This document shows positions 1 to 64,000 of a DNA stretch of 64,000 nt, piece by piece. The stretch's first letter is position 1, and every line of letters begins with the position of its first letter. Below the pieces are notes generated by a model that saw only the letters and a program-made list of their open reading frames with translations, made no database searches and was not told where the DNA came from. The translations under genes and the position numbers were made by a program. Source of the stretch: Ruminococcus flavefaciens (lineage in GTDB: Bacteria; Bacillota; Clostridia; Oscillospirales; Ruminococcaceae); the NCBI GenBank assembly GCA_023662725.1, contig JAMPIL010000001.1, positions 580,258-644,257 of the forward strand, written 5' to 3'.

Positions 1-2541
1 GCCGCTTTTACCGTTATCATAAACGTCAGCGTTAAGCATTCCCTGAGCTGTAATGTGACTTGGATCAGAACCATTTATACCATACTTATCAGGATTGGAA
101 TTAGCCTGCATTATCAGAACTGCATCCGACATATCAACCTTGTTATCACAGTTAGCATCACCCCAGACAATATCGTCTTCCGGTGGAGCAGTTGTTGTAA
201 AAGTAGTCGTTTCGGAAGTAGTTGTAGTCGTAATTGATGTAATTGACGATGTATTGGTAGTAGTTGTTGCATATGATGATATTGTCGTTGTAGTTATGGC
301 AGTAGTTGTCGTAGTCATCATGGTTGTAGTAGTTGTTGTAGATGTTGTCGTAGTAGTTGTCGTCGTGGTTGTAGTTGTCGTTGCAGTGGTAGTTGTTGTC
401 GTTGTTGTGGTAGTCGTGGTAGTCGTGGTAGTTGTTGTCGTTGTCGTTGCAGTGGTAGTTGTTGTCGTTGTTATAGTTGTTGTGGTAGTCGTGGTAGTTG
501 TTGTCGTTGTCGTTGTTGTGGTAGTCGTCGTTGTTGTTGTAGTTGTTGTGGTAGTTGTGGTAGTCGTCGTTGTTGTTGTAGTTGTTGTGGTAGTTGTGGT
601 AGTCGTCGTTGTTGTAGTTGTTGTTGTTTCGGGTTCAGCCGTTTTGTTTGTGTAAACGGTTATAGAATCAATTTTATAATTGTTATTGCTCATCCACCAG
701 AATCCGATTTTTAAATCGCCATACTTATAGTCGATCATTTCAGCACGGTCAGGATCAACGTTCCAAACTGCTGTTGCTTCGTTACTGTTGAAATATTCAT
801 TAAAATCGACCTGATGCCATTCTCCGCCCGTCATTGTACCAAATGCGCCGTTCCATGTACCTATAGTGCTGTTTGATGAGATCTTCACTTCAACTCTTGA
901 AGCAGTTTCGCCGTCAGGAATATTAAAATCAGACCATTTCCACCCCGGCATATTATCGCTGAAATCACTGTTTGAAAGATTCGGGGTGATCACATATGTT
1001 CCCGCCTCACCCTTAACAGCAGAAGTTGTCGTTGTAGTATTTACACTGCCATTAGTTGAGGTCGTGGTTGTAGTTGAAGTTGCCGGCTTTGTTCCGGTAT
1101 ATTCGGGATCGGATGTGTTGCCCTTTACTTCGGGAATCGTTGAAGGATCAACGGTTTCCCCGGTTTTATATGCTGAATAAAGACCGGCTGCTGCCCCAAC
1201 GAAAACCGAGTTATAATCAAGAGCAACTTCATTTGCCTGATAATCTGCTACGGAATCATTATACGCTCCGCTTGAATTGGTCGGACCGCCTACCAAAGCT
1301 CCGGTAAGAGTGTGACCATTGCTCGAATATATCGTTTGTCCGTTAAATTCATCATATGTGCTATAGCCGGATGCTCCTCTGTGGTGGGGATATTTCGCCG
1401 AATTATCAGCGTATCCGACAACAAAACAGGTATCAGCCGGATTATCTCCGAGAAGATAGTTCATCTGCCCTTTTGCCCAGTTATTGTAATTCACCTGAGC
1501 TGCCGGATACTTTGAAGCAACAAGCGCAGTTAGCTGTACGCCTGAATTGTATCGTGTGCTGCCCCATTCAGATTCAAAATAGAAATTATCCGAATTAGTA
1601 CCCTTAGATTCAAGAAGCTGAGTTACCTTTCTCCAGTCAGCAGTCGAACCCGTTATCTCGGCTTGAAGAACCGCTGCTCCGACGCTTACATTATCCCACG
1701 AGAAAGTTGTATAAATGCCATACTGGCAGTTTTGATTCATATAATCATTCAGAAACGATTTGTATTTATCATCCTTTGTCGCAAGATAGAGCCATCCTGC
1801 TGCCCATCCCTGTTCGTCCTTGTAATCGGACCATGCAGAATTATAATAAAAGCCCGAAGGACCGTCTGTTGCACACTGATTATATTTTGTCGAAAACTCA
1901 AAAAGAGCCTTTGCGTATTTCAGATCTTCAGCATTGCCAAAATTGATATAGTTCGCAGCAAGAGCGGCTGCATATTCAGCAGCGATATCGCTTGCACCGC
2001 TTGAAGTGCTGTAAACCTGACGTGTTGAAGTTCCCTGAACCTCAGGCGCACACCATTCAGAATGATCTCCGTCGCCATTTCCTATCTGGTAAACAAAATT
2101 TGTAACCGTATCGCCGTTAAGAGTGGTACTATCCTTAAAGTACTTCGCAAAATAATCCGTAATGGTTCTGAGGTGCGTGGTCTGACCGGTAGAATCGAAA
2201 GCATTGCCGAATTCGTAATAACTCCAGCCAAGCGTTGAAGCTGAGAAGCCTGCCGGAAGTCCGAATTTAACATGATCTCCCGCATCGTGAAAGCCTCCGA
2301 TAACAGCGTCGGATGTATGACAGTCATCACGCCATTTAAGACGAGTTGTTTCCCCAACTTCCGTTCCGCACATATTGGCATCATAAAAATAAAGCGAATA
2401 CTGAAGCAGCTTAGCATAATTATCAGGTTCTTTTGCTTTGGCATCCGCTGTTGTTACCGGAGCTGAAACTGCTGAGCTTATTGCTATAACGGCTGCTGAA
2501 AAAAAAGCTGTAAACTTTCTTAAAAATTTATTATGTTTCAT
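1..2541 (-). CDS. Secreted GH9 endoglucanase with Thr linker and dockerin (3' end outside window)
   Basis: The reading frame is open from ATG at 2541 to the window edge (847 codons, no stop seen). A GAGGG site precedes the ATG. The product has a signal peptide (about residues 1-32), a family 9 catalytic domain (about 35-465), a short Thr linker (481-508), a beta-rich module that may bind carbohydrate (508-630), a long Thr-rich linker (636-783) and the start of a type I dockerin (from about 788, with the calcium-loop pattern GDANCDNKVD). GH9 signatures visible are HDAGDHVKFG with the catalytic-base Asp, the PHHRGASG segment, and NEVALDYN with the acid Glu. By family knowledge it is an inverting beta-1,4-glucanase; the dockerin implies docking to a cohesin scaffold. 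The middle module was not assigned to a CBM family. Confidence 0.93.
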   Translation of the reverse strand, partial: MKHNKFLRKFTAFFSAAVIAISSAVSAPVTTADAKAKEPDNYAKLLQYSLYFYDANMCGTEVGETTRLKWRDDCHTSDAVIGGFHDAGDHVKFGLPAGFSASTLGWSYYEFGNAFDSTGQTTHLRTITDYFAKYFKDSTTLNGDTVTNFVYQIGNGDGDHSEWCAPEVQGTSTRQVYSTSSGASDIAAEYAAALAANYINFGNAEDLKYAKALFEFSTKYNQCATDGPSGFYYNSAWSDYKDEQGWAAGWLYLATKDDKYKSFLNDYMNQNCQYGIYTTFSWDNVSVGAAVLQAEITGSTADWRKVTQLLESKGTNSDNFYFESEWGSTRYNSGVQLTALVASKYPAAQVNYNNWAKGQMNYLLGDNPADTCFVVGYADNSAKYPHHRGASGYSTYDEFNGQTIYSSNGHTLTGALVGGPTNSSGAYNDSVADYQANEVALDYNSVFVGAAAGLYSAYKTGETVDPSTIPEVKGNTSDPEYTGTKPATSTTTTTSTNGSVNTTTTTSAVKGEAGTYVITPNLSNSDFSDNMPGWKWSDFNIPDGETASRVEVKISSNSTIGTWNGAFGTMTGGEWHQVDFNEYFNSNEATAVWNVDPDRAEMIDYKYGDLKIGFWWMSNNNYKIDSITVYTNKTAEPETTTTTTTTTTTTTTTTTTTTTTTTTTTTTTTTTTTTTTTTTTTTTTTTTTTITTTTTTTATTTTTTTTTTTTTTTTTTTTTATTTTTTTTTTTTTSTTTTTTMMTTTTTAITTTTISSYATTTTNTSSITSITTTTTSETTTFTTTAPPEDDIVWGDANCDNKVDMSDAVLIMQANSNPDKYGINGSDPSHITAQGMLNADVYDNGKSG
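190..627 (-). repeat. Threonine-codon low-complexity tract (linker of the GH9 enzyme)
   Basis: This stretch is an imperfect microsatellite of ACN codons read on the minus strand. From 627 to about 300 nearly every codon is Thr, with a few Ala, Ile and Met; from about 300 to 190 Ser, Ala, Ile and Glu are mixed in. Longer units repeat in tandem (for example around 380-480 and 500-610), so the tract probably changes length by slippage or unequal recombination. The opposite strand reads as poly-Val and is not a gene. Confidence 0.9.
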
Positions 2542-2895
2542 AAAATATCCCTCGCTTGTCATAAACCTATAAATCCTGTTTCCTTTAAGGAAACATCTCC
2601 CAAATCCGATTCTGATTATATCACACTTTATGTCAAGTTTTGTTAATAAATTATGTACAAAATTACTATACAAATAATTTCAGCATTAATGCCAAAAAGC
2701 AATCTACCAATTGTATAATTTAAACATACATTTTATTCTGTACGAATAATCATTTAAGTCCTATTAATGAATATATTAAATAATATTTCATAAATATTAC
2801 CAAATCACAGCAACAACAGTATATTTAATCACGAATAAGCTGTTTTATTAGTCAAGAACATCAAGCTTCAGAACATATTTAGAACGTACTATCCG
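2542..2895. other. Intergenic AT-rich region upstream of the GH9 gene
   Basis: I see no gene here. On the minus strand a TATAAT hexamer lies near 2615-2620 with TTGACA only about 10 bases upstream, too close for a normal -35, so the GH9 promoter is not settled. The rest is AT-rich without clear motifs. Confidence 0.5.
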
Positions 2896-2926
2896 CATCT
2901 TATTATACTTATAGTATAATAAGATG
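2896..2926. repeat. Perfect 14-bp inverted repeat abutting a stop codon
   Basis: Arms 2896-2909 and 2913-2926 pair perfectly around a 3-base loop, and the right arm touches the stop codon of the GH25 gene (2927-2929). On the minus strand no T-tract follows, so it is not a standard terminator. It may protect the 3' end of the transcript or act as a weak terminator. Confidence 0.6.
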
Positions 2927-4237
2927 TTATCCGATGTACATGACATTCATATCAACGTCACCGTAAATACCGGAAATTCTTCCGCAGTTGCTTTGCTGCC
3001 AGATATAAAAATCACCCTCATAGTCAGTTTCGTCAACATAGTGAGCCAGCCATACAGGAGAAGAATTTTTGATATCGCTGCTCCAGAAATTATTAAGGAA
3101 ATTTTTGCTGCTGTAAAGCATCGTGTCATAACCAAAAGTACTCATCTCGTCGGAAAAGGCAAGATAAAGTTCGTTCAAATCACGGATGTTCATGCCGTAT
3201 TTCTGAAAATTCGTAAACTCCTCCCAGTCGAAAGCAACGGGCAGATCGGTCGGTTCTCCACCAAGCGTTTCGGTGATCCATCGAGCGTGTTCACGAATAG
3301 TCTCGACGGAATTATCAGTCGTATAAAAATAAACACCGATATCAAGCTCGGCATCTCTTGCTCCCTGAATATTGTCATAAAAACGGTCATCCATAACGAT
3401 ATCGTCATAGTAATACCCGATGCGTATCATAACAAAGCTGCATCCCGCTTCCTTTACTGCATTGAAGTCAATATCTCCCTGCCATGTTGAAACATCAATG
3501 CCGAACCGTCTTCCCTCTCCTGCATAATCTGACATAAAATCTCCGAAGTCGATTCTTTCGTTTGTATCGGGAGGATTCGGCAATTCATCAACAACATAAA
3601 TACACATATCCCAACTGGTCTGATTTCCCGAAGAATCGGTAACAGTTGCCGTTATCGGATAATCGCCTGCCGTATCGGGATCAACTCCGCCTTCATAAGT
3701 GAGAACAGGACAGCGGTCATAATTATCGGCAAATCCGACATAATCATTAAGGTCAAACGCTGTTCCTGTCTTGTGATAGGGATTCCAACCGGTATTCAGA
3801 ATCAATGGCGTTTCAGTATCTTCTACTATATATCTCACTTTTTTCCAAAAAATAGCGCCGTCCTGTAAATACGAAACGGAAATTTCAAACTCACCTGTTC
3901 GGGACGTATCAAGCAAATCATCACCATTTACTATCTCTGCTTCCGATTCTATGATAAAATCCGCAACAGTTACCGCATCGTAAACTTCAACACTCTTCAG
4001 AGCAGCTATAACAGGCTCTGGCTTTTTTTCATCATCAGAAGAAACTTTTTCACTCGGCTTCTCTTCTGTATTTGACATGGACGAAGATACTGATTCCGAA
4101 AGAAACTCAGACGATGTTTTTTCTCCAGATATCTCTGCCTTTAATTCAGGACTTATTCTTGATATATTATTGCCGCATCCTGCTGCAATAAGCATACAAA
4201 CCGCAGCGGAAACGGACATCATTCTTGTTTTTTTCAT
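2927..4237 (-). CDS. GH25 lysozyme-like lipoprotein with Ig-like domain
   Basis: The 436-residue protein begins with a lipoprotein signal (LIAAGC, lipid Cys at about residue 21), then a Ser/Glu-rich spacer, a DUF5011-like Ig fold (about 95-215) and a C-terminal glycosyl hydrolase family 25 domain (about 240-436). GH25 features visible are FGIDVSTWQG with an active-site Asp near 247 and VAFDWEE with the acidic pair near 336. GH25 enzymes are N-acetylmuramidases that cut peptidoglycan; this one should act outside the membrane, in wall turnover. AAGGAG precedes the ATG, and a promoter TTGTCC-N17-TATACT lies at 4266-4294 on the minus strand. It is divergent from the TIR gene. Confidence 0.9.
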   Translation of the reverse strand: MKKTRMMSVSAAVCMLIAAGCGNNISRISPELKAEISGEKTSSEFLSESVSSSMSNTEEKPSEKVSSDDEKKPEPVIAALKSVEVYDAVTVADFIIESEAEIVNGDDLLDTSRTGEFEISVSYLQDGAIFWKKVRYIVEDTETPLILNTGWNPYHKTGTAFDLNDYVGFADNYDRCPVLTYEGGVDPDTAGDYPITATVTDSSGNQTSWDMCIYVVDELPNPPDTNERIDFGDFMSDYAGEGRRFGIDVSTWQGDIDFNAVKEAGCSFVMIRIGYYYDDIVMDDRFYDNIQGARDAELDIGVYFYTTDNSVETIREHARWITETLGGEPTDLPVAFDWEEFTNFQKYGMNIRDLNELYLAFSDEMSTFGYDTMLYSSKNFLNNFWSSDIKNSSPVWLAHYVDETDYEGDFYIWQQSNCGRISGIYGDVDMNVMYIG

Positions 4238-4265
4238 ATAAACTCCTTTTTAAATTGATATTCAC

Positions 4266-4294
4266 AGTATAACATATTTTCTCCATGTGGACAA
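4266..4294 (-). promoter_or_regulatory. Sigma-A promoter of the GH25 gene
   Basis: The minus strand reads TTGTCC (4294-4289), a 17-base spacer and TATACT (4271-4266), about 30 bases before the start codon. Confidence 0.65.
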
Positions 4295-4323
4295 TATATA
4301 ATTGACATTTTATCTGAAAATAG

Positions 4324-4352
4324 TTGAAAAAAGTCATTAAACATGGTATAAT
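4324..4352 (+). promoter_or_regulatory. Sigma-A promoter of the first TIR gene
   Basis: TTGAAA (4324-4329), 17 bases, TATAAT (4347-4352), about 40 bases upstream of the ATG at 4393. Confidence 0.75.
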
Positions 4353-4392
4353 TAAAAAAATGTGAACTTTTGTCAAGGAAAAGAGGTTGATT

Positions 4393-5943
4393 ATGGCTGT
4401 TTTTAAGTGTAAAATGTGCGGCGGAGCACTTGAACCGCTTGACGGCATAAATATATGTGAATGCGAATATTGCGGAACTCAGCAAACTCTCTCTAAAAGC
4501 CGTGACGATATAACGGCGAATCTTTTCAACCGTGCAAATCATCTCCGTCTTAACAATGATTTCGATAAGGCTCAGGAGGTTTACGAAAATATAGTTCGGA
4601 CCTATCCTGATAATGCCGAGGCCTATTGGGGAATAGTCCTTTGCAAATACGGAATAGAATATGTGGACGACGCTCTTACAGGTAAAAAGATCCCGACTTG
4701 TCATCGTACTCAGCTTGAACCGATTACTTCCGACGTCGACTATCAGTCCGCCATTGATTTTGCAGACTATACAAGCCGCAGTTTCTATGAAAACGAAGCG
4801 GAGCAGATTAATAATATCCAGCACGATATACTGAATATAGTGCGTAATGAAGAGCCTTTTGATGTTTTTATCTGCTATAAGGAAACAGATGAATCCGGTA
4901 ACCGCACTCCCGACAGTGTTATCGCCAACGAGATCTACTATCAGCTCGAACAGGAAGGTTTCAAAACATTTTATGCTGCTATAACACTTGAAGACAAACT
5001 TGGTCAGGAATATGAACCGTATATTTTCTCGGCTCTTCAAAGCGCAAAAATCATGCTCGTTGTCGGCACTAAACCAGAACATTTCAATTCTCCGTGGGTT
5101 AAAAATGAATGGAACAGGTATCTTAAATTTATTAAATCAGACCGTAGCCGACGGCTTATTCCTTGCTATAAGGATATGGACGCTTACGATCTTCCGGCAG
5201 AATTTGCTCATCTTCAGGCTCAGGATATGTCTAAAATCGGCTTCATGACTGATATTATCAGGGGAATCAAAAAGATAATTTCAGCCGGAAACGGCTTTGC
5301 CGAATCAGCTTATCAGCGCTCGCCCCAAAATGTTGACACCTTGCTCCAGCGTATAGGAATTTTCCTGAACGACGCTGATTTCAAAAACGCTGAGGAATAC
5401 TGCGAACGAGTTCTTGATATTGATCCTGACTGTTCACAGGCATATTTTTTAAGATTTCTTGCCGAAAATAACTGCCGTTCCGCTTCAGAGATCTACCTTC
5501 CGGAAAAAATCAAAAGATTTTCTGAAATTTATATAAACGCATACGGATTCAGAATGGAAAGCGACGAAATTTATCGTAAAAGAATGCAGTATGTTATGGG
5601 CAATTCTATGAAAAATGCCGCAGCCTTTTCTCAGGGAGCTGAAAAAACGGAATTTATGCACGTTTCTGAGGGTATTATTTCGCTCGTTAGAAATAATATT
5701 AAAGAAAAAGAACAACAGGCGCTGCAAAATGAACAGAATATCGCTGACGAATTTCTCAAAAAACATAACGTGAAAAAAATAAATACCCGAAACAAAAAAA
5801 GAATTAAAGTCATTATCATGGTATGTTCTGTAATTTTTTTAATTAATTTTTTCGGGACATTATTTTTCAGAAGCGGCTCACCACCCGTGTTTCTCTTTCT
5901 GATAATAGTTATTCTCTGCATTGCCTTGATCAAGAAAAATTAA
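4393..5943 (+). CDS. Zinc-ribbon/TPR/TIR-domain membrane protein (paralogue 1)
   Basis: The start is ATG 4393, served by AAGAGG six bases upstream; an in-frame TTG at 4387 has no separate site. The 516-residue product has an N-terminal zinc ribbon (C6xxC9, C24xxC27), a TPR-like helical stretch (about 40-80), a TIR domain (about 154-296), more helices, and one or two membrane segments near 476-513. The TIR domain opens with FDVFICYKETD. In its Glu-containing helix (GQEYEPYIFSAL) Glu208 is a candidate for the catalytic Glu of NAD-cleaving TIR enzymes. Some bacterial TIR proteins hydrolyse NAD in anti-phage defence, but this zinc-ribbon type has no function I can name. It is clearly homologous to the gene at 6082 from end to end through the TIR domain. 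Confidence 0.82.
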   Translation: MAVFKCKMCGGALEPLDGINICECEYCGTQQTLSKSRDDITANLFNRANHLRLNNDFDKAQEVYENIVRTYPDNAEAYWGIVLCKYGIEYVDDALTGKKIPTCHRTQLEPITSDVDYQSAIDFADYTSRSFYENEAEQINNIQHDILNIVRNEEPFDVFICYKETDESGNRTPDSVIANEIYYQLEQEGFKTFYAAITLEDKLGQEYEPYIFSALQSAKIMLVVGTKPEHFNSPWVKNEWNRYLKFIKSDRSRRLIPCYKDMDAYDLPAEFAHLQAQDMSKIGFMTDIIRGIKKIISAGNGFAESAYQRSPQNVDTLLQRIGIFLNDADFKNAEEYCERVLDIDPDCSQAYFLRFLAENNCRSASEIYLPEKIKRFSEIYINAYGFRMESDEIYRKRMQYVMGNSMKNAAAFSQGAEKTEFMHVSEGIISLVRNNIKEKEQQALQNEQNIADEFLKKHNVKKINTRNKKRIKVIIMVCSVIFLINFFGTLFFRSGSPPVFLFLIIVILCIALIKKN

Positions 5944-6049
5944 GAACTTGTGTTCATAGGAAAGGTGGGTGGATTTTCAATGACTTTCAACTCAGCAAGC
6001 ATCAAATTATACCGAAAAGACGTACAGCTTATCCCATGATACAAGTTCT
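5943..6049. mobile_element. Small inverted-repeat element (MITE-like) between the TIR genes
   Basis: A 107-bp segment is bounded by AGAACTTGT (5943-5951) and its exact complement ACAAGTTCT (6041-6049), and the similarity continues imperfectly inward (TTCATAGG against CCATGAT). The left end overlaps the TAA of the upstream gene. It has no ORF. No clear target duplication is visible. It may be a miniature transposon remnant or the ends of a deleted IS. Confidence 0.5.
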
Positions 6050-6081
6050 AATACAAAACAATTATGATATAGGAGATTATT

Positions 6082-8196
6082 ATGTCCATTTTTAAATGTA
6101 AAATGTGCGGCGGCTCACTTGATGTCGCATCCGGAATGACTGTATGCCAGTGCAGTTACTGCGGAACCTCCCAGACACTCCCATCGATCGATAATGAAAA
6201 GCTCCGCCAACTTTTTGAACGTGCTAACTATTATCGTATAAACAGCGAATTTGACAAAGCTTCTATAGTTTATGAAAATATAATTTCAGAAGCTCCGAAG
6301 GAAGCCGAAGCTCACTGGGGAAGCTGTTTATGCCGATATGGTATCGAATATGTTGAAGATCCTAAAACAGGTCAAAGGATACCTACTTGTCACAGAACAC
6401 AGTTTTGCTCTATACTTGATGATCCCGAATACCTTTTGGCCTTAAAATATGCCGACAGTACAGCTTATTCAGTTTATCGTGACGAAGCAGTGCAGCTCGA
6501 CCGCATCCAAAGAAAAATTCTCGAAATTTCCGGTCACGAAGAGCCTTTTGATATTTTTATATGCTACAAAGAAACCGATAATTTCGGCGGACGTACTCCC
6601 GACAGCGTTATCGCTCAGGATATTTACGAATCGCTTACCGATAAGGGGTATAAAGTTTTCTTCTCAAGAATAACTCTTGAAGATAAACTTGGTCAGGAAT
6701 ATGAACCATATATTTTTGCCGCTCTTAACAGCTCACAGATCATGCTTGTTATCGGTACTAAACCGGAGCATTTTAATGCAGTCTGGGTAAAAAACGAATG
6801 GTCAAGATTTCTTGATCTCGCTCAGCAGGGACAGAAAAAAATCGTTATTCCATGCTATCGTGATATGAGTCCCTACGATCTTCCCGAAGAACTTACAGTT
6901 TTACAGTCACAGGACGTTTCAAAGGTCGGCTATATGCAGGATCTTCTTCGTGGAATAGAAAAAATCCTCACAGCCGGTACTGTTTCTGCAACAGCAGCTT
7001 CTGTCGGAACAGATTCTCTTGTTGATCGTGCTTTTATTTTTCTTGAAGATAAGAACTGGCAGAGTGCAGACGAATACTTTGAAAAGGCTCTCGACAGTAA
7101 TCCAAGAAACGCCCGAGCGTATCTCGGTAAACTCATGTCAGAACTGAATATCTCTTATGAAAAAGATTTCCGTAATATCGGAAAGACTATCGGTAATTTC
7201 GGAAATTTTACAAAAGCTATGCGGTTTGCGGACGACTCATTTAAAGATAAACTTAACGAACTCGAAATGCTCGCACGTTTCGGTTATGCGGAATCGCTTC
7301 TTAAAGAGAATCGCTCCAGAAGCGACGCTTTGAAAGCACGGGAAATTTTTAAGGAACTTGGCAATTTTGGCGATTCAGTCCGCTATACTGAAATTGCAAA
7401 CCGAAATATCTCCGAAATCGAACAGAATAATTTTCGTTCCGCAAAGAATCTTATTGATTCTCCTAAGGACGGCGGTGACTACATAAAAGCGCTAAAACTC
7501 CTTGAAGACGCCCCCGGAATTGCTGAAACTCCTGCGCTCATCATGCAGTGCGAAACGGCTCTGGATGAACTTTACAATAACGCCATTAAAGAAATGGAAA
7601 ACGCAAAGTGCTCCGCCGACTTTGCAAAGGTTCAGAAAATTTTCGAGGATATAAGCGGATATAAAAACTCCGGCAATCTGGCTTTCCGTTGTCTTACGAA
7701 CGTTCAGGGCCTCAGCAACTATGAACAGGAATCAGCCGACGAGGAAAGAAGAAAAGCCGAAGCTGCTGAAGTGGAAAAGAAAATTCTTATTATAGCTGAA
7801 AAAAATCAGAAACGTGAAAAGCTTCGTAACTCAAGAACTGTTATCCTTTCAGTTTTAACGGCAGCATCTGCAGCTGTTACCTATTATTTCTACAATAAAG
7901 CCAAAGAATATAATCATGTGCTTGCTTCAGCTTATATTCCTGTTACTGTCGTTTCTTCTTTTATTCTTACGTTTTTACTGATATATCTTGAGGTAAGAGT
8001 TAAGGGCAGATCAGATATCAATAAGATACTGCCTCAGAAACTCGCTGTTATTGTGACAATTTTCTGGGGAGCTTGCATAATGATAATGTCTTACGATACT
8101 CTTATTGCAGGAGCATTTATGATTTTGATTCATTCAATCGCAATCTTTCTTGCAATTAAAATCGGAAAACGGTCTTATCTTAGGTATTATGAATAA
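6082..8196 (+). CDS. Zinc-ribbon/TIR/TPR membrane protein (paralogue 2)
   Basis: An AGGAG site precedes ATG 6082. The 704-residue product repeats the design of the gene at 4393: zinc ribbon (C6xxC9 with a second pair near 24-27), helical TPR-like region, TIR domain (about 152-296, FDIFICYKETD, and GQEYEPYIFAAL with the candidate catalytic Glu). It then has a longer helical/TPR region (about 310-570), a charged coiled stretch, and a C-terminal set of about four hydrophobic segments (588-700). The two genes are probably an ancient tandem duplication. The membrane part suggests anchoring with the TIR domain in the cytoplasm. Function is unknown; NADase or scaffold signalling is inference only. 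Confidence 0.82.
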   Translation: MSIFKCKMCGGSLDVASGMTVCQCSYCGTSQTLPSIDNEKLRQLFERANYYRINSEFDKASIVYENIISEAPKEAEAHWGSCLCRYGIEYVEDPKTGQRIPTCHRTQFCSILDDPEYLLALKYADSTAYSVYRDEAVQLDRIQRKILEISGHEEPFDIFICYKETDNFGGRTPDSVIAQDIYESLTDKGYKVFFSRITLEDKLGQEYEPYIFAALNSSQIMLVIGTKPEHFNAVWVKNEWSRFLDLAQQGQKKIVIPCYRDMSPYDLPEELTVLQSQDVSKVGYMQDLLRGIEKILTAGTVSATAASVGTDSLVDRAFIFLEDKNWQSADEYFEKALDSNPRNARAYLGKLMSELNISYEKDFRNIGKTIGNFGNFTKAMRFADDSFKDKLNELEMLARFGYAESLLKENRSRSDALKAREIFKELGNFGDSVRYTEIANRNISEIEQNNFRSAKNLIDSPKDGGDYIKALKLLEDAPGIAETPALIMQCETALDELYNNAIKEMENAKCSADFAKVQKIFEDISGYKNSGNLAFRCLTNVQGLSNYEQESADEERRKAEAAEVEKKILIIAEKNQKREKLRNSRTVILSVLTAASAAVTYYFYNKAKEYNHVLASAYIPVTVVSSFILTFLLIYLEVRVKGRSDINKILPQKLAVIVTIFWGACIMIMSYDTLIAGAFMILIHSIAIFLAIKIGKRSYLRYYE

Positions 8197-8199
8197 ACC

Positions 8200-8232
8200 A
8201 AAAGCTGTTGCACAAAATGTGTAACAGCTTTT
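8200..8232 (+). terminator. Terminator after the second TIR gene
   Basis: Arms 8200-8213 and 8219-8232 pair over 14 bases with one G-U-type mismatch around the loop AAAAT; the right arm ends in TTTT. Confidence 0.75.
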
Positions 8233-8277
8233 ATGTTCAATTCGAAAGTATTTCGGAAATCACAATATAAAACCAAA

Positions 8278-8940
8278 TTATTGTTTCCGTGGATTCTTGA
8301 TATGTGTCTCCGCTATCCAAAGTATCACTAAAAAAGATACTATACAAAAAACAATCATAAAATAAAGCGATTTAGCAGTATGAATATTGAACATATCGAA
8401 TCCTTTCGATTCATTTTGTTCCATTTTAGCTATTAACATCAGACATAATCTTAATAATCCTGTAAATAAAATAGAATACGAAATCATTCTGCATGAAAAA
8501 CGAATGTCTTTTAACAATAGCTTGATAAGTGCAACTATCAACATAATAATATTTATGATAATACATACAAGACATATAAAAGTTATACTAATAATAAATT
8601 GATTTGTGCCACCTTTTATATGCCCATGAACAGCCTCCAATAATATATCAAAAAATATTTCAAAAGTTTCTCCAATACAAACATCTGCAAAAGACAGTGT
8701 CTTTTCGACATAATCATTTTCTAAAATTATTAATGGAAATTTAAAAAAACCTATAATACTGACGGTGGCTATAATCAATGAGATCACAGTCACTAAATAA
8801 CCAAACATAGAATGCTTATTTAAAGCAGTACTTAATACTAAACTATTACTTGTTTGAGTATTACTATTAAGTGATTCTTGGCATTTTTTACAGATGCTTC
8901 TGCCTGATTCAATTTCTTCTCCACATTTTTTACATAACAT
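8278..8940 (-). CDS. Zinc-ribbon four-helix membrane protein
   Basis: The start is ATG 8940 behind AAAAGGAG; the longer frame upstream lacks a ribosome site. The 220-residue product begins MLCKKCGEEIESG and has CxxC pairs near residues 3-6 and 17-20, a zinc-ribbon tag common in Firmicute membrane proteins. A Ser/Asn-rich linker and four hydrophobic segments follow. Function is unknown. Its promoter (TTGACT-N17-TATAAT, 8993-9021) carries palindromic sites shared with the divergent XRE regulator gene, so it is probably that regulator's target. Confidence 0.75.
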   Translation of the reverse strand: MLCKKCGEEIESGRSICKKCQESLNSNTQTSNSLVLSTALNKHSMFGYLVTVISLIIATVSIIGFFKFPLIILENDYVEKTLSFADVCIGETFEIFFDILLEAVHGHIKGGTNQFIISITFICLVCIIINIIMLIVALIKLLLKDIRFSCRMISYSILFTGLLRLCLMLIAKMEQNESKGFDMFNIHTAKSLYFMIVFCIVSFLVILWIAETHIKNPRKQ

Positions 8941-8965
8941 ATTAAATTTCTCCTTTTTATATCTT

Positions 8966-8983
8966 ATACAACAAATGTTGTAT
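8966..8983. promoter_or_regulatory. Operator palindrome 1 for the XRE regulator
   Basis: ATACAACA-AA-TGTTGTAT is a perfect 18-base palindrome containing ACAA-N3-TTGT (8971-8981). It lies just downstream of the leftward -10 box. Confidence 0.65.
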
Positions 8984-8992
8984 TTTAAAAAT

Positions 8993-9021
8993 ATTATATC
9001 ACAATCGTTGTAATAAGTCAA
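8993..9021 (-). promoter_or_regulatory. Promoter of the zinc-ribbon membrane protein with internal operator
   Basis: The minus strand reads TTGACT (9021-9016), 17 bases, TATAAT (8998-8993). A second ACAA-N3-TTGT site (9001-9011) fills the spacer, its centre exactly 30 bases from the first. The inverted repeat TTGTAATA/TATTACAA (9008-9015 and 9022-9029) overlaps it. This fits repression by the neighbouring XRE protein. Confidence 0.65.
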
Positions 9022-9083
9022 TATTACAACATCATTTGTGGTATAATTTTGTTACAATAACATAAATGGGAGAGCAGATAGTT

Positions 9084-9446
9084 ATGCAACTTTACCATCG
9101 AATCCGAGATTTGCGTGAGGATAACGACTTAACTCAGGAAGCCTTATGCAAACAATTATATATGCATAAAACCACATATACCAATTATGAACAGGGAAAG
9201 CATACTGTTCCGCTGGATTTTGCAGTTTTGATCGCTGATTTCTACGATGTAAGTCTCGACTATATTGCCGGACGTACCAACTTTCCACATGGCAGTGCAA
9301 ATCCTGAATTTTCTTTGGATGAACTGAACGTTGTTGAAAAATTTTCCTCTCTCACTGAACGAAATAAAGGCAAACTTGAACAATTCTTAGACCAACTTTA
9401 CGAACAGCAGGAACACGCTTCCTCTATTTTAAAAGAAGCAAAATAA
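9084..9446 (+). CDS. XRE-family transcriptional regulator
   Basis: The 120-residue product has an N-terminal Cro/CI-type helix-turn-helix (about residues 4-58; RIRDLREDNDLTQEAL, then YTNYEQGKHTVP). A helical C-terminal tail may dimerise. ATG 9084 is preferred because GGGAGAG lies about ten bases upstream, while the in-frame ATG at 9066 has none. TATAAT at 9042-9047 is its probable -10 box. The ACAA-N3-TTGT palindromes between it and the divergent membrane gene suggest autoregulation and control of that gene. Confidence 0.85.
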   Translation: MQLYHRIRDLREDNDLTQEALCKQLYMHKTTYTNYEQGKHTVPLDFAVLIADFYDVSLDYIAGRTNFPHGSANPEFSLDELNVVEKFSSLTERNKGKLEQFLDQLYEQQEHASSILKEAK

Positions 9447-9464
9447 AACTTTCGGTCATAAGAT

Positions 9465-9507
9465 AAAAAATTCCCCTACAGACCAAAATCCGTAGGGGAA
9501 AATTTTT
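9465..9507. terminator. Bidirectional terminator between convergent genes
   Basis: TTCCCCTAC (9471-9479) pairs with GTAGGGGAA (9492-9500). The hairpin has an A-tract on the left and a T-tract on the right, so it works on both strands for the XRE gene and the PBP gene. Confidence 0.85.
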
Positions 9508-9513
9508 CAAATC

Positions 9514-11040
9514 TTAATAGCTGAAAACGATATCGATTATGCCCTTATAGAGCTGAGCAGATTCGCTTGCAAAACTAAAGTTGAAATCCTTAGGATTCTG
9601 AATCTGCATTACGATGATATAAGAACCTCCATTTGACCGATAATCGCTGTAATCTGAGTAAACTGAGCCGTTTTGTCCGTTATCGTTATAATTTTTTATG
9701 CAGCCTGTTATGTAAAGATAATCTCCTGCACCAGTTTCGGCAGTACCTGTTTTTGCTAAGAACTGATAGCCTTCGGGAACGTAAATTCCAAGATTAGAGG
9801 CAACTCCCGACATACCGTCAAGAAGGTTCTGACGGCACTCCGGAGGAATGCTGCCAATTATCTCATATGGATCGCTTCCCTGCTCAACAACGCTGTAGAA
9901 ATCGTTTGTATCAACAACATTCTTTATAACGAACGGCTTTACCATATCGCCGAAAACGGCTTCTCTGCCCAAAGCTGCAAGATAAATCGGACAGGTTCTA
10001 ACGTAAGACTGACCGAATGCACTTCTTCTCAGATCATCGTTACAGTAAACTTCAATATTATTTTCAAGCGAACCAAAATCGCAGTATATCTCATATCCAG
10101 GACCGAAATTAAACATATTTCCCAAATCGCTTAAAACTTCCTGAGTTCCTATCTGGTCGAAAGCTTTTGCAAAGAAAATATTGCTTGAATTGACAAAAGC
10201 TGAATAAAGCGAACGTTCTGCTATCGGATAAGAATAATTCGTATCGTGATCCCAGTTTACTATAGTTGCTCCGTCATCTACCCATGTTCCGTCATCATAC
10301 AGTGAAGTTATGCCATGCTTATCGGATATGACTTCAGACATTATTTTAAAGCAAGAACCCGGAGTTGCATTCTGGAATGCCTTATTTCCGCAAGCTCCCC
10401 AGCTAAGACTGTCAACGTAACTCTGATCGGAAATAAAGCGATCCGGATCGTATGATGGATATGATACTTCGGACAAAATTGAACCGTCGTTCCTCATTAC
10501 AACAACTGAACCAACTATTCCCATATTCTGCATATACTGATAAATCGCATTCTGAACGTCCGCATCAAGAGTAAGCTGAATTGAACGTCCGATATTTTCG
10601 TTTCCATTTACCGGAGAGGGATTATTATTTCTGAGAGTTTCCTCGAAAGTTTTATCGAATCCGCCGGACATTTCAGCTAAGATATTGGCGAACGAAATCT
10701 TATAACTCTCCGAGAAAGAACGGATCTCTTTTCCTGTTTCGTCCTGCCAGCTATACATGAGAATGTCGCCATCGGAATCATACAAATTTCCTTTAATAAC
10801 AGGAGGAGCAGTTGTAGTTGTTGTCGTTGTAGTAGTTGTCGCAGAAGTAGTTGTAACGGTTGTTTCCGGTTCTGTTTTTGGCTCGGTCGTTTCATCTTCA
10901 AAATCGGAATAGCCCTTGTTCATATTCATATCCGGAGAAGAATCGCCGGCTTTTTCAACAGTTGAACTGCAAGCTGTTGAAAAGGCTAAGATCAATGCTG
11001 AAATCATGATCGAAATCGTTCTTTTTCTTTTGTTTCTCAT
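9514..11040 (-). CDS. Lipoprotein with penicillin-binding transpeptidase domain
   Basis: The 508-residue protein starts with a lipoprotein signal (AFSTAC, Cys near residue 24), a Thr-rich stalk (about 55-82) and a penicillin-binding transpeptidase domain (about 150-508). The three active-site motifs are present: SCFK (SxxK) near 228, SSN (SxN) near 287 and KTGTAE near 428. It lacks the transmembrane helix and dimerisation domain of ordinary class B PBPs, so it is a compact FtsI/PbpA-like D,D-transpeptidase on a lipid anchor. It should cross-link peptidoglycan outside the cell and bind beta-lactams. The promoter is TTGACG-N17-TATAAT at 11081-11109. Confidence 0.85.
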   Translation of the reverse strand: MRNKRKRTISIMISALILAFSTACSSTVEKAGDSSPDMNMNKGYSDFEDETTEPKTEPETTVTTTSATTTTTTTTTTAPPVIKGNLYDSDGDILMYSWQDETGKEIRSFSESYKISFANILAEMSGGFDKTFEETLRNNNPSPVNGNENIGRSIQLTLDADVQNAIYQYMQNMGIVGSVVVMRNDGSILSEVSYPSYDPDRFISDQSYVDSLSWGACGNKAFQNATPGSCFKIMSEVISDKHGITSLYDDGTWVDDGATIVNWDHDTNYSYPIAERSLYSAFVNSSNIFFAKAFDQIGTQEVLSDLGNMFNFGPGYEIYCDFGSLENNIEVYCNDDLRRSAFGQSYVRTCPIYLAALGREAVFGDMVKPFVIKNVVDTNDFYSVVEQGSDPYEIIGSIPPECRQNLLDGMSGVASNLGIYVPEGYQFLAKTGTAETGAGDYLYITGCIKNYNDNGQNGSVYSDYSDYRSNGGSYIIVMQIQNPKDFNFSFASESAQLYKGIIDIVFSY

Positions 11041-11080
11041 ATATATTATAACCCCCTCAAAGTTTTATCTTTCTTGTTTC

Positions 11081-11109
11081 ATTATACTATTTTTTTCACG
11101 CCTCGTCAA
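11081..11109 (-). promoter_or_regulatory. Sigma-A promoter of the PBP lipoprotein
   Basis: The minus strand reads TTGACG (11109-11104), 17 bases, TATAAT (11086-11081). Confidence 0.75.
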
Positions 11110-11182
11110 CCGAAAACGACAGATTTTGCAGATTGTATTCACTTTGTAATATATCTTTTACAATTTCTTTTCATTTTCTTCA

Positions 11183-11538
11183 GGATAACAGCATTTAATT
11201 TTTATCATGCTTATTAAGCGGACTTTGTTTCTTTGATTCCTTGCTAAAAGTAGTTATTTACATCTTGGCATTTTGCCTAAATTATTACCGATACCTCTTT
11301 TCGGGGTATCTGTAATAATTTAATTGTGGGTTTCCAAAGGGTGACTCCCCACAGTGTAGAGAGTTGTCGGCTTGCCGATAGAGTGGACGGGCGTCAGTTA
11401 TGCGAGGCTCACTTTGGCAGGGAGAAAGGGTGCCCAGTGGACACCTCTGCGAAGCAGAAGCACCGACCAAACCGACAATTTAGACTTAAGGTGACAGCAT
11501 CCCCTTTAGAATGTTTAGCAAAATTAAATGCTGTTACC
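11183..11538 (+). repeat. Structured repeat family, copy A (candidate ncRNA)
   Basis: This 356-bp non-coding element is closed by a long-range helix (11183-11202 with 11520-11538, about 19 pairs with one bulge). Inside are an AT-rich hairpin (11279-11321), a GTGGG/CCCAC stem enclosing TTTCCAAAGGGTGA, a GTCGG/CCGA(C/T) hairpin, a TCTGC-GAA-GCAGA hairpin, repeated ACCGAC motifs and a terminal hairpin with loop CAGCA (11488-11506). Copies at 19640 and 34030 keep the pairings with changed bases. Orientation was set by the shared sequence order. The family was not recognised. An ORF at 11326-11616 is incidental. Confidence 0.7.
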
Positions 11539-11640
11539 ATGAGTTTATCGATGATCGCCTTGATTTTACAAATCGTTTATGATATACTAAAAGCAAAGTT
11601 TTTAATGGCAATATAGTAAACCAGAAAGGTCTGAGAAATT

Positions 11641-12993
11641 ATGACAGACACAGAAATTGCAAAACTTATCGCACAAAAGGCAGCAGAACTGGACGGAGAA
11701 GTTTACTTTGTAGGCGGTTACGTCCGTGACAAGATTTTAAATCGGGCGAATAAGGATATTGATATTGAGATCCATGGTATCACTCCAACACAATTGGAAC
11801 AGCTCCTTGATTCTATTGGTGAGTGTATCAAAATCGGCAAAAGTTTCGGAATCTACGGTTTAAAGGGGTATTCCATAGACATTGCACTCCCCCGTACTGA
11901 ACGGCTGATAGGCATCGGACATAAAGATTTCGAAATTACTGCCGATCCTTTTATGGGTACTTGCGAGGCAGCAAGGCGGAGGGATTTTACCATAAATGCT
12001 CTGATGGAGAACGTTCTCACGGGCGAGATCATCGACCATTTCGGCGGACAGACAGACTTGCGGAAAGGAGTACTTCGTCATATTGACGATATCACCTTTG
12101 CAGAAGATCCCCTTCGAGTTCTCAGAGCAGCACAGTTTGCTGCAAGATTCGATTTTACAATTACGGATGAAACTGTCGCTCTTTGCCGTAATATCGACTT
12201 ATCTGCACTTTCGGGCGAACGTATCATGCTGGAAATGGAAAAGGCTCTGCTGAAATCGGACAAACCGTCTGTATTCTTTAATCAGATGAAGCATATGAAA
12301 CAGCTGGACTTCTGGTTTCCTGAGCTGAAATCGCTCATAGGACTTCCGCAGAATCAACAGCATCACCGTGAAGGCGATACATGGACGCATACGATGATGG
12401 TACTGGACGAGGCGGCGAAAAGAAGGCATAGCGCACGGTATCCACTGGGATTCATGATTTCCGCACTCTGTCATGATTTCGGCAAAGCAGTCTGCACAAC
12501 AGAAGTAAACGGCGTGATTCATTCCTACAGTCACGAAACAGAGGGATTACCGTTGGTGCAGCAGTTTCTTGAACGCATCACAACAGAAACGAAGCTGATA
12601 AAGTATGTTCTGAATATGACTGAACTGCATATGATTCCCAATATTATGTCAGGAGCAAGATCAAAGCTGAAATCCACCAACAAGCTGTTTGATTCCGCAG
12701 TCGAACCTTTTGACCTGATACAGCTAAGTATCTGCGACAGTCTCGGCAAGATTCCGCAGCGTAACGATTCGGAAGAATTTCTCATGCAGAGATATCATAA
12801 ATTCAGGGAAATAATGTCAAGACCATATGTCATGGGCAGAGATCTGATAGAAGCCGGTTTAAAACCATGCGAGCAGTTTTCTGACATTCTTGCATATGCC
12901 CATAAACTACGGCTTGCAGGTTGTGATAAGGACAATACGCTCCGACAAAGCATTGCTTATGCCAAAAAAGTATTAAAGGTGAACATAAGTTAA
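11641..12993 (+). CDS. cca: CCA-adding enzyme / tRNA nucleotidyltransferase with HD domain
   Basis: The 450-residue protein has the polymerase-beta head: YFVGGYVRDKIL near residue 22, DIDIEIHG with the metal-binding Asp pair, and RRRDFTINAL. An RNA-binding region follows (EDPLRVLRAAQFAAR), then an HD phosphohydrolase domain (HTMMV near 255, CHDFGK near 282). It adds or repairs the 3' CCA end of tRNA in the cytoplasm. The start follows AGAAAGG. It is a single-gene unit between repeat copy A and a terminator. The poly(A) polymerase alternative is less likely in a Firmicute with the HD domain. Confidence 0.93.
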   Translation: MTDTEIAKLIAQKAAELDGEVYFVGGYVRDKILNRANKDIDIEIHGITPTQLEQLLDSIGECIKIGKSFGIYGLKGYSIDIALPRTERLIGIGHKDFEITADPFMGTCEAARRRDFTINALMENVLTGEIIDHFGGQTDLRKGVLRHIDDITFAEDPLRVLRAAQFAARFDFTITDETVALCRNIDLSALSGERIMLEMEKALLKSDKPSVFFNQMKHMKQLDFWFPELKSLIGLPQNQQHHREGDTWTHTMMVLDEAAKRRHSARYPLGFMISALCHDFGKAVCTTEVNGVIHSYSHETEGLPLVQQFLERITTETKLIKYVLNMTELHMIPNIMSGARSKLKSTNKLFDSAVEPFDLIQLSICDSLGKIPQRNDSEEFLMQRYHKFREIMSRPYVMGRDLIEAGLKPCEQFSDILAYAHKLRLAGCDKDNTLRQSIAYAKKVLKVNIS

Positions 12994-13012
12994 TTTATGT
13001 AAAACAAAATGC

Positions 13013-13053
13013 AAACCGCATTCACTCTGGATCAAGGGTAAATGCGGTTTTTA
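13013..13053 (+). terminator. Terminator after the CCA enzyme gene
   Basis: AAACCGCATT (13013-13022) pairs with AATGCGGTTT (13041-13050), followed by more T residues. Confidence 0.8.
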
Positions 13054-13073
13054 TCCATAACTATAGCAATAAC

Positions 13074-13102
13074 TTGAAAGGCTCTCAGATATGTGATATA
13101 AT
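13074..13102 (+). promoter_or_regulatory. Promoter of the fluoride-channel gene
   Basis: TTGAAA (13074-13079), 17 bases, TATAAT (13097-13102). The leader to the ATG is about 60 bases and I could not find the fluoride riboswitch in it. Confidence 0.75.
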
Positions 13103-13162
13103 GATTGTTACCAGCCCAAATTTACAATTGTACTTTTGAATTCAAAATGATTTGAGGTAAAC

Positions 13163-13525
13163 ATGAAATTTTTATTTGTAGCTCTTGGCGGAGCAATAGG
13201 AGCGATGGGAAGGTATGCAATAAGCCTTATCCCGATAAAAAACGAATTTCCCCTATTGACATTGATGACAAATATTGTCGGCGCTGTCATGATAGGATTT
13301 ATAGTCGGCTTAGCGAGCGAAAAAGACGATGTTTCTCCGAATACGGTGTTATTCTGGAAAACAGGTATCTGCGGCGGCTTTACAACATTTTCAACCTTTT
13401 CTCTTGAAGCGGTTACACTGCTTGAAAACAAGTCATTTTTGTCAGGCGGAATTTACATTGTATTGAGTGTGATTGGCTGTATTATAGGCGTATGGATCGG
13501 GAAAAAGCTGTCTACGCTTATCTGA
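13163..13525 (+). CDS. crcB: CrcB/Fluc fluoride channel
   Basis: The 120-residue protein has four hydrophobic helices and the family motifs GGAIGAMGRY near the start, TNIVGAVMIG in helix 2 and GGFTTFSTFS in helix 3 (the Na-site and pore-lining region). Fluc proteins form dual-topology dimers that export fluoride. GAGGT precedes the ATG. Families with paired crcB genes exist, but only one copy is seen here. Confidence 0.92.
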   Translation: MKFLFVALGGAIGAMGRYAISLIPIKNEFPLLTLMTNIVGAVMIGFIVGLASEKDDVSPNTVLFWKTGICGGFTTFSTFSLEAVTLLENKSFLSGGIYIVLSVIGCIIGVWIGKKLSTLI

Positions 13526-13555
13526 TAAATCACTACAATGAAAGAAGTCAACATT

Positions 13556-14398
13556 ATGATAAAAGATTTTGAAATAATAAAACAACTTGTAGGAAAAGAT
13601 ATTACAGAAGAAGAACTGAAATATGTTGACTGCTATGTCAGACCTCAGTTCGGACTTTTCATTCCTATAGCAGGTCCATGCGGATATGCCGCCAAGAACA
13701 ATCATACACATCCGTCATACATGATAGTGATCTATTTTGGAGAAAATACGGAGAAAAGATTCCACTATCATGCAGAAATAACATCCCCAGAAATTCCTCA
13801 TAATGATAAAACAGGACAGCATTATTATTGCCTTTTAATTGAAAAGGAGTATTTTGAAAAACGCTACAATCTGTATTCCGACTATATGCCTGTTTTCAGG
13901 GAGCATTCTTTTGAGCTGTGCAGTGATATATTGAAAACAGTGAATACGTTTGCGTTTGAATACAGTAAGTCTATGCTGAATTCCGATATTACGCTTGACG
14001 CAAACAGCGAAATAATCACACACTGGATCATCCGCAGTATTTTCGGCGAGACTCTTGATCTGAGAGCGATATCCAACGACTATTCCGTGGCAAGAGCGCA
14101 GCATTATATGGAACAGCACTATGCAGAAAATATCACTGTTGCAAAACTGGCAGAATTGGGGTATGTTTCTCCGTCATGCTTTAATCGTAAATTCAAAAAA
14201 GGGGTCGGGATAACACCTATTGAATATCTGATAGGCATAAGAATTAAATCCGCAAAAATCTTGCTGAGAAGAAAAGAGATTCCCATGACTGATATTGCAA
14301 TGCGCTGCGGATTCGGCAGCAGTGCGCATTTTTCTTCCTGTTTTCAAAGCAGAATGGGCATAACTCCCACGGAATACAGGGAAAAATTCAAATCTTAA
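13556..14398 (+). CDS. AraC-family transcriptional regulator
   Basis: The protein (280 residues from ATG 13556; an in-frame ATG at 13538 is possible but has no visible ribosome site) has a cupin-type sensor half and a C-terminal pair of AraC helix-turn-helix motifs (about 180-280). VAKLAELGYVSPSCFNRKFK forms the first and IAMRCGFGSSAHFSSCF the second. It probably binds a small ligand and activates a nearby or distant operon; the target is not evident here. It lies 30 bases downstream of crcB and ends at a strong terminator. Confidence 0.88.
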   Translation: MIKDFEIIKQLVGKDITEEELKYVDCYVRPQFGLFIPIAGPCGYAAKNNHTHPSYMIVIYFGENTEKRFHYHAEITSPEIPHNDKTGQHYYCLLIEKEYFEKRYNLYSDYMPVFREHSFELCSDILKTVNTFAFEYSKSMLNSDITLDANSEIITHWIIRSIFGETLDLRAISNDYSVARAQHYMEQHYAENITVAKLAELGYVSPSCFNRKFKKGVGITPIEYLIGIRIKSAKILLRRKEIPMTDIAMRCGFGSSAHFSSCFQSRMGITPTEYREKFKS

Positions 14399-14405
14399 TT
14401 TGTGT

Positions 14406-14462
14406 CCACGAAGCGTAGAATTGCCTGTTTTGCGTGATTCTACGGCTCGTGGGTTTCTTTTT
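14406..14462 (+). terminator. Terminator after the AraC gene
   Basis: Arms 14406-14421 and 14437-14452 pair over 16 bases with two mismatches, followed by GTTTCTTTTTT. Confidence 0.8.
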
Positions 14463-14507
14463 TGGCAGGGATGTGGTATCATTTTGATGAAAGGAGGTAA
14501 GCAGACA

Positions 14508-15119
14508 ATGGATCAGATCAAAACAGGAAAATTCATTGCTCAGATGCGTAAGGAACAAGGACTTACTCAAAGTCAACTTGCCGATAAGCTTTTTATCAGC
14601 AATAAGACTATCTCAAAATAGGAAACAGGAAAAGGATTGCCAGAGGTTTCCCTTATGCTTCCTCTTTGTGAAATTCTCGGAATCAATGTCAACGAGCTGC
14701 TCACGGGAGAAAAAATATCAATTGCAGAATACAAGGAAAAGGCGGAGGAAAATATGATGAATTTAGTACATGAAGCTCAGGAGAGCAGAAAGAAAATTAT
14801 TATCTCGGCGGTTGTGGCGTTTTTATCAGTCATATCTGCAGTGCCGCTTATATTAGTCTCAGGAATATTTGAAATGCCTATAGCCGCAAGGATTGCACTC
14901 ATTGCAATCGCTATCACGGTCATCATCATAGGCATTGCAGTTGCCTGTATTCTCGACAGAGAAGCTGGAGCCTTTGAGTGCAGCAAATGTCAGACACGAT
15001 TCGTACCAACGATGTCTGCATACTTCAATGCTGCTCATACCATCACAAGAAGAAGGCTGAAATGTCCGAACTGCGGCTGTAAAAGCTATTGTAAGCACGT
15101 TCTTACAAAAAGCAAATGA
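14508..15119 (+). pseudogene. XRE regulator with membrane tail, broken by an in-frame TAG
   Basis: From ATG 14508 (AAAGGAGG upstream) the frame reads MDQIKTGKFIAQMRKEQG, then the helix-turn-helix up to NKTISK. TAG (14619-14621) follows where relatives have the Trp of the ISKWE motif, so a TGG-to-TAG change is the simplest explanation. The same frame continues without another stop to 15119: rest of the helix-turn-helix (LPEVSLMLPLCEILGINVNELL), two hydrophobic segments and a zinc-ribbon end with CxxC pairs. The intact protein would be about 203 residues. Readthrough or internal initiation at 14637 cannot be excluded. Confidence 0.82.
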
Positions 15120-15232
15120 TAGTAGTATTATGAAAATGTCTGAAAGTATTCTGAAAGCTCTGATTTCTATAAATGTGATATAATCATTGTATCAGCTGTT
15201 ACTACATCAGAATATCAGAAAGGATGATTTCA

Positions 15233-15652
15233 ATGACGGCACAGGAAATGTATCAGCTTATGAATGCAAATCCCGCATTTCACCTTGCAACTATGGATGG
15301 TGACCAGCCAAGAGTGAGAGGGATGCTTTTATTCCGGGCAGACGAAAACGGAATACTGTTTCACACGGCTTCAACAAAGGAGGTTTTTGCTCAGATCAAG
15401 AAAAATCCCAAGGCAGAGATGTGCTTCTCTTGCAATGGAACTCAGATAAAAGTGACAGGCGTTCTGGAACAGGTTTTGGATGAAAAACTGAAAGAGGAGA
15501 TTTTTGCTCACCCCACAAGAAAGTTCCTGCAAGCGTGGAGAGAAAATGGAATTGATGATCTTTTGCAGATTTTCGTTATGAAGCATTGCACTGCTGTCAC
15601 ATGGACAATGGAAACAAATTTTGCTCCCAAAGAACCGGTTGAGCTTTTCTGA
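15233..15652 (+). CDS. Pyridoxamine 5'-phosphate oxidase-like flavoprotein
   Basis: The start is ATG 15233, because AGAAAGG at 15217-15223 abuts the earlier ATG at 15224 and is correctly spaced only for the second. The 139-residue protein is a split-barrel PNPOx-like domain (MDGDQPRVRGMLLFRAD, then FHTASTKEVFAQIKKNP), a family that binds FMN or F420/haem and acts as an oxidoreductase. The substrate cannot be read from the sequence. A related split-barrel is fused to a DUF3795 domain at 17800. Confidence 0.82.
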   Translation: MTAQEMYQLMNANPAFHLATMDGDQPRVRGMLLFRADENGILFHTASTKEVFAQIKKNPKAEMCFSCNGTQIKVTGVLEQVLDEKLKEEIFAHPTRKFLQAWRENGIDDLLQIFVMKHCTAVTWTMETNFAPKEPVELF

Positions 15653-15746
15653 AAATTGAATCGAAAATGGTACATATTTGCTGACTTCAATTCATAGTAT
15701 ATAAATAGAAAACATTATTCTCTGTAAATGAAAATAAGAGGTCATC

Positions 15747-15797
15747 ATGAATACATATAATTTTGCAAACAATCCGGTTGACGGGAACGGCACTTGA
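15747..15797 (+). CDS. Possible 16-codon small ORF ending in a terminator
   Basis: ATG 15747 has AGAGG nine bases upstream and reads MNTYNFANNPVDGNGT before TGA. The stop lies inside the left arm of a terminator hairpin. It may be a leader peptide or a leftover 5' gene end; no homologue is recognised. Confidence 0.25.
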   Translation: MNTYNFANNPVDGNGT

Positions 15798-15820
15798 ATC
15801 AGGTTCAAGTGCCGTTTTTT
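15787..15820 (+). terminator. Terminator upstream of the GNAT gene
   Basis: ACGGCACTTGAA (15787-15798) pairs perfectly with TTCAAGTGCCGT (15804-15815), followed by TTTTTT. Confidence 0.85.
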
Positions 15821-15876
15821 CGTGACCAGAAATGCTTGATTTTTTATGAAATATATGTTATTATGGATTTGAAAAA

Positions 15877-16365
15877 TTGGAGTTGATACAATATGACAAT
15901 AAACTTGCAATCAGCCATGTGTACGAAGAAAGCTGGAAATATGCTTATAAAGATATTATTCCGCAAAGTTTTCTTGATAGTATCCCTACAGGTAAATGGG
16001 CTTCAAATCTGGATAAAAACGGCAGAAAAACATTGATAATGCTTGAGAATAATAAAATTATCGGAACTTCAAGTTTCTGCGAATCCCGTTTCTCCGAATT
16101 TCAGGGAATGGGAGAAATTATTTCTATTTATCTTTTACCGCAGTACATCGGAAAAGGATATGGAACTAACATGCTTCATGTCGCAATAGACGAATTGAAA
16201 AAGTTAGGCTATAATGAAATATTTCTATGGGTATTGGAAGAGAACTACCCTGCAATAAAATTTTACGAAAAAAACGGCTTTATAAAAACCGATAAAATTC
16301 TTGATGATAATATCGGCGGCAAACCGCTTCGTGAAATTCAGTACTTTTATAAAATTAGGGTGTGA
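15877..16365 (+). CDS. GNAT-family N-acetyltransferase
   Basis: The readable frame (162 residues from TTG 15877) contains the acetyl-CoA loop LLPQYIGKGYGTNML and the C-terminal WVLEENYPAIKFYEKNGF typical of GNAT enzymes. The N-terminus (AISHVYEESWKYAYKDIIP) matches this subgroup but looks a few residues short, and no in-frame ATG exists. A TTG start, or a small lesion just upstream (an ATG at 15864 is out of frame), are both possible. The acceptor substrate is unknown. The stop is 3 bases before the WYL regulator gene. Confidence 0.78.
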   Translation: MELIQYDNKLAISHVYEESWKYAYKDIIPQSFLDSIPTGKWASNLDKNGRKTLIMLENNKIIGTSSFCESRFSEFQGMGEIISIYLLPQYIGKGYGTNMLHVAIDELKKLGYNEIFLWVLEENYPAIKFYEKNGFIKTDKILDDNIGGKPLREIQYFYKIRV

Positions 16366-16368
16366 AAT

Positions 16369-17277
16369 ATGAAAATTGACCGTGTTATCGGAATCTTGTC
16401 CATTCTTCTACAAAGGGAAAAAGTGACGGCATCAGAGCTTGCTGAAAAATTTGAAGTATCACGTCGCACAATTATCCGTGATATTGAAGAAATCAACAAA
16501 GCTGGGATTCCCATTGTCACATTTCAGGGACAAGGCGGCGGAATATCTATTATGGATGGGTTCAGACTGGATCGTACGCTCCTTTCAAACGACGACATGA
16601 AAGCGATCCTTTCAGGCTTGAAAAGTCTCGACAGCGTAAGCGATACAAAGCGTTACAGTCAGCTTATCAGCAAGCTTTCAGCAGAAAATCCTGATACGAT
16701 AAATATGGGAAATCAGATCATCATCGACCTTTCTTCATGGGATAAAGCCGCCGTTTCGGATAAGATAGAACTGATTAAAAATGCCATAGACAGCCGTCTG
16801 AAAATCAGATTCACTTATTTTTCTCCCATGGGTGAAACCGGCCGTGAGATTGAGCCGTATCATTTGGTTTTTCAATGGTCAAGCTGGTATGTGTGGGGGT
16901 ACTGCACTCTGCGAAACGATTACCGGATGTTCAAGCTCACTCGTCTTACCAGCCTTGAGTGTACGAATGAACCGTGCGAATTGCGTGAAGTTCCAGAATA
17001 CACCTGCGATAAGCTGCGTCATACTAAAGGTGAAATTGAAGTGACAGTAAAATTTGACAAATCTTTGAAATGGCGCATTATAGACGAATTCGGCACAGAA
17101 CTTCCTCAGTTTGACGAGAACGGAGATATTCTGCTTACTTTTACATGGTCTGATATTCCGTCGTTTTACAGTTATATTCTGTCGTTCGGAGATAAGGCGG
17201 AGATACTTTCGCCAAAGGAGTATTGCAGCGAATTTCATGAGCTGGTGAAAAGAATTTCGGAAAAATATGAAACATGA
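16369..17277 (+). CDS. HTH/WYL-domain transcriptional regulator
   Basis: The 302-residue protein starts with a DeoR-like helix-turn-helix (about 1-60, TASELAEKFEVSRRTIIRDIEEI). A central WYL domain (about 140-210, EPYHLVFQWSSWYVWGYC) and a WCX C-terminal extension follow. WYL proteins sense nucleotide or other ligands and regulate stress and defence genes. It is followed by four genes in the same direction that pair GyrI-like and DUF3795 domains, its likely targets. Confidence 0.9.
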   Translation: MKIDRVIGILSILLQREKVTASELAEKFEVSRRTIIRDIEEINKAGIPIVTFQGQGGGISIMDGFRLDRTLLSNDDMKAILSGLKSLDSVSDTKRYSQLISKLSAENPDTINMGNQIIIDLSSWDKAAVSDKIELIKNAIDSRLKIRFTYFSPMGETGREIEPYHLVFQWSSWYVWGYCTLRNDYRMFKLTRLTSLECTNEPCELREVPEYTCDKLRHTKGEIEVTVKFDKSLKWRIIDEFGTELPQFDENGDILLTFTWSDIPSFYSYILSFGDKAEILSPKEYCSEFHELVKRISEKYET

Positions 17278-17339
17278 CATACAGTTGTCACATTTGGTGT
17301 GGTATACTCAAATCATCAAATATGAAATGAGGTACTACC

Positions 17340-17792
17340 ATGAACTATGAAATTGTAAATTTAGAGGAAAAGATTGTCGCAGGATTTTCTGCAAGAACGA
17401 ATAACGCTTCTCCCGTTATGGGAAAGATAATCGGCAGACTCTGGCAGAAGCTTTACTCCCCCGAAGGCTGCTTTACACTGAAAAACAGAGTCAATGACAA
17501 GGCTCTCGGAATTTACACAGACTATGCCGATGATGAAAAAGTCGATTATACGGTCATTACAGCCTGTGAGGTAAGCGGCGGCGATGTTCCAGAGAATTTT
17601 GAACTACGGAAAATCCCTGCCGGAAAATATGCGAAATTCGTTGTAAAGGGTCATATGATCGCTGCCGTTCAGCAATTCTGGACAGACCTTTGGCAGATGA
17701 ACCTTGAACGTACCTTTGTCTGTGATTTTGAGGAGTATCAGAATGCCGACGCTGAAAATGCGGAGATACATATTTACATTGGTTTGAAATGA
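17340..17792 (+). CDS. GyrI-like effector-binding domain protein
   Basis: The 150-residue protein is a stand-alone AraC-effector/GyrI-like SOUL-fold domain: EIVNLEEKIVAGFSARTNN opens the first strand, and RKIPAGKYAKFVVKG with a closing HIYIGLK follow. Family members bind small cationic or hydrophobic compounds, and some hydrolyse cyclopropanoid toxins. No DNA-binding domain is attached. GAGGT precedes the ATG, and the gene ends 7 bases before the next. Confidence 0.83.
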   Translation: MNYEIVNLEEKIVAGFSARTNNASPVMGKIIGRLWQKLYSPEGCFTLKNRVNDKALGIYTDYADDEKVDYTVITACEVSGGDVPENFELRKIPAGKYAKFVVKGHMIAAVQQFWTDLWQMNLERTFVCDFEEYQNADAENAEIHIYIGLK

Positions 17793-17799
17793 GTGTAGT

Positions 17800-18528
17800 A
17801 TGGTTGATTTTCGTAATATTACACCTTGCGGCGGAAATTGTACAGAGTGTGAATATTTTCAAAGAAACGAATGCAGCGGCTGTAATCAAAACGGCGGAAA
17901 ATGCGTGAAATTATGGGAAGGCAGTTGTAAAATATGCGATTGCTGCCGTAAGCATGATGTAAAGTTTTGTGGTCTTTGCGAAAAGTTTCCGTGTGAATGG
18001 CTGAAAAAAACTCTGACATGGAATAAGGACGGGATAAAACGATTACATGATCTTAAAAATGGGTATCAGAGCCGTAATGCCAAATTTTCTTTGTATTTGC
18101 AGGCTTTGTGGAAGAAAATCGGAACACACGGCATCATGACATTATCTACTTGTTCAGAAAATCGTGTAACATCACGTCCCATGAGTATGATTGTGATAAA
18201 CGGCAGATTTTATTGTCAGACAGATCAAACGTATTTGAAATACAGACAAATTTCTGAGAATCCAAATGTGGCAGTCTGTCATAAAAATTTCTCAATAGAG
18301 GGAACTTGTCAATGTATCGGAAAGCCTCTTGAAAGTAAAAATAATTTTTTTATTCATGCATTCAAGAAGTATTTCTACGGCTCGTACAAAGCTTATTCCG
18401 GTCTGCGTGACGAGGTCTTGCTGGAGATTGTTCCGACTTTAATTCATTCGTGGAATTATAAATTGACAAAACCATATATGGAATATTTTGACTTTGTAAA
18501 TTTCATCTATCGCAGAGAGGAAAAATAA
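17800..18528 (+). CDS. DUF3795 Cys-rich domain fused to a PNPOx-like domain
   Basis: Residues 1-75 hold about 13 cysteines in a DUF3795 pattern (TPCGGNCTECEYF, ECSGC, CKICDCCR, CGLCEKFPC), which suggests metal or Fe-S binding. Residues about 95-242 form a flavin-reductase/PNPOx split barrel (LSTCSENRVTSRPM). The fusion implies a redox enzyme with a built-in metal or electron-transfer module. The stop codon overlaps the next ATG by one base (TAATG), indicating translational coupling. Confidence 0.8.
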   Translation: MVDFRNITPCGGNCTECEYFQRNECSGCNQNGGKCVKLWEGSCKICDCCRKHDVKFCGLCEKFPCEWLKKTLTWNKDGIKRLHDLKNGYQSRNAKFSLYLQALWKKIGTHGIMTLSTCSENRVTSRPMSMIVINGRFYCQTDQTYLKYRQISENPNVAVCHKNFSIEGTCQCIGKPLESKNNFFIHAFKKYFYGSYKAYSGLRDEVLLEIVPTLIHSWNYKLTKPYMEYFDFVNFIYRREEK

Positions 18529-19175
18529 TGGAAAAATTTGATTATAAAAAGGAATATAAAGATTTATACCAGCCAAAAACAAAGCCGTCGATCATTGAAA
18601 TCCCTGAGATGATCTTCATTGCCATTGACGGAAAGGGCGATCCCAATACCAGCGATGAATATAAGGAGGCTCTTGAAATTCTGTATGGGCTGTCTTTTAC
18701 TATCAAAATGTCAAAAATGAGCGGTACTCCGCCTGAGGGATATTTTGAGTACGTTGTTCCGCCTTTGGAAGGTCTCTGGTATGTGGACGATGCGAAATTT
18801 GACGGCACAAATATCACAGATAAAAGAAGTTTTTGCTGGATATCCATGATACGTCAACCGGAATTTGTGACAGAAAAGGTCTTTGAAAATACAAAAAATG
18901 CTCTTGCAAAGAAAAAGCGTGAGCTTGATCTGTCAAAAGCAAGGCTGATAAAAATGACTGAAGGACTTTGCGTTCAAATAATGCATAAGGGGACATATGA
19001 CAACGAGCCGAAAAGCATTGCAAAAATGCGTGAATTTGCCGAAAAAAGCGGATATACCGAGGATATCTCGGCTACTCGTTTTCACCATGAGATATATCTT
19101 TCCGATCCCCGAAGATGTGCCCCTGAAAACTTGAAAACTGTTATAAGACATCCGATCAGAAGGAATAATAAATGA
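18528..19175 (+). CDS. GyrI-like small-molecule-binding protein
   Basis: The 215-residue protein belongs to the longer GyrI-like family. Visible features are the opening KPSIIEIPEMIFIAIDGKGDP, the central PPLEGLWYV with a conserved Trp, and the terminal HHEIYLSDPRRCAPENLKTV. It is the second effector-binding protein in this cluster and is coupled to both neighbours (TAATG upstream, 4-base overlap downstream). Confidence 0.85.
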   Translation: MEKFDYKKEYKDLYQPKTKPSIIEIPEMIFIAIDGKGDPNTSDEYKEALEILYGLSFTIKMSKMSGTPPEGYFEYVVPPLEGLWYVDDAKFDGTNITDKRSFCWISMIRQPEFVTEKVFENTKNALAKKKRELDLSKARLIKMTEGLCVQIMHKGTYDNEPKSIAKMREFAEKSGYTEDISATRFHHEIYLSDPRRCAPENLKTVIRHPIRRNNK

Positions 19176-19549
19176 AAAGAGAGCTCGGAATTGCAAGATG
19201 CGGGCTTGCCTGTTGCCTGTGCGGTCAGAATGATACCTGTAACGGCTGTCAGAGCAATGAATGTCCCGATAAGGATTGGTGCAAGAACAGAAAATGCAGC
19301 ATTGAAAAAGGGTATGAACATTGCTTTGAATGCTCTGAGAATTGTGGAGAATTTATGCTTGAAAAGATAAAGCCGAAAGCGTTCAGCGAATTTGCCCGCC
19401 GATACGGAATGGAGCGTCTGCTGGATTGTCTTGAAAGAAATGAGCGGTCAGGCATTGTATATCATCAGGACGGAATCAAAGGCGATTACGATGACTTTGA
19501 CGATGTAGAAAAACTGATTGGATTTATTGAAAACGGAAACGATATATGA
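19172..19549 (+). CDS. DUF3795 Cys-rich protein
   Basis: The 125-residue protein has 12 cysteines in the first 60 residues (ARCGLACCLCGQ, CNGCQSNECP, CKNRKC, CFECSENCGEF), then an acidic helical tail. The spacing matches DUF3795 and resembles the N-terminal half of the 17800 gene. It probably binds a metal or Fe-S cluster; the function of the family is unknown. It overlaps the preceding gene by ATGA and is followed by a terminator, closing the operon. Confidence 0.82.
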   Translation: MKRELGIARCGLACCLCGQNDTCNGCQSNECPDKDWCKNRKCSIEKGYEHCFECSENCGEFMLEKIKPKAFSEFARRYGMERLLDCLERNERSGIVYHQDGIKGDYDDFDDVEKLIGFIENGNDI

Positions 19550-19557
19550 ATTATGAC

Positions 19558-19597
19558 GATACTGAACAGGATTAAAGAGCTTGTTCAGTATCTTTTT
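19558..19597 (+). terminator. Terminator of the GyrI/DUF3795 operon
   Basis: GATACTGAACA (19558-19568) pairs with TGTTCAGTATC (19582-19592), followed by TTTTT. Confidence 0.88.
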
Positions 19598-19639
19598 ATA
19601 TTATCTGATCTTGCAGTTAGTATATTGAGTTTATCGGTA

Positions 19640-20049
19640 GGGCAAAAGCATTTAACTTTTGTTATGTTTACTAAACGGATATTTCCCATTTAATTTCCTG
19701 ATGAAAGAAGTTATTTCCGTTTGGCATCATGCCTAAATTATTATAAATACCTTGTAAAGGGGTTATTTATAATAATTTAATTGTGGATTTCCAAATGGTG
19801 ACTCTCCACAGTGTGGGTTATTCCCCATAGTATGGGGAAATGTCGGTAACATCGACAAAAGGGTTGGGCGAGGATGTCGGCTTGCCGACAGAGAGGATGG
19901 GCATCAGTTAGGCGGATGCCCCTTTGGCAAGGGGTGCGGGTGTCCGATGAACACCTCTGCGAAGCAGAAGCACCGACCGAACCGACAGGTGAGGCTTAAG
20001 GGGACAGCATCCCCTTTATAATTTTAATAAGAATAAATGCTGTTATCCT
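19640..20049 (+). repeat. Structured repeat family, copy B (candidate ncRNA)
   Basis: This longest copy (about 410 bp) shares ordered blocks with copy A. The closing helix is 19640-19660 with 20029-20049, built on GCATTTA/TAAATGC. The AT-rich hairpin (19735-19778) pairs perfectly for 15 bases despite different sequence. The GTGGA/TCCAC stem replaces GTGGG/CCCAC of copy A. CCCCAT-AGT-ATGGGG, a TGTCG/CGACA hairpin and a GTCGG-CTTG-CCGAC hairpin follow, then TCTGC-GAA-GCAGA, ACCGACCGAACCGAC, and the terminal AAGGGGA-CAGCA-TCCCCTT hairpin (19998-20016). No ORF is supported. Confidence 0.72.
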
Positions 20050-20069
20050 GTCATTTTCTTATAAGACTA

Positions 20070-20098
20070 TTGACAATATACATTTTATGAGTTAAAAT
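20070..20098 (+). promoter_or_regulatory. Promoter of the TSCPD gene
   Basis: TTGACA (20070-20075), 17 bases, TAAAAT (20093-20098), just outside repeat copy B. Confidence 0.7.
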
Positions 20099-20130
20099 AT
20101 AATTATCATTTAATAGAAGGAGTAAAAATT

Positions 20131-20385
20131 ATGGAATATGTATATAAAACCAGTAAAGTCTGTTCAAGCGAGATACATTTCAATATTGACGGAAACGTTA
20201 TAACAAACGTTGCATTTTACGGCGGCTGCAACGGAAACCTTAAAGCCATATCAAAACTCGTTGACGGTATGACCGTTGAACAAATCGAAGAAAAACTCAG
20301 TGGAAACTTATGCGGAATGAAGCCGACATCATGCGCTGATCAGTTGGCTAAAGCCGTTAGAAAGGCTTATGAAGAAACAAAATAA
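20131..20385 (+). CDS. TSCPD-domain protein (TIGR03905 type)
   Basis: The 84-residue protein consists of one TSCPD domain (FYGGCNGNLKAISKLVDGM, ending KPTSCADQLAKAV). This domain also forms the C-terminal part of adenosylcobalamin-dependent ribonucleotide reductase, and the stand-alone family has no proven role. Three conserved Cys suggest metal or thiol chemistry. AGAAGGAG precedes the ATG. It is a single-gene unit with its own promoter and terminator. Confidence 0.88.
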   Translation: MEYVYKTSKVCSSEIHFNIDGNVITNVAFYGGCNGNLKAISKLVDGMTVEQIEEKLSGNLCGMKPTSCADQLAKAVRKAYEETK

Positions 20386-20390
20386 ATGAT

Positions 20391-20419
20391 AAAGGACGAA
20401 CCCGAAAAGTTCGTCCTTT
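20391..20419. terminator. Bidirectional terminator between TSCPD gene and surface operon
   Basis: AAAGGACGAAC (20391-20401) pairs perfectly with GTTCGTCCTTT (20409-20419). A/T flanks on both sides serve the two convergent units. Confidence 0.85.
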
Positions 20420-20440
20420 AATTATTATTTTGAAAAAATT

Positions 20441-21211
20441 TTATAAATTATCCCAGCTTGCACTGCCGAAAGATATCATAAGAGTATAATATCTTAATAT
20501 ATTAGTTGCGTCGATTCCTGTTACAACTCCGTCGCCGTCTATATCTGCGGCAGCTTTCTGAAGTTCGTTCAGCTCGCCGTCCATGCCTGAAATAACCAGC
20601 GTATATTGACGAAGCGCAAGAGTAGCGTCTATACCGGTAACGGCTCCGTCACCATCAACATCGCCTTTAAGAAAACCGTTCAGATGAAGCGCATAATCTT
20701 TTTCAACAGAATAATCGCCGTCAACTCCGCCAAAGGATTTTTCATCTGTAAGCTCGATCGTATCTGATGTTGCTTTATCGTCAATTGTGAAATTATATGT
20801 AAGCGTTGTAAAACTTTTAGGAGTATCGTTCGGATCGTAGATCGTAAATTCATCGGTAACCGTTCCTGCTTCGGCATCGTAAATTCCGCCGCTGAGGGAT
20901 ATGCTGATCTTATAATTTCGGTAATCATCCTCGGTATTATTTCTTCCCTCGATGTCAAATGAGAAGCTGTCGCTTCCGGCAATTTCACAGGTGTAATAAG
21001 GCTCTCCCTCCCATTCAGGAGAATCAAAGGTTATCGCTACCGAAGCCTTGACTGTTTCTGGAAGATTTATTATCACTCTTCCATTCACATCATTCGAGTT
21101 GAAATCTTCGTAAACCGGAGTCATATCTACAGCATAGACTGACGAACCAAAAGGAACAGATGCCATTAAAATTGCTGAAATTAATGCAGCCGATATTTTA
21201 TTTATTTTCAT
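20441..21211 (-). CDS. Secreted dockerin-containing protein
   Basis: From ATG 21211 the 256-residue protein has a signal peptide (cleaved near SVYA), a beta-sandwich-like domain of unknown family (about 30-180) and a complete type I dockerin at the end. The two calcium loops read GDVDGDGAVTGIDATLALRQ and ADIDGDGVVTGIDATNILRY. The dockerin implies attachment to a cohesin-bearing surface protein. It is the last gene of a leftward operon with an AlgJ-like protein, an MBOAT, a lipoprotein and a wall-binding protein. Upstream in-frame GTG codons (21220, 21217) are possible starts; no strong ribosome site decides. Confidence 0.85.
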   Translation of the reverse strand: MKINKISAALISAILMASVPFGSSVYAVDMTPVYEDFNSNDVNGRVIINLPETVKASVAITFDSPEWEGEPYYTCEIAGSDSFSFDIEGRNNTEDDYRNYKISISLSGGIYDAEAGTVTDEFTIYDPNDTPKSFTTLTYNFTIDDKATSDTIELTDEKSFGGVDGDYSVEKDYALHLNGFLKGDVDGDGAVTGIDATLALRQYTLVISGMDGELNELQKAAADIDGDGVVTGIDATNILRYYTLMISFGSASWDNL

Positions 21212-21232
21212 TGTCACCACTACTCTTTTCTT

Positions 21233-22624
21233 TTATTTTATCGAAAAAGTTTTTCCATTCTCATTAAGGATTGTTATCATGATATCATCTGAAGAAATTT
21301 CCTCTTCAGATTGGATATAAAGCGAAAATCCTCTGTCGCTCGTTTCTCCCTCACGTTCAAGGAGCTTGTCCTCGAAGCAGTTAAAAGCTTGGTAAGATTT
21401 TTCTCCGACAGACACAAAAATTTCCGAATTGCTTCCGCTGAATACCTCTTCAGGAAGTTCGCCGTAAATATGGGTGAACACTCCACTCTTTTCTGTGCGG
21501 ACAACAGTCTCTTTTCCACTTATTTTTTCCGGAGCAAGACCGCTTATGTCCGCTTCAGGAGCATTCATAACGGGAGCATATTTCTGTAAATTGCCGATAT
21601 TTCTCTCAACTATCTCAAGCACGACCGCTCCGCCGTTTATACCGTTCATGCGATATGGAACAGCTCTTGAAAATTCTGCTTCACTAAAGCATTCCGCCAT
21701 ATATGGCAAAATCGCTTCTCCATATGAATCACGGTACATAAGCAGACTTCCGTCTTTGCCCTCGCATACGGTTTTTATCGAGATATCGTCAAGAGCATGG
21801 AATCTTCCAAGATAGCTGTAGGTAAATTCATAATCATTGTAAACCTGAGTATCTTTTGCCTTTTCAGCGGGATAGATCATTGCTGCAAGATCACCCAGAC
21901 GATCGTCACGTGTAAACCAGCGGCTTCCGGCAGAACAGCTCTCTTTTCCGAGCATAGCCATAATCCGGGAATGTCCGGCGTAAGCGCCAAGATTGTTCCA
22001 ATGCGTATCGGTTTTGTGATAAAGCGGAATGCTCGAACTTGCATTGAGCAGAGTTTCTTTCATATCGCACCAGTATCCGCTTCCTGAAAGAGCCGCCGCA
22101 AGCTTTTCATAGTTGCCAGGATTGTCGCTTTCAATATAGTTAAAAGGCATATTTTCGGGATAAACGGAGTTTTTATTAGGAGCGACGGTAAACACGAACT
22201 GCGCATTATTCTGCTGACAGTAAGCGTTCATCATATCAAGATTATTTTTTATATTATTCACCGCACGATCGCTCAATGTATTTAAATTAAGAAAATCATC
22301 AATCGTTTCGCCGTAATAGAGCCAACCGTTCTTTCCAACTATAACGTCGGAATTGGGCGATGTACCCAGAATTGCCGATTTGATCCTTCCGTCCGCAGTT
22401 ACAAGCTGCTGGCGGAACGCAAAATGTTCGGAAAAATATGTCTCAAAATCTGAAAAGAAATCGAAATTGATCTTCCCGTCCTCTGTTTTTATTTTCGGGG
22501 CGGAAGCAAGTTCACGCTTTTCCTTGTCGGAATCAGCCTTGACTATTGGCATCAAAGCTGCCGGAACAAGACAAATTCCTATGAAGGCTGCCGAATAAAG
22601 TCTGTATAATAAATTTTTCTTCAT
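21233..22624 (-). CDS. AlgJ/AlgX-like (DHHW family) surface glycan O-acetylation protein
   Basis: The 463-residue protein has an N-terminal signal anchor (about 8-27) and an extracytoplasmic SGNH-like domain. Family marks visible are FSEHFAFRQQLV, VGKNGWLYYGE near 95 and the catalytic-type segment HKTDTHWNNLGAY near 205, plus a Ser-containing YRDSYGEAILPY block. Such proteins work with a membrane MBOAT to transfer acetyl groups to exopolysaccharide or wall polymers. The MBOAT gene ends 10 bases upstream. Confidence 0.85.
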   Translation of the reverse strand: MKKNLLYRLYSAAFIGICLVPAALMPIVKADSDKEKRELASAPKIKTEDGKINFDFFSDFETYFSEHFAFRQQLVTADGRIKSAILGTSPNSDVIVGKNGWLYYGETIDDFLNLNTLSDRAVNNIKNNLDMMNAYCQQNNAQFVFTVAPNKNSVYPENMPFNYIESDNPGNYEKLAAALSGSGYWCDMKETLLNASSSIPLYHKTDTHWNNLGAYAGHSRIMAMLGKESCSAGSRWFTRDDRLGDLAAMIYPAEKAKDTQVYNDYEFTYSYLGRFHALDDISIKTVCEGKDGSLLMYRDSYGEAILPYMAECFSEAEFSRAVPYRMNGINGGAVVLEIVERNIGNLQKYAPVMNAPEADISGLAPEKISGKETVVRTEKSGVFTHIYGELPEEVFSGSNSEIFVSVGEKSYQAFNCFEDKLLEREGETSDRGFSLYIQSEEEISSDDIMITILNENGKTFSIK

Positions 22625-22634
22625 AAGGCATCTC

Positions 22635-24044
22635 CTAAAATCTGAAATAAATAAAAGGGTTATAAGAAGCTGAAGAAAGCGTTATGATGCATATCAGAAG
22701 AAGTATCAGCGATACTGCATACGAACACACTTCCATAACAGAAGCGGACTTTCCATTTCTTTCAGCTCTTCCCTGTAAAGCCTTTATAACAGGCATTGAG
22801 AAAACAACTGCCATAACCAGCATAACAATATACATCGGACTAAGCTGGAGCATGAATCTTGCAAAGCCCTCGCTTCCTCCGGCATTCATACAGAACATTT
22901 TTCCGATAAAGCGGCAGGCATCCGAGATCGTCTCCGCTCTGAAAAATACGAAAGCGATAACCGTTACAAAAACTGTATAGAAATGTCTGAAAAATCGTGG
23001 GAATCTTTTTGTATTTATTACGCCATAGGATTCAAGCATAAGGAAACCGCCATTTATGAGTCCCCAAACGATAAAATTCAGGCTTGCACCATGCCATAAG
23101 CCGGTGCAGAAAAAAACGAAAAGCTTATTTAAAGCAGTTCTCACCTTGCCCTTACGATTTCCGCCGAGAGGAATATAGAGGTACTCTTTGAACCATGTTG
23201 AAACGGAAATATGCCACCTTCTCCAAAATTCCTGCATACTTTGTGAAATATAGGGATAATTGAAGTTTTCCTTGAAAGTGAAACCGAACATTGCTCCAAG
23301 ACCAATAGCCATATCGCTGTAACCACTGAAATCAAAGTAAATCTGGAACAGATAAGAAACTGCTCCGAGCCATGCAAGCGGCATCGTGATATCAGCAGAA
23401 TCGAGTCCGTAAATGTAATCGGCAGCAATTGCCATTGTGTTTGCGATAAGGATCTTTTTTGAAAGTCCGGTAATAAATCTTCTTATGCCCTGAGCCGTTT
23501 TTTCGGGATCATACTCACGCTTGTCGATCTGATCTGCAAAATCGTAATATTTAACGATAGGACCTGCAACAAGCTGAGGAAAAAATGTTATATAAAGAGC
23601 GACTTTGTAAATATTCCGCTGAATATAGCGTGGATTTTTATATGCGTCTATAACGTAGGACATCGCCTGAAATGTATAGAAAGATATTCCGATTGGAAGC
23701 GCTATATTAGGGATAGACATACTCAGAAACGGCAGTCTGTCCAGCATTTCTGCACCAAAGCCTGCATACTTGAAAATTCCCAGCATAAGCAGATTCGCCG
23801 TTACTGAAACTGCAAGAACAGGCTTGCGGAACTTGTTTTTCTTTCCCATAGCGAGACCGAAAAAGTAATTCATTATGATCGAAATTATCATAAGAACAAC
23901 GGCTTTCGGCTCGCCGTATGTATAAAATGCTATGCTGAAGATCAGCAGGAGAACATTTTTAGCTGTTATAGTCGGTATAATTCTGTAGAGAATATACACC
24001 GAGGTCATGAATATAAACAGGAAAACGGGACTGCTGAATACCAA
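22635..24044 (-). CDS. MBOAT-family membrane O-acyltransferase (AlgI/DltB-like)
   Basis: The 469-residue polytopic protein carries the MBOAT signatures QLVAGPIVKYYDF near 160, EFWRRWHISVSTWFKEYLYIPLGG near 280 and FFCTGLWHGASLNFIVWG near 320 with the active-site His. AlgI-type proteins move acetyl groups across the membrane. Together with the following AlgJ/DHHW-like gene it should O-acetylate a surface glycan. It lacks the DltA/C/D neighbours expected for teichoic-acid D-alanylation. Confidence 0.92.
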   Translation of the reverse strand: MVFSSPVFLFIFMTSVYILYRIIPTITAKNVLLLIFSIAFYTYGEPKAVVLMIISIIMNYFFGLAMGKKNKFRKPVLAVSVTANLLMLGIFKYAGFGAEMLDRLPFLSMSIPNIALPIGISFYTFQAMSYVIDAYKNPRYIQRNIYKVALYITFFPQLVAGPIVKYYDFADQIDKREYDPEKTAQGIRRFITGLSKKILIANTMAIAADYIYGLDSADITMPLAWLGAVSYLFQIYFDFSGYSDMAIGLGAMFGFTFKENFNYPYISQSMQEFWRRWHISVSTWFKEYLYIPLGGNRKGKVRTALNKLFVFFCTGLWHGASLNFIVWGLINGGFLMLESYGVINTKRFPRFFRHFYTVFVTVIAFVFFRAETISDACRFIGKMFCMNAGGSEGFARFMLQLSPMYIVMLVMAVVFSMPVIKALQGRAERNGKSASVMEVCSYAVSLILLLICIITLSSASYNPFIYFRF

Positions 24045-24059
24045 AACAGTTCCTCCCCT

Positions 24060-24845
24060 TTATACGCTTGCGTAGTAGTCTATCATCGAAACAGTATCGC
24101 CGTTATAGAAAATATAAAGTCCGAAATCAGCCGAACCGTAGATAACAGTACTGCTTCCGCCGTCGCCTTTTCCGTAAACTGCTTCAACATCAGAACGTGA
24201 ACTTCCAACGGAAATTCCCTTAGGAGTTGAATATCCTGCTCCTGAAATCGTAATATCATAAACCGTTTCGCTGCCGTTCATAACATAGCATGAAACGTCG
24301 ATACCGCTGTAATAGTATATTTTCTGATCTGCACCGTTTGAAAGACATCCGGGAGCTTCAACAACATCGTTCGGATTTCCGAGGGAAGATATAAGTCCGT
24401 CTGCATTTCCAAGAAGAGCTGTTCCGTTAAAATTGAGATCACTGTTGCCGAACGAACCACCTTGCGGCTGCTGAGGCTCCGGATCAGGCTGATTATTCTG
24501 TGGTTCATCCTGCTGCGGATCATCATATGACTGATTGTCTTCGTCCTGTTCGTCATTATCATCAGGCTCGTTGTTATTATTATCAGCAACAGCCGTAGTA
24601 GTTGTTGCTGGCTTTTTTGAATCACTCGTTGTGGTAGTACTTTTCTTTGCGTCTTTTGTCGTAACAGCAGTTGTAGTTGTTGCTTCATTCTTTTCGGCAG
24701 TTGTTGTGGTTTCCGAAGAAGATGTTGTACTGTTATTTATGTCAAGAACGACATCCGAACTTGATGTTTCATCTTTTCCGCATGATACAACCGTTGCTGC
24801 ACACAATGCAGCAGCCACAAGCAGAGCAGTTATTTTAGAATTCAT
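24060..24845 (-). CDS. Lipoprotein with Thr/Asp/Gln-rich stalk, unknown function
   Basis: The 261-residue protein starts with a lipoprotein signal (ATVVSC, Cys near 22). A Thr/Ser-rich then Asp/Asn/Gln/Pro-rich low-complexity stalk covers about 30-130, and a globular beta-rich domain about 138-261 (LNFNGTALLGNADGLISSLG, then DVEAVYGKGDGG). No family was recognised for the end domain; two similar halves with a SSLG/VYGKG pattern suggest an internal repeat. It is the second gene of the surface operon and 15 bases separate it from each neighbour. Confidence 0.75.
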   Translation of the reverse strand: MNSKITALLVAAALCAATVVSCGKDETSSSDVVLDINNSTTSSSETTTTAEKNEATTTTAVTTKDAKKSTTTTSDSKKPATTTTAVADNNNNEPDDNDEQDEDNQSYDDPQQDEPQNNQPDPEPQQPQGGSFGNSDLNFNGTALLGNADGLISSLGNPNDVVEAPGCLSNGADQKIYYYSGIDVSCYVMNGSETVYDITISGAGYSTPKGISVGSSRSDVEAVYGKGDGGSSTVIYGSADFGLYIFYNGDTVSMIDYYASV

Positions 24846-24860
24846 AATAAATACCTCCGG

Positions 24861-26723
24861 TTAGTTAAAATTCGGATAAACGATCTGTTTCCATGTATAA
24901 TTAATTGATTTAAGGTAAGAATCAGTAACGTTCTTATAGTGATTGCAGGTATCATAATTTGTCCATACTCCGTTAACTTTTACCTGATTCCAGTAATGGT
25001 CGCCGTCGCCTCTGCCTGTTCCGTAAACAACTCTTGACTCAAGACCTGCTTCCTGGAAGTAGAGATCGGTAACTGCTGCAAAATAATAACATACAACAAA
25101 TCTGTTGTTCATAGCGTAGTTGGCAAAAAAGCTCCATCCGATAGTTTGAATCTGCGCAAGAGATTTTGTCGATTCGATGAATTTATACATATTATTTGCA
25201 ATAACATATTCATAGATGTTATCAGGATTTTTTCCGATAGAAGCAATAACCGAAGCAGCTTTTTTCTGAACATCCGACATAGGAACAGCAACGCCGTCCG
25301 GACCGATGTTATATCCGTCTATACGACCGCTTGTAGCCATTTTTCCGCTTGTTTTATCGAAATAATACTGCTTGCCGTCAATTGTCTGCCAACCGAACTG
25401 CATTTTTCCATCTGCATTAAAATAATATTTTCCGTCGTCAAGAGTAATAAATCCGGTCTGAACGACACCGTCCGGATTAATATAATATTTAAAAGTTCTG
25501 ATGATCTGACGACCGGTAAGCATGATGCATTCATCATCGAAATAATATTTCTTTCCATCGATGATCTGCCAGTATTTAAGAGCATTTCCGTTTTCAGAGA
25601 AGTAATATTTCTTTCCGTTTATAGTCTGCCATCCTGTTTGCATAACGCCTTCTTCATTGAAATAATACTTGCTGTTATCAATAGTTACAAGCCCTGTTGC
25701 TGCCGAACCGTCTTCTCCGAAATAATACTTATTTCCGTCAACTATAAGTCTGCCGTTCTGCATTTTTCCGTCTTCACCGAAATAGTATATTTTTCCGTCA
25801 ACCGATTTGATTCCCGTGAACATTTTATAACCGTCGCCGAAATAATACGTATCTTCGCCGATATTCTGCCAGCCTGTCTGAGCGGAACCGTCCTCGCCGA
25901 AATAATAGAAAACACCGTCGGCAATTTCATGAAATCCGGTTACCATAAAACAGTTTTCATCAAAGCAGTAAACCGAATCTCCAATTGCGATAAGTCCTGT
26001 CGCAAGAGCTCCATCCGATCCGGCATAAACCGTTTGTCCGTCAATTATCTGTAAACCGTAAAGAAGCTTGCCGTCCTCTCCGAAAGCATAATTCATTCCA
26101 TTCAGAGCAATAATTCCCTTTGCAAGAGAACCGTCCGAATAAACATAATATTTGTCCCCGCCATTTTCAATCCAGCCGGTTGAAACGATTCCGTCCTCAC
26201 TGAAATTATATGTAACACCGTTTATTTCTATTGGTTCTGTCTGAACCATACCGTTTTCATTAATATAATAGCAGTCTCCTTCGTAATTAACAAATCCGGT
26301 TTCACTTAAAACCGAACCATGTACATCGGCAAGATAAAGTCCGCCTTCAACATCGGTAAATCTGCCGACAGCTTTTCCGTCTTCCGGAGCGATATAATAT
26401 TGTCTTCCACAGTATTCCAGCCAGCCGTAAAGCGGCTTTCCCGTTTCGGAATCAAAATAACAGCGATTTCCGTTAACAGTTCTCCAGCCTGTTTTTTCAA
26501 CTCCGTTTTCAGAAAAGAGATAATACTGTCCATCTATTATCTGAGTTCCTGTAACATATTCGCCGTTGGAATCATAATAAAAAATTCTGCCGTTTTCGTC
26601 CGTATACCATGTTGAAATCAGCTCCTGACCATTTTCAGCAGCAGAAACCGCAACAGGGGCAACCGTCATTGCTCCGATCGCTGCCATTACGGAACAAATA
26701 AAGATTTTGTTTTGTTTTTTCAT
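24861..26723 (-). CDS. Secreted protein with cell-wall/glucan-binding repeats and transglutaminase-like domain
   Basis: The start is ATG 26723 behind GGAGAAAGG. The 620-residue protein has a signal peptide and about 20 tandem units of about 20 residues with the choline/glucan-binding pattern (GWQTINGKKYYFSENG and variants). A C-terminal transglutaminase-like domain (about 475-620) has a candidate Cys-His-Asp triad (FVVCYYFAAV, DGDHYWNQV, YDTCNHY). The repeats usually hold proteins on wall polymers or glucans; the transglutaminase fold may cross-link or cleave peptides. It is the first gene of the surface operon, with a long leader. Confidence 0.88.
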   Translation of the reverse strand: MKKQNKIFICSVMAAIGAMTVAPVAVSAAENGQELISTWYTDENGRIFYYDSNGEYVTGTQIIDGQYYLFSENGVEKTGWRTVNGNRCYFDSETGKPLYGWLEYCGRQYYIAPEDGKAVGRFTDVEGGLYLADVHGSVLSETGFVNYEGDCYYINENGMVQTEPIEINGVTYNFSEDGIVSTGWIENGGDKYYVYSDGSLAKGIIALNGMNYAFGEDGKLLYGLQIIDGQTVYAGSDGALATGLIAIGDSVYCFDENCFMVTGFHEIADGVFYYFGEDGSAQTGWQNIGEDTYYFGDGYKMFTGIKSVDGKIYYFGEDGKMQNGRLIVDGNKYYFGEDGSAATGLVTIDNSKYYFNEEGVMQTGWQTINGKKYYFSENGNALKYWQIIDGKKYYFDDECIMLTGRQIIRTFKYYINPDGVVQTGFITLDDGKYYFNADGKMQFGWQTIDGKQYYFDKTSGKMATSGRIDGYNIGPDGVAVPMSDVQKKAASVIASIGKNPDNIYEYVIANNMYKFIESTKSLAQIQTIGWSFFANYAMNNRFVVCYYFAAVTDLYFQEAGLESRVVYGTGRGDGDHYWNQVKVNGVWTNYDTCNHYKNVTDSYLKSINYTWKQIVYPNFN

Positions 26724-27059
26724 ACCTTTCTCCAAAGCGTCCGGAATCGTATTCCGAAGCTTTCCGCACTTTTCCGGCAGCGGAATCTCCGTATTTTTCT
26801 GTATTGTATTTAATAAGTGTGTTTTTATTTGCTATTTGACGTATTGCAATAAAAAGTTTGTAAATTTTCACAAAAAACAGTTCTGAATTTCATGCACACT
26901 GACCATGCAAATAATTCAGTGTACAAAATTATTATATCAAATATTTCTGCTCACTGCAACTGTTTTTTCAATTTTTTTGCACTTTTTTATTTAAGATATT
27001 ACTTCCAAGCATTTTGAGGAAATATTAAAGGGAACTTTTTTCAAGCTCCCCTATGTTTT
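26724..27059. other. Long leader and promoter region of the surface operon
   Basis: No gene is supported. The leftward promoter lies at about 26931-26959, giving a leader of about 200 bases. The leader contains dyads such as CACTG/CAGTG around 26896-26920. Near 27027-27056 a weak GC-rich hairpin followed by AT-rich sequence may terminate the diguanylate cyclase gene. An ORF on the minus strand through the leader is a shadow of the gene's own 5' end. Confidence 0.55.
26931..26959 (-). promoter_or_regulatory. Promoter of the surface operon
   Basis: The minus strand reads TTGCAG, 17 bases, TATAAT. Confidence 0.65.
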
Positions 27060-28343
27060 CTATATTACAACAACGCAGTTTTTTCCATTGTTTTTAGCTT
27101 TATAAAGTCCGGAATCAACGCGGATGCAAAGCGTATCAAGAGTATCGTCAATTCTTGCCTGAGTTACACCAATACTCACCGTTTGCGGCTTAACATTAGC
27201 AAAAACCGTATTTTCAAAGCATTGCCTTATAAGTTCGGCAATATGAGCGGCATCAGATATTCCTGCGTCATACAAAAGAAGCATAAATTCTTCTCCGCCC
27301 CATCTTCCGGCAGAAAAACGTTTCTCATAAACCGTCTGCTTGCTTTTCAGAAGGTTCGCAAGAGCAACAATAACAACATCGCCTTCCTTATGACCATAGG
27401 TGTCGTTCACTTGCTTGAAGTTGTCGATATCGATCATTATCAGCGAAAGTTCCTTGCCGTATTCCTTCATCCTGATAAGTTCAGTCTCAATATAAGACTG
27501 TATTTCGTTACGATTATAAAGTTCGGTAAGCCCGTCGATAGAAGCGGCTGATTTAAGCTTCTGTTTCAGTATCTCATGCTCGGTAATATCATGAAGAATA
27601 CCGATTATTCCGACTACATTCCCATTATCATCTCTTAGCGGACGCTTTACTACTTCATAATACTCGCTTCCAATTTCATTTGGAATCTTTATTACATAAT
27701 CTTCACCCCTGCCGGTTTCGAGTATTTCCATATCCTTTTTCATCGCAAGAACAGCATTTTCCTTATCTTTGCGGATATCGGCATCAGTTTTGCCGCGGAT
27801 AGACCAATCAGGATCATTATCATGTTCGTAATGATGCCATGTATGAGTTGCAAAAATATACTTTCCCTCTTCATCCTTAATATAAATATTCTGAGGAAGC
27901 TCTTTCAGCATCTTTTCCATTTCATAAAAAGAAGCTGAATCTTTGCATCTTATAGCATTTTCAATACGGTTTTCAATAATTTTCTTATAGTATGGCGGAT
28001 TAATAAAATCAGCAGCGTCATATTTAAGACAATCGATCTCTTTTTCTGAATACTTTCCTGACGAAACAATAAGAATCGGAAGCAATCGAAACTTACTTTT
28101 GCTTTGAATACTTTTCAAAAAACTGTGATCATCCGCAACTGCAATTTCTGCTCCGATAAGAATTGCACTGAAATCATTGTAACACTCACTAAGAAGTCTT
28201 CTGCCGTTTTCTTTATTTTCAGGGCATATCACATCATAATCTTCGCTTAGCAGATCGCCGATCGCACCCGTTTGCTGCAAATCGTCACAAATAAAAAGGA
28301 TCTTCTTTTTTGCTGTTGGCTTTTGATTATTTATTTCGTTCAT
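27060..28343 (-). CDS. Diguanylate cyclase with degenerate receiver and PAS domains
   Basis: The 427-residue protein has a receiver-like domain (about 12-125), a PAS domain (about 140-255) and a GGDEF domain (about 260-427). The active-site loop GRWGGEEF is intact, so it should make c-di-GMP from GTP. No RxxD inhibitory site precedes it. The receiver lacks the phospho-accepting Asp (the strand reads AILIGAEIA), so it probably does not take phosphate in the normal way. It starts 15 bases after the GGDEF-EAL gene and is co-transcribed with it. Confidence 0.9.
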   Translation of the reverse strand: MNEINNQKPTAKKKILFICDDLQQTGAIGDLLSEDYDVICPENKENGRRLLSECYNDFSAILIGAEIAVADDHSFLKSIQSKSKFRLLPILIVSSGKYSEKEIDCLKYDAADFINPPYYKKIIENRIENAIRCKDSASFYEMEKMLKELPQNIYIKDEEGKYIFATHTWHHYEHDNDPDWSIRGKTDADIRKDKENAVLAMKKDMEILETGRGEDYVIKIPNEIGSEYYEVVKRPLRDDNGNVVGIIGILHDITEHEILKQKLKSAASIDGLTELYNRNEIQSYIETELIRMKEYGKELSLIMIDIDNFKQVNDTYGHKEGDVVIVALANLLKSKQTVYEKRFSAGRWGGEEFMLLLYDAGISDAAHIAELIRQCFENTVFANVKPQTVSIGVTQARIDDTLDTLCIRVDSGLYKAKNNGKNCVVVI

Positions 28344-28358
28344 TTATGATTCTCCTGT

Positions 28359-30800
28359 TCAATCCACAACCAAAGCCGCTGAAGCGTAGGCTTTTACAGG
28401 ACGTCCGGTTTCATCAAATTCAGTCGTATATTTTACACGGAATGGTATTCGGTCTGCTGTTAAAGGAATAATCGCTTCAAGAGATTCTACTCCATCAGCT
28501 ATCTGCTTATGCCAATCACGATACATATCTGCAACTTCCGGCGGGAAGATTCCTATTTCTATCGCACTTTCAGGATAATTTTTCAGAAGAGGCGGAAGTC
28601 CTAAATTTTTCATGCACCTGAAACACGGCCGCATTTCTTTAGTTGCAACAGTATATTCCCAGAAATACATATCAACCTGTTCACTTGCAATCTTAAAACG
28701 CTTTTCGGTGTCCAGAATTCCGGAATAATAATTTTTTTCGGCTGTAATATTGCGTATCATAGCATAAAAAAGACAGCTGTTCTTGCTTTTTCCTATCATA
28801 CGGACTGTGCTTCTTACACAGATATCATCCTCGCCGCAGGTTGACGAAGTCAGATGACGCCATGTTTCCGCTTCTTGTTCATCCTCGGTTTCAATTGCCA
28901 GCTCAAGCATACTGCGGTAAATTTTTTTACCCTCTTCATCGAACCAATCCATAATATCAGTATTAACGATTTCATTTTCAGAAAGATTCATACAAATTTC
29001 CTGAAGATATTTTTTGTTTACTCTTAAAAGCTCAGTTTTCCCATCATGATAATCAAAAATTGCAGCGCCTCCGACAAAATTGCTGAAGATAAGAGTTTCC
29101 ATCGAATCGCTCGACCAGAAATTGGCTGCGTTCATCGTATCGAGCAGACGCATCTGCGGAGCGGTTATCCCAACGCTTTCGCTGCTGCATAAAAGCTTAT
29201 GATACTCTTTTTCCGACAGGGGACGTGAATAAAGATAGCCCTGAATATAATTGCAGCCGATACTTCTTAAAAAATCAGCCTGTTCAACTATTTCAACACC
29301 CTCCGCAATAACGGGCAGACCAAGCCAGTTTACCATTCTTACAACAGAGCTTAAAATCGTTCCGCCACGATTGTTTGTATCGTTTTCATTCTGAAGAAAA
29401 CGCATATCAAGCTTGATAATATCAAAATCAATATCTTTAAGAATATTAAGCGAAGAATAACCGCTTCCGAAATCATCCATCTCAACAATATAACCATAAC
29501 TATGAAGCTTTCTTACGGCTTCGTTGATAAACTGACTGTTGCCAAGTGCAGCAGACTCGGTTATCTCAATGCGGATATATTTTGAAGGCACATTATATTT
29601 CCTGCGTGACTGCTCCAGCTTATCTATAAAATCCGGGGAAAATATGTCATATCTTGTAAGATTTACCGAAATTGGAACAATATGGCTGCCTTCATTCATA
29701 CATTTTCTTATATACCGGCAAACCTTATCAAAAACATAAAGATCAAGTGCGGTTATAAATCCGTTCTTTTCAAAAACCGGAACAAAAACTCCGGGCGAGA
29801 TCAGTCCTTTTTCCGGATGATTCCAGCGGACAAGCGCCTCTGCTCCGACAAGCATTCCGGTTGAATGATTATACTGCGGCTGATAACAGATAACAAACTG
29901 TTCTTCTTCAAGCGCAGCACGCATAAGTCCGGTTATTTCCTGTTCTGTAAGAAGATTGCTTCTGAGAGTTTCGGTATAATAATTATATCTTTGAGTATAG
30001 CTCCCCTTTATCGGCGACTGCGCCATTATGGCACGTCCTATTGCTGAATCTGCGGGACGAAGCTTTCCGTTAAACAGGTATATTCCCGCATTGCAGGCTA
30101 TTTCAAACGAAAGCGGATATGATGAGATATTTTCAAATATATTTTCAATAAAATCCGGAATATCTTTTATTATAGTTTTTGTTATAAGACAGAAACGGTC
30201 TGAACCGATACGGCAGGCTATTCCGTTGTTTTCAACAACTTTAGCAATAGCGTCAGCAATATGTATAAGGAGTCTGTCTCCTTCCTCCATACCGAACATT
30301 TCATTTATTATTTTAAATCGCTGAACGTCAAAATAGATCATTACCGTTTTCATAAGATCTTCTTCGGAAAGTTTTTCAAGCCAACAATCCGCTTCTTTTA
30401 CGAATGCTGCACGGGTGTATATTCCTGTAAGCTGATCAAGTTTTTGAAAAGCTGATTCGTTGAAGGCACTCATAAATGTAAAAATTACAGCTACGCTCTT
30501 TTTCGGTTCTGAACATACAAATCCTATCTGGCAGAATACATTCTTCCCCTCGGCAGATTTTACAAGACTTTTCATATAAGACACATATGGCTTACAAGAA
30601 ACGGATGCTTCAGCAAGCTTTTTACGAAATGATTCAGCGTCTTTCCGATTAAGAAAATCATTGCCAAGCAGTTGGTCTACTGAACAGGTATCTCCTTTAA
30701 CGGATAATAATTCTTTAGCAGAATTCAGATTATGGAACTGATGCGATTCACATTTATATACAATAACAACGCTGTTATACTTGCTTTGTGGTACATTCAT
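28359..30800 (-). CDS. GGDEF-EAL c-di-GMP phosphodiesterase with PAS-like ends
   Basis: The 813-residue protein has a PAS-like N-terminus, a degenerate GGDEF domain (about 125-285; RIGSDRF in place of GGDEF), an EAL domain (about 290-540) and a C-terminal sensory region (about 560-810). EAL catalytic marks are intact: EALVRW, ITES, DDFGSGYSSL, KLDMRF and AEGVE. The likely role is c-di-GMP hydrolysis, perhaps tuned by GTP binding to the inactive GGDEF. GGAGG precedes the ATG and the promoter is TTGATT-N17-TATAAT at 30862-30890. It pairs with the cyclase downstream, setting opposing activities in one operon. Confidence 0.9.
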   Translation of the reverse strand: MNVPQSKYNSVVIVYKCESHQFHNLNSAKELLSVKGDTCSVDQLLGNDFLNRKDAESFRKKLAEASVSCKPYVSYMKSLVKSAEGKNVFCQIGFVCSEPKKSVAVIFTFMSAFNESAFQKLDQLTGIYTRAAFVKEADCWLEKLSEEDLMKTVMIYFDVQRFKIINEMFGMEEGDRLLIHIADAIAKVVENNGIACRIGSDRFCLITKTIIKDIPDFIENIFENISSYPLSFEIACNAGIYLFNGKLRPADSAIGRAIMAQSPIKGSYTQRYNYYTETLRSNLLTEQEITGLMRAALEEEQFVICYQPQYNHSTGMLVGAEALVRWNHPEKGLISPGVFVPVFEKNGFITALDLYVFDKVCRYIRKCMNEGSHIVPISVNLTRYDIFSPDFIDKLEQSRRKYNVPSKYIRIEITESAALGNSQFINEAVRKLHSYGYIVEMDDFGSGYSSLNILKDIDFDIIKLDMRFLQNENDTNNRGGTILSSVVRMVNWLGLPVIAEGVEIVEQADFLRSIGCNYIQGYLYSRPLSEKEYHKLLCSSESVGITAPQMRLLDTMNAANFWSSDSMETLIFSNFVGGAAIFDYHDGKTELLRVNKKYLQEICMNLSENEIVNTDIMDWFDEEGKKIYRSMLELAIETEDEQEAETWRHLTSSTCGEDDICVRSTVRMIGKSKNSCLFYAMIRNITAEKNYYSGILDTEKRFKIASEQVDMYFWEYTVATKEMRPCFRCMKNLGLPPLLKNYPESAIEIGIFPPEVADMYRDWHKQIADGVESLEAIIPLTADRIPFRVKYTTEFDETGRPVKAYASAALVVD

Positions 30801-30861
30801 AAAAAACCTCCTGTCAAGCAGATTCGAATTTAAATCGCTGACTTGAATATCCTATTTAAAC

Positions 30862-30890
30862 ATTATATCACTTTCCAACAAAAAAATCAA
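30862..30890 (-). promoter_or_regulatory. Promoter of the c-di-GMP operon
   Basis: The minus strand reads TTGATT (30890-30885), 17 bases, TATAAT (30867-30862). Confidence 0.75.
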
Positions 30891-30947
30891 CCTTTTCACC
30901 GTAAAAATGTGCATAATATTACAAGAGAATATTGTTGCAATATGCTG

Positions 30948-30976
30948 TTGACAGAAATCCAATTGAGTGATATAAT
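30948..30976 (+). promoter_or_regulatory. Consensus promoter of the acyltransferase/ApbE operon
   Basis: TTGACA (30948-30953), 17 bases, TATAAT (30971-30976): a perfect sigma-A consensus about 75 bases before the ATG. Confidence 0.85.
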
Positions 30977-31051
30977 AAATGATAGCATACACTAACTAAC
31001 AAAAATACCAGTATCTCTTCCCTTAGTTCTAAGAAATAGGAGCAATAACAC

Positions 31052-32101
31052 ATGAGAAAGCATTACATTGACAATTTGCGGAATTATACAATTATACTTT
31101 TATTTCCGGTTCACACATTTATGATATGGAATAATTTCGGCTCCGGATTTTATATTCATGCGGAAGAAAATCTGCTGTTGAGTACATTTATCACAATGAT
31201 AAATCCTTGGTTTATGCCGCTGCTTTTTGTTCTTGCAGGAATCAGTGCGAAACATTCATTGGAAAAACGTTCCGGTAATGAGTTCATTCGTCAGCGTGCC
31301 GATAAATTATTAATTCCATTTATTTTCGGAACGATTCTTTCAGCTCCGCTACAGACCTATTTTGCAAGAAAATTTTCATTCGGATACAACGGATCTTATT
31401 TTGAAAATATTAAATATTTCTTCACTCATCTTACAGATTTAAGCGGCTATGACGGAGCTTTCACTCCGGCGCATTTATGGTTTATTTTATTTTTATTCGT
31501 TATTTCTGCTGTATCTTTAATATTTTTTCGCTTTATCCCATATGAAAGAGTGCGTGAAAAGGCAGATAAATTCCCTTTATACGGCATTATACTGCTGTTT
31601 CTGCCGATATATATTATGTATCATATCGGAAATTTCGGAGGATATAGTTTGGGTAAGTATTTGACGTTATTTTTAATAGGATATTATTTCTTCAGCAGCA
31701 ATGATTTAATTGATAAACTTGAAAAGAACTCCGGTATGCTTACTATATTTTCTGTAATTTTAATTGCGATCTCTGCTGTTTTGTATTATAATCTTTCTTA
31801 CTACGGCGATTTATGGATAAATTTTATAGGCTGGATGACTGTTCTTGCCGTAATTGGCTCCGGGAAAAAATATTTAAATAAAAAGACCATCCTTACTGAA
31901 TATCTTAATCACGCTTCTTATCCCATCTATATATTGCATCAGCCAATTCTGGTGACATTAGCATATTATGTTTTAAAAATAAAAACCTTTTTACCGGTAC
32001 AATTTCTTATTATCTGCTTCGGAAGCCTTGCTATAACAATATTCGCATATCATATTATAAAACCAATACCGTTTCTGAGAAAACTCATGGGAATAAAGTA
32101 A
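31052..32101 (+). CDS. Membrane acyltransferase 3 family protein (MdoC-like)
   Basis: The 349-residue protein has about ten hydrophobic helices and acyltransferase-3 marks: a short N-terminus RKHYIDNLRNYTIILLFPVHTF with the His of the first helix, PAHLWFILFLF, and the closing HASYPIYILHQPILV. The family acylates sugars or glucans on the membrane (OpgC/MdoC type). The substrate is unknown. AGGAG precedes the ATG. It leads the operon containing apbE and the NusG-II/Gx genes, with a 26-base gap. Confidence 0.85.
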   Translation: MRKHYIDNLRNYTIILLFPVHTFMIWNNFGSGFYIHAEENLLLSTFITMINPWFMPLLFVLAGISAKHSLEKRSGNEFIRQRADKLLIPFIFGTILSAPLQTYFARKFSFGYNGSYFENIKYFFTHLTDLSGYDGAFTPAHLWFILFLFVISAVSLIFFRFIPYERVREKADKFPLYGIILLFLPIYIMYHIGNFGGYSLGKYLTLFLIGYYFFSSNDLIDKLEKNSGMLTIFSVILIAISAVLYYNLSYYGDLWINFIGWMTVLAVIGSGKKYLNKKTILTEYLNHASYPIYILHQPILVTLAYYVLKIKTFLPVQFLIICFGSLAITIFAYHIIKPIPFLRKLMGIK

Positions 32102-32127
32102 CTTTTTAGAATTACGAGGTGAAATTA

Positions 32128-33156
32128 ATGAGGAAAAAGATTATAGCCGGATTTATAGCAAGCGCATTATTATTAACCGCCTGCGGAAAGAAAACGGTTG
32201 AAAATAAACAAGATAGCAGATCATTTTTTGCAATGGACACCTATATGACCGTTACTGTGTACGGAGAAAATACCAAAGCTGCACTGGATAAAGCGGAGGA
32301 AAAAGTTGCAGAGCTTGAACGGTTATGGTCCGTAACCGACGAAAACAGCGAGATTTATGCAGTTAACCACAGTGGCGGAAATAGTGTTTCTGTGAGTTCG
32401 GAAACAGCAGCACTGCTCGGTTTTTCTCTTGATATTTCAGCAATGACCGACGGTGCTCTCGACTGCACCATGTATCCTGTTCTGACCGAATGGGGATTTA
32501 CCACCGGAGATTATAAAGTTCCATCGGACAAAAATATCGCTGAACTCCTTGAAAATACCGGATATCAAAAAATACGGTTCGACGGACAAGCTGTGACAGT
32601 ACCTGAAAATATGCAGATAGATTTAGGAGCGGTCGGCAAAGGATATACCGGAGATCTTCTGGCTGAAACACTGAAAGAAAACGGCATCAGTTCCGCACTT
32701 CTTGATCTGGGAGGAAATATCCAGACTATCGGAAAAAAATCGGACGGTTCAGACTGGAAGCTTGGACTAAGAAGTCCGTTTGATGAGGAAACTTTTGCAA
32801 TTCTGGAAGCTTCGGACTGCGCCGTTATTACTTCCGGCGGTTATGAACGTTATTTCGTCGGAGATGACGGTGAAACATACTGGCATATTCTTGATCCGAA
32901 AACCGGAAAACCGGCACAAAACGGTCTTGTTTCAGCAACGATCGTCGGTAAAGAAGGCAGACTTTGCGACGCTCTTTCAACTTCCATATTCGTTATGGGA
33001 CTTGATAAAGCCGAAAATTTATGGAGGCAGCATGATGATTTTGAAATGGTTCTTGTAACTGAAAACGGCGAAATTTATATAACTGAGGGTATTGAAGAAA
33101 AATTCTCGCTTAGTGCGATGTACCAAAATCTGACAGTGGAAGTGATATACCGATGA
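32128..33156 (+). CDS. apbE: FAD:protein FMN transferase (ApbE/FmnB-like lipoprotein)
   Basis: ATG 32128 follows GAGGTGA; the GTG at 32119 lies inside that site. The 342-residue lipoprotein (ALLLTAC, Cys near 18) has the ApbE fold: FFAMDTYMTVTVYG, DLGAVGKGYTGD, the DLGGNIQTIG loop, HILDPKTGKPA and the acidic DALSTS segment. The enzyme covalently attaches FMN to Thr/Ser of extracytoplasmic redox proteins, here on the outer face of the membrane. Its stop overlaps the next ATG (ATGA). With the two next genes it matches part of the flavin-based extracellular electron-transfer gene set of Gram-positives. Confidence 0.92.
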   Translation: MRKKIIAGFIASALLLTACGKKTVENKQDSRSFFAMDTYMTVTVYGENTKAALDKAEEKVAELERLWSVTDENSEIYAVNHSGGNSVSVSSETAALLGFSLDISAMTDGALDCTMYPVLTEWGFTTGDYKVPSDKNIAELLENTGYQKIRFDGQAVTVPENMQIDLGAVGKGYTGDLLAETLKENGISSALLDLGGNIQTIGKKSDGSDWKLGLRSPFDEETFAILEASDCAVITSGGYERYFVGDDGETYWHILDPKTGKPAQNGLVSATIVGKEGRLCDALSTSIFVMGLDKAENLWRQHDDFEMVLVTENGEIYITEGIEEKFSLSAMYQNLTVEVIYR

Positions 33157-33518
33157 AGTCAAAAAAAATATGGATAACGGTCTGCATACTCATTTTTTTA
33201 ATAGGAATCTCTGGAAGTCTGTGGATTATATTCAAACCTCATGGTCAGACCGTTCGCATTGTGCAGAACGGAAAAACGCTGTATACTATTGATCTCGATC
33301 ATTCCGCTGACAGAACTATCGAGGTTGAATATCAGGGCATCAAAAATATAATTCAAATCAAAGACCATAAAATCTCCATTGCCGAAGCCGAATGCCCTGA
33401 TCATACCTGCGTTAAAATGGGTGAACTTAAATCCGGTGCTGCACCAATTGTCTGTTTACCAAATAAGCTTGTGATAGAATTTATAGAAGATGATGATATT
33501 GACGCTGAGGTGAAGTGA
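33153..33518 (+). CDS. NusG domain II protein (EetA-like)
   Basis: The 121-residue protein has one N-terminal membrane helix (about 7-27) and an extracytoplasmic NusG-II domain. YTIDLDHSADRTIEVEY and the Cys-containing AEAECPDHTCVKMGELKSG are the visible marks. Proteins of this type sit beside ApbE and Gx-transporter genes in flavin-based extracellular electron-transfer loci. The exact biochemical role is not proven; the CPDHTC pair may be redox-active. Confidence 0.85.
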   Translation: MKSKKIWITVCILIFLIGISGSLWIIFKPHGQTVRIVQNGKTLYTIDLDHSADRTIEVEYQGIKNIIQIKDHKISIAEAECPDHTCVKMGELKSGAAPIVCLPNKLVIEFIEDDDIDAEVK

Positions 33519-33519
33519 A

Positions 33520-34017
33520 ATGAATGTAAAAAAACTGGCCCGGCTTGCGCTTCTTACAGCTATTGCGCTCATTATTTTTATCGTAGAAATGCGAATTCCC
33601 GATCTTGTTCCAATTCCTGGAGTTAAACTTGGATTAGCCAATATCGTTACCGTGTATGCAATGTATCACTACTCGGCAAAGGAAACCGCTCTTATTGTTC
33701 TTGCAAGAATTCTGCTTGGGTCTATTTTCGGAGGAAATATCAGTGCAATTATTTATAGCTTCAGCGGTGCATTTCTCTGTCTAACCGGCATGATTATTCT
33801 CCGCCGTATAATCGATGAAAATAATATCTGGATTTGCAGCATCCTCGGAGCTGTTCTTCATAATATCGGACAAACTGCCGCCGCTATTGTTGTGATGAAA
33901 ACAACAGCCGTTTTATCTTATCTTCCGTTTCTGCTCGTTTCAGGATGCATTGCCGGCGCCTTTATCGGTATTTGCGCCCAGATTCTTGTCAGAAAATCGA
34001 GTAACTTTGACAAATAG
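33520..34017 (+). CDS. Gx transporter family membrane protein (EetB-like)
   Basis: The 165-residue protein has about five hydrophobic helices and the family pattern VPIPGVKLGLANIVTVYAMY and LLGSIFGGNISAIIYSFSG. It was formerly called heptaprenyl diphosphate synthase component I; it resembles small ECF S-component-like transporters. It is one base downstream of the NusG-II gene. Pairing with NusG-II and ApbE points to electron-transfer or flavin-related function rather than prenyl synthesis. Confidence 0.87.
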   Translation: MNVKKLARLALLTAIALIIFIVEMRIPDLVPIPGVKLGLANIVTVYAMYHYSAKETALIVLARILLGSIFGGNISAIIYSFSGAFLCLTGMIILRRIIDENNIWICSILGAVLHNIGQTAAAIVVMKTTAVLSYLPFLLVSGCIAGAFIGICAQILVRKSSNFDK

Positions 34018-34029
34018 CGCAGCGATTAT

Positions 34030-34302
34030 AGTTGCTTTTTATGAATATAAAGTTGATACTTTCTTCAGTAATTCTTTGCTAAAAATGTACTCAATCTATG
34101 GGATTTACTATAATTATAAAAAATACCCCTTAATGGGGTATTTTTTATAATTAATAATGGGTTTCCAAAGGGTGATTCCCCACAGTGTGGGGAAATGTCA
34201 GAATAGCTGACAAAGGGGACGGGCGACCGTTGGACGGATTCACCCTATGGCAGAGGATTTAAGGGAGACAGCGTCTCCCTTATAAATCCATAAAAAGCAA
34301 CT
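34030..34302 (+). repeat. Structured repeat family, copy C (candidate ncRNA)
   Basis: This shortest copy (273 bp) is closed by a perfect 14-bp helix, AGTTGCTTTTTATG (34030-34043) with its complement (34289-34302). The sequence is unrelated to the closing helices of copies A and B. The AT-rich hairpin (34112-34152) pairs perfectly over 18 bases. TGGG/CCCA encloses the shared TTTCCAAAGGGTGA core; CCCCAC-AGT-GTGGGG, TGTCAG/CTGACA and the end hairpin AAGGGAGA-CAGCG-TCTCCCTT (34261-34281) follow. The TCTGCGAAGCAGA block of the other copies is absent. It lies between two convergent operons. Confidence 0.7.
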
Positions 34303-34331
34303 TTAACTGTCATGTCATTAGTCAAAATTGA

Positions 34332-35753
34332 TCACTTCAGGACAGAAACGGCATCGGCAATGGTTTTCTCAAAGGCTTCTTTACCGTATTTATCTACCTC
34401 TGCCTTATCCTTCATTCCATGAGTAAGACATCCTGCTCCGCCTATACAGCCTCCAACGCAAGCCATTCCCTCAATGAAATTGCCGTCAAGCACATTTTTG
34501 CTCTTTTTCATTAAAGCAGTACGGCATTCCTCTATGCCGTTACACGGAACTGCTTTCAGTTCAAAGTCGATATTCTGCTCTTTAAGTCCCTGAGCTGCAG
34601 CGTCTGATAGTCCGCCGGAACGTGCGAAAATTCTTCCGTAATACGAAGCGTTATCAAGAACATCCTCCGAAAGCGATGTTATATCAATATCACGACTGTC
34701 AAAAAGCGCCTGTAACTCTTCAAAAGTGAGTACAGCGTCTATATACGGTTTTACGGTATCAAGCTGTGCCTCGGCTTTCTTTGCAGTACATGGACCGATA
34801 AAAACTGTTTTGGCGTTTTCAGTCGTTTCTTTGATATATTTTGCAATGGTCGCCATCGGTGAAAGATTATGCGAAACATATTGCAGCATATCCGGAAATG
34901 CAGATTTTACATACTGGACAAATGCAGGACAACAGGAACTGGTAAGAAATCCTTTTTCGGCAAGCTCTTTTGATTCTTCCATTGCAACCATATCTGCTCC
35001 GAGAGCCGCTTCTACAACCGTATGGAATCCCAGTTTTTTCAGTCCGGCTATAACCTGTCCCAGCTTTGCGTAAGTAAACTGACTTGAAATTGACGGCGCT
35101 ACGATAGCATATATCTTATATTTTTTTCCTTCTTCGTTTTTCTTTATCATATCTATAACGTTGAGGATATAAGATTTGTCGGTAATTGCTCCGAACGGAC
35201 ACTGGTAAACACAAGCTCCGCAGTTTGTACATTTATCATTGTCAATTGAAGCGGCATTTTCATCGTTTATCTTGATCGCCTTTACTTTGCAGGCTATCTG
35301 ACACGGACGCTTGCGATTGATGATTGCTGAATACGGACACACCTTTGCGCACTGTCCGCATTCAACACACTTGGATTTATCAATATGCGCCACATGATTG
35401 TGATCGAACGAGATCGCTCCCCTTTTGCAGACATCTTCGCAGCGGTGTGCAAGGCATCCACGGCAGGAATCAGTCACGTCATATCCGGCTGCCGGACATT
35501 CGTCACAGGCAATATCAATAACCTCGATAACATTCGTATTTTCTTTGTCGCCGCCCATTGCCATTTTTACACGCTCGGCAAGAATCGCACGTTCTTTGTA
35601 CACACAGCAGCGCATAGTTGGGACTTTGCCCGGAACTATCATTTTGGGAATATCCATAACGTTTTCAAGCAAGGTATCATTCCAAGCCTGCCTTGCCACT
35701 TCACGCAGCACTTTATATTTCAGGTGCTGTATTTTTGTATCAAATTTTCTCAT
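34332..35753 (-). CDS. [FeFe] hydrogenase, monomeric group B type
   Basis: The 473-residue protein has a Cys-rich N-terminal region with several [4Fe-4S] motifs (CDECPAAGYDVTDSCRGC, CVECGQCAKVCP, CTNCGACVYQCP) and a hydrogenase H-cluster domain (about 210-470). The H-cluster Cys motifs are SSCCPAF (near 270), GPCTAKKAE (near 320) and MACVGGCIGGAGC (near 431). The variant motifs fit the group B enzymes rather than the canonical TSCCPGW/MPCxxK form. It should make H2 from reduced ferredoxin. It is the last gene of the adhE-hydS operon, as for the non-bifurcating hydrogenase (HydA2) of R. albus. Confidence 0.88.
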   Translation of the reverse strand: MRKFDTKIQHLKYKVLREVARQAWNDTLLENVMDIPKMIVPGKVPTMRCCVYKERAILAERVKMAMGGDKENTNVIEVIDIACDECPAAGYDVTDSCRGCLAHRCEDVCKRGAISFDHNHVAHIDKSKCVECGQCAKVCPYSAIINRKRPCQIACKVKAIKINDENAASIDNDKCTNCGACVYQCPFGAITDKSYILNVIDMIKKNEEGKKYKIYAIVAPSISSQFTYAKLGQVIAGLKKLGFHTVVEAALGADMVAMEESKELAEKGFLTSSCCPAFVQYVKSAFPDMLQYVSHNLSPMATIAKYIKETTENAKTVFIGPCTAKKAEAQLDTVKPYIDAVLTFEELQALFDSRDIDITSLSEDVLDNASYYGRIFARSGGLSDAAAQGLKEQNIDFELKAVPCNGIEECRTALMKKSKNVLDGNFIEGMACVGGCIGGAGCLTHGMKDKAEVDKYGKEAFEKTIADAVSVLK

Positions 35754-35764
35754 CTGCCTACCTC

Positions 35765-36937
35765 CTAAAAATAGCTTACTTTAATACGCTTGCCCATTTT
35801 TTTAAGACAGGCTGAAAGCTCTTCCACAAGATTCATCTTGATGCTGAAATTTATAGGCAGATCGGGATTCTGATGCGCCGGATTGATCGCTCTTCCAACA
35901 TAGAAGTTTATATCGGTAGCTTCCTCAAAAAGCAGCCGGCATATAAGCGCAGCTCCGTCACGTTTAAAACTCCACTGTTCATAACATTCATTTTTATCAA
36001 GATAATCCTTGGCATATTCAAGTACTTTATTTACCGTGATAACGCCTTCTGTAACAAGATCAACACCCTCAAGTTCAGCAGTTGGGGGAATATCAGAACG
36101 TTCAAAATTAAGGCTCGGACGAAGCGGTTTGCGAAGATATTTTGCGGCAATTGAAGAAGTTGTTCCTCCGCATATAATATGCTTTCCTTCTTTTGAAAAG
36201 AAAAGTGACATCATTCTGTCGCAGTCGCTTCTGTTAGACGGCGGTCCGAAAAGAAGATTCATAGGTTCTCTTCTGCGTATCTTTATAATACACGCCGTAG
36301 CGTCGTCACCCGGCTCGTTTCCGTAAAGTTTGTTACATTCATCAATAAGAATAGTTGAAAGCGTTTTAGCCGTATATCCGCAGTTTGAAAGCGCTTCCAT
36401 AAATTCAATTATCTCTTCACGCTTCCATCCGAAATTATATGCCGTTCCGATTCCGGCATGGGGACAACCGTCGCTCATGGCGATAAAAATATCGTTTTCG
36501 CAGAGCTTTATCGTTGATTTATAAATACGTTTTCCGTCAATATTCATTTCCATTTTCGGATAATCGTAATTTTCGTTATTGCGGATAAGAATTACATGAG
36601 GATTATCATACTGGATTATATCGGCTGTTTCATTATCTTTAATATGGATTATAGTAAAGGTAGAGTAAGCTACTCCTCTTACGGAACAGACCGGAAGCGT
36701 TGCCGCAATAGTGCTTACGCATTCTTCTATGGAAAGTCCGGCCGCCATCATGGTCGAGATTATTTTCGATGTAAGAGTTGAAAGAATACTTGCTTTAACT
36801 CCGCTTCCTAATCCATCGGCAAGAACGACAACGGTTGAATTTTCGTTTTCTTCAACAATATCAACATGATCGCCGCAAAGCTCTTCGCCGTAATGAAAAA
36901 TACTTTTATAGCCGATATCTGCACAAAGATTATTCAT
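35765..36937 (-). CDS. SpoIIE-like PP2C serine phosphatase
   Basis: The 390-residue protein has a PP2C/SpoIIE domain (about 1-220) with metal-binding Asp in VVVLADGLGSGVKA, AMSDGCPHAG and GDDATACII. A C-terminal half of unknown fold follows. It overlaps the hydS gene by 8 bases. Such phosphatases accompany sensory group C hydrogenases and are thought to pass their H2 or redox signal to a phosphoprotein. An APH-type kinase lies in the same operon. Confidence 0.88.
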   Translation of the reverse strand: MNNLCADIGYKSIFHYGEELCGDHVDIVEENENSTVVVLADGLGSGVKASILSTLTSKIISTMMAAGLSIEECVSTIAATLPVCSVRGVAYSTFTIIHIKDNETADIIQYDNPHVILIRNNENYDYPKMEMNIDGKRIYKSTIKLCENDIFIAMSDGCPHAGIGTAYNFGWKREEIIEFMEALSNCGYTAKTLSTILIDECNKLYGNEPGDDATACIIKIRRREPMNLLFGPPSNRSDCDRMMSLFFSKEGKHIICGGTTSSIAAKYLRKPLRPSLNFERSDIPPTAELEGVDLVTEGVITVNKVLEYAKDYLDKNECYEQWSFKRDGAALICRLLFEEATDINFYVGRAINPAHQNPDLPINFSIKMNLVEELSACLKKMGKRIKVSYF

Positions 36938-38606
36938 CCGATATCGACTCCTTTAACTTGGAAAGCGCAATCTTGGTCTCAGCGGCAGTTTCACCAAGCA
37001 GGGACGCTATTTCCTGAACGATACGCATCTGCTTTTCAACGACCTTATCAGCGACTTCAGCGGTCTGACGGCTGATGCTTTCCTTTCTTTCTCTGGCTTC
37101 TTCTTCATCAGTAACGTCACGCATTATTCCTATAAGCAGATGAGAATCTTTTTCGTGAACGATAGTCTGCTCCACATAGCGGTTATACTCGGCAAGATAT
37201 GTACGCTGATTGCGGACTTTTTCTCCTTTTGCAAGAACGTTTATGAAAGCCGTTGGATCAAGAATACGGATGACCTGATCTCCTAAAATATCCGATGCGC
37301 TGCGTATATTCATAATAGCTCTTGCAGCGTCATTTATCTGCTGAACTTCAAGCTCCTCGTTAAGAACGATAAGACCGTTCGGAGTATTCTTTACGATAGT
37401 ATCAGAAAAACTCTCCGCTCTGTCTTTAAGGAACGGCAGACACATGGAATACTCCGCCTTGCCCTGACAAATTGCAATCGCCTTTTCACGGCAGGTATTA
37501 TAACCGCATGAGCCGCAGTTGAGATGATCGGACGGCTTGGTTTTACCCATTTTTCGGAGAACATTGTTTATTTCCATATCAGAAGGAACTGCAAGTCTGT
37601 GCTCGATATAAGTAAAGCTTTTGTGCATTTCATCAATTTCCGGCTGGATTACATCGAAATTTTCAGTGCCGGCATAATTTGCTACTGAAGCATAATCCTT
37701 TACCGGAGAACGATGGTATTTTTCCATAACAGGACCGCCGATACAGCTTCCGGAGCATACCGACATTTCAATAAAGCACTTATTGATGTTTCCGCTTTCA
37801 ATATCACGCAAAGCTGCCATGCAATTTTCAACGCCGTCGATAGCTATATATGTATATCCGTTTATGTCCTGCTCCATTGTTTTCAGGATACCGCCAGTTG
37901 TCGGGAAGAAACGCGCAAGACTGTCTTTTCGGCTGTCAACTTCCTGTTTAAGCTCGATCTTCTCGCTTTTAAGCCAGCCTGTAAGCTCCTCGAATGTAAG
38001 AACAGCGTCAACTATTCCCTCATAATATTCAGCCTCGTCCTTTTTTGCCACGCATGGACCGATAAATACCGTTTTAGCATTCGGAATTCTTTTCTTGATG
38101 TCCAAACAATGCGCCTGCATAGGCGATACAACGTCGGCAAGATATTTTAGTTCTGCCGGGAAATATTTCTGAATAAGAAGATTCAGCGAATGACAGCACG
38201 ATGAAATAAGGATATTTCTGTCCTCTTCACGAAGAATGCGTTCATATTCATTTTTTACGATAGTTGCACCAACTGCGGTTTCTTCAACATCGTAGAATCC
38301 AAGCTTCTGAAGAGCTTCACGCATGATGTTGATTCCAACGCCGTCATAATTCGCAATAAACGACGGCGCAAGACTGACAACAACAGGATTTTCTCCTTGC
38401 AGAAGAACCTTGCATTTTTCAATTCCGTCGGCTATTTCCTTAGCATTCTGCGGACAGACAACAAAACACTGACCGCAGAGAATACATTCGTTGCCTATAA
38501 TATGCGCCTGATTTCCCGAAAAACGTATCGCCTTTACGGGACAATGACGAATACATTTATAGCAGTTTTTGCAGTTGGATTTTTTTAATGTAAGCCAGTT
38601 TGACAT
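36930..38606 (-). CDS. hydS: Sensory [FeFe] hydrogenase (HydS, group C) with PAS domain
   Basis: The 558-residue protein has two ferredoxin-type [4Fe-4S] motifs (CKNCYKCIRHCP, CILCGQCFVVCP) and an H-cluster domain with SSCCHSL near 134, GPCVAKKDE near 180 and MSVCSGSCIGGP near 283. A four-Cys Fe-S domain (NCGSCGYNTC near 360), a PAS domain (about 405-500) and a coiled C-terminus follow. The altered first motif (CCHS for CCPG) and the PAS domain identify the group C type, thought to sense H2 rather than make it. It sits between a 2Fe-2S protein and the PP2C gene, the arrangement reported for R. albus. Confidence 0.9.
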   Translation of the reverse strand: MSNWLTLKKSNCKNCYKCIRHCPVKAIRFSGNQAHIIGNECILCGQCFVVCPQNAKEIADGIEKCKVLLQGENPVVVSLAPSFIANYDGVGINIMREALQKLGFYDVEETAVGATIVKNEYERILREEDRNILISSCCHSLNLLIQKYFPAELKYLADVVSPMQAHCLDIKKRIPNAKTVFIGPCVAKKDEAEYYEGIVDAVLTFEELTGWLKSEKIELKQEVDSRKDSLARFFPTTGGILKTMEQDINGYTYIAIDGVENCMAALRDIESGNINKCFIEMSVCSGSCIGGPVMEKYHRSPVKDYASVANYAGTENFDVIQPEIDEMHKSFTYIEHRLAVPSDMEINNVLRKMGKTKPSDHLNCGSCGYNTCREKAIAICQGKAEYSMCLPFLKDRAESFSDTIVKNTPNGLIVLNEELEVQQINDAARAIMNIRSASDILGDQVIRILDPTAFINVLAKGEKVRNQRTYLAEYNRYVEQTIVHEKDSHLLIGIMRDVTDEEEARERKESISRQTAEVADKVVEKQMRIVQEIASLLGETAAETKIALSKLKESISDE

Positions 38607-38627
38607 AGCTAAGACATTCTCCTCTCT

Positions 38628-38867
38628 TTATAGTCTTGCCTTGATATTATTCTCAAAAAACTCTGTTACCGTATCGGGAGTTACTGAGAAAAATTCATCA
38701 TCAACATTAACGCATACACCCTTCTGACAGCTTCCCATACAAAACGTTCCGCCCAGTTCGACCTTGTCCCCAAGATTGTTCTCGGAAATAAGATACTGAA
38801 GCTGTTCAACTACGCTGCGTGAGCCTTTGATATGGCATGAACTGCCGATACATATTGTTACTTTCAT
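38628..38867 (-). CDS. Thioredoxin-like [2Fe-2S] ferredoxin
   Basis: ATG 38867 is chosen because AAGGAGG lies just before it. The 79-residue protein keeps four Cys in the NuoE/HydC-like [2Fe-2S] pattern (CIGSSCHIKG and CMGSCQKGVCV). It probably carries electrons to or from the adjacent HydS. It lies 21 bases upstream of hydS, in a six-gene leftward operon. Confidence 0.88.
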   Translation of the reverse strand: MKVTICIGSSCHIKGSRSVVEQLQYLISENNLGDKVELGGTFCMGSCQKGVCVNVDDEFFSVTPDTVTEFFENNIKARL

Positions 38868-38959
38868 TTGTAAATTCCTCCTTAAATAATCTGTCATTAT
38901 ATGTAGATGTCTGCGGATTTTATTTTAAAAATCCGCATTATTCATTTTATGCAGAGCTA

Positions 38960-39709
38960 TTAATCATAATCGACAACGTCTACCCATGAGAGCAGAAATT
39001 CACGTTCCTTTTCGTTGCCCTTTACAGACTGTGAAGCAGCTACTATCGGCATCCACTTCTGAACATACTGTTTTGCAGTATTGCTCTTCTCGCAGAAAAT
39101 ATCAAGATATTTATGAGCTCCGTCAATATCTCCGCTAAGCCAGAAAAGCAGATAAGTTCTTGCCGCATCGGCAGAGGCATTTCCCTGAGTTACATGAGCC
39201 CAGTCTATAATATACGGTGTTCCGTCTTCTGTGATAATAATATTTGACGGATTAAGGTCGCCGTGACATACCTTATTGTGCTTAGGCATACTGTCAAGAC
39301 GTGTATGAAGATCGTATCTCGTTGTTGCGTCAAGCTCGCAGGAGCTTATTTTGCGATTCATTTTGTCCTTGAGCTTGTTCAGAAGAGGACAGCTTTTAGA
39401 CTGTATCTCAAGCTGAATATCAACGAGCATTTCAATATATGAACGTTTCTTTTCCGGATTTTCTTCCATAAGCTGGGCAAGTGTTTTTCCTTCTATAAAC
39501 TCTGAAACGATCGCCCATTTTCCTTCGATCATAGTTACTTCAAGAATTTTAGGAATATTAAGTCCTGTTTCTTCAACACGGGACTGATTAAGAGCTTCAT
39601 TCAGTACGTCTGCCTTTGAATAATCATTGTTGAAAACCTTAACGCAGGTATTATCGTCACGGTAAATAGTTTTATTGTTTCTTACTGCAATTACTTTGTC
39701 AAGTTTCAT
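38960..39709 (-). CDS. APH-type kinase in the hydrogenase operon
   Basis: The 249-residue protein has the aminoglycoside/choline-kinase fold: VKVFNNDYSKADVLNEA for the ATP-binding lysine region, EFIEGKTLAQLM hinge, the catalytic loop CHGDLNPSNIII and the metal site IIDWAHV. Its place between adhE and the 2Fe-2S/HydS/PP2C genes suggests a protein kinase opposing the PP2C phosphatase. A small-molecule kinase is the alternative; the sequence alone does not decide. Confidence 0.82.
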   Translation of the reverse strand: MKLDKVIAVRNNKTIYRDDNTCVKVFNNDYSKADVLNEALNQSRVEETGLNIPKILEVTMIEGKWAIVSEFIEGKTLAQLMEENPEKKRSYIEMLVDIQLEIQSKSCPLLNKLKDKMNRKISSCELDATTRYDLHTRLDSMPKHNKVCHGDLNPSNIIITEDGTPYIIDWAHVTQGNASADAARTYLLFWLSGDIDGAHKYLDIFCEKSNTAKQYVQKWMPIVAASQSVKGNEKEREFLLSWVDVVDYD

Positions 39710-39732
39710 ACTATCGTTCCTCCTTTACTCTT

Positions 39733-42393
39733 TTATGCTTTTGCGTTATCTGCAATAAACTTTTCAGGCATATTTGCTTCAACAAAATGATTGCCATAGT
39801 ATGCGTTAAGATACATCTGCTTTATTTCGCTCATAAGCGGATATCTCGGATTAGCTCCTGTACACTGATCGTCAAAAGCCTGTTCGGTCATTTCGTCAAG
39901 CTTTTCAAGAAATACATTTTCGTCGATGCCGTAATCCTGAATCGTCGCCTTGATTCCTACTTTTGCTTTAAGCTCGTTGACGGCATTTATAAGTCCCTCA
40001 AGCTTTTCTTCGTCCGTATTTCCGCTTATTCCAAGACAATCGGCAACTTCGGCATAACGGGCAAGGGTATGCGGATGATCGTACTGCGAGAATGTTCCCA
40101 TTTTTGCCGGAGCTTCAGACGCATTAAACCGCAGAACTTCCTCTATCATAAGAGCGTTTGCAACTCCGTGCGGCAAATGGTGGAACGCACCAAGTTTATG
40201 AGCCATAGAGTGACATACTCCGAGAAATGCGTTGGCAAAAGCCATACCTGCCATTGTTGCGGCATTAGCCATCTTCTCACGAGCCTTGATATCGGTCTGA
40301 CCATTTTCATATGCTCTCGGCAGATATTTGAATATAGTCTGTAATGCCTGCTTTACAAGACCGTCCGTATAGTCCGTTGCAAGCATCGAAGCGTAGGCTT
40401 CAAGAGCATGAGTAACGGCGTCGATACCGGACGCTGCTGTCAGTCCCTTTGGAGCGGACATATGAAAATCAGTGTCGATAACTGCCATATCCGGAAGCAG
40501 CTCGTAATCGGCAAGAGGATATTTCACACCGCTTTGTTCGTCCGTGATAACCGCAAAGGGAGTTACCTCCGAACCTGTTCCGGCAGATGTCGGAATTGCA
40601 ACGAAATAAGCCTTTTCTCCCATTTTCGGGAATGTGTAAACTCTCTTTCTGATGTCGATAAAGCGCATTGCCATATCCATAAAATCAGCCTCGGGATGTT
40701 CATACAGAACCCACATTATCTTAGCGGCATCCATTGCCGAACCTCCGCCGAGAGCAATTATCGTATCCGGCTGGAACGATGTCATAATTGCAGCTCCCTC
40801 TTTCGCAGAGGCAAGAGTCGGATCGGGAGCAACGTTAAAGAATGTCATATGCTCGATTCCCATTTCGTCCAGCTTATTGGTAATAGCCTTTGTATAGCCG
40901 TTCTGATAGAGGAACGTATCCGTTACGATAAACGCCCGCTTTTTGCCCATCACTGTTTTCAGCTCGTCAAGAGCAGCAGGCAGACAGCCTTTCTTTATAT
41001 AAATTTTTTCGGGCGCACGGAACCAAAGCATATTTTCCCTTCTTTCTGCAACCGTTTTTATATTGATAAGGTGCATAACTCCGACATTTTCACTTACGGA
41101 ATTTCCTCCCCATGAGCCGCAGCCGAGCGTGAGCGACGGAGCAAGCTTAAAGTTATAAAGATCGCCGATACCTCCGTGGGAAGAAGGCGTATTAACAAGA
41201 ATACGGCAGGTTTTCATACGATGACTGAACTTTTCGATTTTTTCTGTTTCCGTAACTTCATTCAGATAAACCGAGGAAGTATGACCGTAACCTCCGTCGG
41301 CAACAAGTCTTTCAGCTTTGTCAAGAGCATCGTCAAAGTCTTTCGCCTTGTACATGGCAAGAACAGGCGAAAGCTTTTCATGAGCAAACTCCTCGCTGAG
41401 TTCAACGCTTTCAACTTCTCCGATAAGAATTTTCGTACCGCCAGGAACTTCCACTCCAGCAAGCGCAGCTATCTTCGCCGCAGGCTGTCCCACTATCTTT
41501 GCATTCAGCGCACCGTTGATGATAATGGTTTTTCTTACCTTTTCGGTTTCGGATTCCGTAAGGAAATAACATCCTCTCGCAGCAAATTCACTTTTTACGG
41601 TATCGTATATATTTTCCAATACGATAACAGACTGCTCGGAAGCGCAAATCATGCCGTTGTCAAAAGTTTTTGAATGTATAACAGAACTTACTGCAAGCAG
41701 AATATCAGCGCTGTCATCAATAATTGCAGGAGTATTTCCCGCTCCTACGCCGAGCGCAGGCTTACCGCTTGAATAAGCTGCTTTAACCATTCCCGGTCCG
41801 CCTGTTGCAAGAATTATATCTGTCTCTTTCATGACAATATTCGTCTTTTCAATAGAAGGAACGTCTATCCAGTCAATAATGTCATCGGGAGCTCCTGCGG
41901 CAACAGCAGCTTCAAGAACTATCCTTGCAGCTTCTATTGTAGACTTTTTTGCTCTTGGGTGCGGAGAAATAATAATTGCGTTTCTGGTTTTAAGCGCAAT
42001 AAGGCATTTGAAAATAGCCGTTGAGGTTGGATTCGTAGTCGGAATAACGGCAGCGATAACACCGATAGGTTCAGCGAGCTTTTTTATTCCGTAAGCCTTA
42101 TCCTCTTCAATTACTCCGCAGGTTTTTGTATTTTTGTATGCGTTATAAATGTACTCGGACGCATAATTGTTTTTTATGACCTTATCCTCAACAACTCCCA
42201 TTCCCGTTTCTTCAACGGCAAGCTTTGCAAGCGGTATCCTTGCTTTATTTGCAGCAGATGCGGCGGCAAGAAAGATTTTGTCCACCTGCTCCTGCGTATA
42301 GGATGAAAAGATCTGTTGTGCCTTTCGGGTACGGCTGATAGCTTCCTCAAGCTTTTCAACGCTGTCCACAATCTTATAAGCCTCGTTCTCCAT
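39733..42393 (-). CDS. adhE: Bifunctional acetaldehyde-CoA/alcohol dehydrogenase
   Basis: The 886-residue protein has an N-terminal CoA-acylating aldehyde dehydrogenase (about 1-440, catalytic Cys in NGMICASEQ) and a C-terminal iron alcohol dehydrogenase (about 455-870). The latter shows GGGSAMDAAK for NAD binding, and the iron ligands lie in the HALEAYAS, CHSMAHKLGAFHHLPHG region. It turns acetyl-CoA into ethanol with two NADH and normally forms spirosomes. It is the first gene of the hydrogenase operon, so ethanol and H2 formation are controlled together. The promoter is TTGCTA-N17-TATAAT. Confidence 0.96.
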   Translation of the reverse strand: MENEAYKIVDSVEKLEEAISRTRKAQQIFSSYTQEQVDKIFLAAASAANKARIPLAKLAVEETGMGVVEDKVIKNNYASEYIYNAYKNTKTCGVIEEDKAYGIKKLAEPIGVIAAVIPTTNPTSTAIFKCLIALKTRNAIIISPHPRAKKSTIEAARIVLEAAVAAGAPDDIIDWIDVPSIEKTNIVMKETDIILATGGPGMVKAAYSSGKPALGVGAGNTPAIIDDSADILLAVSSVIHSKTFDNGMICASEQSVIVLENIYDTVKSEFAARGCYFLTESETEKVRKTIIINGALNAKIVGQPAAKIAALAGVEVPGGTKILIGEVESVELSEEFAHEKLSPVLAMYKAKDFDDALDKAERLVADGGYGHTSSVYLNEVTETEKIEKFSHRMKTCRILVNTPSSHGGIGDLYNFKLAPSLTLGCGSWGGNSVSENVGVMHLINIKTVAERRENMLWFRAPEKIYIKKGCLPAALDELKTVMGKKRAFIVTDTFLYQNGYTKAITNKLDEMGIEHMTFFNVAPDPTLASAKEGAAIMTSFQPDTIIALGGGSAMDAAKIMWVLYEHPEADFMDMAMRFIDIRKRVYTFPKMGEKAYFVAIPTSAGTGSEVTPFAVITDEQSGVKYPLADYELLPDMAVIDTDFHMSAPKGLTAASGIDAVTHALEAYASMLATDYTDGLVKQALQTIFKYLPRAYENGQTDIKAREKMANAATMAGMAFANAFLGVCHSMAHKLGAFHHLPHGVANALMIEEVLRFNASEAPAKMGTFSQYDHPHTLARYAEVADCLGISGNTDEEKLEGLINAVNELKAKVGIKATIQDYGIDENVFLEKLDEMTEQAFDDQCTGANPRYPLMSEIKQMYLNAYYGNHFVEANMPEKFIADNAKA

Positions 42394-42472
42394 AGTTATC
42401 CTCCTAAAAAATATTCTGTATATTCTGATAGTCTTTTGACTTTATTAAAGATTCTGTCTTTTACTCTATCTT

Positions 42473-42501
42473 ATTATATCATGTTATATGCAAAATAGCA
42501 A
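42473..42501 (-). promoter_or_regulatory. Promoter of the adhE-hydrogenase operon
   Basis: The minus strand reads TTGCTA (42501-42496), 17 bases, TATAAT (42478-42473). I saw no clear Rex-type palindrome nearby. Confidence 0.75.
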
Positions 42502-42544
42502 GAAAAAAACGTTGGAAGATTGAATTTTTTTGTTATTTTACAAA

Positions 42545-42581
42545 AAAATAAGAGCAGTACAAATATACTGCTCCATTTTTA
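42545..42581. terminator. Terminator of the condensation/ligase operon
   Basis: GAGCAGTA (42552-42559) pairs with TACTGCTC (42566-42573). It has an A-tract to the left and TTTTT to the right, so it can act on both strands; leftward it ends the SCP2 operon. Confidence 0.8.
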
Positions 42582-42617
42582 ATACTTTAAGGAATGACAC
42601 GTTAAACTCTGAATTTA

Positions 42618-42956
42618 TTATGCCTGTTTTTTGATATTATCAATTATCTTTGAAAATTCAAGAGCTTTTTCAATACTGCCCTCAATTTTAAGTTTTCCCA
42701 TTGTAAACGCTTTTACAGGACTAAGAGTTCCCTCGCATATCTTCAGAAAATTTTTTCCTGATACGATAAATATACAGTCACGGTCGTAATACTCGTAAGG
42801 TTCGACTGAAACTATGCCGTCCTTGAGTGCGATATAGAATGCTCCCTCGCCCTCTCCGACAATATTGATCTGAACGGCTATTCTTCCCTCAAGACCATCT
42901 GTGTTATGAGAAAAGATCAGCTCTCTCGTTTTTGTAAAAATTTCTTCGTAAGTCAT
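42618..42956 (-). CDS. SCP2 sterol-carrier-like protein
   Basis: The 112-residue protein is a single SCP-2 domain: EGRIAVQINIVGEGEGAFYIALKDG, then FIVSGKNFLKICEGTLSPVKAFTMGKLKIEG. SCP-2 domains bind lipids or acyl-CoA in a hydrophobic pocket. As the last gene of the TetR-controlled operon (12 bases after the ligase) it may shuttle the acyl substrate or product of the carrier-protein system. Confidence 0.87.
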   Translation of the reverse strand: MTYEEIFTKTRELIFSHNTDGLEGRIAVQINIVGEGEGAFYIALKDGIVSVEPYEYYDRDCIFIVSGKNFLKICEGTLSPVKAFTMGKLKIEGSIEKALEFSKIIDNIKKQA

Positions 42957-42968
42957 AATATTCTCCTT

Positions 42969-44513
42969 TTATTTTAATATTCTTCCATGTTCAGACTGAC
43001 TGCGCTTGATCTTCTTAGATGTAGTTTTCTCAAATTCAGTCCCTCTTATACGCAAACGGCGAACAGCCTTTGCTGAAGTAACAGTTCTGTTGATACTGTC
43101 TACTGTTTCACGGAATTTCGATTCAATTTCCTCACTGCTCCAATCAGCACATACATTCTGATCAGGGAATATCTCTGCACAAATAACGTTTTCTTCACTG
43201 TAAACCAGAATTTCTGAAATAAAGTCTATACCTGCAAACTTATTTTCAATCTCTTCCGGCGAAACGTTTTCTCCGTTTGAAAGAATTATAAGATTCTTCT
43301 TTCTGCCCGTGATAAAAATGCGGTTCTTTTCGTCAACATAGCCAAGATCTCCTGTATGAAGCCATCCATCGGAAGTAAGCGTTTCTGCCGTTGCAGCTTC
43401 GTCTTTATAATATCCTGCCATTACGGAAGGACTTTTCACCATGATCTCGCCTTCCTCTATTTTTACCTGACATCCGTTTACTATGATTCCGACATCTCCC
43501 GCACATTCAGTATCAAACTTATCCGCTGTTGAGATTCTGGGCGAACACTCCGTCATGCCGTAGCCCTGAGCCATATAAAATCCCATGTCAATATACGCTT
43601 TCTGAAGTTCCGGACGAAGATATGCTCCGCCGCTGTAAATGGTTTTCAGTCTGCCGCCGAACACTGCATTTGCAATTGCTGCCATAGAAACGTCAGGTTT
43701 TGCAGCCGAAGCCGCTTTGATCTGCTTATACATAGTTTCAGCTATCATCGGAACTATCAACATTATAGTCGGACGGAACAATTTAAGATTCTGGGGAATT
43801 CTCAACATGGAATCATTGAGGCAAAGTTCGTTTCCGTATCGCAGAGAACACAGTATATCGCAGGTAAAGCAGTAAATATGATGTATCGGAAGTACGGAAA
43901 GAACAACATCATCCGGTGTGCTTTCATTATCCTGACACATTGCATTGTCGATAAGATTGCTGTGAAGCAGCATAACCCCCTTGCTTTTGCCTGTAGTTCC
44001 GGAAGTATATGATATCGCTGCCAGCGTCTGCGGAGAGACCTCCGGCAGCTCTGCCGGTTCGTTTTCAGCAAGAATATTCTGAAAATCCTCGCCGAATGAA
44101 ACGTAATTTTTAACCTCCGGGCACATTCTGCGAAGTTCCTGAATCATTTTTTCGTATCGGCTGTCATAAAAGAATATCTCCGAATCTGAACGATTCAGAA
44201 GTTCAGCGATATCTTCACAGTCAAGCTGAGCGTCAAGCGGAACAACCGCATTTCCGCCGCAGACCGTACCAAAATAGCTTACGAGCCACGCATAACTTGA
44301 TCCTCCGATAATGGCGGCATGAAGAGCTTTTCCATCATCAGAACGTTTGGAACTGATAAATATCGTCATTCGCTTTACATCCTCACAAAAACGGTGGAAC
44401 GTTTTTTCACATACGTCATTTCCATGCTTTTCCTTCAAAAAAATTTTATCGCCGTATTCCGAAGCCGAAGCCAGAACCAGATCCTGTAGAGTCTTGATGT
44501 TAAATTTATCCAT
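42969..44513 (-). CDS. AMP-dependent acyl/amino-acid ligase
   Basis: ATG 44513 has GGAGG six bases upstream; the ATG at 44525 overlaps the carrier-protein stop and lacks its own site. The 514-residue enzyme has all ANL signatures: YTSGTTGKSKGV near 175, YGMTE near 325, GWLHTGDLGYVDE near 395, the GRKKNLIILSNGENVSP hinge and the catalytic Lys in TTSKKIKR near the end. It should adenylate a carboxylic acid and load the adjacent carrier protein or CoA. The overall pattern resembles long-chain acyl ligases; the substrate is not certain. Confidence 0.9.
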   Translation of the reverse strand: MDKFNIKTLQDLVLASASEYGDKIFLKEKHGNDVCEKTFHRFCEDVKRMTIFISSKRSDDGKALHAAIIGGSSYAWLVSYFGTVCGGNAVVPLDAQLDCEDIAELLNRSDSEIFFYDSRYEKMIQELRRMCPEVKNYVSFGEDFQNILAENEPAELPEVSPQTLAAISYTSGTTGKSKGVMLLHSNLIDNAMCQDNESTPDDVVLSVLPIHHIYCFTCDILCSLRYGNELCLNDSMLRIPQNLKLFRPTIMLIVPMIAETMYKQIKAASAAKPDVSMAAIANAVFGGRLKTIYSGGAYLRPELQKAYIDMGFYMAQGYGMTECSPRISTADKFDTECAGDVGIIVNGCQVKIEEGEIMVKSPSVMAGYYKDEAATAETLTSDGWLHTGDLGYVDEKNRIFITGRKKNLIILSNGENVSPEEIENKFAGIDFISEILVYSEENVICAEIFPDQNVCADWSSEEIESKFRETVDSINRTVTSAKAVRRLRIRGTEFEKTTSKKIKRSQSEHGRILK

Positions 44514-44524
44514 AATAGCCTCCA

Positions 44525-44752
44525 TTAATCTTTAAGCTTTATGAGGTAAGCTATCGCCTCTCCTACTGTCCGGAGATTTACAACTTCGGTTTCGTCAACA
44601 GTAACGCCGAATTCCGTTTCAAGATCTCCAAGCATACACATAAAATCGTAGGAATTCAGTCCGATATCCTCGATGAGGCGTGAATTTTCAGTAATTTCCT
44701 CCGGAGCTGTCTCCACGTAATTGCAGATGATCTCTTTCATTTTATCCAACAT
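44525..44752 (-). CDS. Stand-alone acyl/peptidyl carrier protein
   Basis: The 75-residue protein is a carrier with the phosphopantetheine Ser in IEDIGLNSYDFM (Ser near residue 34), an acidic helix and a short C-terminus. GGAGG precedes the ATG. It lies between the condensation-domain protein and the ligase, and is distinct from a housekeeping ACP gene, whose fab neighbours are missing. Confidence 0.9.
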   Translation of the reverse strand: MLDKMKEIICNYVETAPEEITENSRLIEDIGLNSYDFMCMLGDLETEFGVTVDETEVVNLRTVGEAIAYLIKLKD

Positions 44753-44765
44753 AACATTTCCTCCA

Positions 44766-46172
44766 TTATATCATTTTCAGTATATCGCCGATCGTTCTTG
44801 TTTCATCTTCGATTCCTCTGAAAAGAACACGGCAGAGATAATAGTAAAAATACTGCATTTCATGTTCGGTAACAGCGTCCACTCTGTACTCGAAATTAAA
44901 GTTCAGACCATTATCCTCCGGACGATGCATTACAGTAAGGTACAGAGGCTGTCCTGCTACTCCGTTTGTGTACCAATAGCTCTTGTAAGGGATATCAGGC
45001 ATTTCATGTATACTCTGACGCATCGTAAGCGGCTGATAAGTCAGGCTGAGACTTTCGTAGCTTGTTCCCGGCTTGTTTTTCCAGTATTGTCCACGTTTCA
45101 TCGTCAGCTCAATAGGATCATAGTTTGCATGACGGAAAATCCTGCTCTGTTCCGCCTGTATCATACGAACTCCGTCTAAAAAAGTCATATCAGGTTCCAT
45201 AATAGTACGAAGTGGAAAGAAATGGATTCTTGTTCCGCCTGAATATTTTTCGGAAAGCGTTCCCCTTCTTGCAATACAGGTTTTGACGGAAACATCCTTT
45301 TCATCGTCGTTGAACTTGGAGAGAACAGTACGCAATCCCATAAGAAGCAGGCTCGCCATAGGCACATGATTCAGCTCGCAAAACTTCATCAGACGCATCG
45401 AAGCCTCTTTTTCAAGTGAATAAACCGAAATGGAAGCTTCCGGACTTTTTGATATGACCATCGCCCATCTCTGCTCCGGATTCTGGTTTTCACGTCTCTG
45501 TGTGAGAAGCCGTCCCTGTCCGGAAAAGTCTGTGTACATCGGTTCATCCTTGGCAATTTCCTGCATCCAGAACTCTTCGTCACGTTTTCTTGCGGCAGAA
45601 TCAGCTTCATAAGCAAGGTCTTTTTCAAGCTGGGCTATATACGATTTCATTGGCTTTGGCATTTCAGTTCCATAACGCATTGAACAATATGTTTCAAGCA
45701 CCGCACGATTGAACCCGATAATAGAGCTTGAATCCATTGTCATATGATCCACTTTAAGATAAACGCCGTTATAGCCATTTGGCAGCTTTATCATAACTAC
45801 TTGATTCATCGGCTTATTAAATCGTTCAAACGGTTCTGATGTCCAGCGGCGCATTTCTTCATGAGCCTTTTCCTCATTCCAGCCGGAGAAATCTTCAAAC
45901 GGAATTTCACGTTCTTCAAAAGGTGCAATATATTGATAAACCACTCCTTCCTCGTCCTGTACAAAACGCAGCCGCATTGTATCAAACAATTCATAGGCGT
46001 GATAAATCGCTTTTTTCAGAAGCGAAAAATCAACCTCCTGCTGAACATAAAGTCCCGTACCGATACAAAGAACCTGCGTTGGACAATATCGTATAGTATA
46101 ATAGTGAAGGCGCTGTGCCGCACATAGAGGATAGCACTTCATAACTGCACCGTTAATACTAATTTCTTTCAT
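44766..46172 (-). CDS. Stand-alone condensation-domain protein
   Basis: The 468-residue protein resembles NRPS condensation domains: an N-terminal LCAAQRLHYY in place of LSxAQ, the active-site region VDHMTMDSSS near 162 (the HHxxxDG motif with the second His and the Asp kept, the first His replaced by Asp and Gly by Ser), and a C-terminal half with LNFNFEYRVDAVTEHE. It probably joins an acyl group from the carrier protein to an amine or alcohol. It is 13 bases upstream of the carrier gene. An acyltransferase of the papA/wax-ester type is the alternative. Confidence 0.82.
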   Translation of the reverse strand: MKEISINGAVMKCYPLCAAQRLHYYTIRYCPTQVLCIGTGLYVQQEVDFSLLKKAIYHAYELFDTMRLRFVQDEEGVVYQYIAPFEEREIPFEDFSGWNEEKAHEEMRRWTSEPFERFNKPMNQVVMIKLPNGYNGVYLKVDHMTMDSSSIIGFNRAVLETYCSMRYGTEMPKPMKSYIAQLEKDLAYEADSAARKRDEEFWMQEIAKDEPMYTDFSGQGRLLTQRRENQNPEQRWAMVISKSPEASISVYSLEKEASMRLMKFCELNHVPMASLLLMGLRTVLSKFNDDEKDVSVKTCIARRGTLSEKYSGGTRIHFFPLRTIMEPDMTFLDGVRMIQAEQSRIFRHANYDPIELTMKRGQYWKNKPGTSYESLSLTYQPLTMRQSIHEMPDIPYKSYWYTNGVAGQPLYLTVMHRPEDNGLNFNFEYRVDAVTEHEMQYFYYYLCRVLFRGIEDETRTIGDILKMI

Positions 46173-46185
46173 TTCACATCACCCC

Positions 46186-47139
46186 TCAGTCGACATATTT
46201 TTCGATAAACTTTTTTATTGCCGCTTCATAAGTTTCAGTGTCCTCATAATACGATGCTGCATGAGCTGCATTCGGTATAAGAAGAAGTTCTTTTTCCGAA
46301 CGGCACTGTTCATAATTTTTCCTGCTCATCCATGTCGGAACGAAAGTATCCTCAGTTCCGTGGATAAGCAATATCGGCAGAGCAGTCTTTTTGACTGCAT
46401 CCAGAGTCGAGTAATCACGAAATCCATAGCCCGCCTTTTTGCGGCAGAGAGCATCGTTAATGTTCATAACCGGAAATGCCGGCAAATGATAATCACGTTT
46501 CAGAATATGCGAAAAAACGTCGTAAGGAGAGGTAAAAGCGCAGTCTGCAACAACTGCTTTTACACTATCGGATAAACCTGAAACAGCTGATGCCATAAGA
46601 ACTGTCGTCGCCCCCATTGAAACGCCGTAAAGCACGATTTGTTTGCTTTTTTCAAAGCGTTCGTCAATGTAATCTACCCAACTGCGGCAGTCGTAACGAT
46701 CAAGTATACCAAATCCGATGTAGCTGCCCTCGCTTTTTCCGTGCGCCCTATGGTCAACAAGCAGACAATCGTAACCAAGCTTGTGGAAAAATACGGCAAT
46801 GGAGGAACAATCCTTTATTCCGCATCCGGTATAGCCGTGATTGCAGATCACAAGCTTATCGCTTTTTTCTTCCGCCGGAAAATAATAGGCATGAAGTCTC
46901 AGACCGTCGTTCGACAGAATGGTGATATGCTCAAGCTCCTGTGCGGTAAGCCATTCACGATTTGGGGTAATAAATTTCTTATACTCTTCCCATTTCTGCA
47001 TATCCGCCATTTCACTTAGATCGACTCTTAAAGTGTCCTGACGTGGGATCACACGATTAAACAGCGTTAAAGCTCCTGCTATACAGGCTGCGGCTGCGCC
47101 TCCGGCAAAAATAGCTCCTCCCAATAACATTTTTCGCAT
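46186..47139 (-). CDS. Membrane-anchored alpha/beta hydrolase
   Basis: The 317-residue protein has an N-terminal hydrophobic anchor (about 5-28) and an alpha/beta hydrolase fold. VICNHGYTGCGIKD marks the oxyanion region, YGVSMGATT the nucleophile Ser near 173, HGTEDTFVP the Asp near 260 and NAAHAAS the His near 290. It is the first gene of the TetR-controlled operon. It may release or modify a lipid or peptide product. AAAGGAG precedes the ATG. Confidence 0.87.
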   Translation of the reverse strand: MRKMLLGGAIFAGGAAAACIAGALTLFNRVIPRQDTLRVDLSEMADMQKWEEYKKFITPNREWLTAQELEHITILSNDGLRLHAYYFPAEEKSDKLVICNHGYTGCGIKDCSSIAVFFHKLGYDCLLVDHRAHGKSEGSYIGFGILDRYDCRSWVDYIDERFEKSKQIVLYGVSMGATTVLMASAVSGLSDSVKAVVADCAFTSPYDVFSHILKRDYHLPAFPVMNINDALCRKKAGYGFRDYSTLDAVKKTALPILLIHGTEDTFVPTWMSRKNYEQCRSEKELLLIPNAAHAASYYEDTETYEAAIKKFIEKYVD

Positions 47140-47160
47140 TATTATACACTCCTTTACACG

Positions 47161-47179
47161 ATTCGACCGCTGGTCGAAT
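47161..47179. promoter_or_regulatory. TetR operator 1
   Basis: ATTCGACCGCTGGTCGAAT is a perfect palindrome with a GCT centre. It lies between the -10 box (47193-47198) and the start codon of the hydrolase gene. Confidence 0.75.
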
Positions 47180-47192
47180 TTAGGTTATGTTT

Positions 47193-47221
47193 ATTATATC
47201 ACCTTTTCGACCGCCGGTCAA
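47193..47221 (-). promoter_or_regulatory. Promoter of the hydrolase/condensation operon, embedded in operators
   Basis: The minus strand reads TTGACC (47221-47216), 17 bases, TATAAT (47198-47193). The -35 box is the right half of operator 2. Confidence 0.8.
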
Positions 47222-47222
47222 C
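47206..47222. promoter_or_regulatory. TetR operator 2
   Basis: TTCGACCGCCGGTCAAC shares the GACCGC(C/T)GGTC core of operator 1. The centres are about 44 bases apart, four helical turns, on the same face of the DNA. Confidence 0.75.
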
Positions 47223-47244
47223 TGTTTTTTCTCATAAGATTGTC

Positions 47245-47273
47245 TTGAAAATAAGAATCGAATATGTTATAAT
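47245..47273 (+). promoter_or_regulatory. Promoter of the TetR gene
   Basis: TTGAAA (47245-47250), 17 bases, TATAAT (47268-47273), starting 23 bases beyond operator 2. Confidence 0.75.
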
Positions 47274-47313
47274 AGTACATATTTGTACAAAACATTAACG
47301 GAAGGAAAATACT

Positions 47314-47949
47314 ATGAGCGAAAATAAGATAGATGTCATTCTGAACTCAGCAGAGGAACTTATGTGTCGAATGGAAGCGCCAAACCGTGATATAACAGTG
47401 GACATGATCGCCAAAAATGCCGGTATCGGCAAGGGCAGCATTTACTACTACTTTCAAAGCAAAGACGAAATTATCGACGCTGTTATTGAAAGATGCTATT
47501 CTTCTGCAATACAGGAATTTTTTTCCGTAACAGACAACTGCGATTCAACATATGAAAAACTAAAACTACTGTTCCGTTCAATGGTCTGCAAAGAATTTCA
47601 GGACAACAGAAAAAATGTAATACTGTCGCTTCATGTTCAGGACGATATGCTTCTTCACTGCAAGATGATGATAACTGCGATAAAGACGGTTTCTCCTATT
47701 CTGAAACAAATACTTATCGAGGGAGTAAAGGACGACTCGGTACATACCGAATCTCCGCAAGAAAGCGCTGAAATGATCGTAGCAATGCTGACTTTTCTTC
47801 TGAATCAATCATTCTTTCCTTCTGATAATCAAAGTATTTATAGAAAACTGAAACTATATGCACAAATTCTGGAAACCTGCCTTAAAGCAGAATCGGGAAG
47901 CTTTGATTTTCTGGTAAATCCTATAGATGAAAAGACTGATAATATATAG
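47314..47949 (+). CDS. TetR-family repressor of the condensation/ligase operon
   Basis: The 211-residue protein has an N-terminal TetR helix-turn-helix (about 5-55; VDMIAKNAGIGKGSIYYYFQSKDEI) and an all-helical ligand domain. It is divergent from the hydrolase-condensation-carrier-ligase-SCP2 operon, and two matching palindromes lie between them, so that operon is its likely target. AAGGA precedes the ATG. The inducer may be the pathway's lipid or peptide product. Confidence 0.9.
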   Translation: MSENKIDVILNSAEELMCRMEAPNRDITVDMIAKNAGIGKGSIYYYFQSKDEIIDAVIERCYSSAIQEFFSVTDNCDSTYEKLKLLFRSMVCKEFQDNRKNVILSLHVQDDMLLHCKMMITAIKTVSPILKQILIEGVKDDSVHTESPQESAEMIVAMLTFLLNQSFFPSDNQSIYRKLKLYAQILETCLKAESGSFDFLVNPIDEKTDNI

Positions 47950-47958
47950 AAATTGTAA

Positions 47959-48001
47959 AATGGCTGCTGCACCGTCGTTTTAAGCCGGTACAGCAGCCAT
48001 T
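47959..48001 (+). terminator. Terminator after the TetR gene
   Basis: Arms 47959-47974 and 47986-48001 pair over about 15 bases (AATGGCTGCTG with CAGCAGCCATT), followed by AAATTT. Confidence 0.75.
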
Positions 48002-48193
48002 AAATTTATTCAGAAATATTTGCTTTATAAATCCGTTCAATATTAGTCTCATATTTAAATTCACAACATCCTTTAGTACTACACTCATATATTTAAATAT
48101 ATTACAAAAAAGATCTTTGGCTAATGATGCCATACTAAAAAAGCAGACACAAAAAGGTGAAAGATGTATAATAATAAAAAAGGAGAGAAAATC

Positions 48194-48241
48194 ATGGAAA
48201 ATACCAAATATAACGAGGAATTTAAGCAAAGCATATTCTGA
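48194..48241 (+). pseudogene. IS3-family orfA remnant
   Basis: AAAAGGAG precedes ATG 48194, which reads MENTKYNEEFKQSIF then TGA. The first 14 residues match the start of IS3-type OrfA proteins (typically continuing IVxLYxSGKS). The rest of the transposase is gone. The region 48002-48362 around it has no other recognisable gene. The broken pyruvyltransferase gene stops about 120 bases to the right, consistent with insertion and deletion by the IS. Confidence 0.6.
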
Positions 48242-48362
48242 TTATCTTCCAGTTGTTTCTTTGAGCAATTTCAACTGCAAATTTTATCCATTTTCTCATT
48301 GGGATTCAACTGATATATCAGCAGATATGGATTTTTTTCTTTAGTTTTTTTGCGACTTTTAA

Positions 48363-48999
48363 CTAATCTTTTTTGTCTAATATGAGAGTAGGATCAAGAA
48401 CAAACTCAGATTTTATTCCAAAATGTTCAAGCAGTCTGACTGCGCTTCCCTCACGGACAGAAATAGCACTGTATTTTTTCAACATAGCAACAGTTTCTGA
48501 AATTTCATATTCTGAAAATTCAGTACGTCCAATGCTTGCTGAAAATGCTATTCTCTTTCTCCCTTTGGGAGCATATTCGAGAAAATACGGCTTTTCTATG
48601 CTCTTATTCCATACCTGAGCGCTGCCTGTCATGTATATATCTGCCTGCGGCACATCGGCTAACAGTTCGCTTATAGAATAATATGAGCGTTCGGTCAAAT
48701 GTACTCGCTTTTTTAAAAATACCTGCATTGGTCTGATTTTTATATGCGAGCAGCCATTTAAGTGGTAATCGCACAAGCTTCCTCGGTATACTACTCCAAT
48801 CCCAAAACTTGCGTATTTTCTGCATAGATGGACTTGATAATACTTTATCAATTGCAGCTTCTACAGAATTGTCTTTTCTACAGTAATCAACAACTTCTGC
48901 TGAATGTCCCATTTTTCAAGTATTGTCTGTGTAGCATAAGTCTGCAAAGCTGAACCATAATTATTTACAGTATACAGTGTAATTAAACTGATTTTCATA
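48363..48999 (-). pseudogene. Polysaccharide pyruvyltransferase-like gene, frameshifted and truncated
   Basis: From ATG 48999 one frame reads MKISLITLYTVNNYGSALQT up to EKW. Homology continues one base out of frame as GHSAEVVDYCRKDNS (shift near 48908), then shifts again near 48710 to KKRVHLTERSYYSISE and MTGSAQVWNKSIEKP. It ends at a stop at 48363 after LDPTLILDKKD. The parts together cover about 210 of the usual 350-400 residues. It is similar to the N-terminal half of the intact gene at 51058. Confidence 0.8.
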
Positions 49000-49043
49000 T
49001 GTTATCTGTGTTCCGTCCTTTCAATCATGCACCTATATACCGG

Positions 49044-49205
49044 AAAAGTATAACCAAACACAAAGACCTGTAATCTTTCTTTTAGGTATGTAATTTTTTA
49101 TAACAGAAAATCGAAATTTTCTTAGCTTCTTAATGAGTTCTTTTTTATGTTCGAATAAATATGGCAAACTTCTTTGTAGTTTTGTTCCCAACTCTTTTTT
49201 AATGA
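49044..49205 (-). other. Short open stretch upstream of the pyruvyltransferase remnant, unclear
   Basis: On the minus strand 49205-49044 is open for about 54 codons (for example LQRSLPYLFEHKKELIKK), Lys/Leu-rich, with no start codon or ribosome site. It may be the tail of a deleted surface-polysaccharide gene; nothing was recognised. Confidence 0.2.
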
Positions 49206-49207
49206 AC

Positions 49208-49522
49208 TTAATTTACTTTTGATTCGAATTTACGATTAGATTTGATTGACCTTTTGTGTTTTTGAAATTTCATCCAAATGCATCCGCCAACCACAGCTCC
49301 AAAGGTATTGTTCATAATAGCATCCATCTGGCATGTGCCTTTTGCTGTGATTAACTGCATGGTTTCGATGAATACTGAGAAGGTAAACGCTATCAATACT
49401 ATTTTGCATATGCTTCTGAATTTTGGAAATATCTCTGAGGTCATGAAACCCAATGGCATCAGCATAAGAAGATTTCTGACTAAATCTATGATTGACCAGA
49501 TGTCATGCAACTTAATAATCAT
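49208..49522 (-). CDS. VanZ-like membrane protein, probably N-terminally shortened
   Basis: The 104-residue frame has the VanZ core: RNLLMLMPLGFM, FSVFIETMQL and the MDAIMNNTFGAVVGG closing helix. VanZ proteins are usually 150 residues or more. In-frame sequence upstream to about 49614 also reads like VanZ (SRNPLANPNLPLYELR) but has no start codon after a TAG, so the 5' part may be damaged. It lies at the distal end of the capsule operon. Confidence 0.7.
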   Translation of the reverse strand: MIIKLHDIWSIIDLVRNLLMLMPLGFMTSEIFPKFRSICKIVLIAFTFSVFIETMQLITAKGTCQMDAIMNNTFGAVVGGCIWMKFQKHKRSIKSNRKFESKVN

Positions 49523-49615
49523 TCTCAGCTCGTAAAGCGGTAGATTAGGGTTAGCCAGAGGATTACGAGAATATATACTGAAAAAATACCTTTTTAAAAT
49601 CGCATTAATATCTTC

Positions 49616-51028
49616 CTAAAGCTTTTTGTGTGCTTTTTGACATATTTTAATTATAACTTGTGATAAATATCTTCTCTGACTAATTAACACAAAAATTACA
49701 AACGGTATCTGTAAAAGACTGTTTTTAAATAAAATCGCTACAATAAGTTGAATAAATAAGATTGAAATACTGATAATTTGAGATTTCCAGTTCACCTTCA
49801 TACAGATGATGCCTCTCAGCTTTACAGTACGAATAATCCATATAGTCAAATACCCAAACATAGTTGCAATCGCAGCACCTAAAGCCCCTATAAATGGTAT
49901 AAGCGCAAAATTTAATATTGTATTTACTACTGAACCCAATATAGTAGTAATAGAGACGGATTTTGTTTTTTTCACAGCAGTGAAGATACACCCTTCAAAC
50001 AAAGCAATTCCATTAAATACAGTACCGAAAAGCAACGGAGGAACGTACTGCCAGGCAGCAAAAAAATCTTTTGCATATAAAATTCTGGCAATCAGCACAT
50101 TAAAAAGCATGATAAATGAACAGCCTAATATTGAAATGCAACTATAAATTGTGTAAACATTTCCTATAAATCCGTCTGTATCATCTTTATCAAACTCTTT
50201 GATTGCAGAGATAGACCATGCATTATAGAATATTGTCTGCACAGTCGAAAGAATAGTTGGAATCTTATATGCAACAGAATAAACTCCATTTACTGCCGCA
50301 CCGCAAAAAAAGGCAAGAATATATCTGTCGCTTGCATTATTAACCCACCACGCTACCGAACTTGCAATGAGTGGAAGGCAAAACGATAACATATCTTTGA
50401 ACAAACCACGAGGTACATCAACTTTTAGTGATTTTAATAAATCACTGCCAAATAACATAATTATCAGACTTATAAAGATACCTGCAATATTGGCAATGCA
50501 GTACCCAAACACGCCAATTTTAACAACAAGCAATAAGACTACATTCAATAAACAAGTAACTGTTGTATTCAAGAGTCCGCAAATTATCAACAATTTTACT
50601 TTGTTGACTGCCTTCAGATACATTGAAAAGATATTATAAAATGAATGCGTTACAAATGAAAAATACAGAAACAAAAAATACATGGTGCCAAGCTCGAACA
50701 AGTGCACTTTATATATCAGAAAAAGCACTCCGCATAATATAACACTTGCAATACTCGTTACTTTTATCCCGACTTTCACAACTTGTGACGGATCGTACAC
50801 TTTGTCAAGGCAGAAACGCAAAACTGCATCCTGCATATTTAAGGTCAATAGTGGGACAAGCAACTGAACTGTTGTAGAAACCAAGTCGAGGTTTCCATAA
50901 TCATTCGTACTTAATACATATGTATACAAAGGAACAATCAGAAACATTATGATCTTTGTCCCGAAATTGCTTATTGTAAATAACAGTGTATTTTTCGACA
51001 AATCACTGTACTTGCTTTTTTTACTCAT
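49616..51028 (-). CDS. Wzx-type polysaccharide flippase
   Basis: The 470-residue protein has 12-14 hydrophobic helices and the polysaccharide-biosynthesis (MOP superfamily) pattern: LLFTISNFGTKIIMFLIVPL at the start and YSVAYKIPTILSTVQTIFYN mid-protein. It should flip lipid-linked repeat units to the outer face for polymerisation. It lies 29 bases downstream of the pyruvyltransferase fusion. Confidence 0.9.
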   Translation of the reverse strand: MSKKSKYSDLSKNTLLFTISNFGTKIIMFLIVPLYTYVLSTNDYGNLDLVSTTVQLLVPLLTLNMQDAVLRFCLDKVYDPSQVVKVGIKVTSIASVILCGVLFLIYKVHLFELGTMYFLFLYFSFVTHSFYNIFSMYLKAVNKVKLLIICGLLNTTVTCLLNVVLLLVVKIGVFGYCIANIAGIFISLIIMLFGSDLLKSLKVDVPRGLFKDMLSFCLPLIASSVAWWVNNASDRYILAFFCGAAVNGVYSVAYKIPTILSTVQTIFYNAWSISAIKEFDKDDTDGFIGNVYTIYSCISILGCSFIMLFNVLIARILYAKDFFAAWQYVPPLLFGTVFNGIALFEGCIFTAVKKTKSVSITTILGSVVNTILNFALIPFIGALGAAIATMFGYLTIWIIRTVKLRGIICMKVNWKSQIISISILFIQLIVAILFKNSLLQIPFVIFVLISQRRYLSQVIIKICQKAHKKL

Positions 51029-51057
51029 TTATCAACATCATCTCCCGAACATTTCAG

Positions 51058-53424
51058 TTATCTGCGTTTTGCTTTCTTTATAAAACCCAGACTCCTTTTC
51101 GTTGCGGACAATAATTTCCTGAATCTAAAAATGCTTTTATATTTTCTTTCAACGCCACTGATTCCATTTTCTGCATACTCTCTCTTCATTTTTGAGCGAA
51201 CATGAGTATATGACGAAGGTTTACATAGATTGGAATGGCTTAATTGCACTCTTTTTCTTGAAACAGGATATAAAAACAGCTTATTCCCAAATTCTGAAAT
51301 CAATTTTTGCCCTTTCTGCGAATTGATAAGCAAGCAATTTATGTAATCGGAATCATGCATAACAGCGCCTTCACGAAAAAGTCCGGGATAATCTTCTCTT
51401 GCCTCAAAATAATCACCGATTGTAATATCCGCCGGTTTTTCTGCTGAAGCATATTCGCAATGATAACATTGGTCACGGTAACTGTCTTGGTGCATAAACA
51501 TATCATAATAACCTGATTTTTCAATCGGAACAGTTATCTTTTTTTGTTTATCGTCAGATGTCAGATTTCCTGAAATCTGATACCTGATATCTCCTGATTC
51601 TTTAGACCTGAATGAAAAATCAGAAAATTCTCCGCCATTTACCTTGCTAAGAAATTTAGTATAATCAGAAAAAAGTTTAAAGCCAGGAACGCCGTGACAG
51701 ATTAAATCTATTGTAAAAAGTTGATCAATCTCAATATTTTTAATTGCAAGATAACTGTAAAGTGCTTTCACCTGACAAGATGTTCCACAAAACAAAACAC
51801 TTTTTTTCTTTTTCAATGCTTCTGCAGCAGCACTGTAAATATTTGCGCAATTGCTTTCTGCATATTTAGAACCCAGTACATTTTCTAACTGCTCAGCCTT
51901 ATCAACAATAATATGTGAAATATCCGGTATTCCATGACTGAATGACAATTCAGATGCAGCAACTAATCCTCCATTATTAATGAAAGAATATGCCAGTGCT
52001 GAAAAGACACCACCTGATGCTGAAATTTGCCTTTGATTTTTATCGGTGTTATATGCAATAAATGCTTTTTCTGTATTTATAAACTGGTTGGGAGTAACAT
52101 AATGACACACTTTACTGCATAATTTACAGTTGATACATTTTTCGCTATTTATTGTTGGTATTCTATAACCAAAATCGGAATAGGAAACAGTAATTGCATC
52201 TGTCGGACAAATACCCGCACACGCCATACAGCCTGTGCAGTTTTCTTTACTCTTTAAAGTCACCTCAGGTTGGAAAGACTCTTGGTGTGTTTCAATCGCA
52301 TTCAATAAATACTCTGATATTGCCAAACTTTCCTTATCTTTTATCACATCAAAACAAGGCGTCACCGACTCTAACTGTGTAATATCACATGAATCATTTG
52401 TAATATACCTGTCAGCACAGTTGTATATTGAAAATAGATTCTGTAACCTACTGCTTTGTTTATTGTTGTGACCATAAATTCTTTCAAATGTGAAAAAAGA
52501 CTTATTAAAAATGATAGAGAAGTGAGATGTGTGAAATGAATCAGTACACACAAATCTTGCGTTTTTTATTAAGGCAACATAATCATAAGGGTTACCGCTT
52601 TTCAAAACATGATTATATACTTCGCTGTATTCTGCATAATCATTTGCAAAACACCATGTATTCAGGTTATGTTTTTGAGCGAGATACGAAATTGTTTTTA
52701 ATGCTGTCTGATTTGGCGCACCTAAAAAATGGACAAAAATATAATCTTCATCCATCGTCATACCTTTTTTTGAAAAGTCTTCCCATTCTTCCGAACTTAA
52801 CAACATTATTGGGTCTGCTAAGCGCGGAACAGTTCTTGATGTTAATTCCTGAATGATCTTTACGCCTGATTCTTCTCTTGCAGATAACACAGGAATTTTG
52901 GAAATAGACTTCTTAAAATGTGAATAATTGAAATCTTTAATTTTTTCTACACCAAAGCTCGGTGATAAAGCCACCTTTTTTTTGTCATCCACAAATTCCA
53001 AAAACATAAACGGATGAACTAAGTAACCGCCACCCCAAACTTGATCACTTCCCGAAATGAAAAAATCGTAGTTTCCATTGAAGTGTTTAGAGTTTATAAG
53101 CCTGTACTCCACCCCTTTGGGCTGAAGTACAGACTCGCAAAACCAGTCTAATCCAAATTTAGATTCAGCAGTCATGCTATGATTGTTTTTCTGAATGCTA
53201 TTTTTTATTTGTTTCCGATTTCTCCAAAATCCTCTGTATCTGATAGAATGGTAAAGTATGTTCAGGATAGACTTTATCTTTGATTTGACTTTTTCAGTGC
53301 CATGTTCCTCTATAAAAAGCACATCACACTCACATCCATGTTTTTTTAAAAAAGTTTTGGTTGCATAACACTGCAATTCTGAACCGTAGTTATCACGAAA
53401 AAGAGTGATGAGTCCAATTCTCAT
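51058..53424 (-). CDS. Polysaccharide pyruvyltransferase fused to FrhB-type Fe-S flavoprotein
   Basis: The 788-residue protein joins two enzymes. Residues about 1-380 are a pyruvyltransferase-family domain (RIGLITLFRDNYGSELQC, FISGSDQVWGGGY, TDSFHTSHFSIIF). Residues about 395-788 are a coenzyme F420 hydrogenase/dehydrogenase beta-like domain with two ferredoxin motifs (CTGCMACAGICP, CINCKLCSKVCH), ASGGVFSALA, FCGTSCQVKALY and DQCYHCEYAS. Separate pairs of these genes are common in Firmicute capsule loci; here they are one chain. It probably decorates the polysaccharide, with the redox half acting on a sugar or on the pyruvyl group; this is inference. Confidence 0.88.
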   Translation of the reverse strand: MRIGLITLFRDNYGSELQCYATKTFLKKHGCECDVLFIEEHGTEKVKSKIKSILNILYHSIRYRGFWRNRKQIKNSIQKNNHSMTAESKFGLDWFCESVLQPKGVEYRLINSKHFNGNYDFFISGSDQVWGGGYLVHPFMFLEFVDDKKKVALSPSFGVEKIKDFNYSHFKKSISKIPVLSAREESGVKIIQELTSRTVPRLADPIMLLSSEEWEDFSKKGMTMDEDYIFVHFLGAPNQTALKTISYLAQKHNLNTWCFANDYAEYSEVYNHVLKSGNPYDYVALIKNARFVCTDSFHTSHFSIIFNKSFFTFERIYGHNNKQSSRLQNLFSIYNCADRYITNDSCDITQLESVTPCFDVIKDKESLAISEYLLNAIETHQESFQPEVTLKSKENCTGCMACAGICPTDAITVSYSDFGYRIPTINSEKCINCKLCSKVCHYVTPNQFINTEKAFIAYNTDKNQRQISASGGVFSALAYSFINNGGLVAASELSFSHGIPDISHIIVDKAEQLENVLGSKYAESNCANIYSAAAEALKKKKSVLFCGTSCQVKALYSYLAIKNIEIDQLFTIDLICHGVPGFKLFSDYTKFLSKVNGGEFSDFSFRSKESGDIRYQISGNLTSDDKQKKITVPIEKSGYYDMFMHQDSYRDQCYHCEYASAEKPADITIGDYFEAREDYPGLFREGAVMHDSDYINCLLINSQKGQKLISEFGNKLFLYPVSRKRVQLSHSNLCKPSSYTHVRSKMKREYAENGISGVERKYKSIFRFRKLLSATKRSLGFIKKAKRR

Positions 53425-53445
53425 ATTTTTTCCTTTCCGACATTG

Positions 53446-54180
53446 TTAATGATTACTTGTCTTTTTTCTTCCAAAAACTTTCTTTAACCATTCGGCAAAT
53501 GTTTCCCCAAAAATTCTTCGTGATGACCGGTATACTTTTCCTCTGAACTTACTATACCCACTCTTCCAGCTTGCAGCATAATGGTGAACGGAAACTGTAT
53601 TTTTAGTAATATGTACCCTTCCGGTATTCATGTCCGTTGGCTGAAAATATTCCATCGGATATACTGTTGTGCCGCCGACTACCTGCATCTGATTATTTAA
53701 CTTCAAACCAAATTTACAGAGAATTTCTGTTTCTCGTTCACATACTGTAAGCAGGTTTAACTCGCCGTTTTCCTTTAGGAATTTATCTTTCGCATATGAT
53801 TCAAGCATTAATTCACATACTTTATCATGCTTTTCGGCAGCTCGCACCAATCCACTATTAATTAATTTCTCGGATTCAAATCCAACGCAAGTGCTTGCTA
53901 TGCTGTCTATCGGTTTCAGCAATTCCACATCGGTATCCAGATATATGCCGCCATAATTATAAAGCACGAAAAAACGACAGTAGTCTGAAACAAAAGCCCA
54001 CTTTTTAGACGCATATGCTTCTTTGACATAATCGCAGCAATTTATGTCAAAATTATCTTCGTTCCATTCTTTGATTTCATAGTCAGGGCAGAATCTTTTC
54101 CAGCTTTCGATACACTTTAGTATCAACCTGGATTTCGGATTTTTGCCGAACCAGCAGTAATGGATAACTTTATTATTCAT
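53446..54180 (-). CDS. GT32-like capsular glycosyltransferase
   Basis: The 244-residue protein carries the sugar-binding DXD region of this family (FVSDYCRFFVLYNYGGIYLD and then TDVELLKP near 80-92), with the typical opening VIHYCWFGKNPKS. It transfers a sugar onto the lipid-linked repeat unit in the cytoplasm. Donor and acceptor are unknown. Confidence 0.9.
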   Translation of the reverse strand: MNNKVIHYCWFGKNPKSRLILKCIESWKRFCPDYEIKEWNEDNFDINCCDYVKEAYASKKWAFVSDYCRFFVLYNYGGIYLDTDVELLKPIDSIASTCVGFESEKLINSGLVRAAEKHDKVCELMLESYAKDKFLKENGELNLLTVCERETEILCKFGLKLNNQMQVVGGTTVYPMEYFQPTDMNTGRVHITKNTVSVHHYAASWKSGYSKFRGKVYRSSRRIFGETFAEWLKKVFGRKKTSNH

Positions 54181-54195
54181 ATATTGTCTCCTTAC

Positions 54196-55275
54196 TCATT
54201 GCCATAAAGTATATGGTAGAACTCCAGACCAATATGGCCGCCATATTAAAATCACAAGATTATACATTAAGCATCCACTAATTATGCCAATTGATAAATA
54301 TATTTTTTTCTTTGGGTTTGTGATTCTGACAATTGAATTTGGAACAGATACACAAAACATAATCGTGAAGTATGTACCCATTCTGCTCAATATTGATCCA
54401 TTTACGGATGCAAGGGTTATCACGAATCCCAATAATGCCATCCAATACTCTACTTGTTCTTTCTTGCTTCCATCGCTATTTTTTCTATAGCTAAATTCAA
54501 CAATTAAAAAGAATAGAAAATAGACCAATGCTTTGAGTACAATTCCTAATTTATTCTGCTGAAAATACTGGTCAGATGTTAAGTACTTTGAGTATATTGG
54601 CATTATCTTTATCATTATAGGCAACAGTTGTCCAGTTCCAAGAGCAATCACTGTAGAGATCAATATATAAATATATCTTTTTTGCGAATCAAGTTTGACA
54701 TAGGATAAGGGAAAGAGGATTAGTATTACAAAAGCTGATGTGTGGAATAAACCTGCAACAACGGTAATACAAACAAACAATAGTTTTTTATCTTCTTTTA
54801 GAAAATGGATTGCTAAGAATGTTAATGCAATAGACAGATACTGCCTCATCATATTCATTGAATCATAAAAGAACATTAACGTCATGAACATCAATACAGA
54901 AAACCATGGCAATTTTGATTCTTTATAAAACACAATATATATAATGCATAATATAATTAACGAACTGCAAAAAATCAATGCATGAGGATCAGAAGTAAAG
55001 CGTGATATAATATATTGATACAATATGTAGCCCAGTTCAAATCTGTCATTATCTATGTCTAAAGTATTAGAAGCGGCAATTCTATTAAATAAGCGGACGT
55101 ACATTTGTGTGTCCATTCCAACGTTTAGTCCACGAAGTCCTGATAAAATCAACAAATTAAAAAAAGAAATTACCCCAAATAAAACAGATAGTATTTTCTC
55201 ATATTTTTTGTTTTTTATTGCGATTAAGCAGCTTAAAAACAACAATATAGAGGTTGGTATTAAAAAACAATGCAT
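54196..55275 (-). CDS. EpsG-family polysaccharide polymerase
   Basis: The 359-residue membrane protein has about ten helices and EpsG marks: LSGLRGLNVGMDTQMYV, MNMMRQYLSIALTFLAIHFL and GLFHTSAFV. It should act as the Wzy-like polymerase of the capsule. It is 28 bases downstream of the GT4 gene. Confidence 0.87.
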   Translation of the reverse strand: MHCFLIPTSILLFLSCLIAIKNKKYEKILSVLFGVISFFNLLILSGLRGLNVGMDTQMYVRLFNRIAASNTLDIDNDRFELGYILYQYIISRFTSDPHALIFCSSLIILCIIYIVFYKESKLPWFSVLMFMTLMFFYDSMNMMRQYLSIALTFLAIHFLKEDKKLLFVCITVVAGLFHTSAFVILILFPLSYVKLDSQKRYIYILISTVIALGTGQLLPIMIKIMPIYSKYLTSDQYFQQNKLGIVLKALVYFLFFLIVEFSYRKNSDGSKKEQVEYWMALLGFVITLASVNGSILSRMGTYFTIMFCVSVPNSIVRITNPKKKIYLSIGIISGCLMYNLVILIWRPYWSGVLPYTLWQ

Positions 55276-55303
55276 TGATACATTCTCCTATATTTGGAAC
55301 TCA

Positions 55304-56401
55304 TTAATAGTTAGAAAGCCATTTTTTTATAAATTCTGTTTTCCCAAACCCCTTTTCTTCAAGAGCAACGGCACGAGAATTTCTTAATTCCATATTCTCT
55401 ATTTTCCTGACATTTTCTATTGCATCAACCCATTTTTGTATATTGTCAGTGGGAATAATTTGTACCAAATTCAATCCAACTTCAACTTCCGGTGTAACTT
55501 TATCAGAAATAATACATGGGCATCCCGCTGCCTGAGCTTCAAGCATTGTTACTGGAAATCCTTCGCCAGGCAAAGACGGCAAAATAACACAATCAAATAA
55601 TTTCATCAATACCGGTATATCCTGCCTTTGACCTGTAAGAATAACGTTACCGATACCTGACGCTAAACTTTTTATCTCTTCAAATTCAATTCCATCCCCA
55701 ACGAGAACAAATTTAAATTTTGTATTTTTCTTCATAGATTTGGCAAGTTCCAGTATAAAACGCTGATTTTTCATCGGACTCATTCTTCCTACATGACCTA
55801 TTAGTATATCATCATTTATACCCAATGAACTACGGACTTCATTTAATTCTTCTTTAGTAACAGATATGTAATCATCTATATTCACAGCATTATAAATAAC
55901 CTCATATTTTTCCTTTTCAAACAGAAAATCTCCAGCCATTCTACTGCACGCAATATTGCACGTTGAATTTTTTAAAAGCATCCGAAAAAAAGGAGCAGCA
56001 ATAATTTTTTTTATTGCAGATGTTTTTCGTTGGATTGCCGTAACATGAGAGTGACATATCCGATTTGAAATGCCGGCATTTTTAGCAGCAAGCAGTGAAA
56101 CTCCTGATTGCATACCAGTATGTACATGAATAGCATCATATCTTATCTGATTATTTTTCAATAATTTTTTCACCGCATTGTAGTATGAAAATATGCCCAT
56201 TTTTCGCACATCACCTGGTAGGATATATACATTAGATCCGTTTTTTCTTAACATTTCTACAACATCAATTTTAGTTGTTCCCTCATGAGTCAGAAAATCA
56301 AAATGATACTTATCCTTATCCATATTATTCATAATGTCCAGAACCACTGTAGTGTCTCCGCCACATCCTAAGTGACCTATAACCTGCAATACATTTTTCA
56401 T
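55304..56401 (-). CDS. GT4-family glycosyltransferase
   Basis: The 365-residue protein has the GT-B layout: QVIGHLGCGGDTTVVLDI at the start, HVHTGMQSGVSLLAAK, then GHVGRMSPMKNQRFILELA and the C-terminal donor site SLPGEGFPVTMLEAQAAGCP with the EX7E pattern. It resembles EpsF-type enzymes. Its ATG overlaps the stop of the GT2 gene by four bases. Confidence 0.92.
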   Translation of the reverse strand: MKNVLQVIGHLGCGGDTTVVLDIMNNMDKDKYHFDFLTHEGTTKIDVVEMLRKNGSNVYILPGDVRKMGIFSYYNAVKKLLKNNQIRYDAIHVHTGMQSGVSLLAAKNAGISNRICHSHVTAIQRKTSAIKKIIAAPFFRMLLKNSTCNIACSRMAGDFLFEKEKYEVIYNAVNIDDYISVTKEELNEVRSSLGINDDILIGHVGRMSPMKNQRFILELAKSMKKNTKFKFVLVGDGIEFEEIKSLASGIGNVILTGQRQDIPVLMKLFDCVILPSLPGEGFPVTMLEAQAAGCPCIISDKVTPEVEVGLNLVQIIPTDNIQKWVDAIENVRKIENMELRNSRAVALEEKGFGKTEFIKKWLSNY

Positions 56402-57174
56402 TTTCCACCTCTTATATAGATTCTTTTAATACTTGCATGGTAAGCCCACCCGATTAAACAGATTACAGATTTTGGAATCGAAAGATGTTCCACTCCTCGA
56501 TACAAATACCAAGTCCGCTTCATTGCAGAAAACTTATTTGCACTAAGCGACTGTGGCACTCGACGATACTGTGCTAAAACTTCATTTTGGCCTACAAATT
56601 CAACTCCATTGCGGAGCATCTGTAACCAAGTTGCAGAATCCTGTCCACGCCGCACATTAGGCATTATCAACAGCTTGCGATCAACCATATCCAGATCAAC
56701 GATAACGCCTACTGTCTGAATGATTGTATTACTTAAAAGCTGATTATATGTAATAGTCCTTGGCATATGGACAATCTTGTTCAATGATGTACCGTCTGCT
56801 TCAATTTTTTCATAATCGCAACAACTGAATTGAACATTATTCTTAGTCATAAATTTAATCTGACGTTCCAACTTATTTGGCAACCAAATATCATCTGCAT
56901 CCAAATATGCAATATATCGTCCTTTAGCTGCATCAAGACCAGCATTTCGTGCTAACGCCGCACCGCCATTTTTAAGCTGTTTGATATAACGTATGCGATT
57001 ATCTTTTTTGACATAAGCCTGAATAATTTCTGCACTGTTATCAGGGGTGCAGTCATCTACAAGTAACATTTCCCAGTTGGTGTATGTCTGTTTCTGAACA
57101 CTTTCAATTGTATTAGAAAGATACTTGGCACAGTTATATACAGGCGTAATGATTGAAACTAAGTCTTTTGCCAT
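56398..57174 (-). CDS. GT2-family glycosyltransferase
   Basis: The 258-residue protein has the GT-A family 2 fold: VSIITPVYNCAKYLSNTIES, LLVDDCTPDNS, ARNAGLDAAKGRYIAYLDAD with the DXD-type metal site and RRGQDSATWLQML. It adds a sugar to the capsule repeat unit. ATGA overlap couples it to the following GT4 gene. Confidence 0.93.
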   Translation of the reverse strand: MAKDLVSIITPVYNCAKYLSNTIESVQKQTYTNWEMLLVDDCTPDNSAEIIQAYVKKDNRIRYIKQLKNGGAALARNAGLDAAKGRYIAYLDADDIWLPNKLERQIKFMTKNNVQFSCCDYEKIEADGTSLNKIVHMPRTITYNQLLSNTIIQTVGVIVDLDMVDRKLLIMPNVRRGQDSATWLQMLRNGVEFVGQNEVLAQYRRVPQSLSANKFSAMKRTWYLYRGVEHLSIPKSVICLIGWAYHASIKRIYIRGGK

Positions 57175-57204
57175 TGATTACGACCTCCCAAAATGCTGTA
57201 CATT

Positions 57205-58440
57205 TTAATCTCTTCTAAAAATATCCCTTGTATAAACTTTCTCTTGAACGTCATCCAAACAACTGTCATAACGGTTAGCAATAATTGCTTGACTCTGATT
57301 CTTGAATTCTTTCAAATCATTTACAACTCTGCTGCTAAAGAACGTAGTATTATCTTCTAAAGCAGGCTCATAAATGATCACATTCGCACCTTTTGCCCTA
57401 ATTCGTTTCATAACACCTTGAATAGAACTTTGGCGGAAATTATCAGAATTGCTTTTCATAGTCAAACGATATACACCAATTGTAATAGGCTTTTCCTTTG
57501 AAGAATGATATTCACCATCTGCGTAGGAGTAGTAATTTGCTATTTCCAGCACTCTATCAGCAATAAAATCCTTACGGGTACGATTTGACTCGACAATTGC
57601 TGTCATCATATTCTGAGGAACATTCTCATAATTAGCAAGCAACTGCTTGGTATCTTTTGGCAAACAGTAACCGCCATACCCAAAACTTGGATTGTTATAA
57701 TGTGAGCCGATACGAGGATCAAGACATACTCCATCAATAATCTGCTGCGTGTTCAAACCTTTCAGTTCTGCATAGGTGTCCAATTCATTAAAATAGGAAA
57801 CTCTCAATGCGAGATAAGTATTGGCAAATAGTTTGACTGCTTCTGCCTCTGTAAACCCCATAAAGAGCGTATCAATATTTTCTTTCATTGCACCTTCTTG
57901 CAGGAGTTCTGCAAAGATATGAGCAGCTTTCACTAAACGCTCGTCTTGCATATCAGTTCCGACAATTATTCTACTCGGATAAAGATTGTCATAGAGAGCC
58001 TTTGACTCACGCAGGAATTCAGGACTGAAAATAATTTTTTTACTACCTGTTTTTTCACGGATACATTCAGTGTAACCTACAGGAATTGTTGATTTAATAA
58101 CCATAATTGCATCCGGATTATACTGCATAACAAGAGCGATAACTGACTCAACAGCAGATGTATCAAAGAAATTTTTCTTGCTGTCATAATTGGTAGGTGC
58201 TGCGATAACAACAAGATCCGCATCGCTGTATGCTTTCTTTGCATCCAATGTTGCAGTCAGATTCAATTCTTTTTCAGACAAATATGTTTCAATATAATCA
58301 TCCTGAATTGGGGATTTTCTGTTATTGATCATTTCTACCTTTTCAGGAATAATATCAACTGCCATAACCTCATGGTGCTGTGCCAATAATACAGCAATTG
58401 ATAATCCAACGTAACCTGTACCTGCTACTGCGATTTTCAT
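57205..58440 (-). CDS. UDP-glucose 6-dehydrogenase family
   Basis: The 411-residue protein has the NAD-binding [20 protein letters not shown], the KSTIPVGYT and FSPEFLRES segments, and the catalytic Cys in [15 protein letters not shown] near 255. It oxidises a UDP-sugar to the uronic acid, most likely UDP-glucuronate for the capsule. A UDP-GlcNAc/ManNAc dehydrogenase is less likely from the motifs. Confidence 0.92.
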
Positions 58441-58453
58441 ATTTCACGCTCCT

Positions 58454-59194
58454 TCATTTTGCACCCTTTCTTTGTAAAACCGACATAACCGTCTTAAAAA
58501 CAATCTTCATATCCAATCCAAAAGAACAATTCCGCACATAATACAACTCCATATCCTGACGCTTGTGTTCTTCATATCCAACATCATTTCTCGCATAAGC
58601 CTGCCAGTAACCAGTTAAGCCGGGTTTTACCGATAAAAATTCAGTTTCTTCACGCTCGGTATAATTAGTGGAAAGCTCCTCAGACAAAACAGGTCTCGGT
58701 CCGACAACGGACATATTTCCGAGCAGACAAATGTTGTAGACAATCTGCGGAAGCTCGTCCACCGACCACTGACGGATTTTTGCCCCGAAACATTTCTTAC
58801 CGTCACCCGGATTTTTATATCCTATCAGTCTCGGATCATCGTCCAGCTTATACTCTTTTTTATATTCTTCAAGCTGCTCGGATGTCAGGAATTCTTCAAG
58901 ATGATCTGCGTTTTTCTTCATAGTGCGAAATTTCAGGATTTTCAGCGGTTGCCCTGACTGCCCCACCCGCTCCTGCATATAAAAAGGATTTCCTGGATCT
59001 TTTATAAAAATTATCAATGCAATAACAGCAACCGGAATCAGTATCACAATGGTCGCAATTAAAGAAGATATAAAATCAAATATTCGCTTGAATATAAGAT
59101 AAAATAACCCTGCTTTATTTGCAATGCCGGCATTCGGATATGTAATAGTTTTCGTTCTTATTTCTGCTTTATCTTTCACACTAACATCTTTCAT
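58454..59194 (-). CDS. Initiating sugar-1-phosphate transferase (WcaJ/CpsE type)
   Basis: The 246-residue protein has one N-terminal membrane helix pair (about 36-62) and the bacterial sugar transferase domain: KRIFDFISSLIA, FYMQERVGQSG, LKILKFRTMKKNADHLEEF, VVGPRPVLSEE and VKPGLTGYWQA. It moves a hexose-1-phosphate from UDP-sugar to undecaprenyl phosphate, starting repeat-unit synthesis. Confidence 0.94.
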   Translation of the reverse strand: MKDVSVKDKAEIRTKTITYPNAGIANKAGLFYLIFKRIFDFISSLIATIVILIPVAVIALIIFIKDPGNPFYMQERVGQSGQPLKILKFRTMKKNADHLEEFLTSEQLEEYKKEYKLDDDPRLIGYKNPGDGKKCFGAKIRQWSVDELPQIVYNICLLGNMSVVGPRPVLSEELSTNYTEREETEFLSVKPGLTGYWQAYARNDVGYEEHKRQDMELYYVRNCSFGLDMKIVFKTVMSVLQRKGAK

Positions 59195-59256
59195 AAAACC
59201 CCACCTTATTTTTCACATCACACAATAAAATCATCTGTTTCTACACAGCCATATGT

Positions 59257-59448
59257 TTAATTCCAGCATTCTCTGCAAAGCTGGCCGCAACCGTCAACAT
59301 AATACTTCCTTTTGTCAGCAGGAGTTCCTCGGTTGATTTCAGTTTTGCATCCGCAAAGAATGCAGCTTTCAATTTCATCTGGCACAATAAAAATACTGCA
59401 TCGGTTTTCCGACGCATCGGAAATATTCTTTTTAACAGATAAAGTCAT
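59257..59448 (-). CDS. Small Cys-rich (zinc-finger-like) protein in the capsule operon
   Basis: The 63-residue protein overlaps the phosphatase stop by one base (TAATG), so it is translationally coupled and probably real. The second half has CILCGC and CGQLCREC, a four- to five-Cys knuckle pattern like a treble-clef or zinc ribbon. No function is known. It lies between the CpsB phosphatase and the initiating transferase, and may modulate one of them. Confidence 0.6.
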   Translation of the reverse strand: MTLSVKKNISDASENRCSIFIVPDEIESCILCGCKTEINRGTPADKRKYYVDGCGQLCRECWN

Positions 59449-60116
59449 TATCTTTTCGCCGCCTCTAATATTTTTTCGGAATTTTCCAGTATATCAGCAG
59501 AAACTTTCTTACGGAGCAACTCCCAATTCGGTTTTCTATCCAAAAGGTTATGACTGTCAGAACCAAAGATGATCGGATAGCCGTTTTTAATCAATTTCCT
59601 TACGAAATTACGCTGTTTGAAACTTCCGAATGTCTCGTTATTCACCTGAAAAATCGCTTTCATTTTCAAAACGCTATTCATATGCTCTCTGCTGAAAATA
59701 TCCATATACCGATGAATATGGGCAATAACAGGCTTTAGCTTGTACTCTGCGGAAATATTGTAAATTTCATCCTCCATCCACGACGAATATCCGGTGTATG
59801 GAAACTCCAATAGAATCAGATTTGTCCCTTGAAATGCAAGTTTTTCAAGGTCAGGCAGTTCGGAAATACCATGCTCAATTGCAATTTCTGCACCCAGATG
59901 AATATTTTCAGGTGAACCCATTTTTTCATAGGATTTCTGTCGCTTTTGAAGAAAATCACGCACGGACTTCTCACGGTGAGCATAGAAATGCGGCGTAGCG
60001 TAAATCTGCTCAATGCCTTGCTCTTTCAGCATCTCCAACAGTTTCAATGACATTTCCACACTTTCCGAACCGTCGTCAATTTTAGGCAGAATATGGATAT
60101 GGGATTCCGTCATCAT
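59448..60116 (-). CDS. cpsB: PHP-type tyrosine phosphatase CpsB
   Basis: The 222-residue protein has the PHP metal motifs: ESHIHILPKIDDGS at the start, ATPHFY, VIAHIHRY and FGSDSHNL. CpsB/YwqE-type enzymes dephosphorylate the Tyr-rich tail of the BY-kinase. Its start overlaps the kinase stop by four bases, as usual for this pair. Confidence 0.93.
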   Translation of the reverse strand: MMTESHIHILPKIDDGSESVEMSLKLLEMLKEQGIEQIYATPHFYAHREKSVRDFLQKRQKSYEKMGSPENIHLGAEIAIEHGISELPDLEKLAFQGTNLILLEFPYTGYSSWMEDEIYNISAEYKLKPVIAHIHRYMDIFSREHMNSVLKMKAIFQVNNETFGSFKQRNFVRKLIKNGYPIIFGSDSHNLLDRKPNWELLRKKVSADILENSEKILEAAKR

Positions 60117-61603
60117 ATAGATTCCTCGGTTTTTGTTTCAGTATTGCCGTAGCCATATTTGTACTGATACTTCCCATATTTGCTGTAATAACCGCTTCTG
60201 TACTTGGTCTGGATATCGTTCAGCACAAATCCAAGATGCTTCATATCGGCAAGCTGAATTCGGTTCATTGCAGTTTCCACATCATCGAATGTTGTAGAGC
60301 CGTACTTGACAACCATCATGATTCCGGCTACAAATCGGCTTACATTCAAAGCATCAGAAACCACATTGATTGGCGGTGCATCAATGATGATATAATCATA
60401 ACGCTCCGAAAGCTGTTTCAGCATTTCCTCCATTCTTGCAGAGCCGAGTAGTTCGGAAGGGTTAGGCGGTATCTCACCGGACGGCAGAAGATCAAGATTC
60501 TCAATATCCGTGCCGTGAATGGATTTGTCAATTTCCGACATTTTGCTGAGCAGCGAAGAAAGACCAATTTTGTTTTTTACTCCGAAATTGGCAGCCTGCA
60601 CAGGCTTGCGAAGGTCACCGTCACACAGCAGAACTTTGTTATTGCTTTGTGCAAGCGTGATCGCAATATTCACAGCAGTAGTTGATTTTCCCTCATTAGG
60701 ATTTGCGCTCGAAATAACAAACGTCTTATTTTCCGATGTCGAAAGTGCAAACAAAAGATTGGTACGCATGGATTTATAGCTTTCAACCACGTTGAATGAA
60801 ACGTTTTTATCCAGCATAGCAGGCTTTTTGTGAGAATTTTCGGCTTTTTGCCTGTTGGATTTTTTCTTATCATTGCAAGAGCGTATTTCTTCTATTTCGC
60901 CAAGAATCGGCCTTTCGTATTTATTGGAAAGAGTTTCGGCGGATTTCACTGTATTATCGAAAAAGTCAATCAAAAGTATAATAAGTACACTCAGCATAAG
61001 CCCTGCAAGTCCACCTATTATGGTATTCTTTTTCATATTAGGAGCGACCGGCGTATTGTACACCTTTGCGGTATCAATTGACTTTATCTCACCTACGCCA
61101 ATTGCTTTTGTTGTAAACTGATTTGCTTGTCTGCAAAGCTCATTACAGATAGCCGCAGACAATTTTGCATTCTTTGTGGTGGCAACAATATTGATTGCAC
61201 TTGTATCTGTCACAGTGCTTATCGTAATTGCAGAGGCAATGGAAGACGGTTTGATCTTTCCGTCTGATACTGAAAAATTCTCCACAATGATTTTCTCGTC
61301 AAATTGCTTTGTCAAGGAATTTCCCACCGACTCCATAACCGCATCATCTTTCAGAACTTCGATATATGTGTTGATCAGCTGCTTTGATTTGCTGATGTCG
61401 TTATAATTATCGCTGCTCTCGTTTGAAATGCCTGTGTAGCTTTGCACATACATTGAAATATGCGATGAATACTGCAATGGCATAAAAAATTTTGTATAAC
61501 CAAATGCCGCACCTGCACCGATGATAAGAGCAATCAAAAGAATAACTGACTTGCTCCACAGCAGCTTAAAAATATCTGCAATTGAGATTGAATTGTTGTT
61601 CAT
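60113..61603 (-). CDS. Wzz-BY-kinase fusion (CpsCD-like)
   Basis: The 496-residue protein joins a chain-length determinant domain (membrane helices about 18-38 and 183-205) to a cytoplasmic tyrosine kinase. Walker A is ANPNEGKSTTA, A' is LLCDGDLRKP, Walker B is YIIIDAPP, and the tail is Tyr-rich (YRSGYYSKYGKYQYKYGYG). It controls polymer length and export. In many Firmicutes these are two proteins; here they are one. It is the first gene of the capsule operon. AAGGAG precedes the ATG, and the left arm of the inverted repeat begins 50 bases upstream. Confidence 0.94.
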   Translation of the reverse strand: MNNNSISIADIFKLLWSKSVILLIALIIGAGAAFGYTKFFMPLQYSSHISMYVQSYTGISNESSDNYNDISKSKQLINTYIEVLKDDAVMESVGNSLTKQFDEKIIVENFSVSDGKIKPSSIASAITISTVTDTSAINIVATTKNAKLSAAICNELCRQANQFTTKAIGVGEIKSIDTAKVYNTPVAPNMKKNTIIGGLAGLMLSVLIILLIDFFDNTVKSAETLSNKYERPILGEIEEIRSCNDKKKSNRQKAENSHKKPAMLDKNVSFNVVESYKSMRTNLLFALSTSENKTFVISSANPNEGKSTTAVNIAITLAQSNNKVLLCDGDLRKPVQAANFGVKNKIGLSSLLSKMSEIDKSIHGTDIENLDLLPSGEIPPNPSELLGSARMEEMLKQLSERYDYIIIDAPPINVVSDALNVSRFVAGIMMVVKYGSTTFDDVETAMNRIQLADMKHLGFVLNDIQTKYRSGYYSKYGKYQYKYGYGNTETKTEESI

Positions 61604-61652
61604 CGGTATATTTACTCCTTGTTTTCAAAAAATATAGTATCGGATTTTATAT

Positions 61653-61678
61653 GGTTTTTCACAAAAGGTTCACTTTTA
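61653..61678 (+). repeat. Left 26-bp inverted repeat of the switch
   Basis: The arm starts GGTTTTTCAC and ends TTCACTTTTA, and is the exact reverse complement of 62990-63015. Similarity stops sharply at both edges. Confidence 0.95.
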
Positions 61679-61720
61679 GGAAATCCACCCAATATTCAAT
61701 TTTCAAGATACTATAAAAAA

Positions 61721-62797
61721 TCAGAAATTTGCCTGAATTCGTTTCATAAACTCCTGTTTCTGAGAAAAGTCCGAATGCACGTACTTTTCAAGGGTAATTC
61801 TGACGTTGGAATGCCCTAAAATCTCGCTCAAAGTCTTGACATCAAAGCCAAGTTTCACGCATTTTGTAGCGAACATATGCCGCAGGGCGTGGAAATGAAT
61901 TGACGGTAGTTTTACGTTTTTCAAAATCTTTGCAAAACGGTACTGCATCGTTCTTGGCTCAACAGGTTTTGCAGTTCCGGAGCATATATATTCATCCTCT
62001 TTTCCTTGAAACGCTTTCAAAAATTCGATAATGCAATCGGGAATCGGGATTTTTCGCTTGGAAGTCTCGCTTTTCGGCTCAGTGATGACAAGTTTTGTTC
62101 ACTTTTTTCCGGAAATCTGAATCCTCTGCATCGTTTTTCTGACGGTCAGAATCCTTTTTTCTAAATCAATGTCCTTCCACTGCAAAGCGCACAACTCGCC
62201 GATACGAATCCCTGTCACCATCGCAAACGCAACACCTAAAGTTGCGTTATTTTTATGCATAGAAAGATATTCCTGCAATTTATCCTGCTGTTCATCGGTA
62301 AGCAGCAAGATTTCAGGAGCTTTTTTCTTTGGCATCAGAATGCCTGTCATTGGATTTTTAGCGGAATATGCATTGGCTGCGTATTTGAATATCGTCTTTA
62401 TCAGAACTAAAATATCTGTGATATATCGGGCGGAAAGCCCCTCGTTCTGCTTCTTTGCAATGAAATCATAGATCATTTTCGGCTTGATCGACATAATGTA
62501 AAGATCGCCCATCGCATCAAGCAGATGTTTTTTCCATTTCATCAGATAATTCGCTGCCGTGGACTCCTTAACACGATGCTGAATGCTCTGGAACCATTCG
62601 GCGAACAACTCACGGAATGTCAGACTGCAATTGCAGTCACTGTGAATATCTCGCAATACCGCCATTTTTTCTATGACTTCTTCTTTTGTTTTGCCGAAAT
62701 AAGCGTGATATTTCCTTCCACCTGACTCATTTTTGCCCTCGTAAATCCTGCCTTCCCAGCGACCGTCACGACGCAAATAAATGTTGAAACCTTTCAT
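61721..62797 (-). pseudogene. Tyrosine recombinase/integrase interrupted by in-frame TGA
   Basis: ATG 62797 follows GGAGGG. The frame reads an N-terminal SAM-like core-binding domain (SLTFRELFAEWFQ, then KWKKHLLDAMGD) and the catalytic domain with the first Arg in VTGIRIGELCALQWKDID. A TGA at 62101-62099 follows ISGKK, and the same frame continues TKLVITEPKSETSKRKIPIP through HALRHMFATKC, LGHSN and the nucleophile Tyr in ITLEKYVHS to 61721. Intact length would be about 358 residues. One base change explains the lesion; all catalytic residues are otherwise present. Confidence 0.88.
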
Positions 62798-62868
62798 TTT
62801 CGTACCCTCCATTTATTTATTTTCAACAAATCAATAGGTTGAATTTCACTTGATTCTGATATTTTCTA

Positions 62869-62897
62869 AAAATATTCGATTCATATTGACTTTTCAA
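62869..62897 (-). promoter_or_regulatory. Promoter of the recombinase gene
   Basis: The minus strand reads TTGAAA (62897-62892), 17 bases, TATTTT (62874-62869), about 70 bases before the start codon. It overlaps the rightward promoter back to back. Confidence 0.6.
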
Positions 62898-62914
62898 TTC
62901 TCAAGTGCTATAAT
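62886..62914 (+). promoter_or_regulatory. Rightward promoter inside the invertible segment
   Basis: TTGACT (62886-62891), 17 bases, TATAAT (62909-62914) is close to consensus. It points toward the right inverted repeat 75 bases away. Confidence 0.8.
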
Positions 62915-62989
62915 ATATAGCGTAGTAAATTTGTTTGTTCACAAGTTGATTTGAGCGAACGATTCTACATAAATTATTATAGCATACCG

Positions 62990-63015
62990 TAAAAGTGAAC
63001 CTTTTGTGAAAAACC
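62990..63015 (-). repeat. Right 26-bp inverted repeat of the switch
   Basis: Exact reverse complement of 61653-61678, ending ...GTGAAAAACC at 63015. Confidence 0.95.
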
Positions 63016-63017
63016 GC

Positions 63018-63053
63018 ACCGAATCAGGCTCATTCAGGCACGATTCGGTTTTA
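63018..63053 (+). terminator. Terminator-like hairpin just outside the right repeat
   Basis: ACCGAATC (63018-63025) pairs with GATTCGGT (63042-63049), followed by TTTAGTT. It would stop transcripts from the rightward promoter in the orientation shown. The 16-base loop is rather long. Confidence 0.6.
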
Positions 63054-63065
63054 GTTAAGTCCATG

Positions 63066-63084
63066 TTACTCATATTATGAGTAA
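63066..63084. promoter_or_regulatory. Operator palindrome of the XRE gene
   Basis: TTACTCATA-T-TATGAGTAA is a perfect 19-base palindrome about 40 bases upstream of the start codon, probably for autoregulation. Confidence 0.65.
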
Positions 63085-63123
63085 AAGTCAATATAAGTAT
63101 CTACCAGAAATACGGAGGCGATC

Positions 63124-63351
63124 TTGTTGAAACTGCGATTAAGATTAAGAGATCTGAGAGAAGATAATGACATGAGTCAGGCAGAAATGGCGAAACTACT
63201 GGGATGTTCGCAGCAGACCTACTCACGATACGAATCTCATACCACTGAAATTCCGCTGGAACAATTGATTTTTCTTGCGGATTATTATGATACCAGTGTG
63301 GATTATCTGCTGGGGATTACAAATCATGATGAAGCCTATCCGAGAAAATAA
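63124..63351 (+). CDS. Short XRE-family regulator beside the switch
   Basis: GGAGG at 63114-63118 serves a TTG start at 63124 (or the next TTG at 63127). The 75-residue protein is one helix-turn-helix domain (RLRDLREDNDMSQAEMAKLL, QQTYSRYESHTTEIP) and resembles the N-terminal part of the 9084 regulator. It may control itself through the upstream palindrome and perhaps the recombinase or capsule genes. Confidence 0.85.
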   Translation: MLKLRLRLRDLREDNDMSQAEMAKLLGCSQQTYSRYESHTTEIPLEQLIFLADYYDTSVDYLLGITNHDEAYPRK

Positions 63352-63399
63352 CGGAAATGACCGTCAAGATGATTTGCTTTGAAATTCAAGGCAAAATCA

Positions 63400-63424
63400 A
63401 AACCACCCGTAAAACGGGTGGTTT
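63400..63424. terminator. Hairpin after the XRE gene
   Basis: AAACCACCCGT (63400-63410) pairs perfectly with ACGGGTGGTTT (63414-63424); the T-tract is short. Confidence 0.65.
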
Positions 63425-63429
63425 GAGTA

Positions 63430-63654
63430 AATGAGATTGAATCTGCGGTCAGCAATTTCCACGTGAATATCCAGCAGGCTCAGCTTATCATCAAAAGATT
63501 CCGGAATCAATTCAGGATTCAGTATATCGACCTTATAATTTTCTGTCAGCGGCAAATCCAGCATATCACGCAGTTATGCCCGTAAAATATGCTTGCTGCT
63601 TACCAACATCGCCTTGAACATCACATCATGGGATGCAGCAATAATTTCTGCCAT
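63430..63654 (-). pseudogene. PD-(D/E)XK nuclease/transposase (Rpn-like) fragment
   Basis: ATG 63654 behind AAAGGA reads MAEIIAASHDVMFKAMLVSS, TAA interrupts at 63576-63574, and homology continues LRDMLDLPLTEN, IPESFDDKLSLLDIHVEIADRRFN. This is the N-terminal quarter of the PD-(D/E)XK transposase-like (Rpn) family. The C-terminal part is missing. The sequence from 63655 to 63797 holds no recognisable gene. Confidence 0.7.
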
Positions 63655-63797
63655 CGTAATCACTATCCTTTTTCAATTCTATTATAGCACTTTTCGGGTA
63701 AAATGCAAGAGGTTTATGCAAATGTTTCACTATAATTCAATTCTTCTCGTCAAGCCGATTTTTGCCAATATTATAATATATCATCCGAATTTCCAAC

Positions 63798-64000
63798 TCA
63801 GATTTTTATTTTCTCTGCACTATGCTCTTCCCACTTAATCATTTCCTCGTTACCATCTGCAATTTGCTGTAGCAGTTCCTGATAACCGCCAACACTTCCG
63901 CAATCCTCCAGCGGTGTCTTTCCTGTAACTTTTAAACAAGTAGGCATGATATTTTCATGCTCTTTGGTGACTTCAGGCAGTTCCATCTTATACTGCCAGT
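63798..64000 (-). CDS. pRiA4b ORF-3-like protein, C-terminal part (5' end outside window)
   Basis: The frame is open to the window edge. It reads WQYKMELPEVTKEHE, then CLKVTGKTPLEDCGSVGGYQELLQ, close to the PPEDCGGxxGY motif of the plasmid pRiA4b ORF-3 (IS1096 passenger TnpR-like) family, and ends at 63798. Members accompany mobile elements; function is unknown. The ATG at 63986 is probably internal. Confidence 0.65.
   Translation of the reverse strand, partial: WQYKMELPEVTKEHENIMPTCLKVTGKTPLEDCGSVGGYQELLQQIADGNEEMIKWEEHSAEKIKI

Follow-up and report, generated by a model that had tools for sequence, protein, structure and literature searches.

A probable integrase-encoding inverton before a capsule operon of Ruminococcus flavefaciens, and a family of related elements in Clostridia

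The DNA analyzed here, a stretch of 64,000 nucleotides from Ruminococcus flavefaciens that we call the window, very probably contains an integrase-encoding inverton whose ON orientation would read a capsule operon and whose OFF orientation would read a hairpin; the window copy is most likely locked, or nearly locked, in OFF. In the proposed mechanism, two inverted tyrosine-recombinase core sites, with half-sites of about 10 bp and a 7-bp spacer, would bound a 1.36-kb segment that carries, along with a recombinase gene, a single strong promoter directed outward. The segment would be turned over by recombination between the core sites. In the ON orientation the promoter would read into a 12-kb capsule operon; in OFF, the orientation found in the window, it would read into a terminator-like hairpin outside the right repeat. 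We infer that transcription would follow the orientation of the segment and that the capsule would phase-vary. At the level of the family, comparison of loci shows repeats, a conserved predicted outward promoter, inversion between homologous loci, and hairpins placed as predicted in about half of the loci.

The window element and the capsule operon

The element is bounded by a left inverted repeat at 61653..61678 (plus strand) and a right inverted repeat at 62990..63015 (minus strand), complementary at 26/26 positions and separated by 1311 nt, as expected for the end repeats of an inverton. The core of the left repeat consists of an outer half-site, TTTCACAAAA, the 7-nt spacer GGTTCAC, and an inner half-site, TTTTAGGAAA, which extends past the 26 identical bases; the right repeat carries the same core in inverted orientation. 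This arrangement matches the layout of half-site, 7-nt spacer, and inverted half-site found in the Clostridia integrase-inverton family described below, in which arms were found by identity, and its half-site pairing, with a dyad score of 14/20, is poorer than that of many relatives. With up to three mismatches allowed, the 26-bp repeat has two copies only in the 3.1-Mb genome, and on that count the reading of the element as a repeat present elsewhere was rejected. The exact repeat was also sought in viral contigs, with no matches. Within the window, the search for perfect inverted repeats of at least 16 nt within 3 kb found one other, of 17 nt, at 11186-11202 and 11520-11536; the longest such repeat in 20 first-order Markov simulations of the window was 19 nt.

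Between the repeats, the element of about 1.36 kb holds a minus-strand recombinase gene and an outward promoter. A preliminary description of this DNA, made from the sequence alone, had reported perfect 26-bp repeats around a tyrosine recombinase gene. The repeats stand as described, at 26/26; the gene proves not to be intact, being interrupted by an in-frame TGA. The promoter, TTGACT-N17-TATAAT with an extended -10 box, lies on the plus strand at 62886..62914, between the recombinase start (62812) and the right repeat, through which it points outward, as expected of an inverton. With 11/12 consensus matches and a TG extension, it bears out the near-consensus rightward promoter described earlier. 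It ranks first among 12 promoter-like sites in 61400-63500, where shuffles give 6.7 such sites on average. Scores of at least 10.3 occur at four sites on both strands of the whole window, while 19 of 20 simulations had none and the remaining one had a single site.

Outside the right repeat, a terminator-like hairpin with an 8-bp stem and a short T run (63018..63053, plus strand) faces the promoter in its present orientation, on the non-target side, where about half of the loci in the family also have one. The folding energy of 63010-63075 is -14.6 kcal/mol, with a z-score of -2.9, and 1 of 200 shuffles did as well. A standard terminator scan, with a loop limit of 8, does not list this hairpin, and it is absent from the preliminary description.

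The operon on the other side begins at 61603, 49 nt from the left repeat, in keeping with the 50 bases given earlier. Its first gene (60113..61603, minus strand) encodes a fusion of Wzz and BY-kinase with Wzz, GNVR, and AAA domains, and the product scores above cut-off for a polysaccharide autokinase model. A CpsB/CapC-type phosphatase, recognized by domain match, follows at 59448..60116 on the same strand. The remaining genes (49616..59194, minus strand), assigned from the gene list and domain matches, comprise a sugar transferase, a UDP-sugar dehydrogenase, three glycosyltransferase-type genes, an EpsG-family polymerase-like gene, a pyruvyl transferase fusion, and a flippase-type gene. In all, ten main genes run in one direction over 12 kb, from 61603 down to 49616.

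The gap between the left repeat and the Wzz start (61604..61652, minus strand) holds a ribosome-binding site, recognized by eye, and no good promoter. Over the 300 nt upstream of the Wzz start, promoter scores reach 7.1 at best as the DNA lies, as against 10.4 once the segment is reversed in silico, when the -10 box ends 150 nt from the Wzz ATG. These values uphold three points of the preliminary description, namely that only poor promoter matches precede the operon, that a flip would bring the promoter to about 150 bases upstream of the Wzz-BY-kinase gene, and that the assembly represents the OFF state, with the promoter pointing away from the operon and no good alternative at hand.

Wzz relatives at an E-value of 1e-60 occur in 66 of 125 genomes of the genus. 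We examined 30 Wzz loci, 27 of them with about 1.5 kb of upstream sequence. An integrase of the family appears within that distance in two of the 27, the window's own and that of genome G087, so the link between element and capsule is sporadic. A promoter score of at least 9.2 occurs within 300 nt upstream in 17 of 26 element-free Wzz loci, a set from which two loci with too little sequence were omitted and in which some entries may be near-duplicates. Given 7.1 for the window in its present orientation and 10.4 after reversal, with most element-free relatives reaching at least 9.2, the window's capsule operon seems to depend on the invertible promoter. Elements also precede a Wzz gene in two further loci, L064 and L069, where gene orientation gives the OFF state in each. 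In G087 the element before the capsule operon is decayed (L179 4387-5265), with a truncated integrase and no evident repeat, and its promoter, TTGACATATTGTATAAAAAGTGCTATAAT (L179 5237-5265), aims, partly as judged by eye, at a broken dehydrogenase gene and Wzz. This decayed element is likely a locked-ON remnant. In genome G117, from the species with the most similar Wzz, the contig starts within that gene; the closest integrase there is likewise truncated by the start of its contig, a different one.

A family of related elements in Clostridia

When 100 genomes of the genus were searched at the DNA level, 29 gave matches, the window's own genome included. Named genomes were scanned with an alignment of 14 integrases, and the best 80 of 577 confirmed stretches were used. 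After removal of duplicates and fragments, 98 integrases, the window's among them, were examined, with the scan contributing only through those best 80 of 577. Most of the 80 stretches listed belong to metagenome assemblies titled Ruminococcus, Ruminiclostridium, Oscillospiraceae, Lachnospiraceae, or Clostridia; a small number are from isolates, for example Ruminococcus callidus ATCC 27760 and R. flavefaciens FD-1. The counts that follow include related loci, and loci that share a genome or come from similar samples are not independent.

Flanking inverted repeats scoring at least 16 at the expected distance were found for 78 of the 98 integrases among the matches listed. In a control of 600 pairs with swapped flanks, scores had a 99% quantile of 14 and reached 28 at most, as expected if elements share half-sites. 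The 20 integrases without a qualifying repeat, eight of them at contig ends, were excluded from the promoter, hairpin, and spacer counts. Three of the 78 elements have repeats of 55, 136, and 181 nt, which may be assembly effects. The longest belongs to locus L057 (about 5088-7856), where sequences related to the L058 target occur on both sides; there the promoter might alternate between two genes, or the arrangement might be an assembly artefact.

In the closer relatives, the arms read TTTCGCAAAA-N7-TTTTGCGAAA, that is, half-site, 7-nt spacer, and inverted half-site, the core layout of tyrosine recombinases; in more distant relatives the dyad is often weak. Spacers were tabulated for 76 elements, two of the 78 being omitted. 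A 7-nt spacer fits 65 of the 76 among the matches listed, with ties settled in favor of 7. The spacer is identical in both arms in 74 of these 76, a figure partly built in by the finding of arms through identity. No such bias enters the comparison between elements: the 76 listed elements have 73 different spacers.

On the outward strand between integrase start and repeat, the mean promoter score of the 78 listed elements is 9.83, compared with 7.53 in shuffles, and 70 of the 78 have a site that outscores the best of 20 shuffles. The opposite strand stays near background (mean 7.67, against 7.45 in shuffles). By these scores, the putative promoter of the window is one of a conserved set of outward promoters. 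Genes targeted by other elements encode a pilin-like protein (L066), a leucine-rich-repeat protein (L082), and, as checked with Pfam, a LytTR regulator (L037). LytTR-like regulators were also seen by eye after elements in L054, L088, L091, L097, L100, L103, L104, and L107. The targets at L041 and L046 matched no Pfam family above cut-off, and a name associated with type VII secretion, given by eye to the targets at L041 and L048, was dropped on that result for L041.

Two pairs of homologous loci differ by the orientation of the element. L055 and L058, from different assemblies, have elements that align over 1.3 kb in one direction at 80% identity, while the target side is reversed (L055 203-732 with L058 7638-7126), as is the other side (L055 2172-2487 with L058 5750-5437). 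Likewise, the elements of L041 and L048 align directly (9063-10351 with 315-1587), with both flanks reversed (8740-8944 with 2003-1799 and 10386-10584 with 341-125), and by eye the two loci seem to share one terminator, which flanks the element on one side in L041 and on the other in L048. Because elements are collinear and both flanks reversed in each pair, we read these alignments as the segment turning over in this integrase family while its surroundings stay. The inverted form in related genomes, which the preliminary description had named as a check, is thus represented by two pairs of homologous family loci and not by the capsule locus, for which a comparison of one genome per species found no second orientation and no inverted homologous pair.

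A distant relative of the integrase occurs on Enterococcus raffinosus plasmids with repeats of 18 or 25 nt (L194, L195, L196, L199). The element of L194 is about 79% identical to those of L195, L196, and L199, whose left flank is 99% identical to that of L194. Comparison of L194 with the other three showed one orientation and no inversion among these four comparable strains; a further locus, L197, aligns to L194 nowhere. In the annotated record of L194, secA2 and secY2 come after one gene beyond the element. The integrase of a Ruminococcus albus 7 plasmid (L193) has only a weak repeat, 21/24.

States were called from gene orientation alone, as a rule of thumb, which among the 78 loci listed gave 42 OFF, 9 ON, 11 with targets on both sides, and 16 with no target. 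Hairpins were counted when they reached -8 kcal/mol or better, had a T run, and lay within 80 nt of the repeat. Among the matches listed, OFF loci have such a hairpin on the side the promoter faces in 22 of 41 cases, against 1 of 42 for the other side, whereas ON loci have it in 1 of 9 and 4 of 9, respectively. Loci with targets on both sides gave 4/11 and 0/11, and those with no target 6/16 and 1/14, again among the matches listed. At a control distance of 200-280 nt, the counts were 3/38 and 3/42 for OFF loci and 2/9 and 1/9 for ON loci. Fisher tests, in which both sides of a locus count as independent observations, gave p = 6e-8 for side against side in OFF loci, p = 0.002 for ON against OFF loci on the integrase-end side, and p = 0.03 for OFF against ON loci on the promoter side. 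The hairpin is missing in 19 of the 41 OFF loci listed, including L058, L064, and L069; L055, like L058, has a hairpin on neither side, and L063 has one on both. Judged from these placements, the promoter in this family would most likely alternate between an operon and a dead end, and the simplest reading is that the dead end would be a hairpin adjacent to the repeat in about half of the loci.

The interrupted recombinase and rival readings

The recombinase gene of the window lies in two pieces of one frame on the minus strand. Its 5' part, of 237 aa (62099..62812), contains Phage_int_SAM_3 and the first part of Phage_integrase, and ends at a premature in-frame TGA (62099..62101). The 3' part (61721..62098), identified by domain match and alignment, continues the frame with the HALRH and Tyr regions and no further stop, and the C-terminal match to Phage_integrase falls within 61721-62020. 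The Phage_integrase domain, therefore, is split around the TGA rather than held in one uninterrupted frame. An alignment with 20 relatives, out of 22 matches with two fragments omitted, places an amino acid residue opposite the TGA in every one (20/20). Either the gene may have died recently, or the TGA may be an error or a population variant. The preliminary description had the segment flipped by its own recombinase. For the window copy as assembled, that claim is not supported, because the stop cuts the protein before its HxxRH and Tyr regions, and the same stop makes the copy most likely locked or nearly locked in OFF, unless another integrase acts on its sites.

Two other elements of the same genome have an uninterrupted Phage_integrase frame, unlike the window's. 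The one on contig C16 (L035 9608-10929) has a 27/27 repeat, a 359-aa integrase 62% identical to the window's, an outward promoter, and a hairpin, and precedes a 206-aa gene and two long secreted-looking proteins, named by eye. The one on contig C10 (L192 4265-5650) has a 22/22 repeat and a 366-aa integrase 43% identical to the C16 protein; it is OFF by gene orientation and precedes genes for a LytTR response regulator, a GHKL-type kinase, and AgrB.

How far the window copy is locked turns on two alternatives. The switch may still be active, with the stop codon arising from an error in sequencing or assembly or being carried by part of the population, a possibility to which we assign the smaller share of belief; the 3' part keeps its frame and its HALRH and Tyr regions with no further stop, and the repeats are still perfect, but the assembly has a single sequence there, within a contig of 1.4 Mb, and the genome is rated 99.96% complete. 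Recombination of the window sites in trans by the C16 or C10 integrase appears somewhat less probable still. Both genes are uninterrupted, with repeats of their own, and the outer half-site of the window is one base off that of C16; against this, the window's inner half-sites and spacer are unlike those of C16, and nearly all elements differ in spacer.

The locked or nearly locked inverton has also to be weighed against readings in which orientation matters less or not at all. In one, transcripts arising upstream of the recombinase would read through into the operon in OFF, so that capsule would be expressed in both orientations, though not at the same level. As the segment now lies, recombinase and operon run in one direction with no terminator called between them, and a promoter-like site by the neighboring HTH gene points toward both; such a transcript, however, would have to cross the 63018-63053 hairpin and the 1.1-kb recombinase gene, and the best score in the 300 nt before the operon, 7.1, is near shuffle level. 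We regard this as rather unlikely. Very improbable, in our estimate, is a single-gene mobile element that landed before the operon by chance and has no regulatory role, although the genes preceded by related elements are many and varied, and several genomes carry two or more related integrases. The outward promoter is conserved, hairpins are placed accordingly, homologous loci differ by inversion, and the capsule operon is without another good promoter. Nor was any target duplication, which the preliminary description had named as the mark of a simple transposon, seen by eye in the window flanks; with this and the inversion between homologous loci, the simple transposon was rejected.

The HTH gene just mentioned, small and of Cro/CI type (HTH_3), lies on the non-target side at 63124..63351 (plus strand). 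Relatives of it flank L035, L036, L037, L042, and L043, with a diverged form at L055 and L058; the neighbor of the C16 element (L035) is very similar to the window's. The promoter-like site, TTGACT-N17-TAACAT with 9/12 matches (63063..63091, minus strand), overlaps the palindrome TTACTCATATTATGAGTAA and points into the element. A TTACTCA..TGAGTAA palindrome occurs between HTH gene and element in the window, L035, L036, L037, L042, and L043, within a promoter-like site aimed into the element (relatives' boxes by eye). One idea suggested by this arrangement is that the site would feed the recombinase gene in OFF and oppose it in ON; it is possible, too, that the HTH protein, as a repressor, controls the recombinase in one orientation only.

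More tentatively, these loci may represent dispersed, self-contained switches before capsule, pilin-like, surface, and Agr-like operons of gut and rumen Clostridia, each with its own tyrosine recombinase and a private spacer, the recombinase being HTH-gated in a subset and the capsule switch being frozen OFF while its sisters can flip. If so, an operator-bearing promoter of the neighboring HTH repressor would in that subset point into the segment, and recombinase transcription, together with switching from OFF to ON, would be under repressor control in the OFF orientation only. The recurrent cassette would consist of recombinase, private sites, outward promoter, and often an external hairpin, standing before capsule, pilin-like, leucine-rich surface, or Agr-like genes. 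It would make phase variation predictable in poorly tractable Clostridia, with the likely OFF or ON state readable from an assembly, and the stop codon in the window's recombinase would offer a natural locked state for comparison.

Comparison with known systems

Promoter inversion by tyrosine recombinases is a well-known phenomenon. The fimS switch of E. coli, acted on by FimB and FimE, resembles the window in the features compared, a repeat-bounded promoter segment, a tyrosine recombinase, and an operon for a surface structure. It spans 314 bp, with FimB and FimE encoded outside it, unlike the window, where the recombinase gene lies inside the segment. By sequence, the nearest solved structure is the Int of PDB entries 6en0, 6emy, and 6emz (E-value 2.5e-16 with the C16 integrase), which we take to be the enzyme of the conjugative transposon Tn1549 that moves that transposon; elements of the window family differ in having the integrase gene alone between the repeats.

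Hin of Salmonella is a serine recombinase, in contrast to the tyrosine recombinase of the window. Like the window's, it is encoded within its invertible segment, according to PMC5903667. The same paper describes an 844-bp invertible segment with 14-bp imperfect repeats that encloses a recombinase ORF, a likeness to the window in layout (PMC5903667). In Clostridia of a defined gut community, inverton group 139 has been linked to tyrosine-recombinase group 35, and the orientation of clostridial invertons shifts in reads, as reported in PMC11892184. Two examples of group 139 span about 255 bp there and are too short for a recombinase gene (PMC11892184), whereas the window segment spans 1.36 kb. 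Among the titles and abstract openings listed, there was no description of a clostridial inverton family that encloses its tyrosine recombinase, which is not proof of absence; to that extent the self-encoding family seems undescribed, while precedents for enclosed recombinases exist in Hin and the 844-bp segment. The RecV protein of C. difficile is a tyrosine recombinase that runs invertible switches and serves several segments (PMC5903667), whereas segments of the window family each encode a recombinase of their own.
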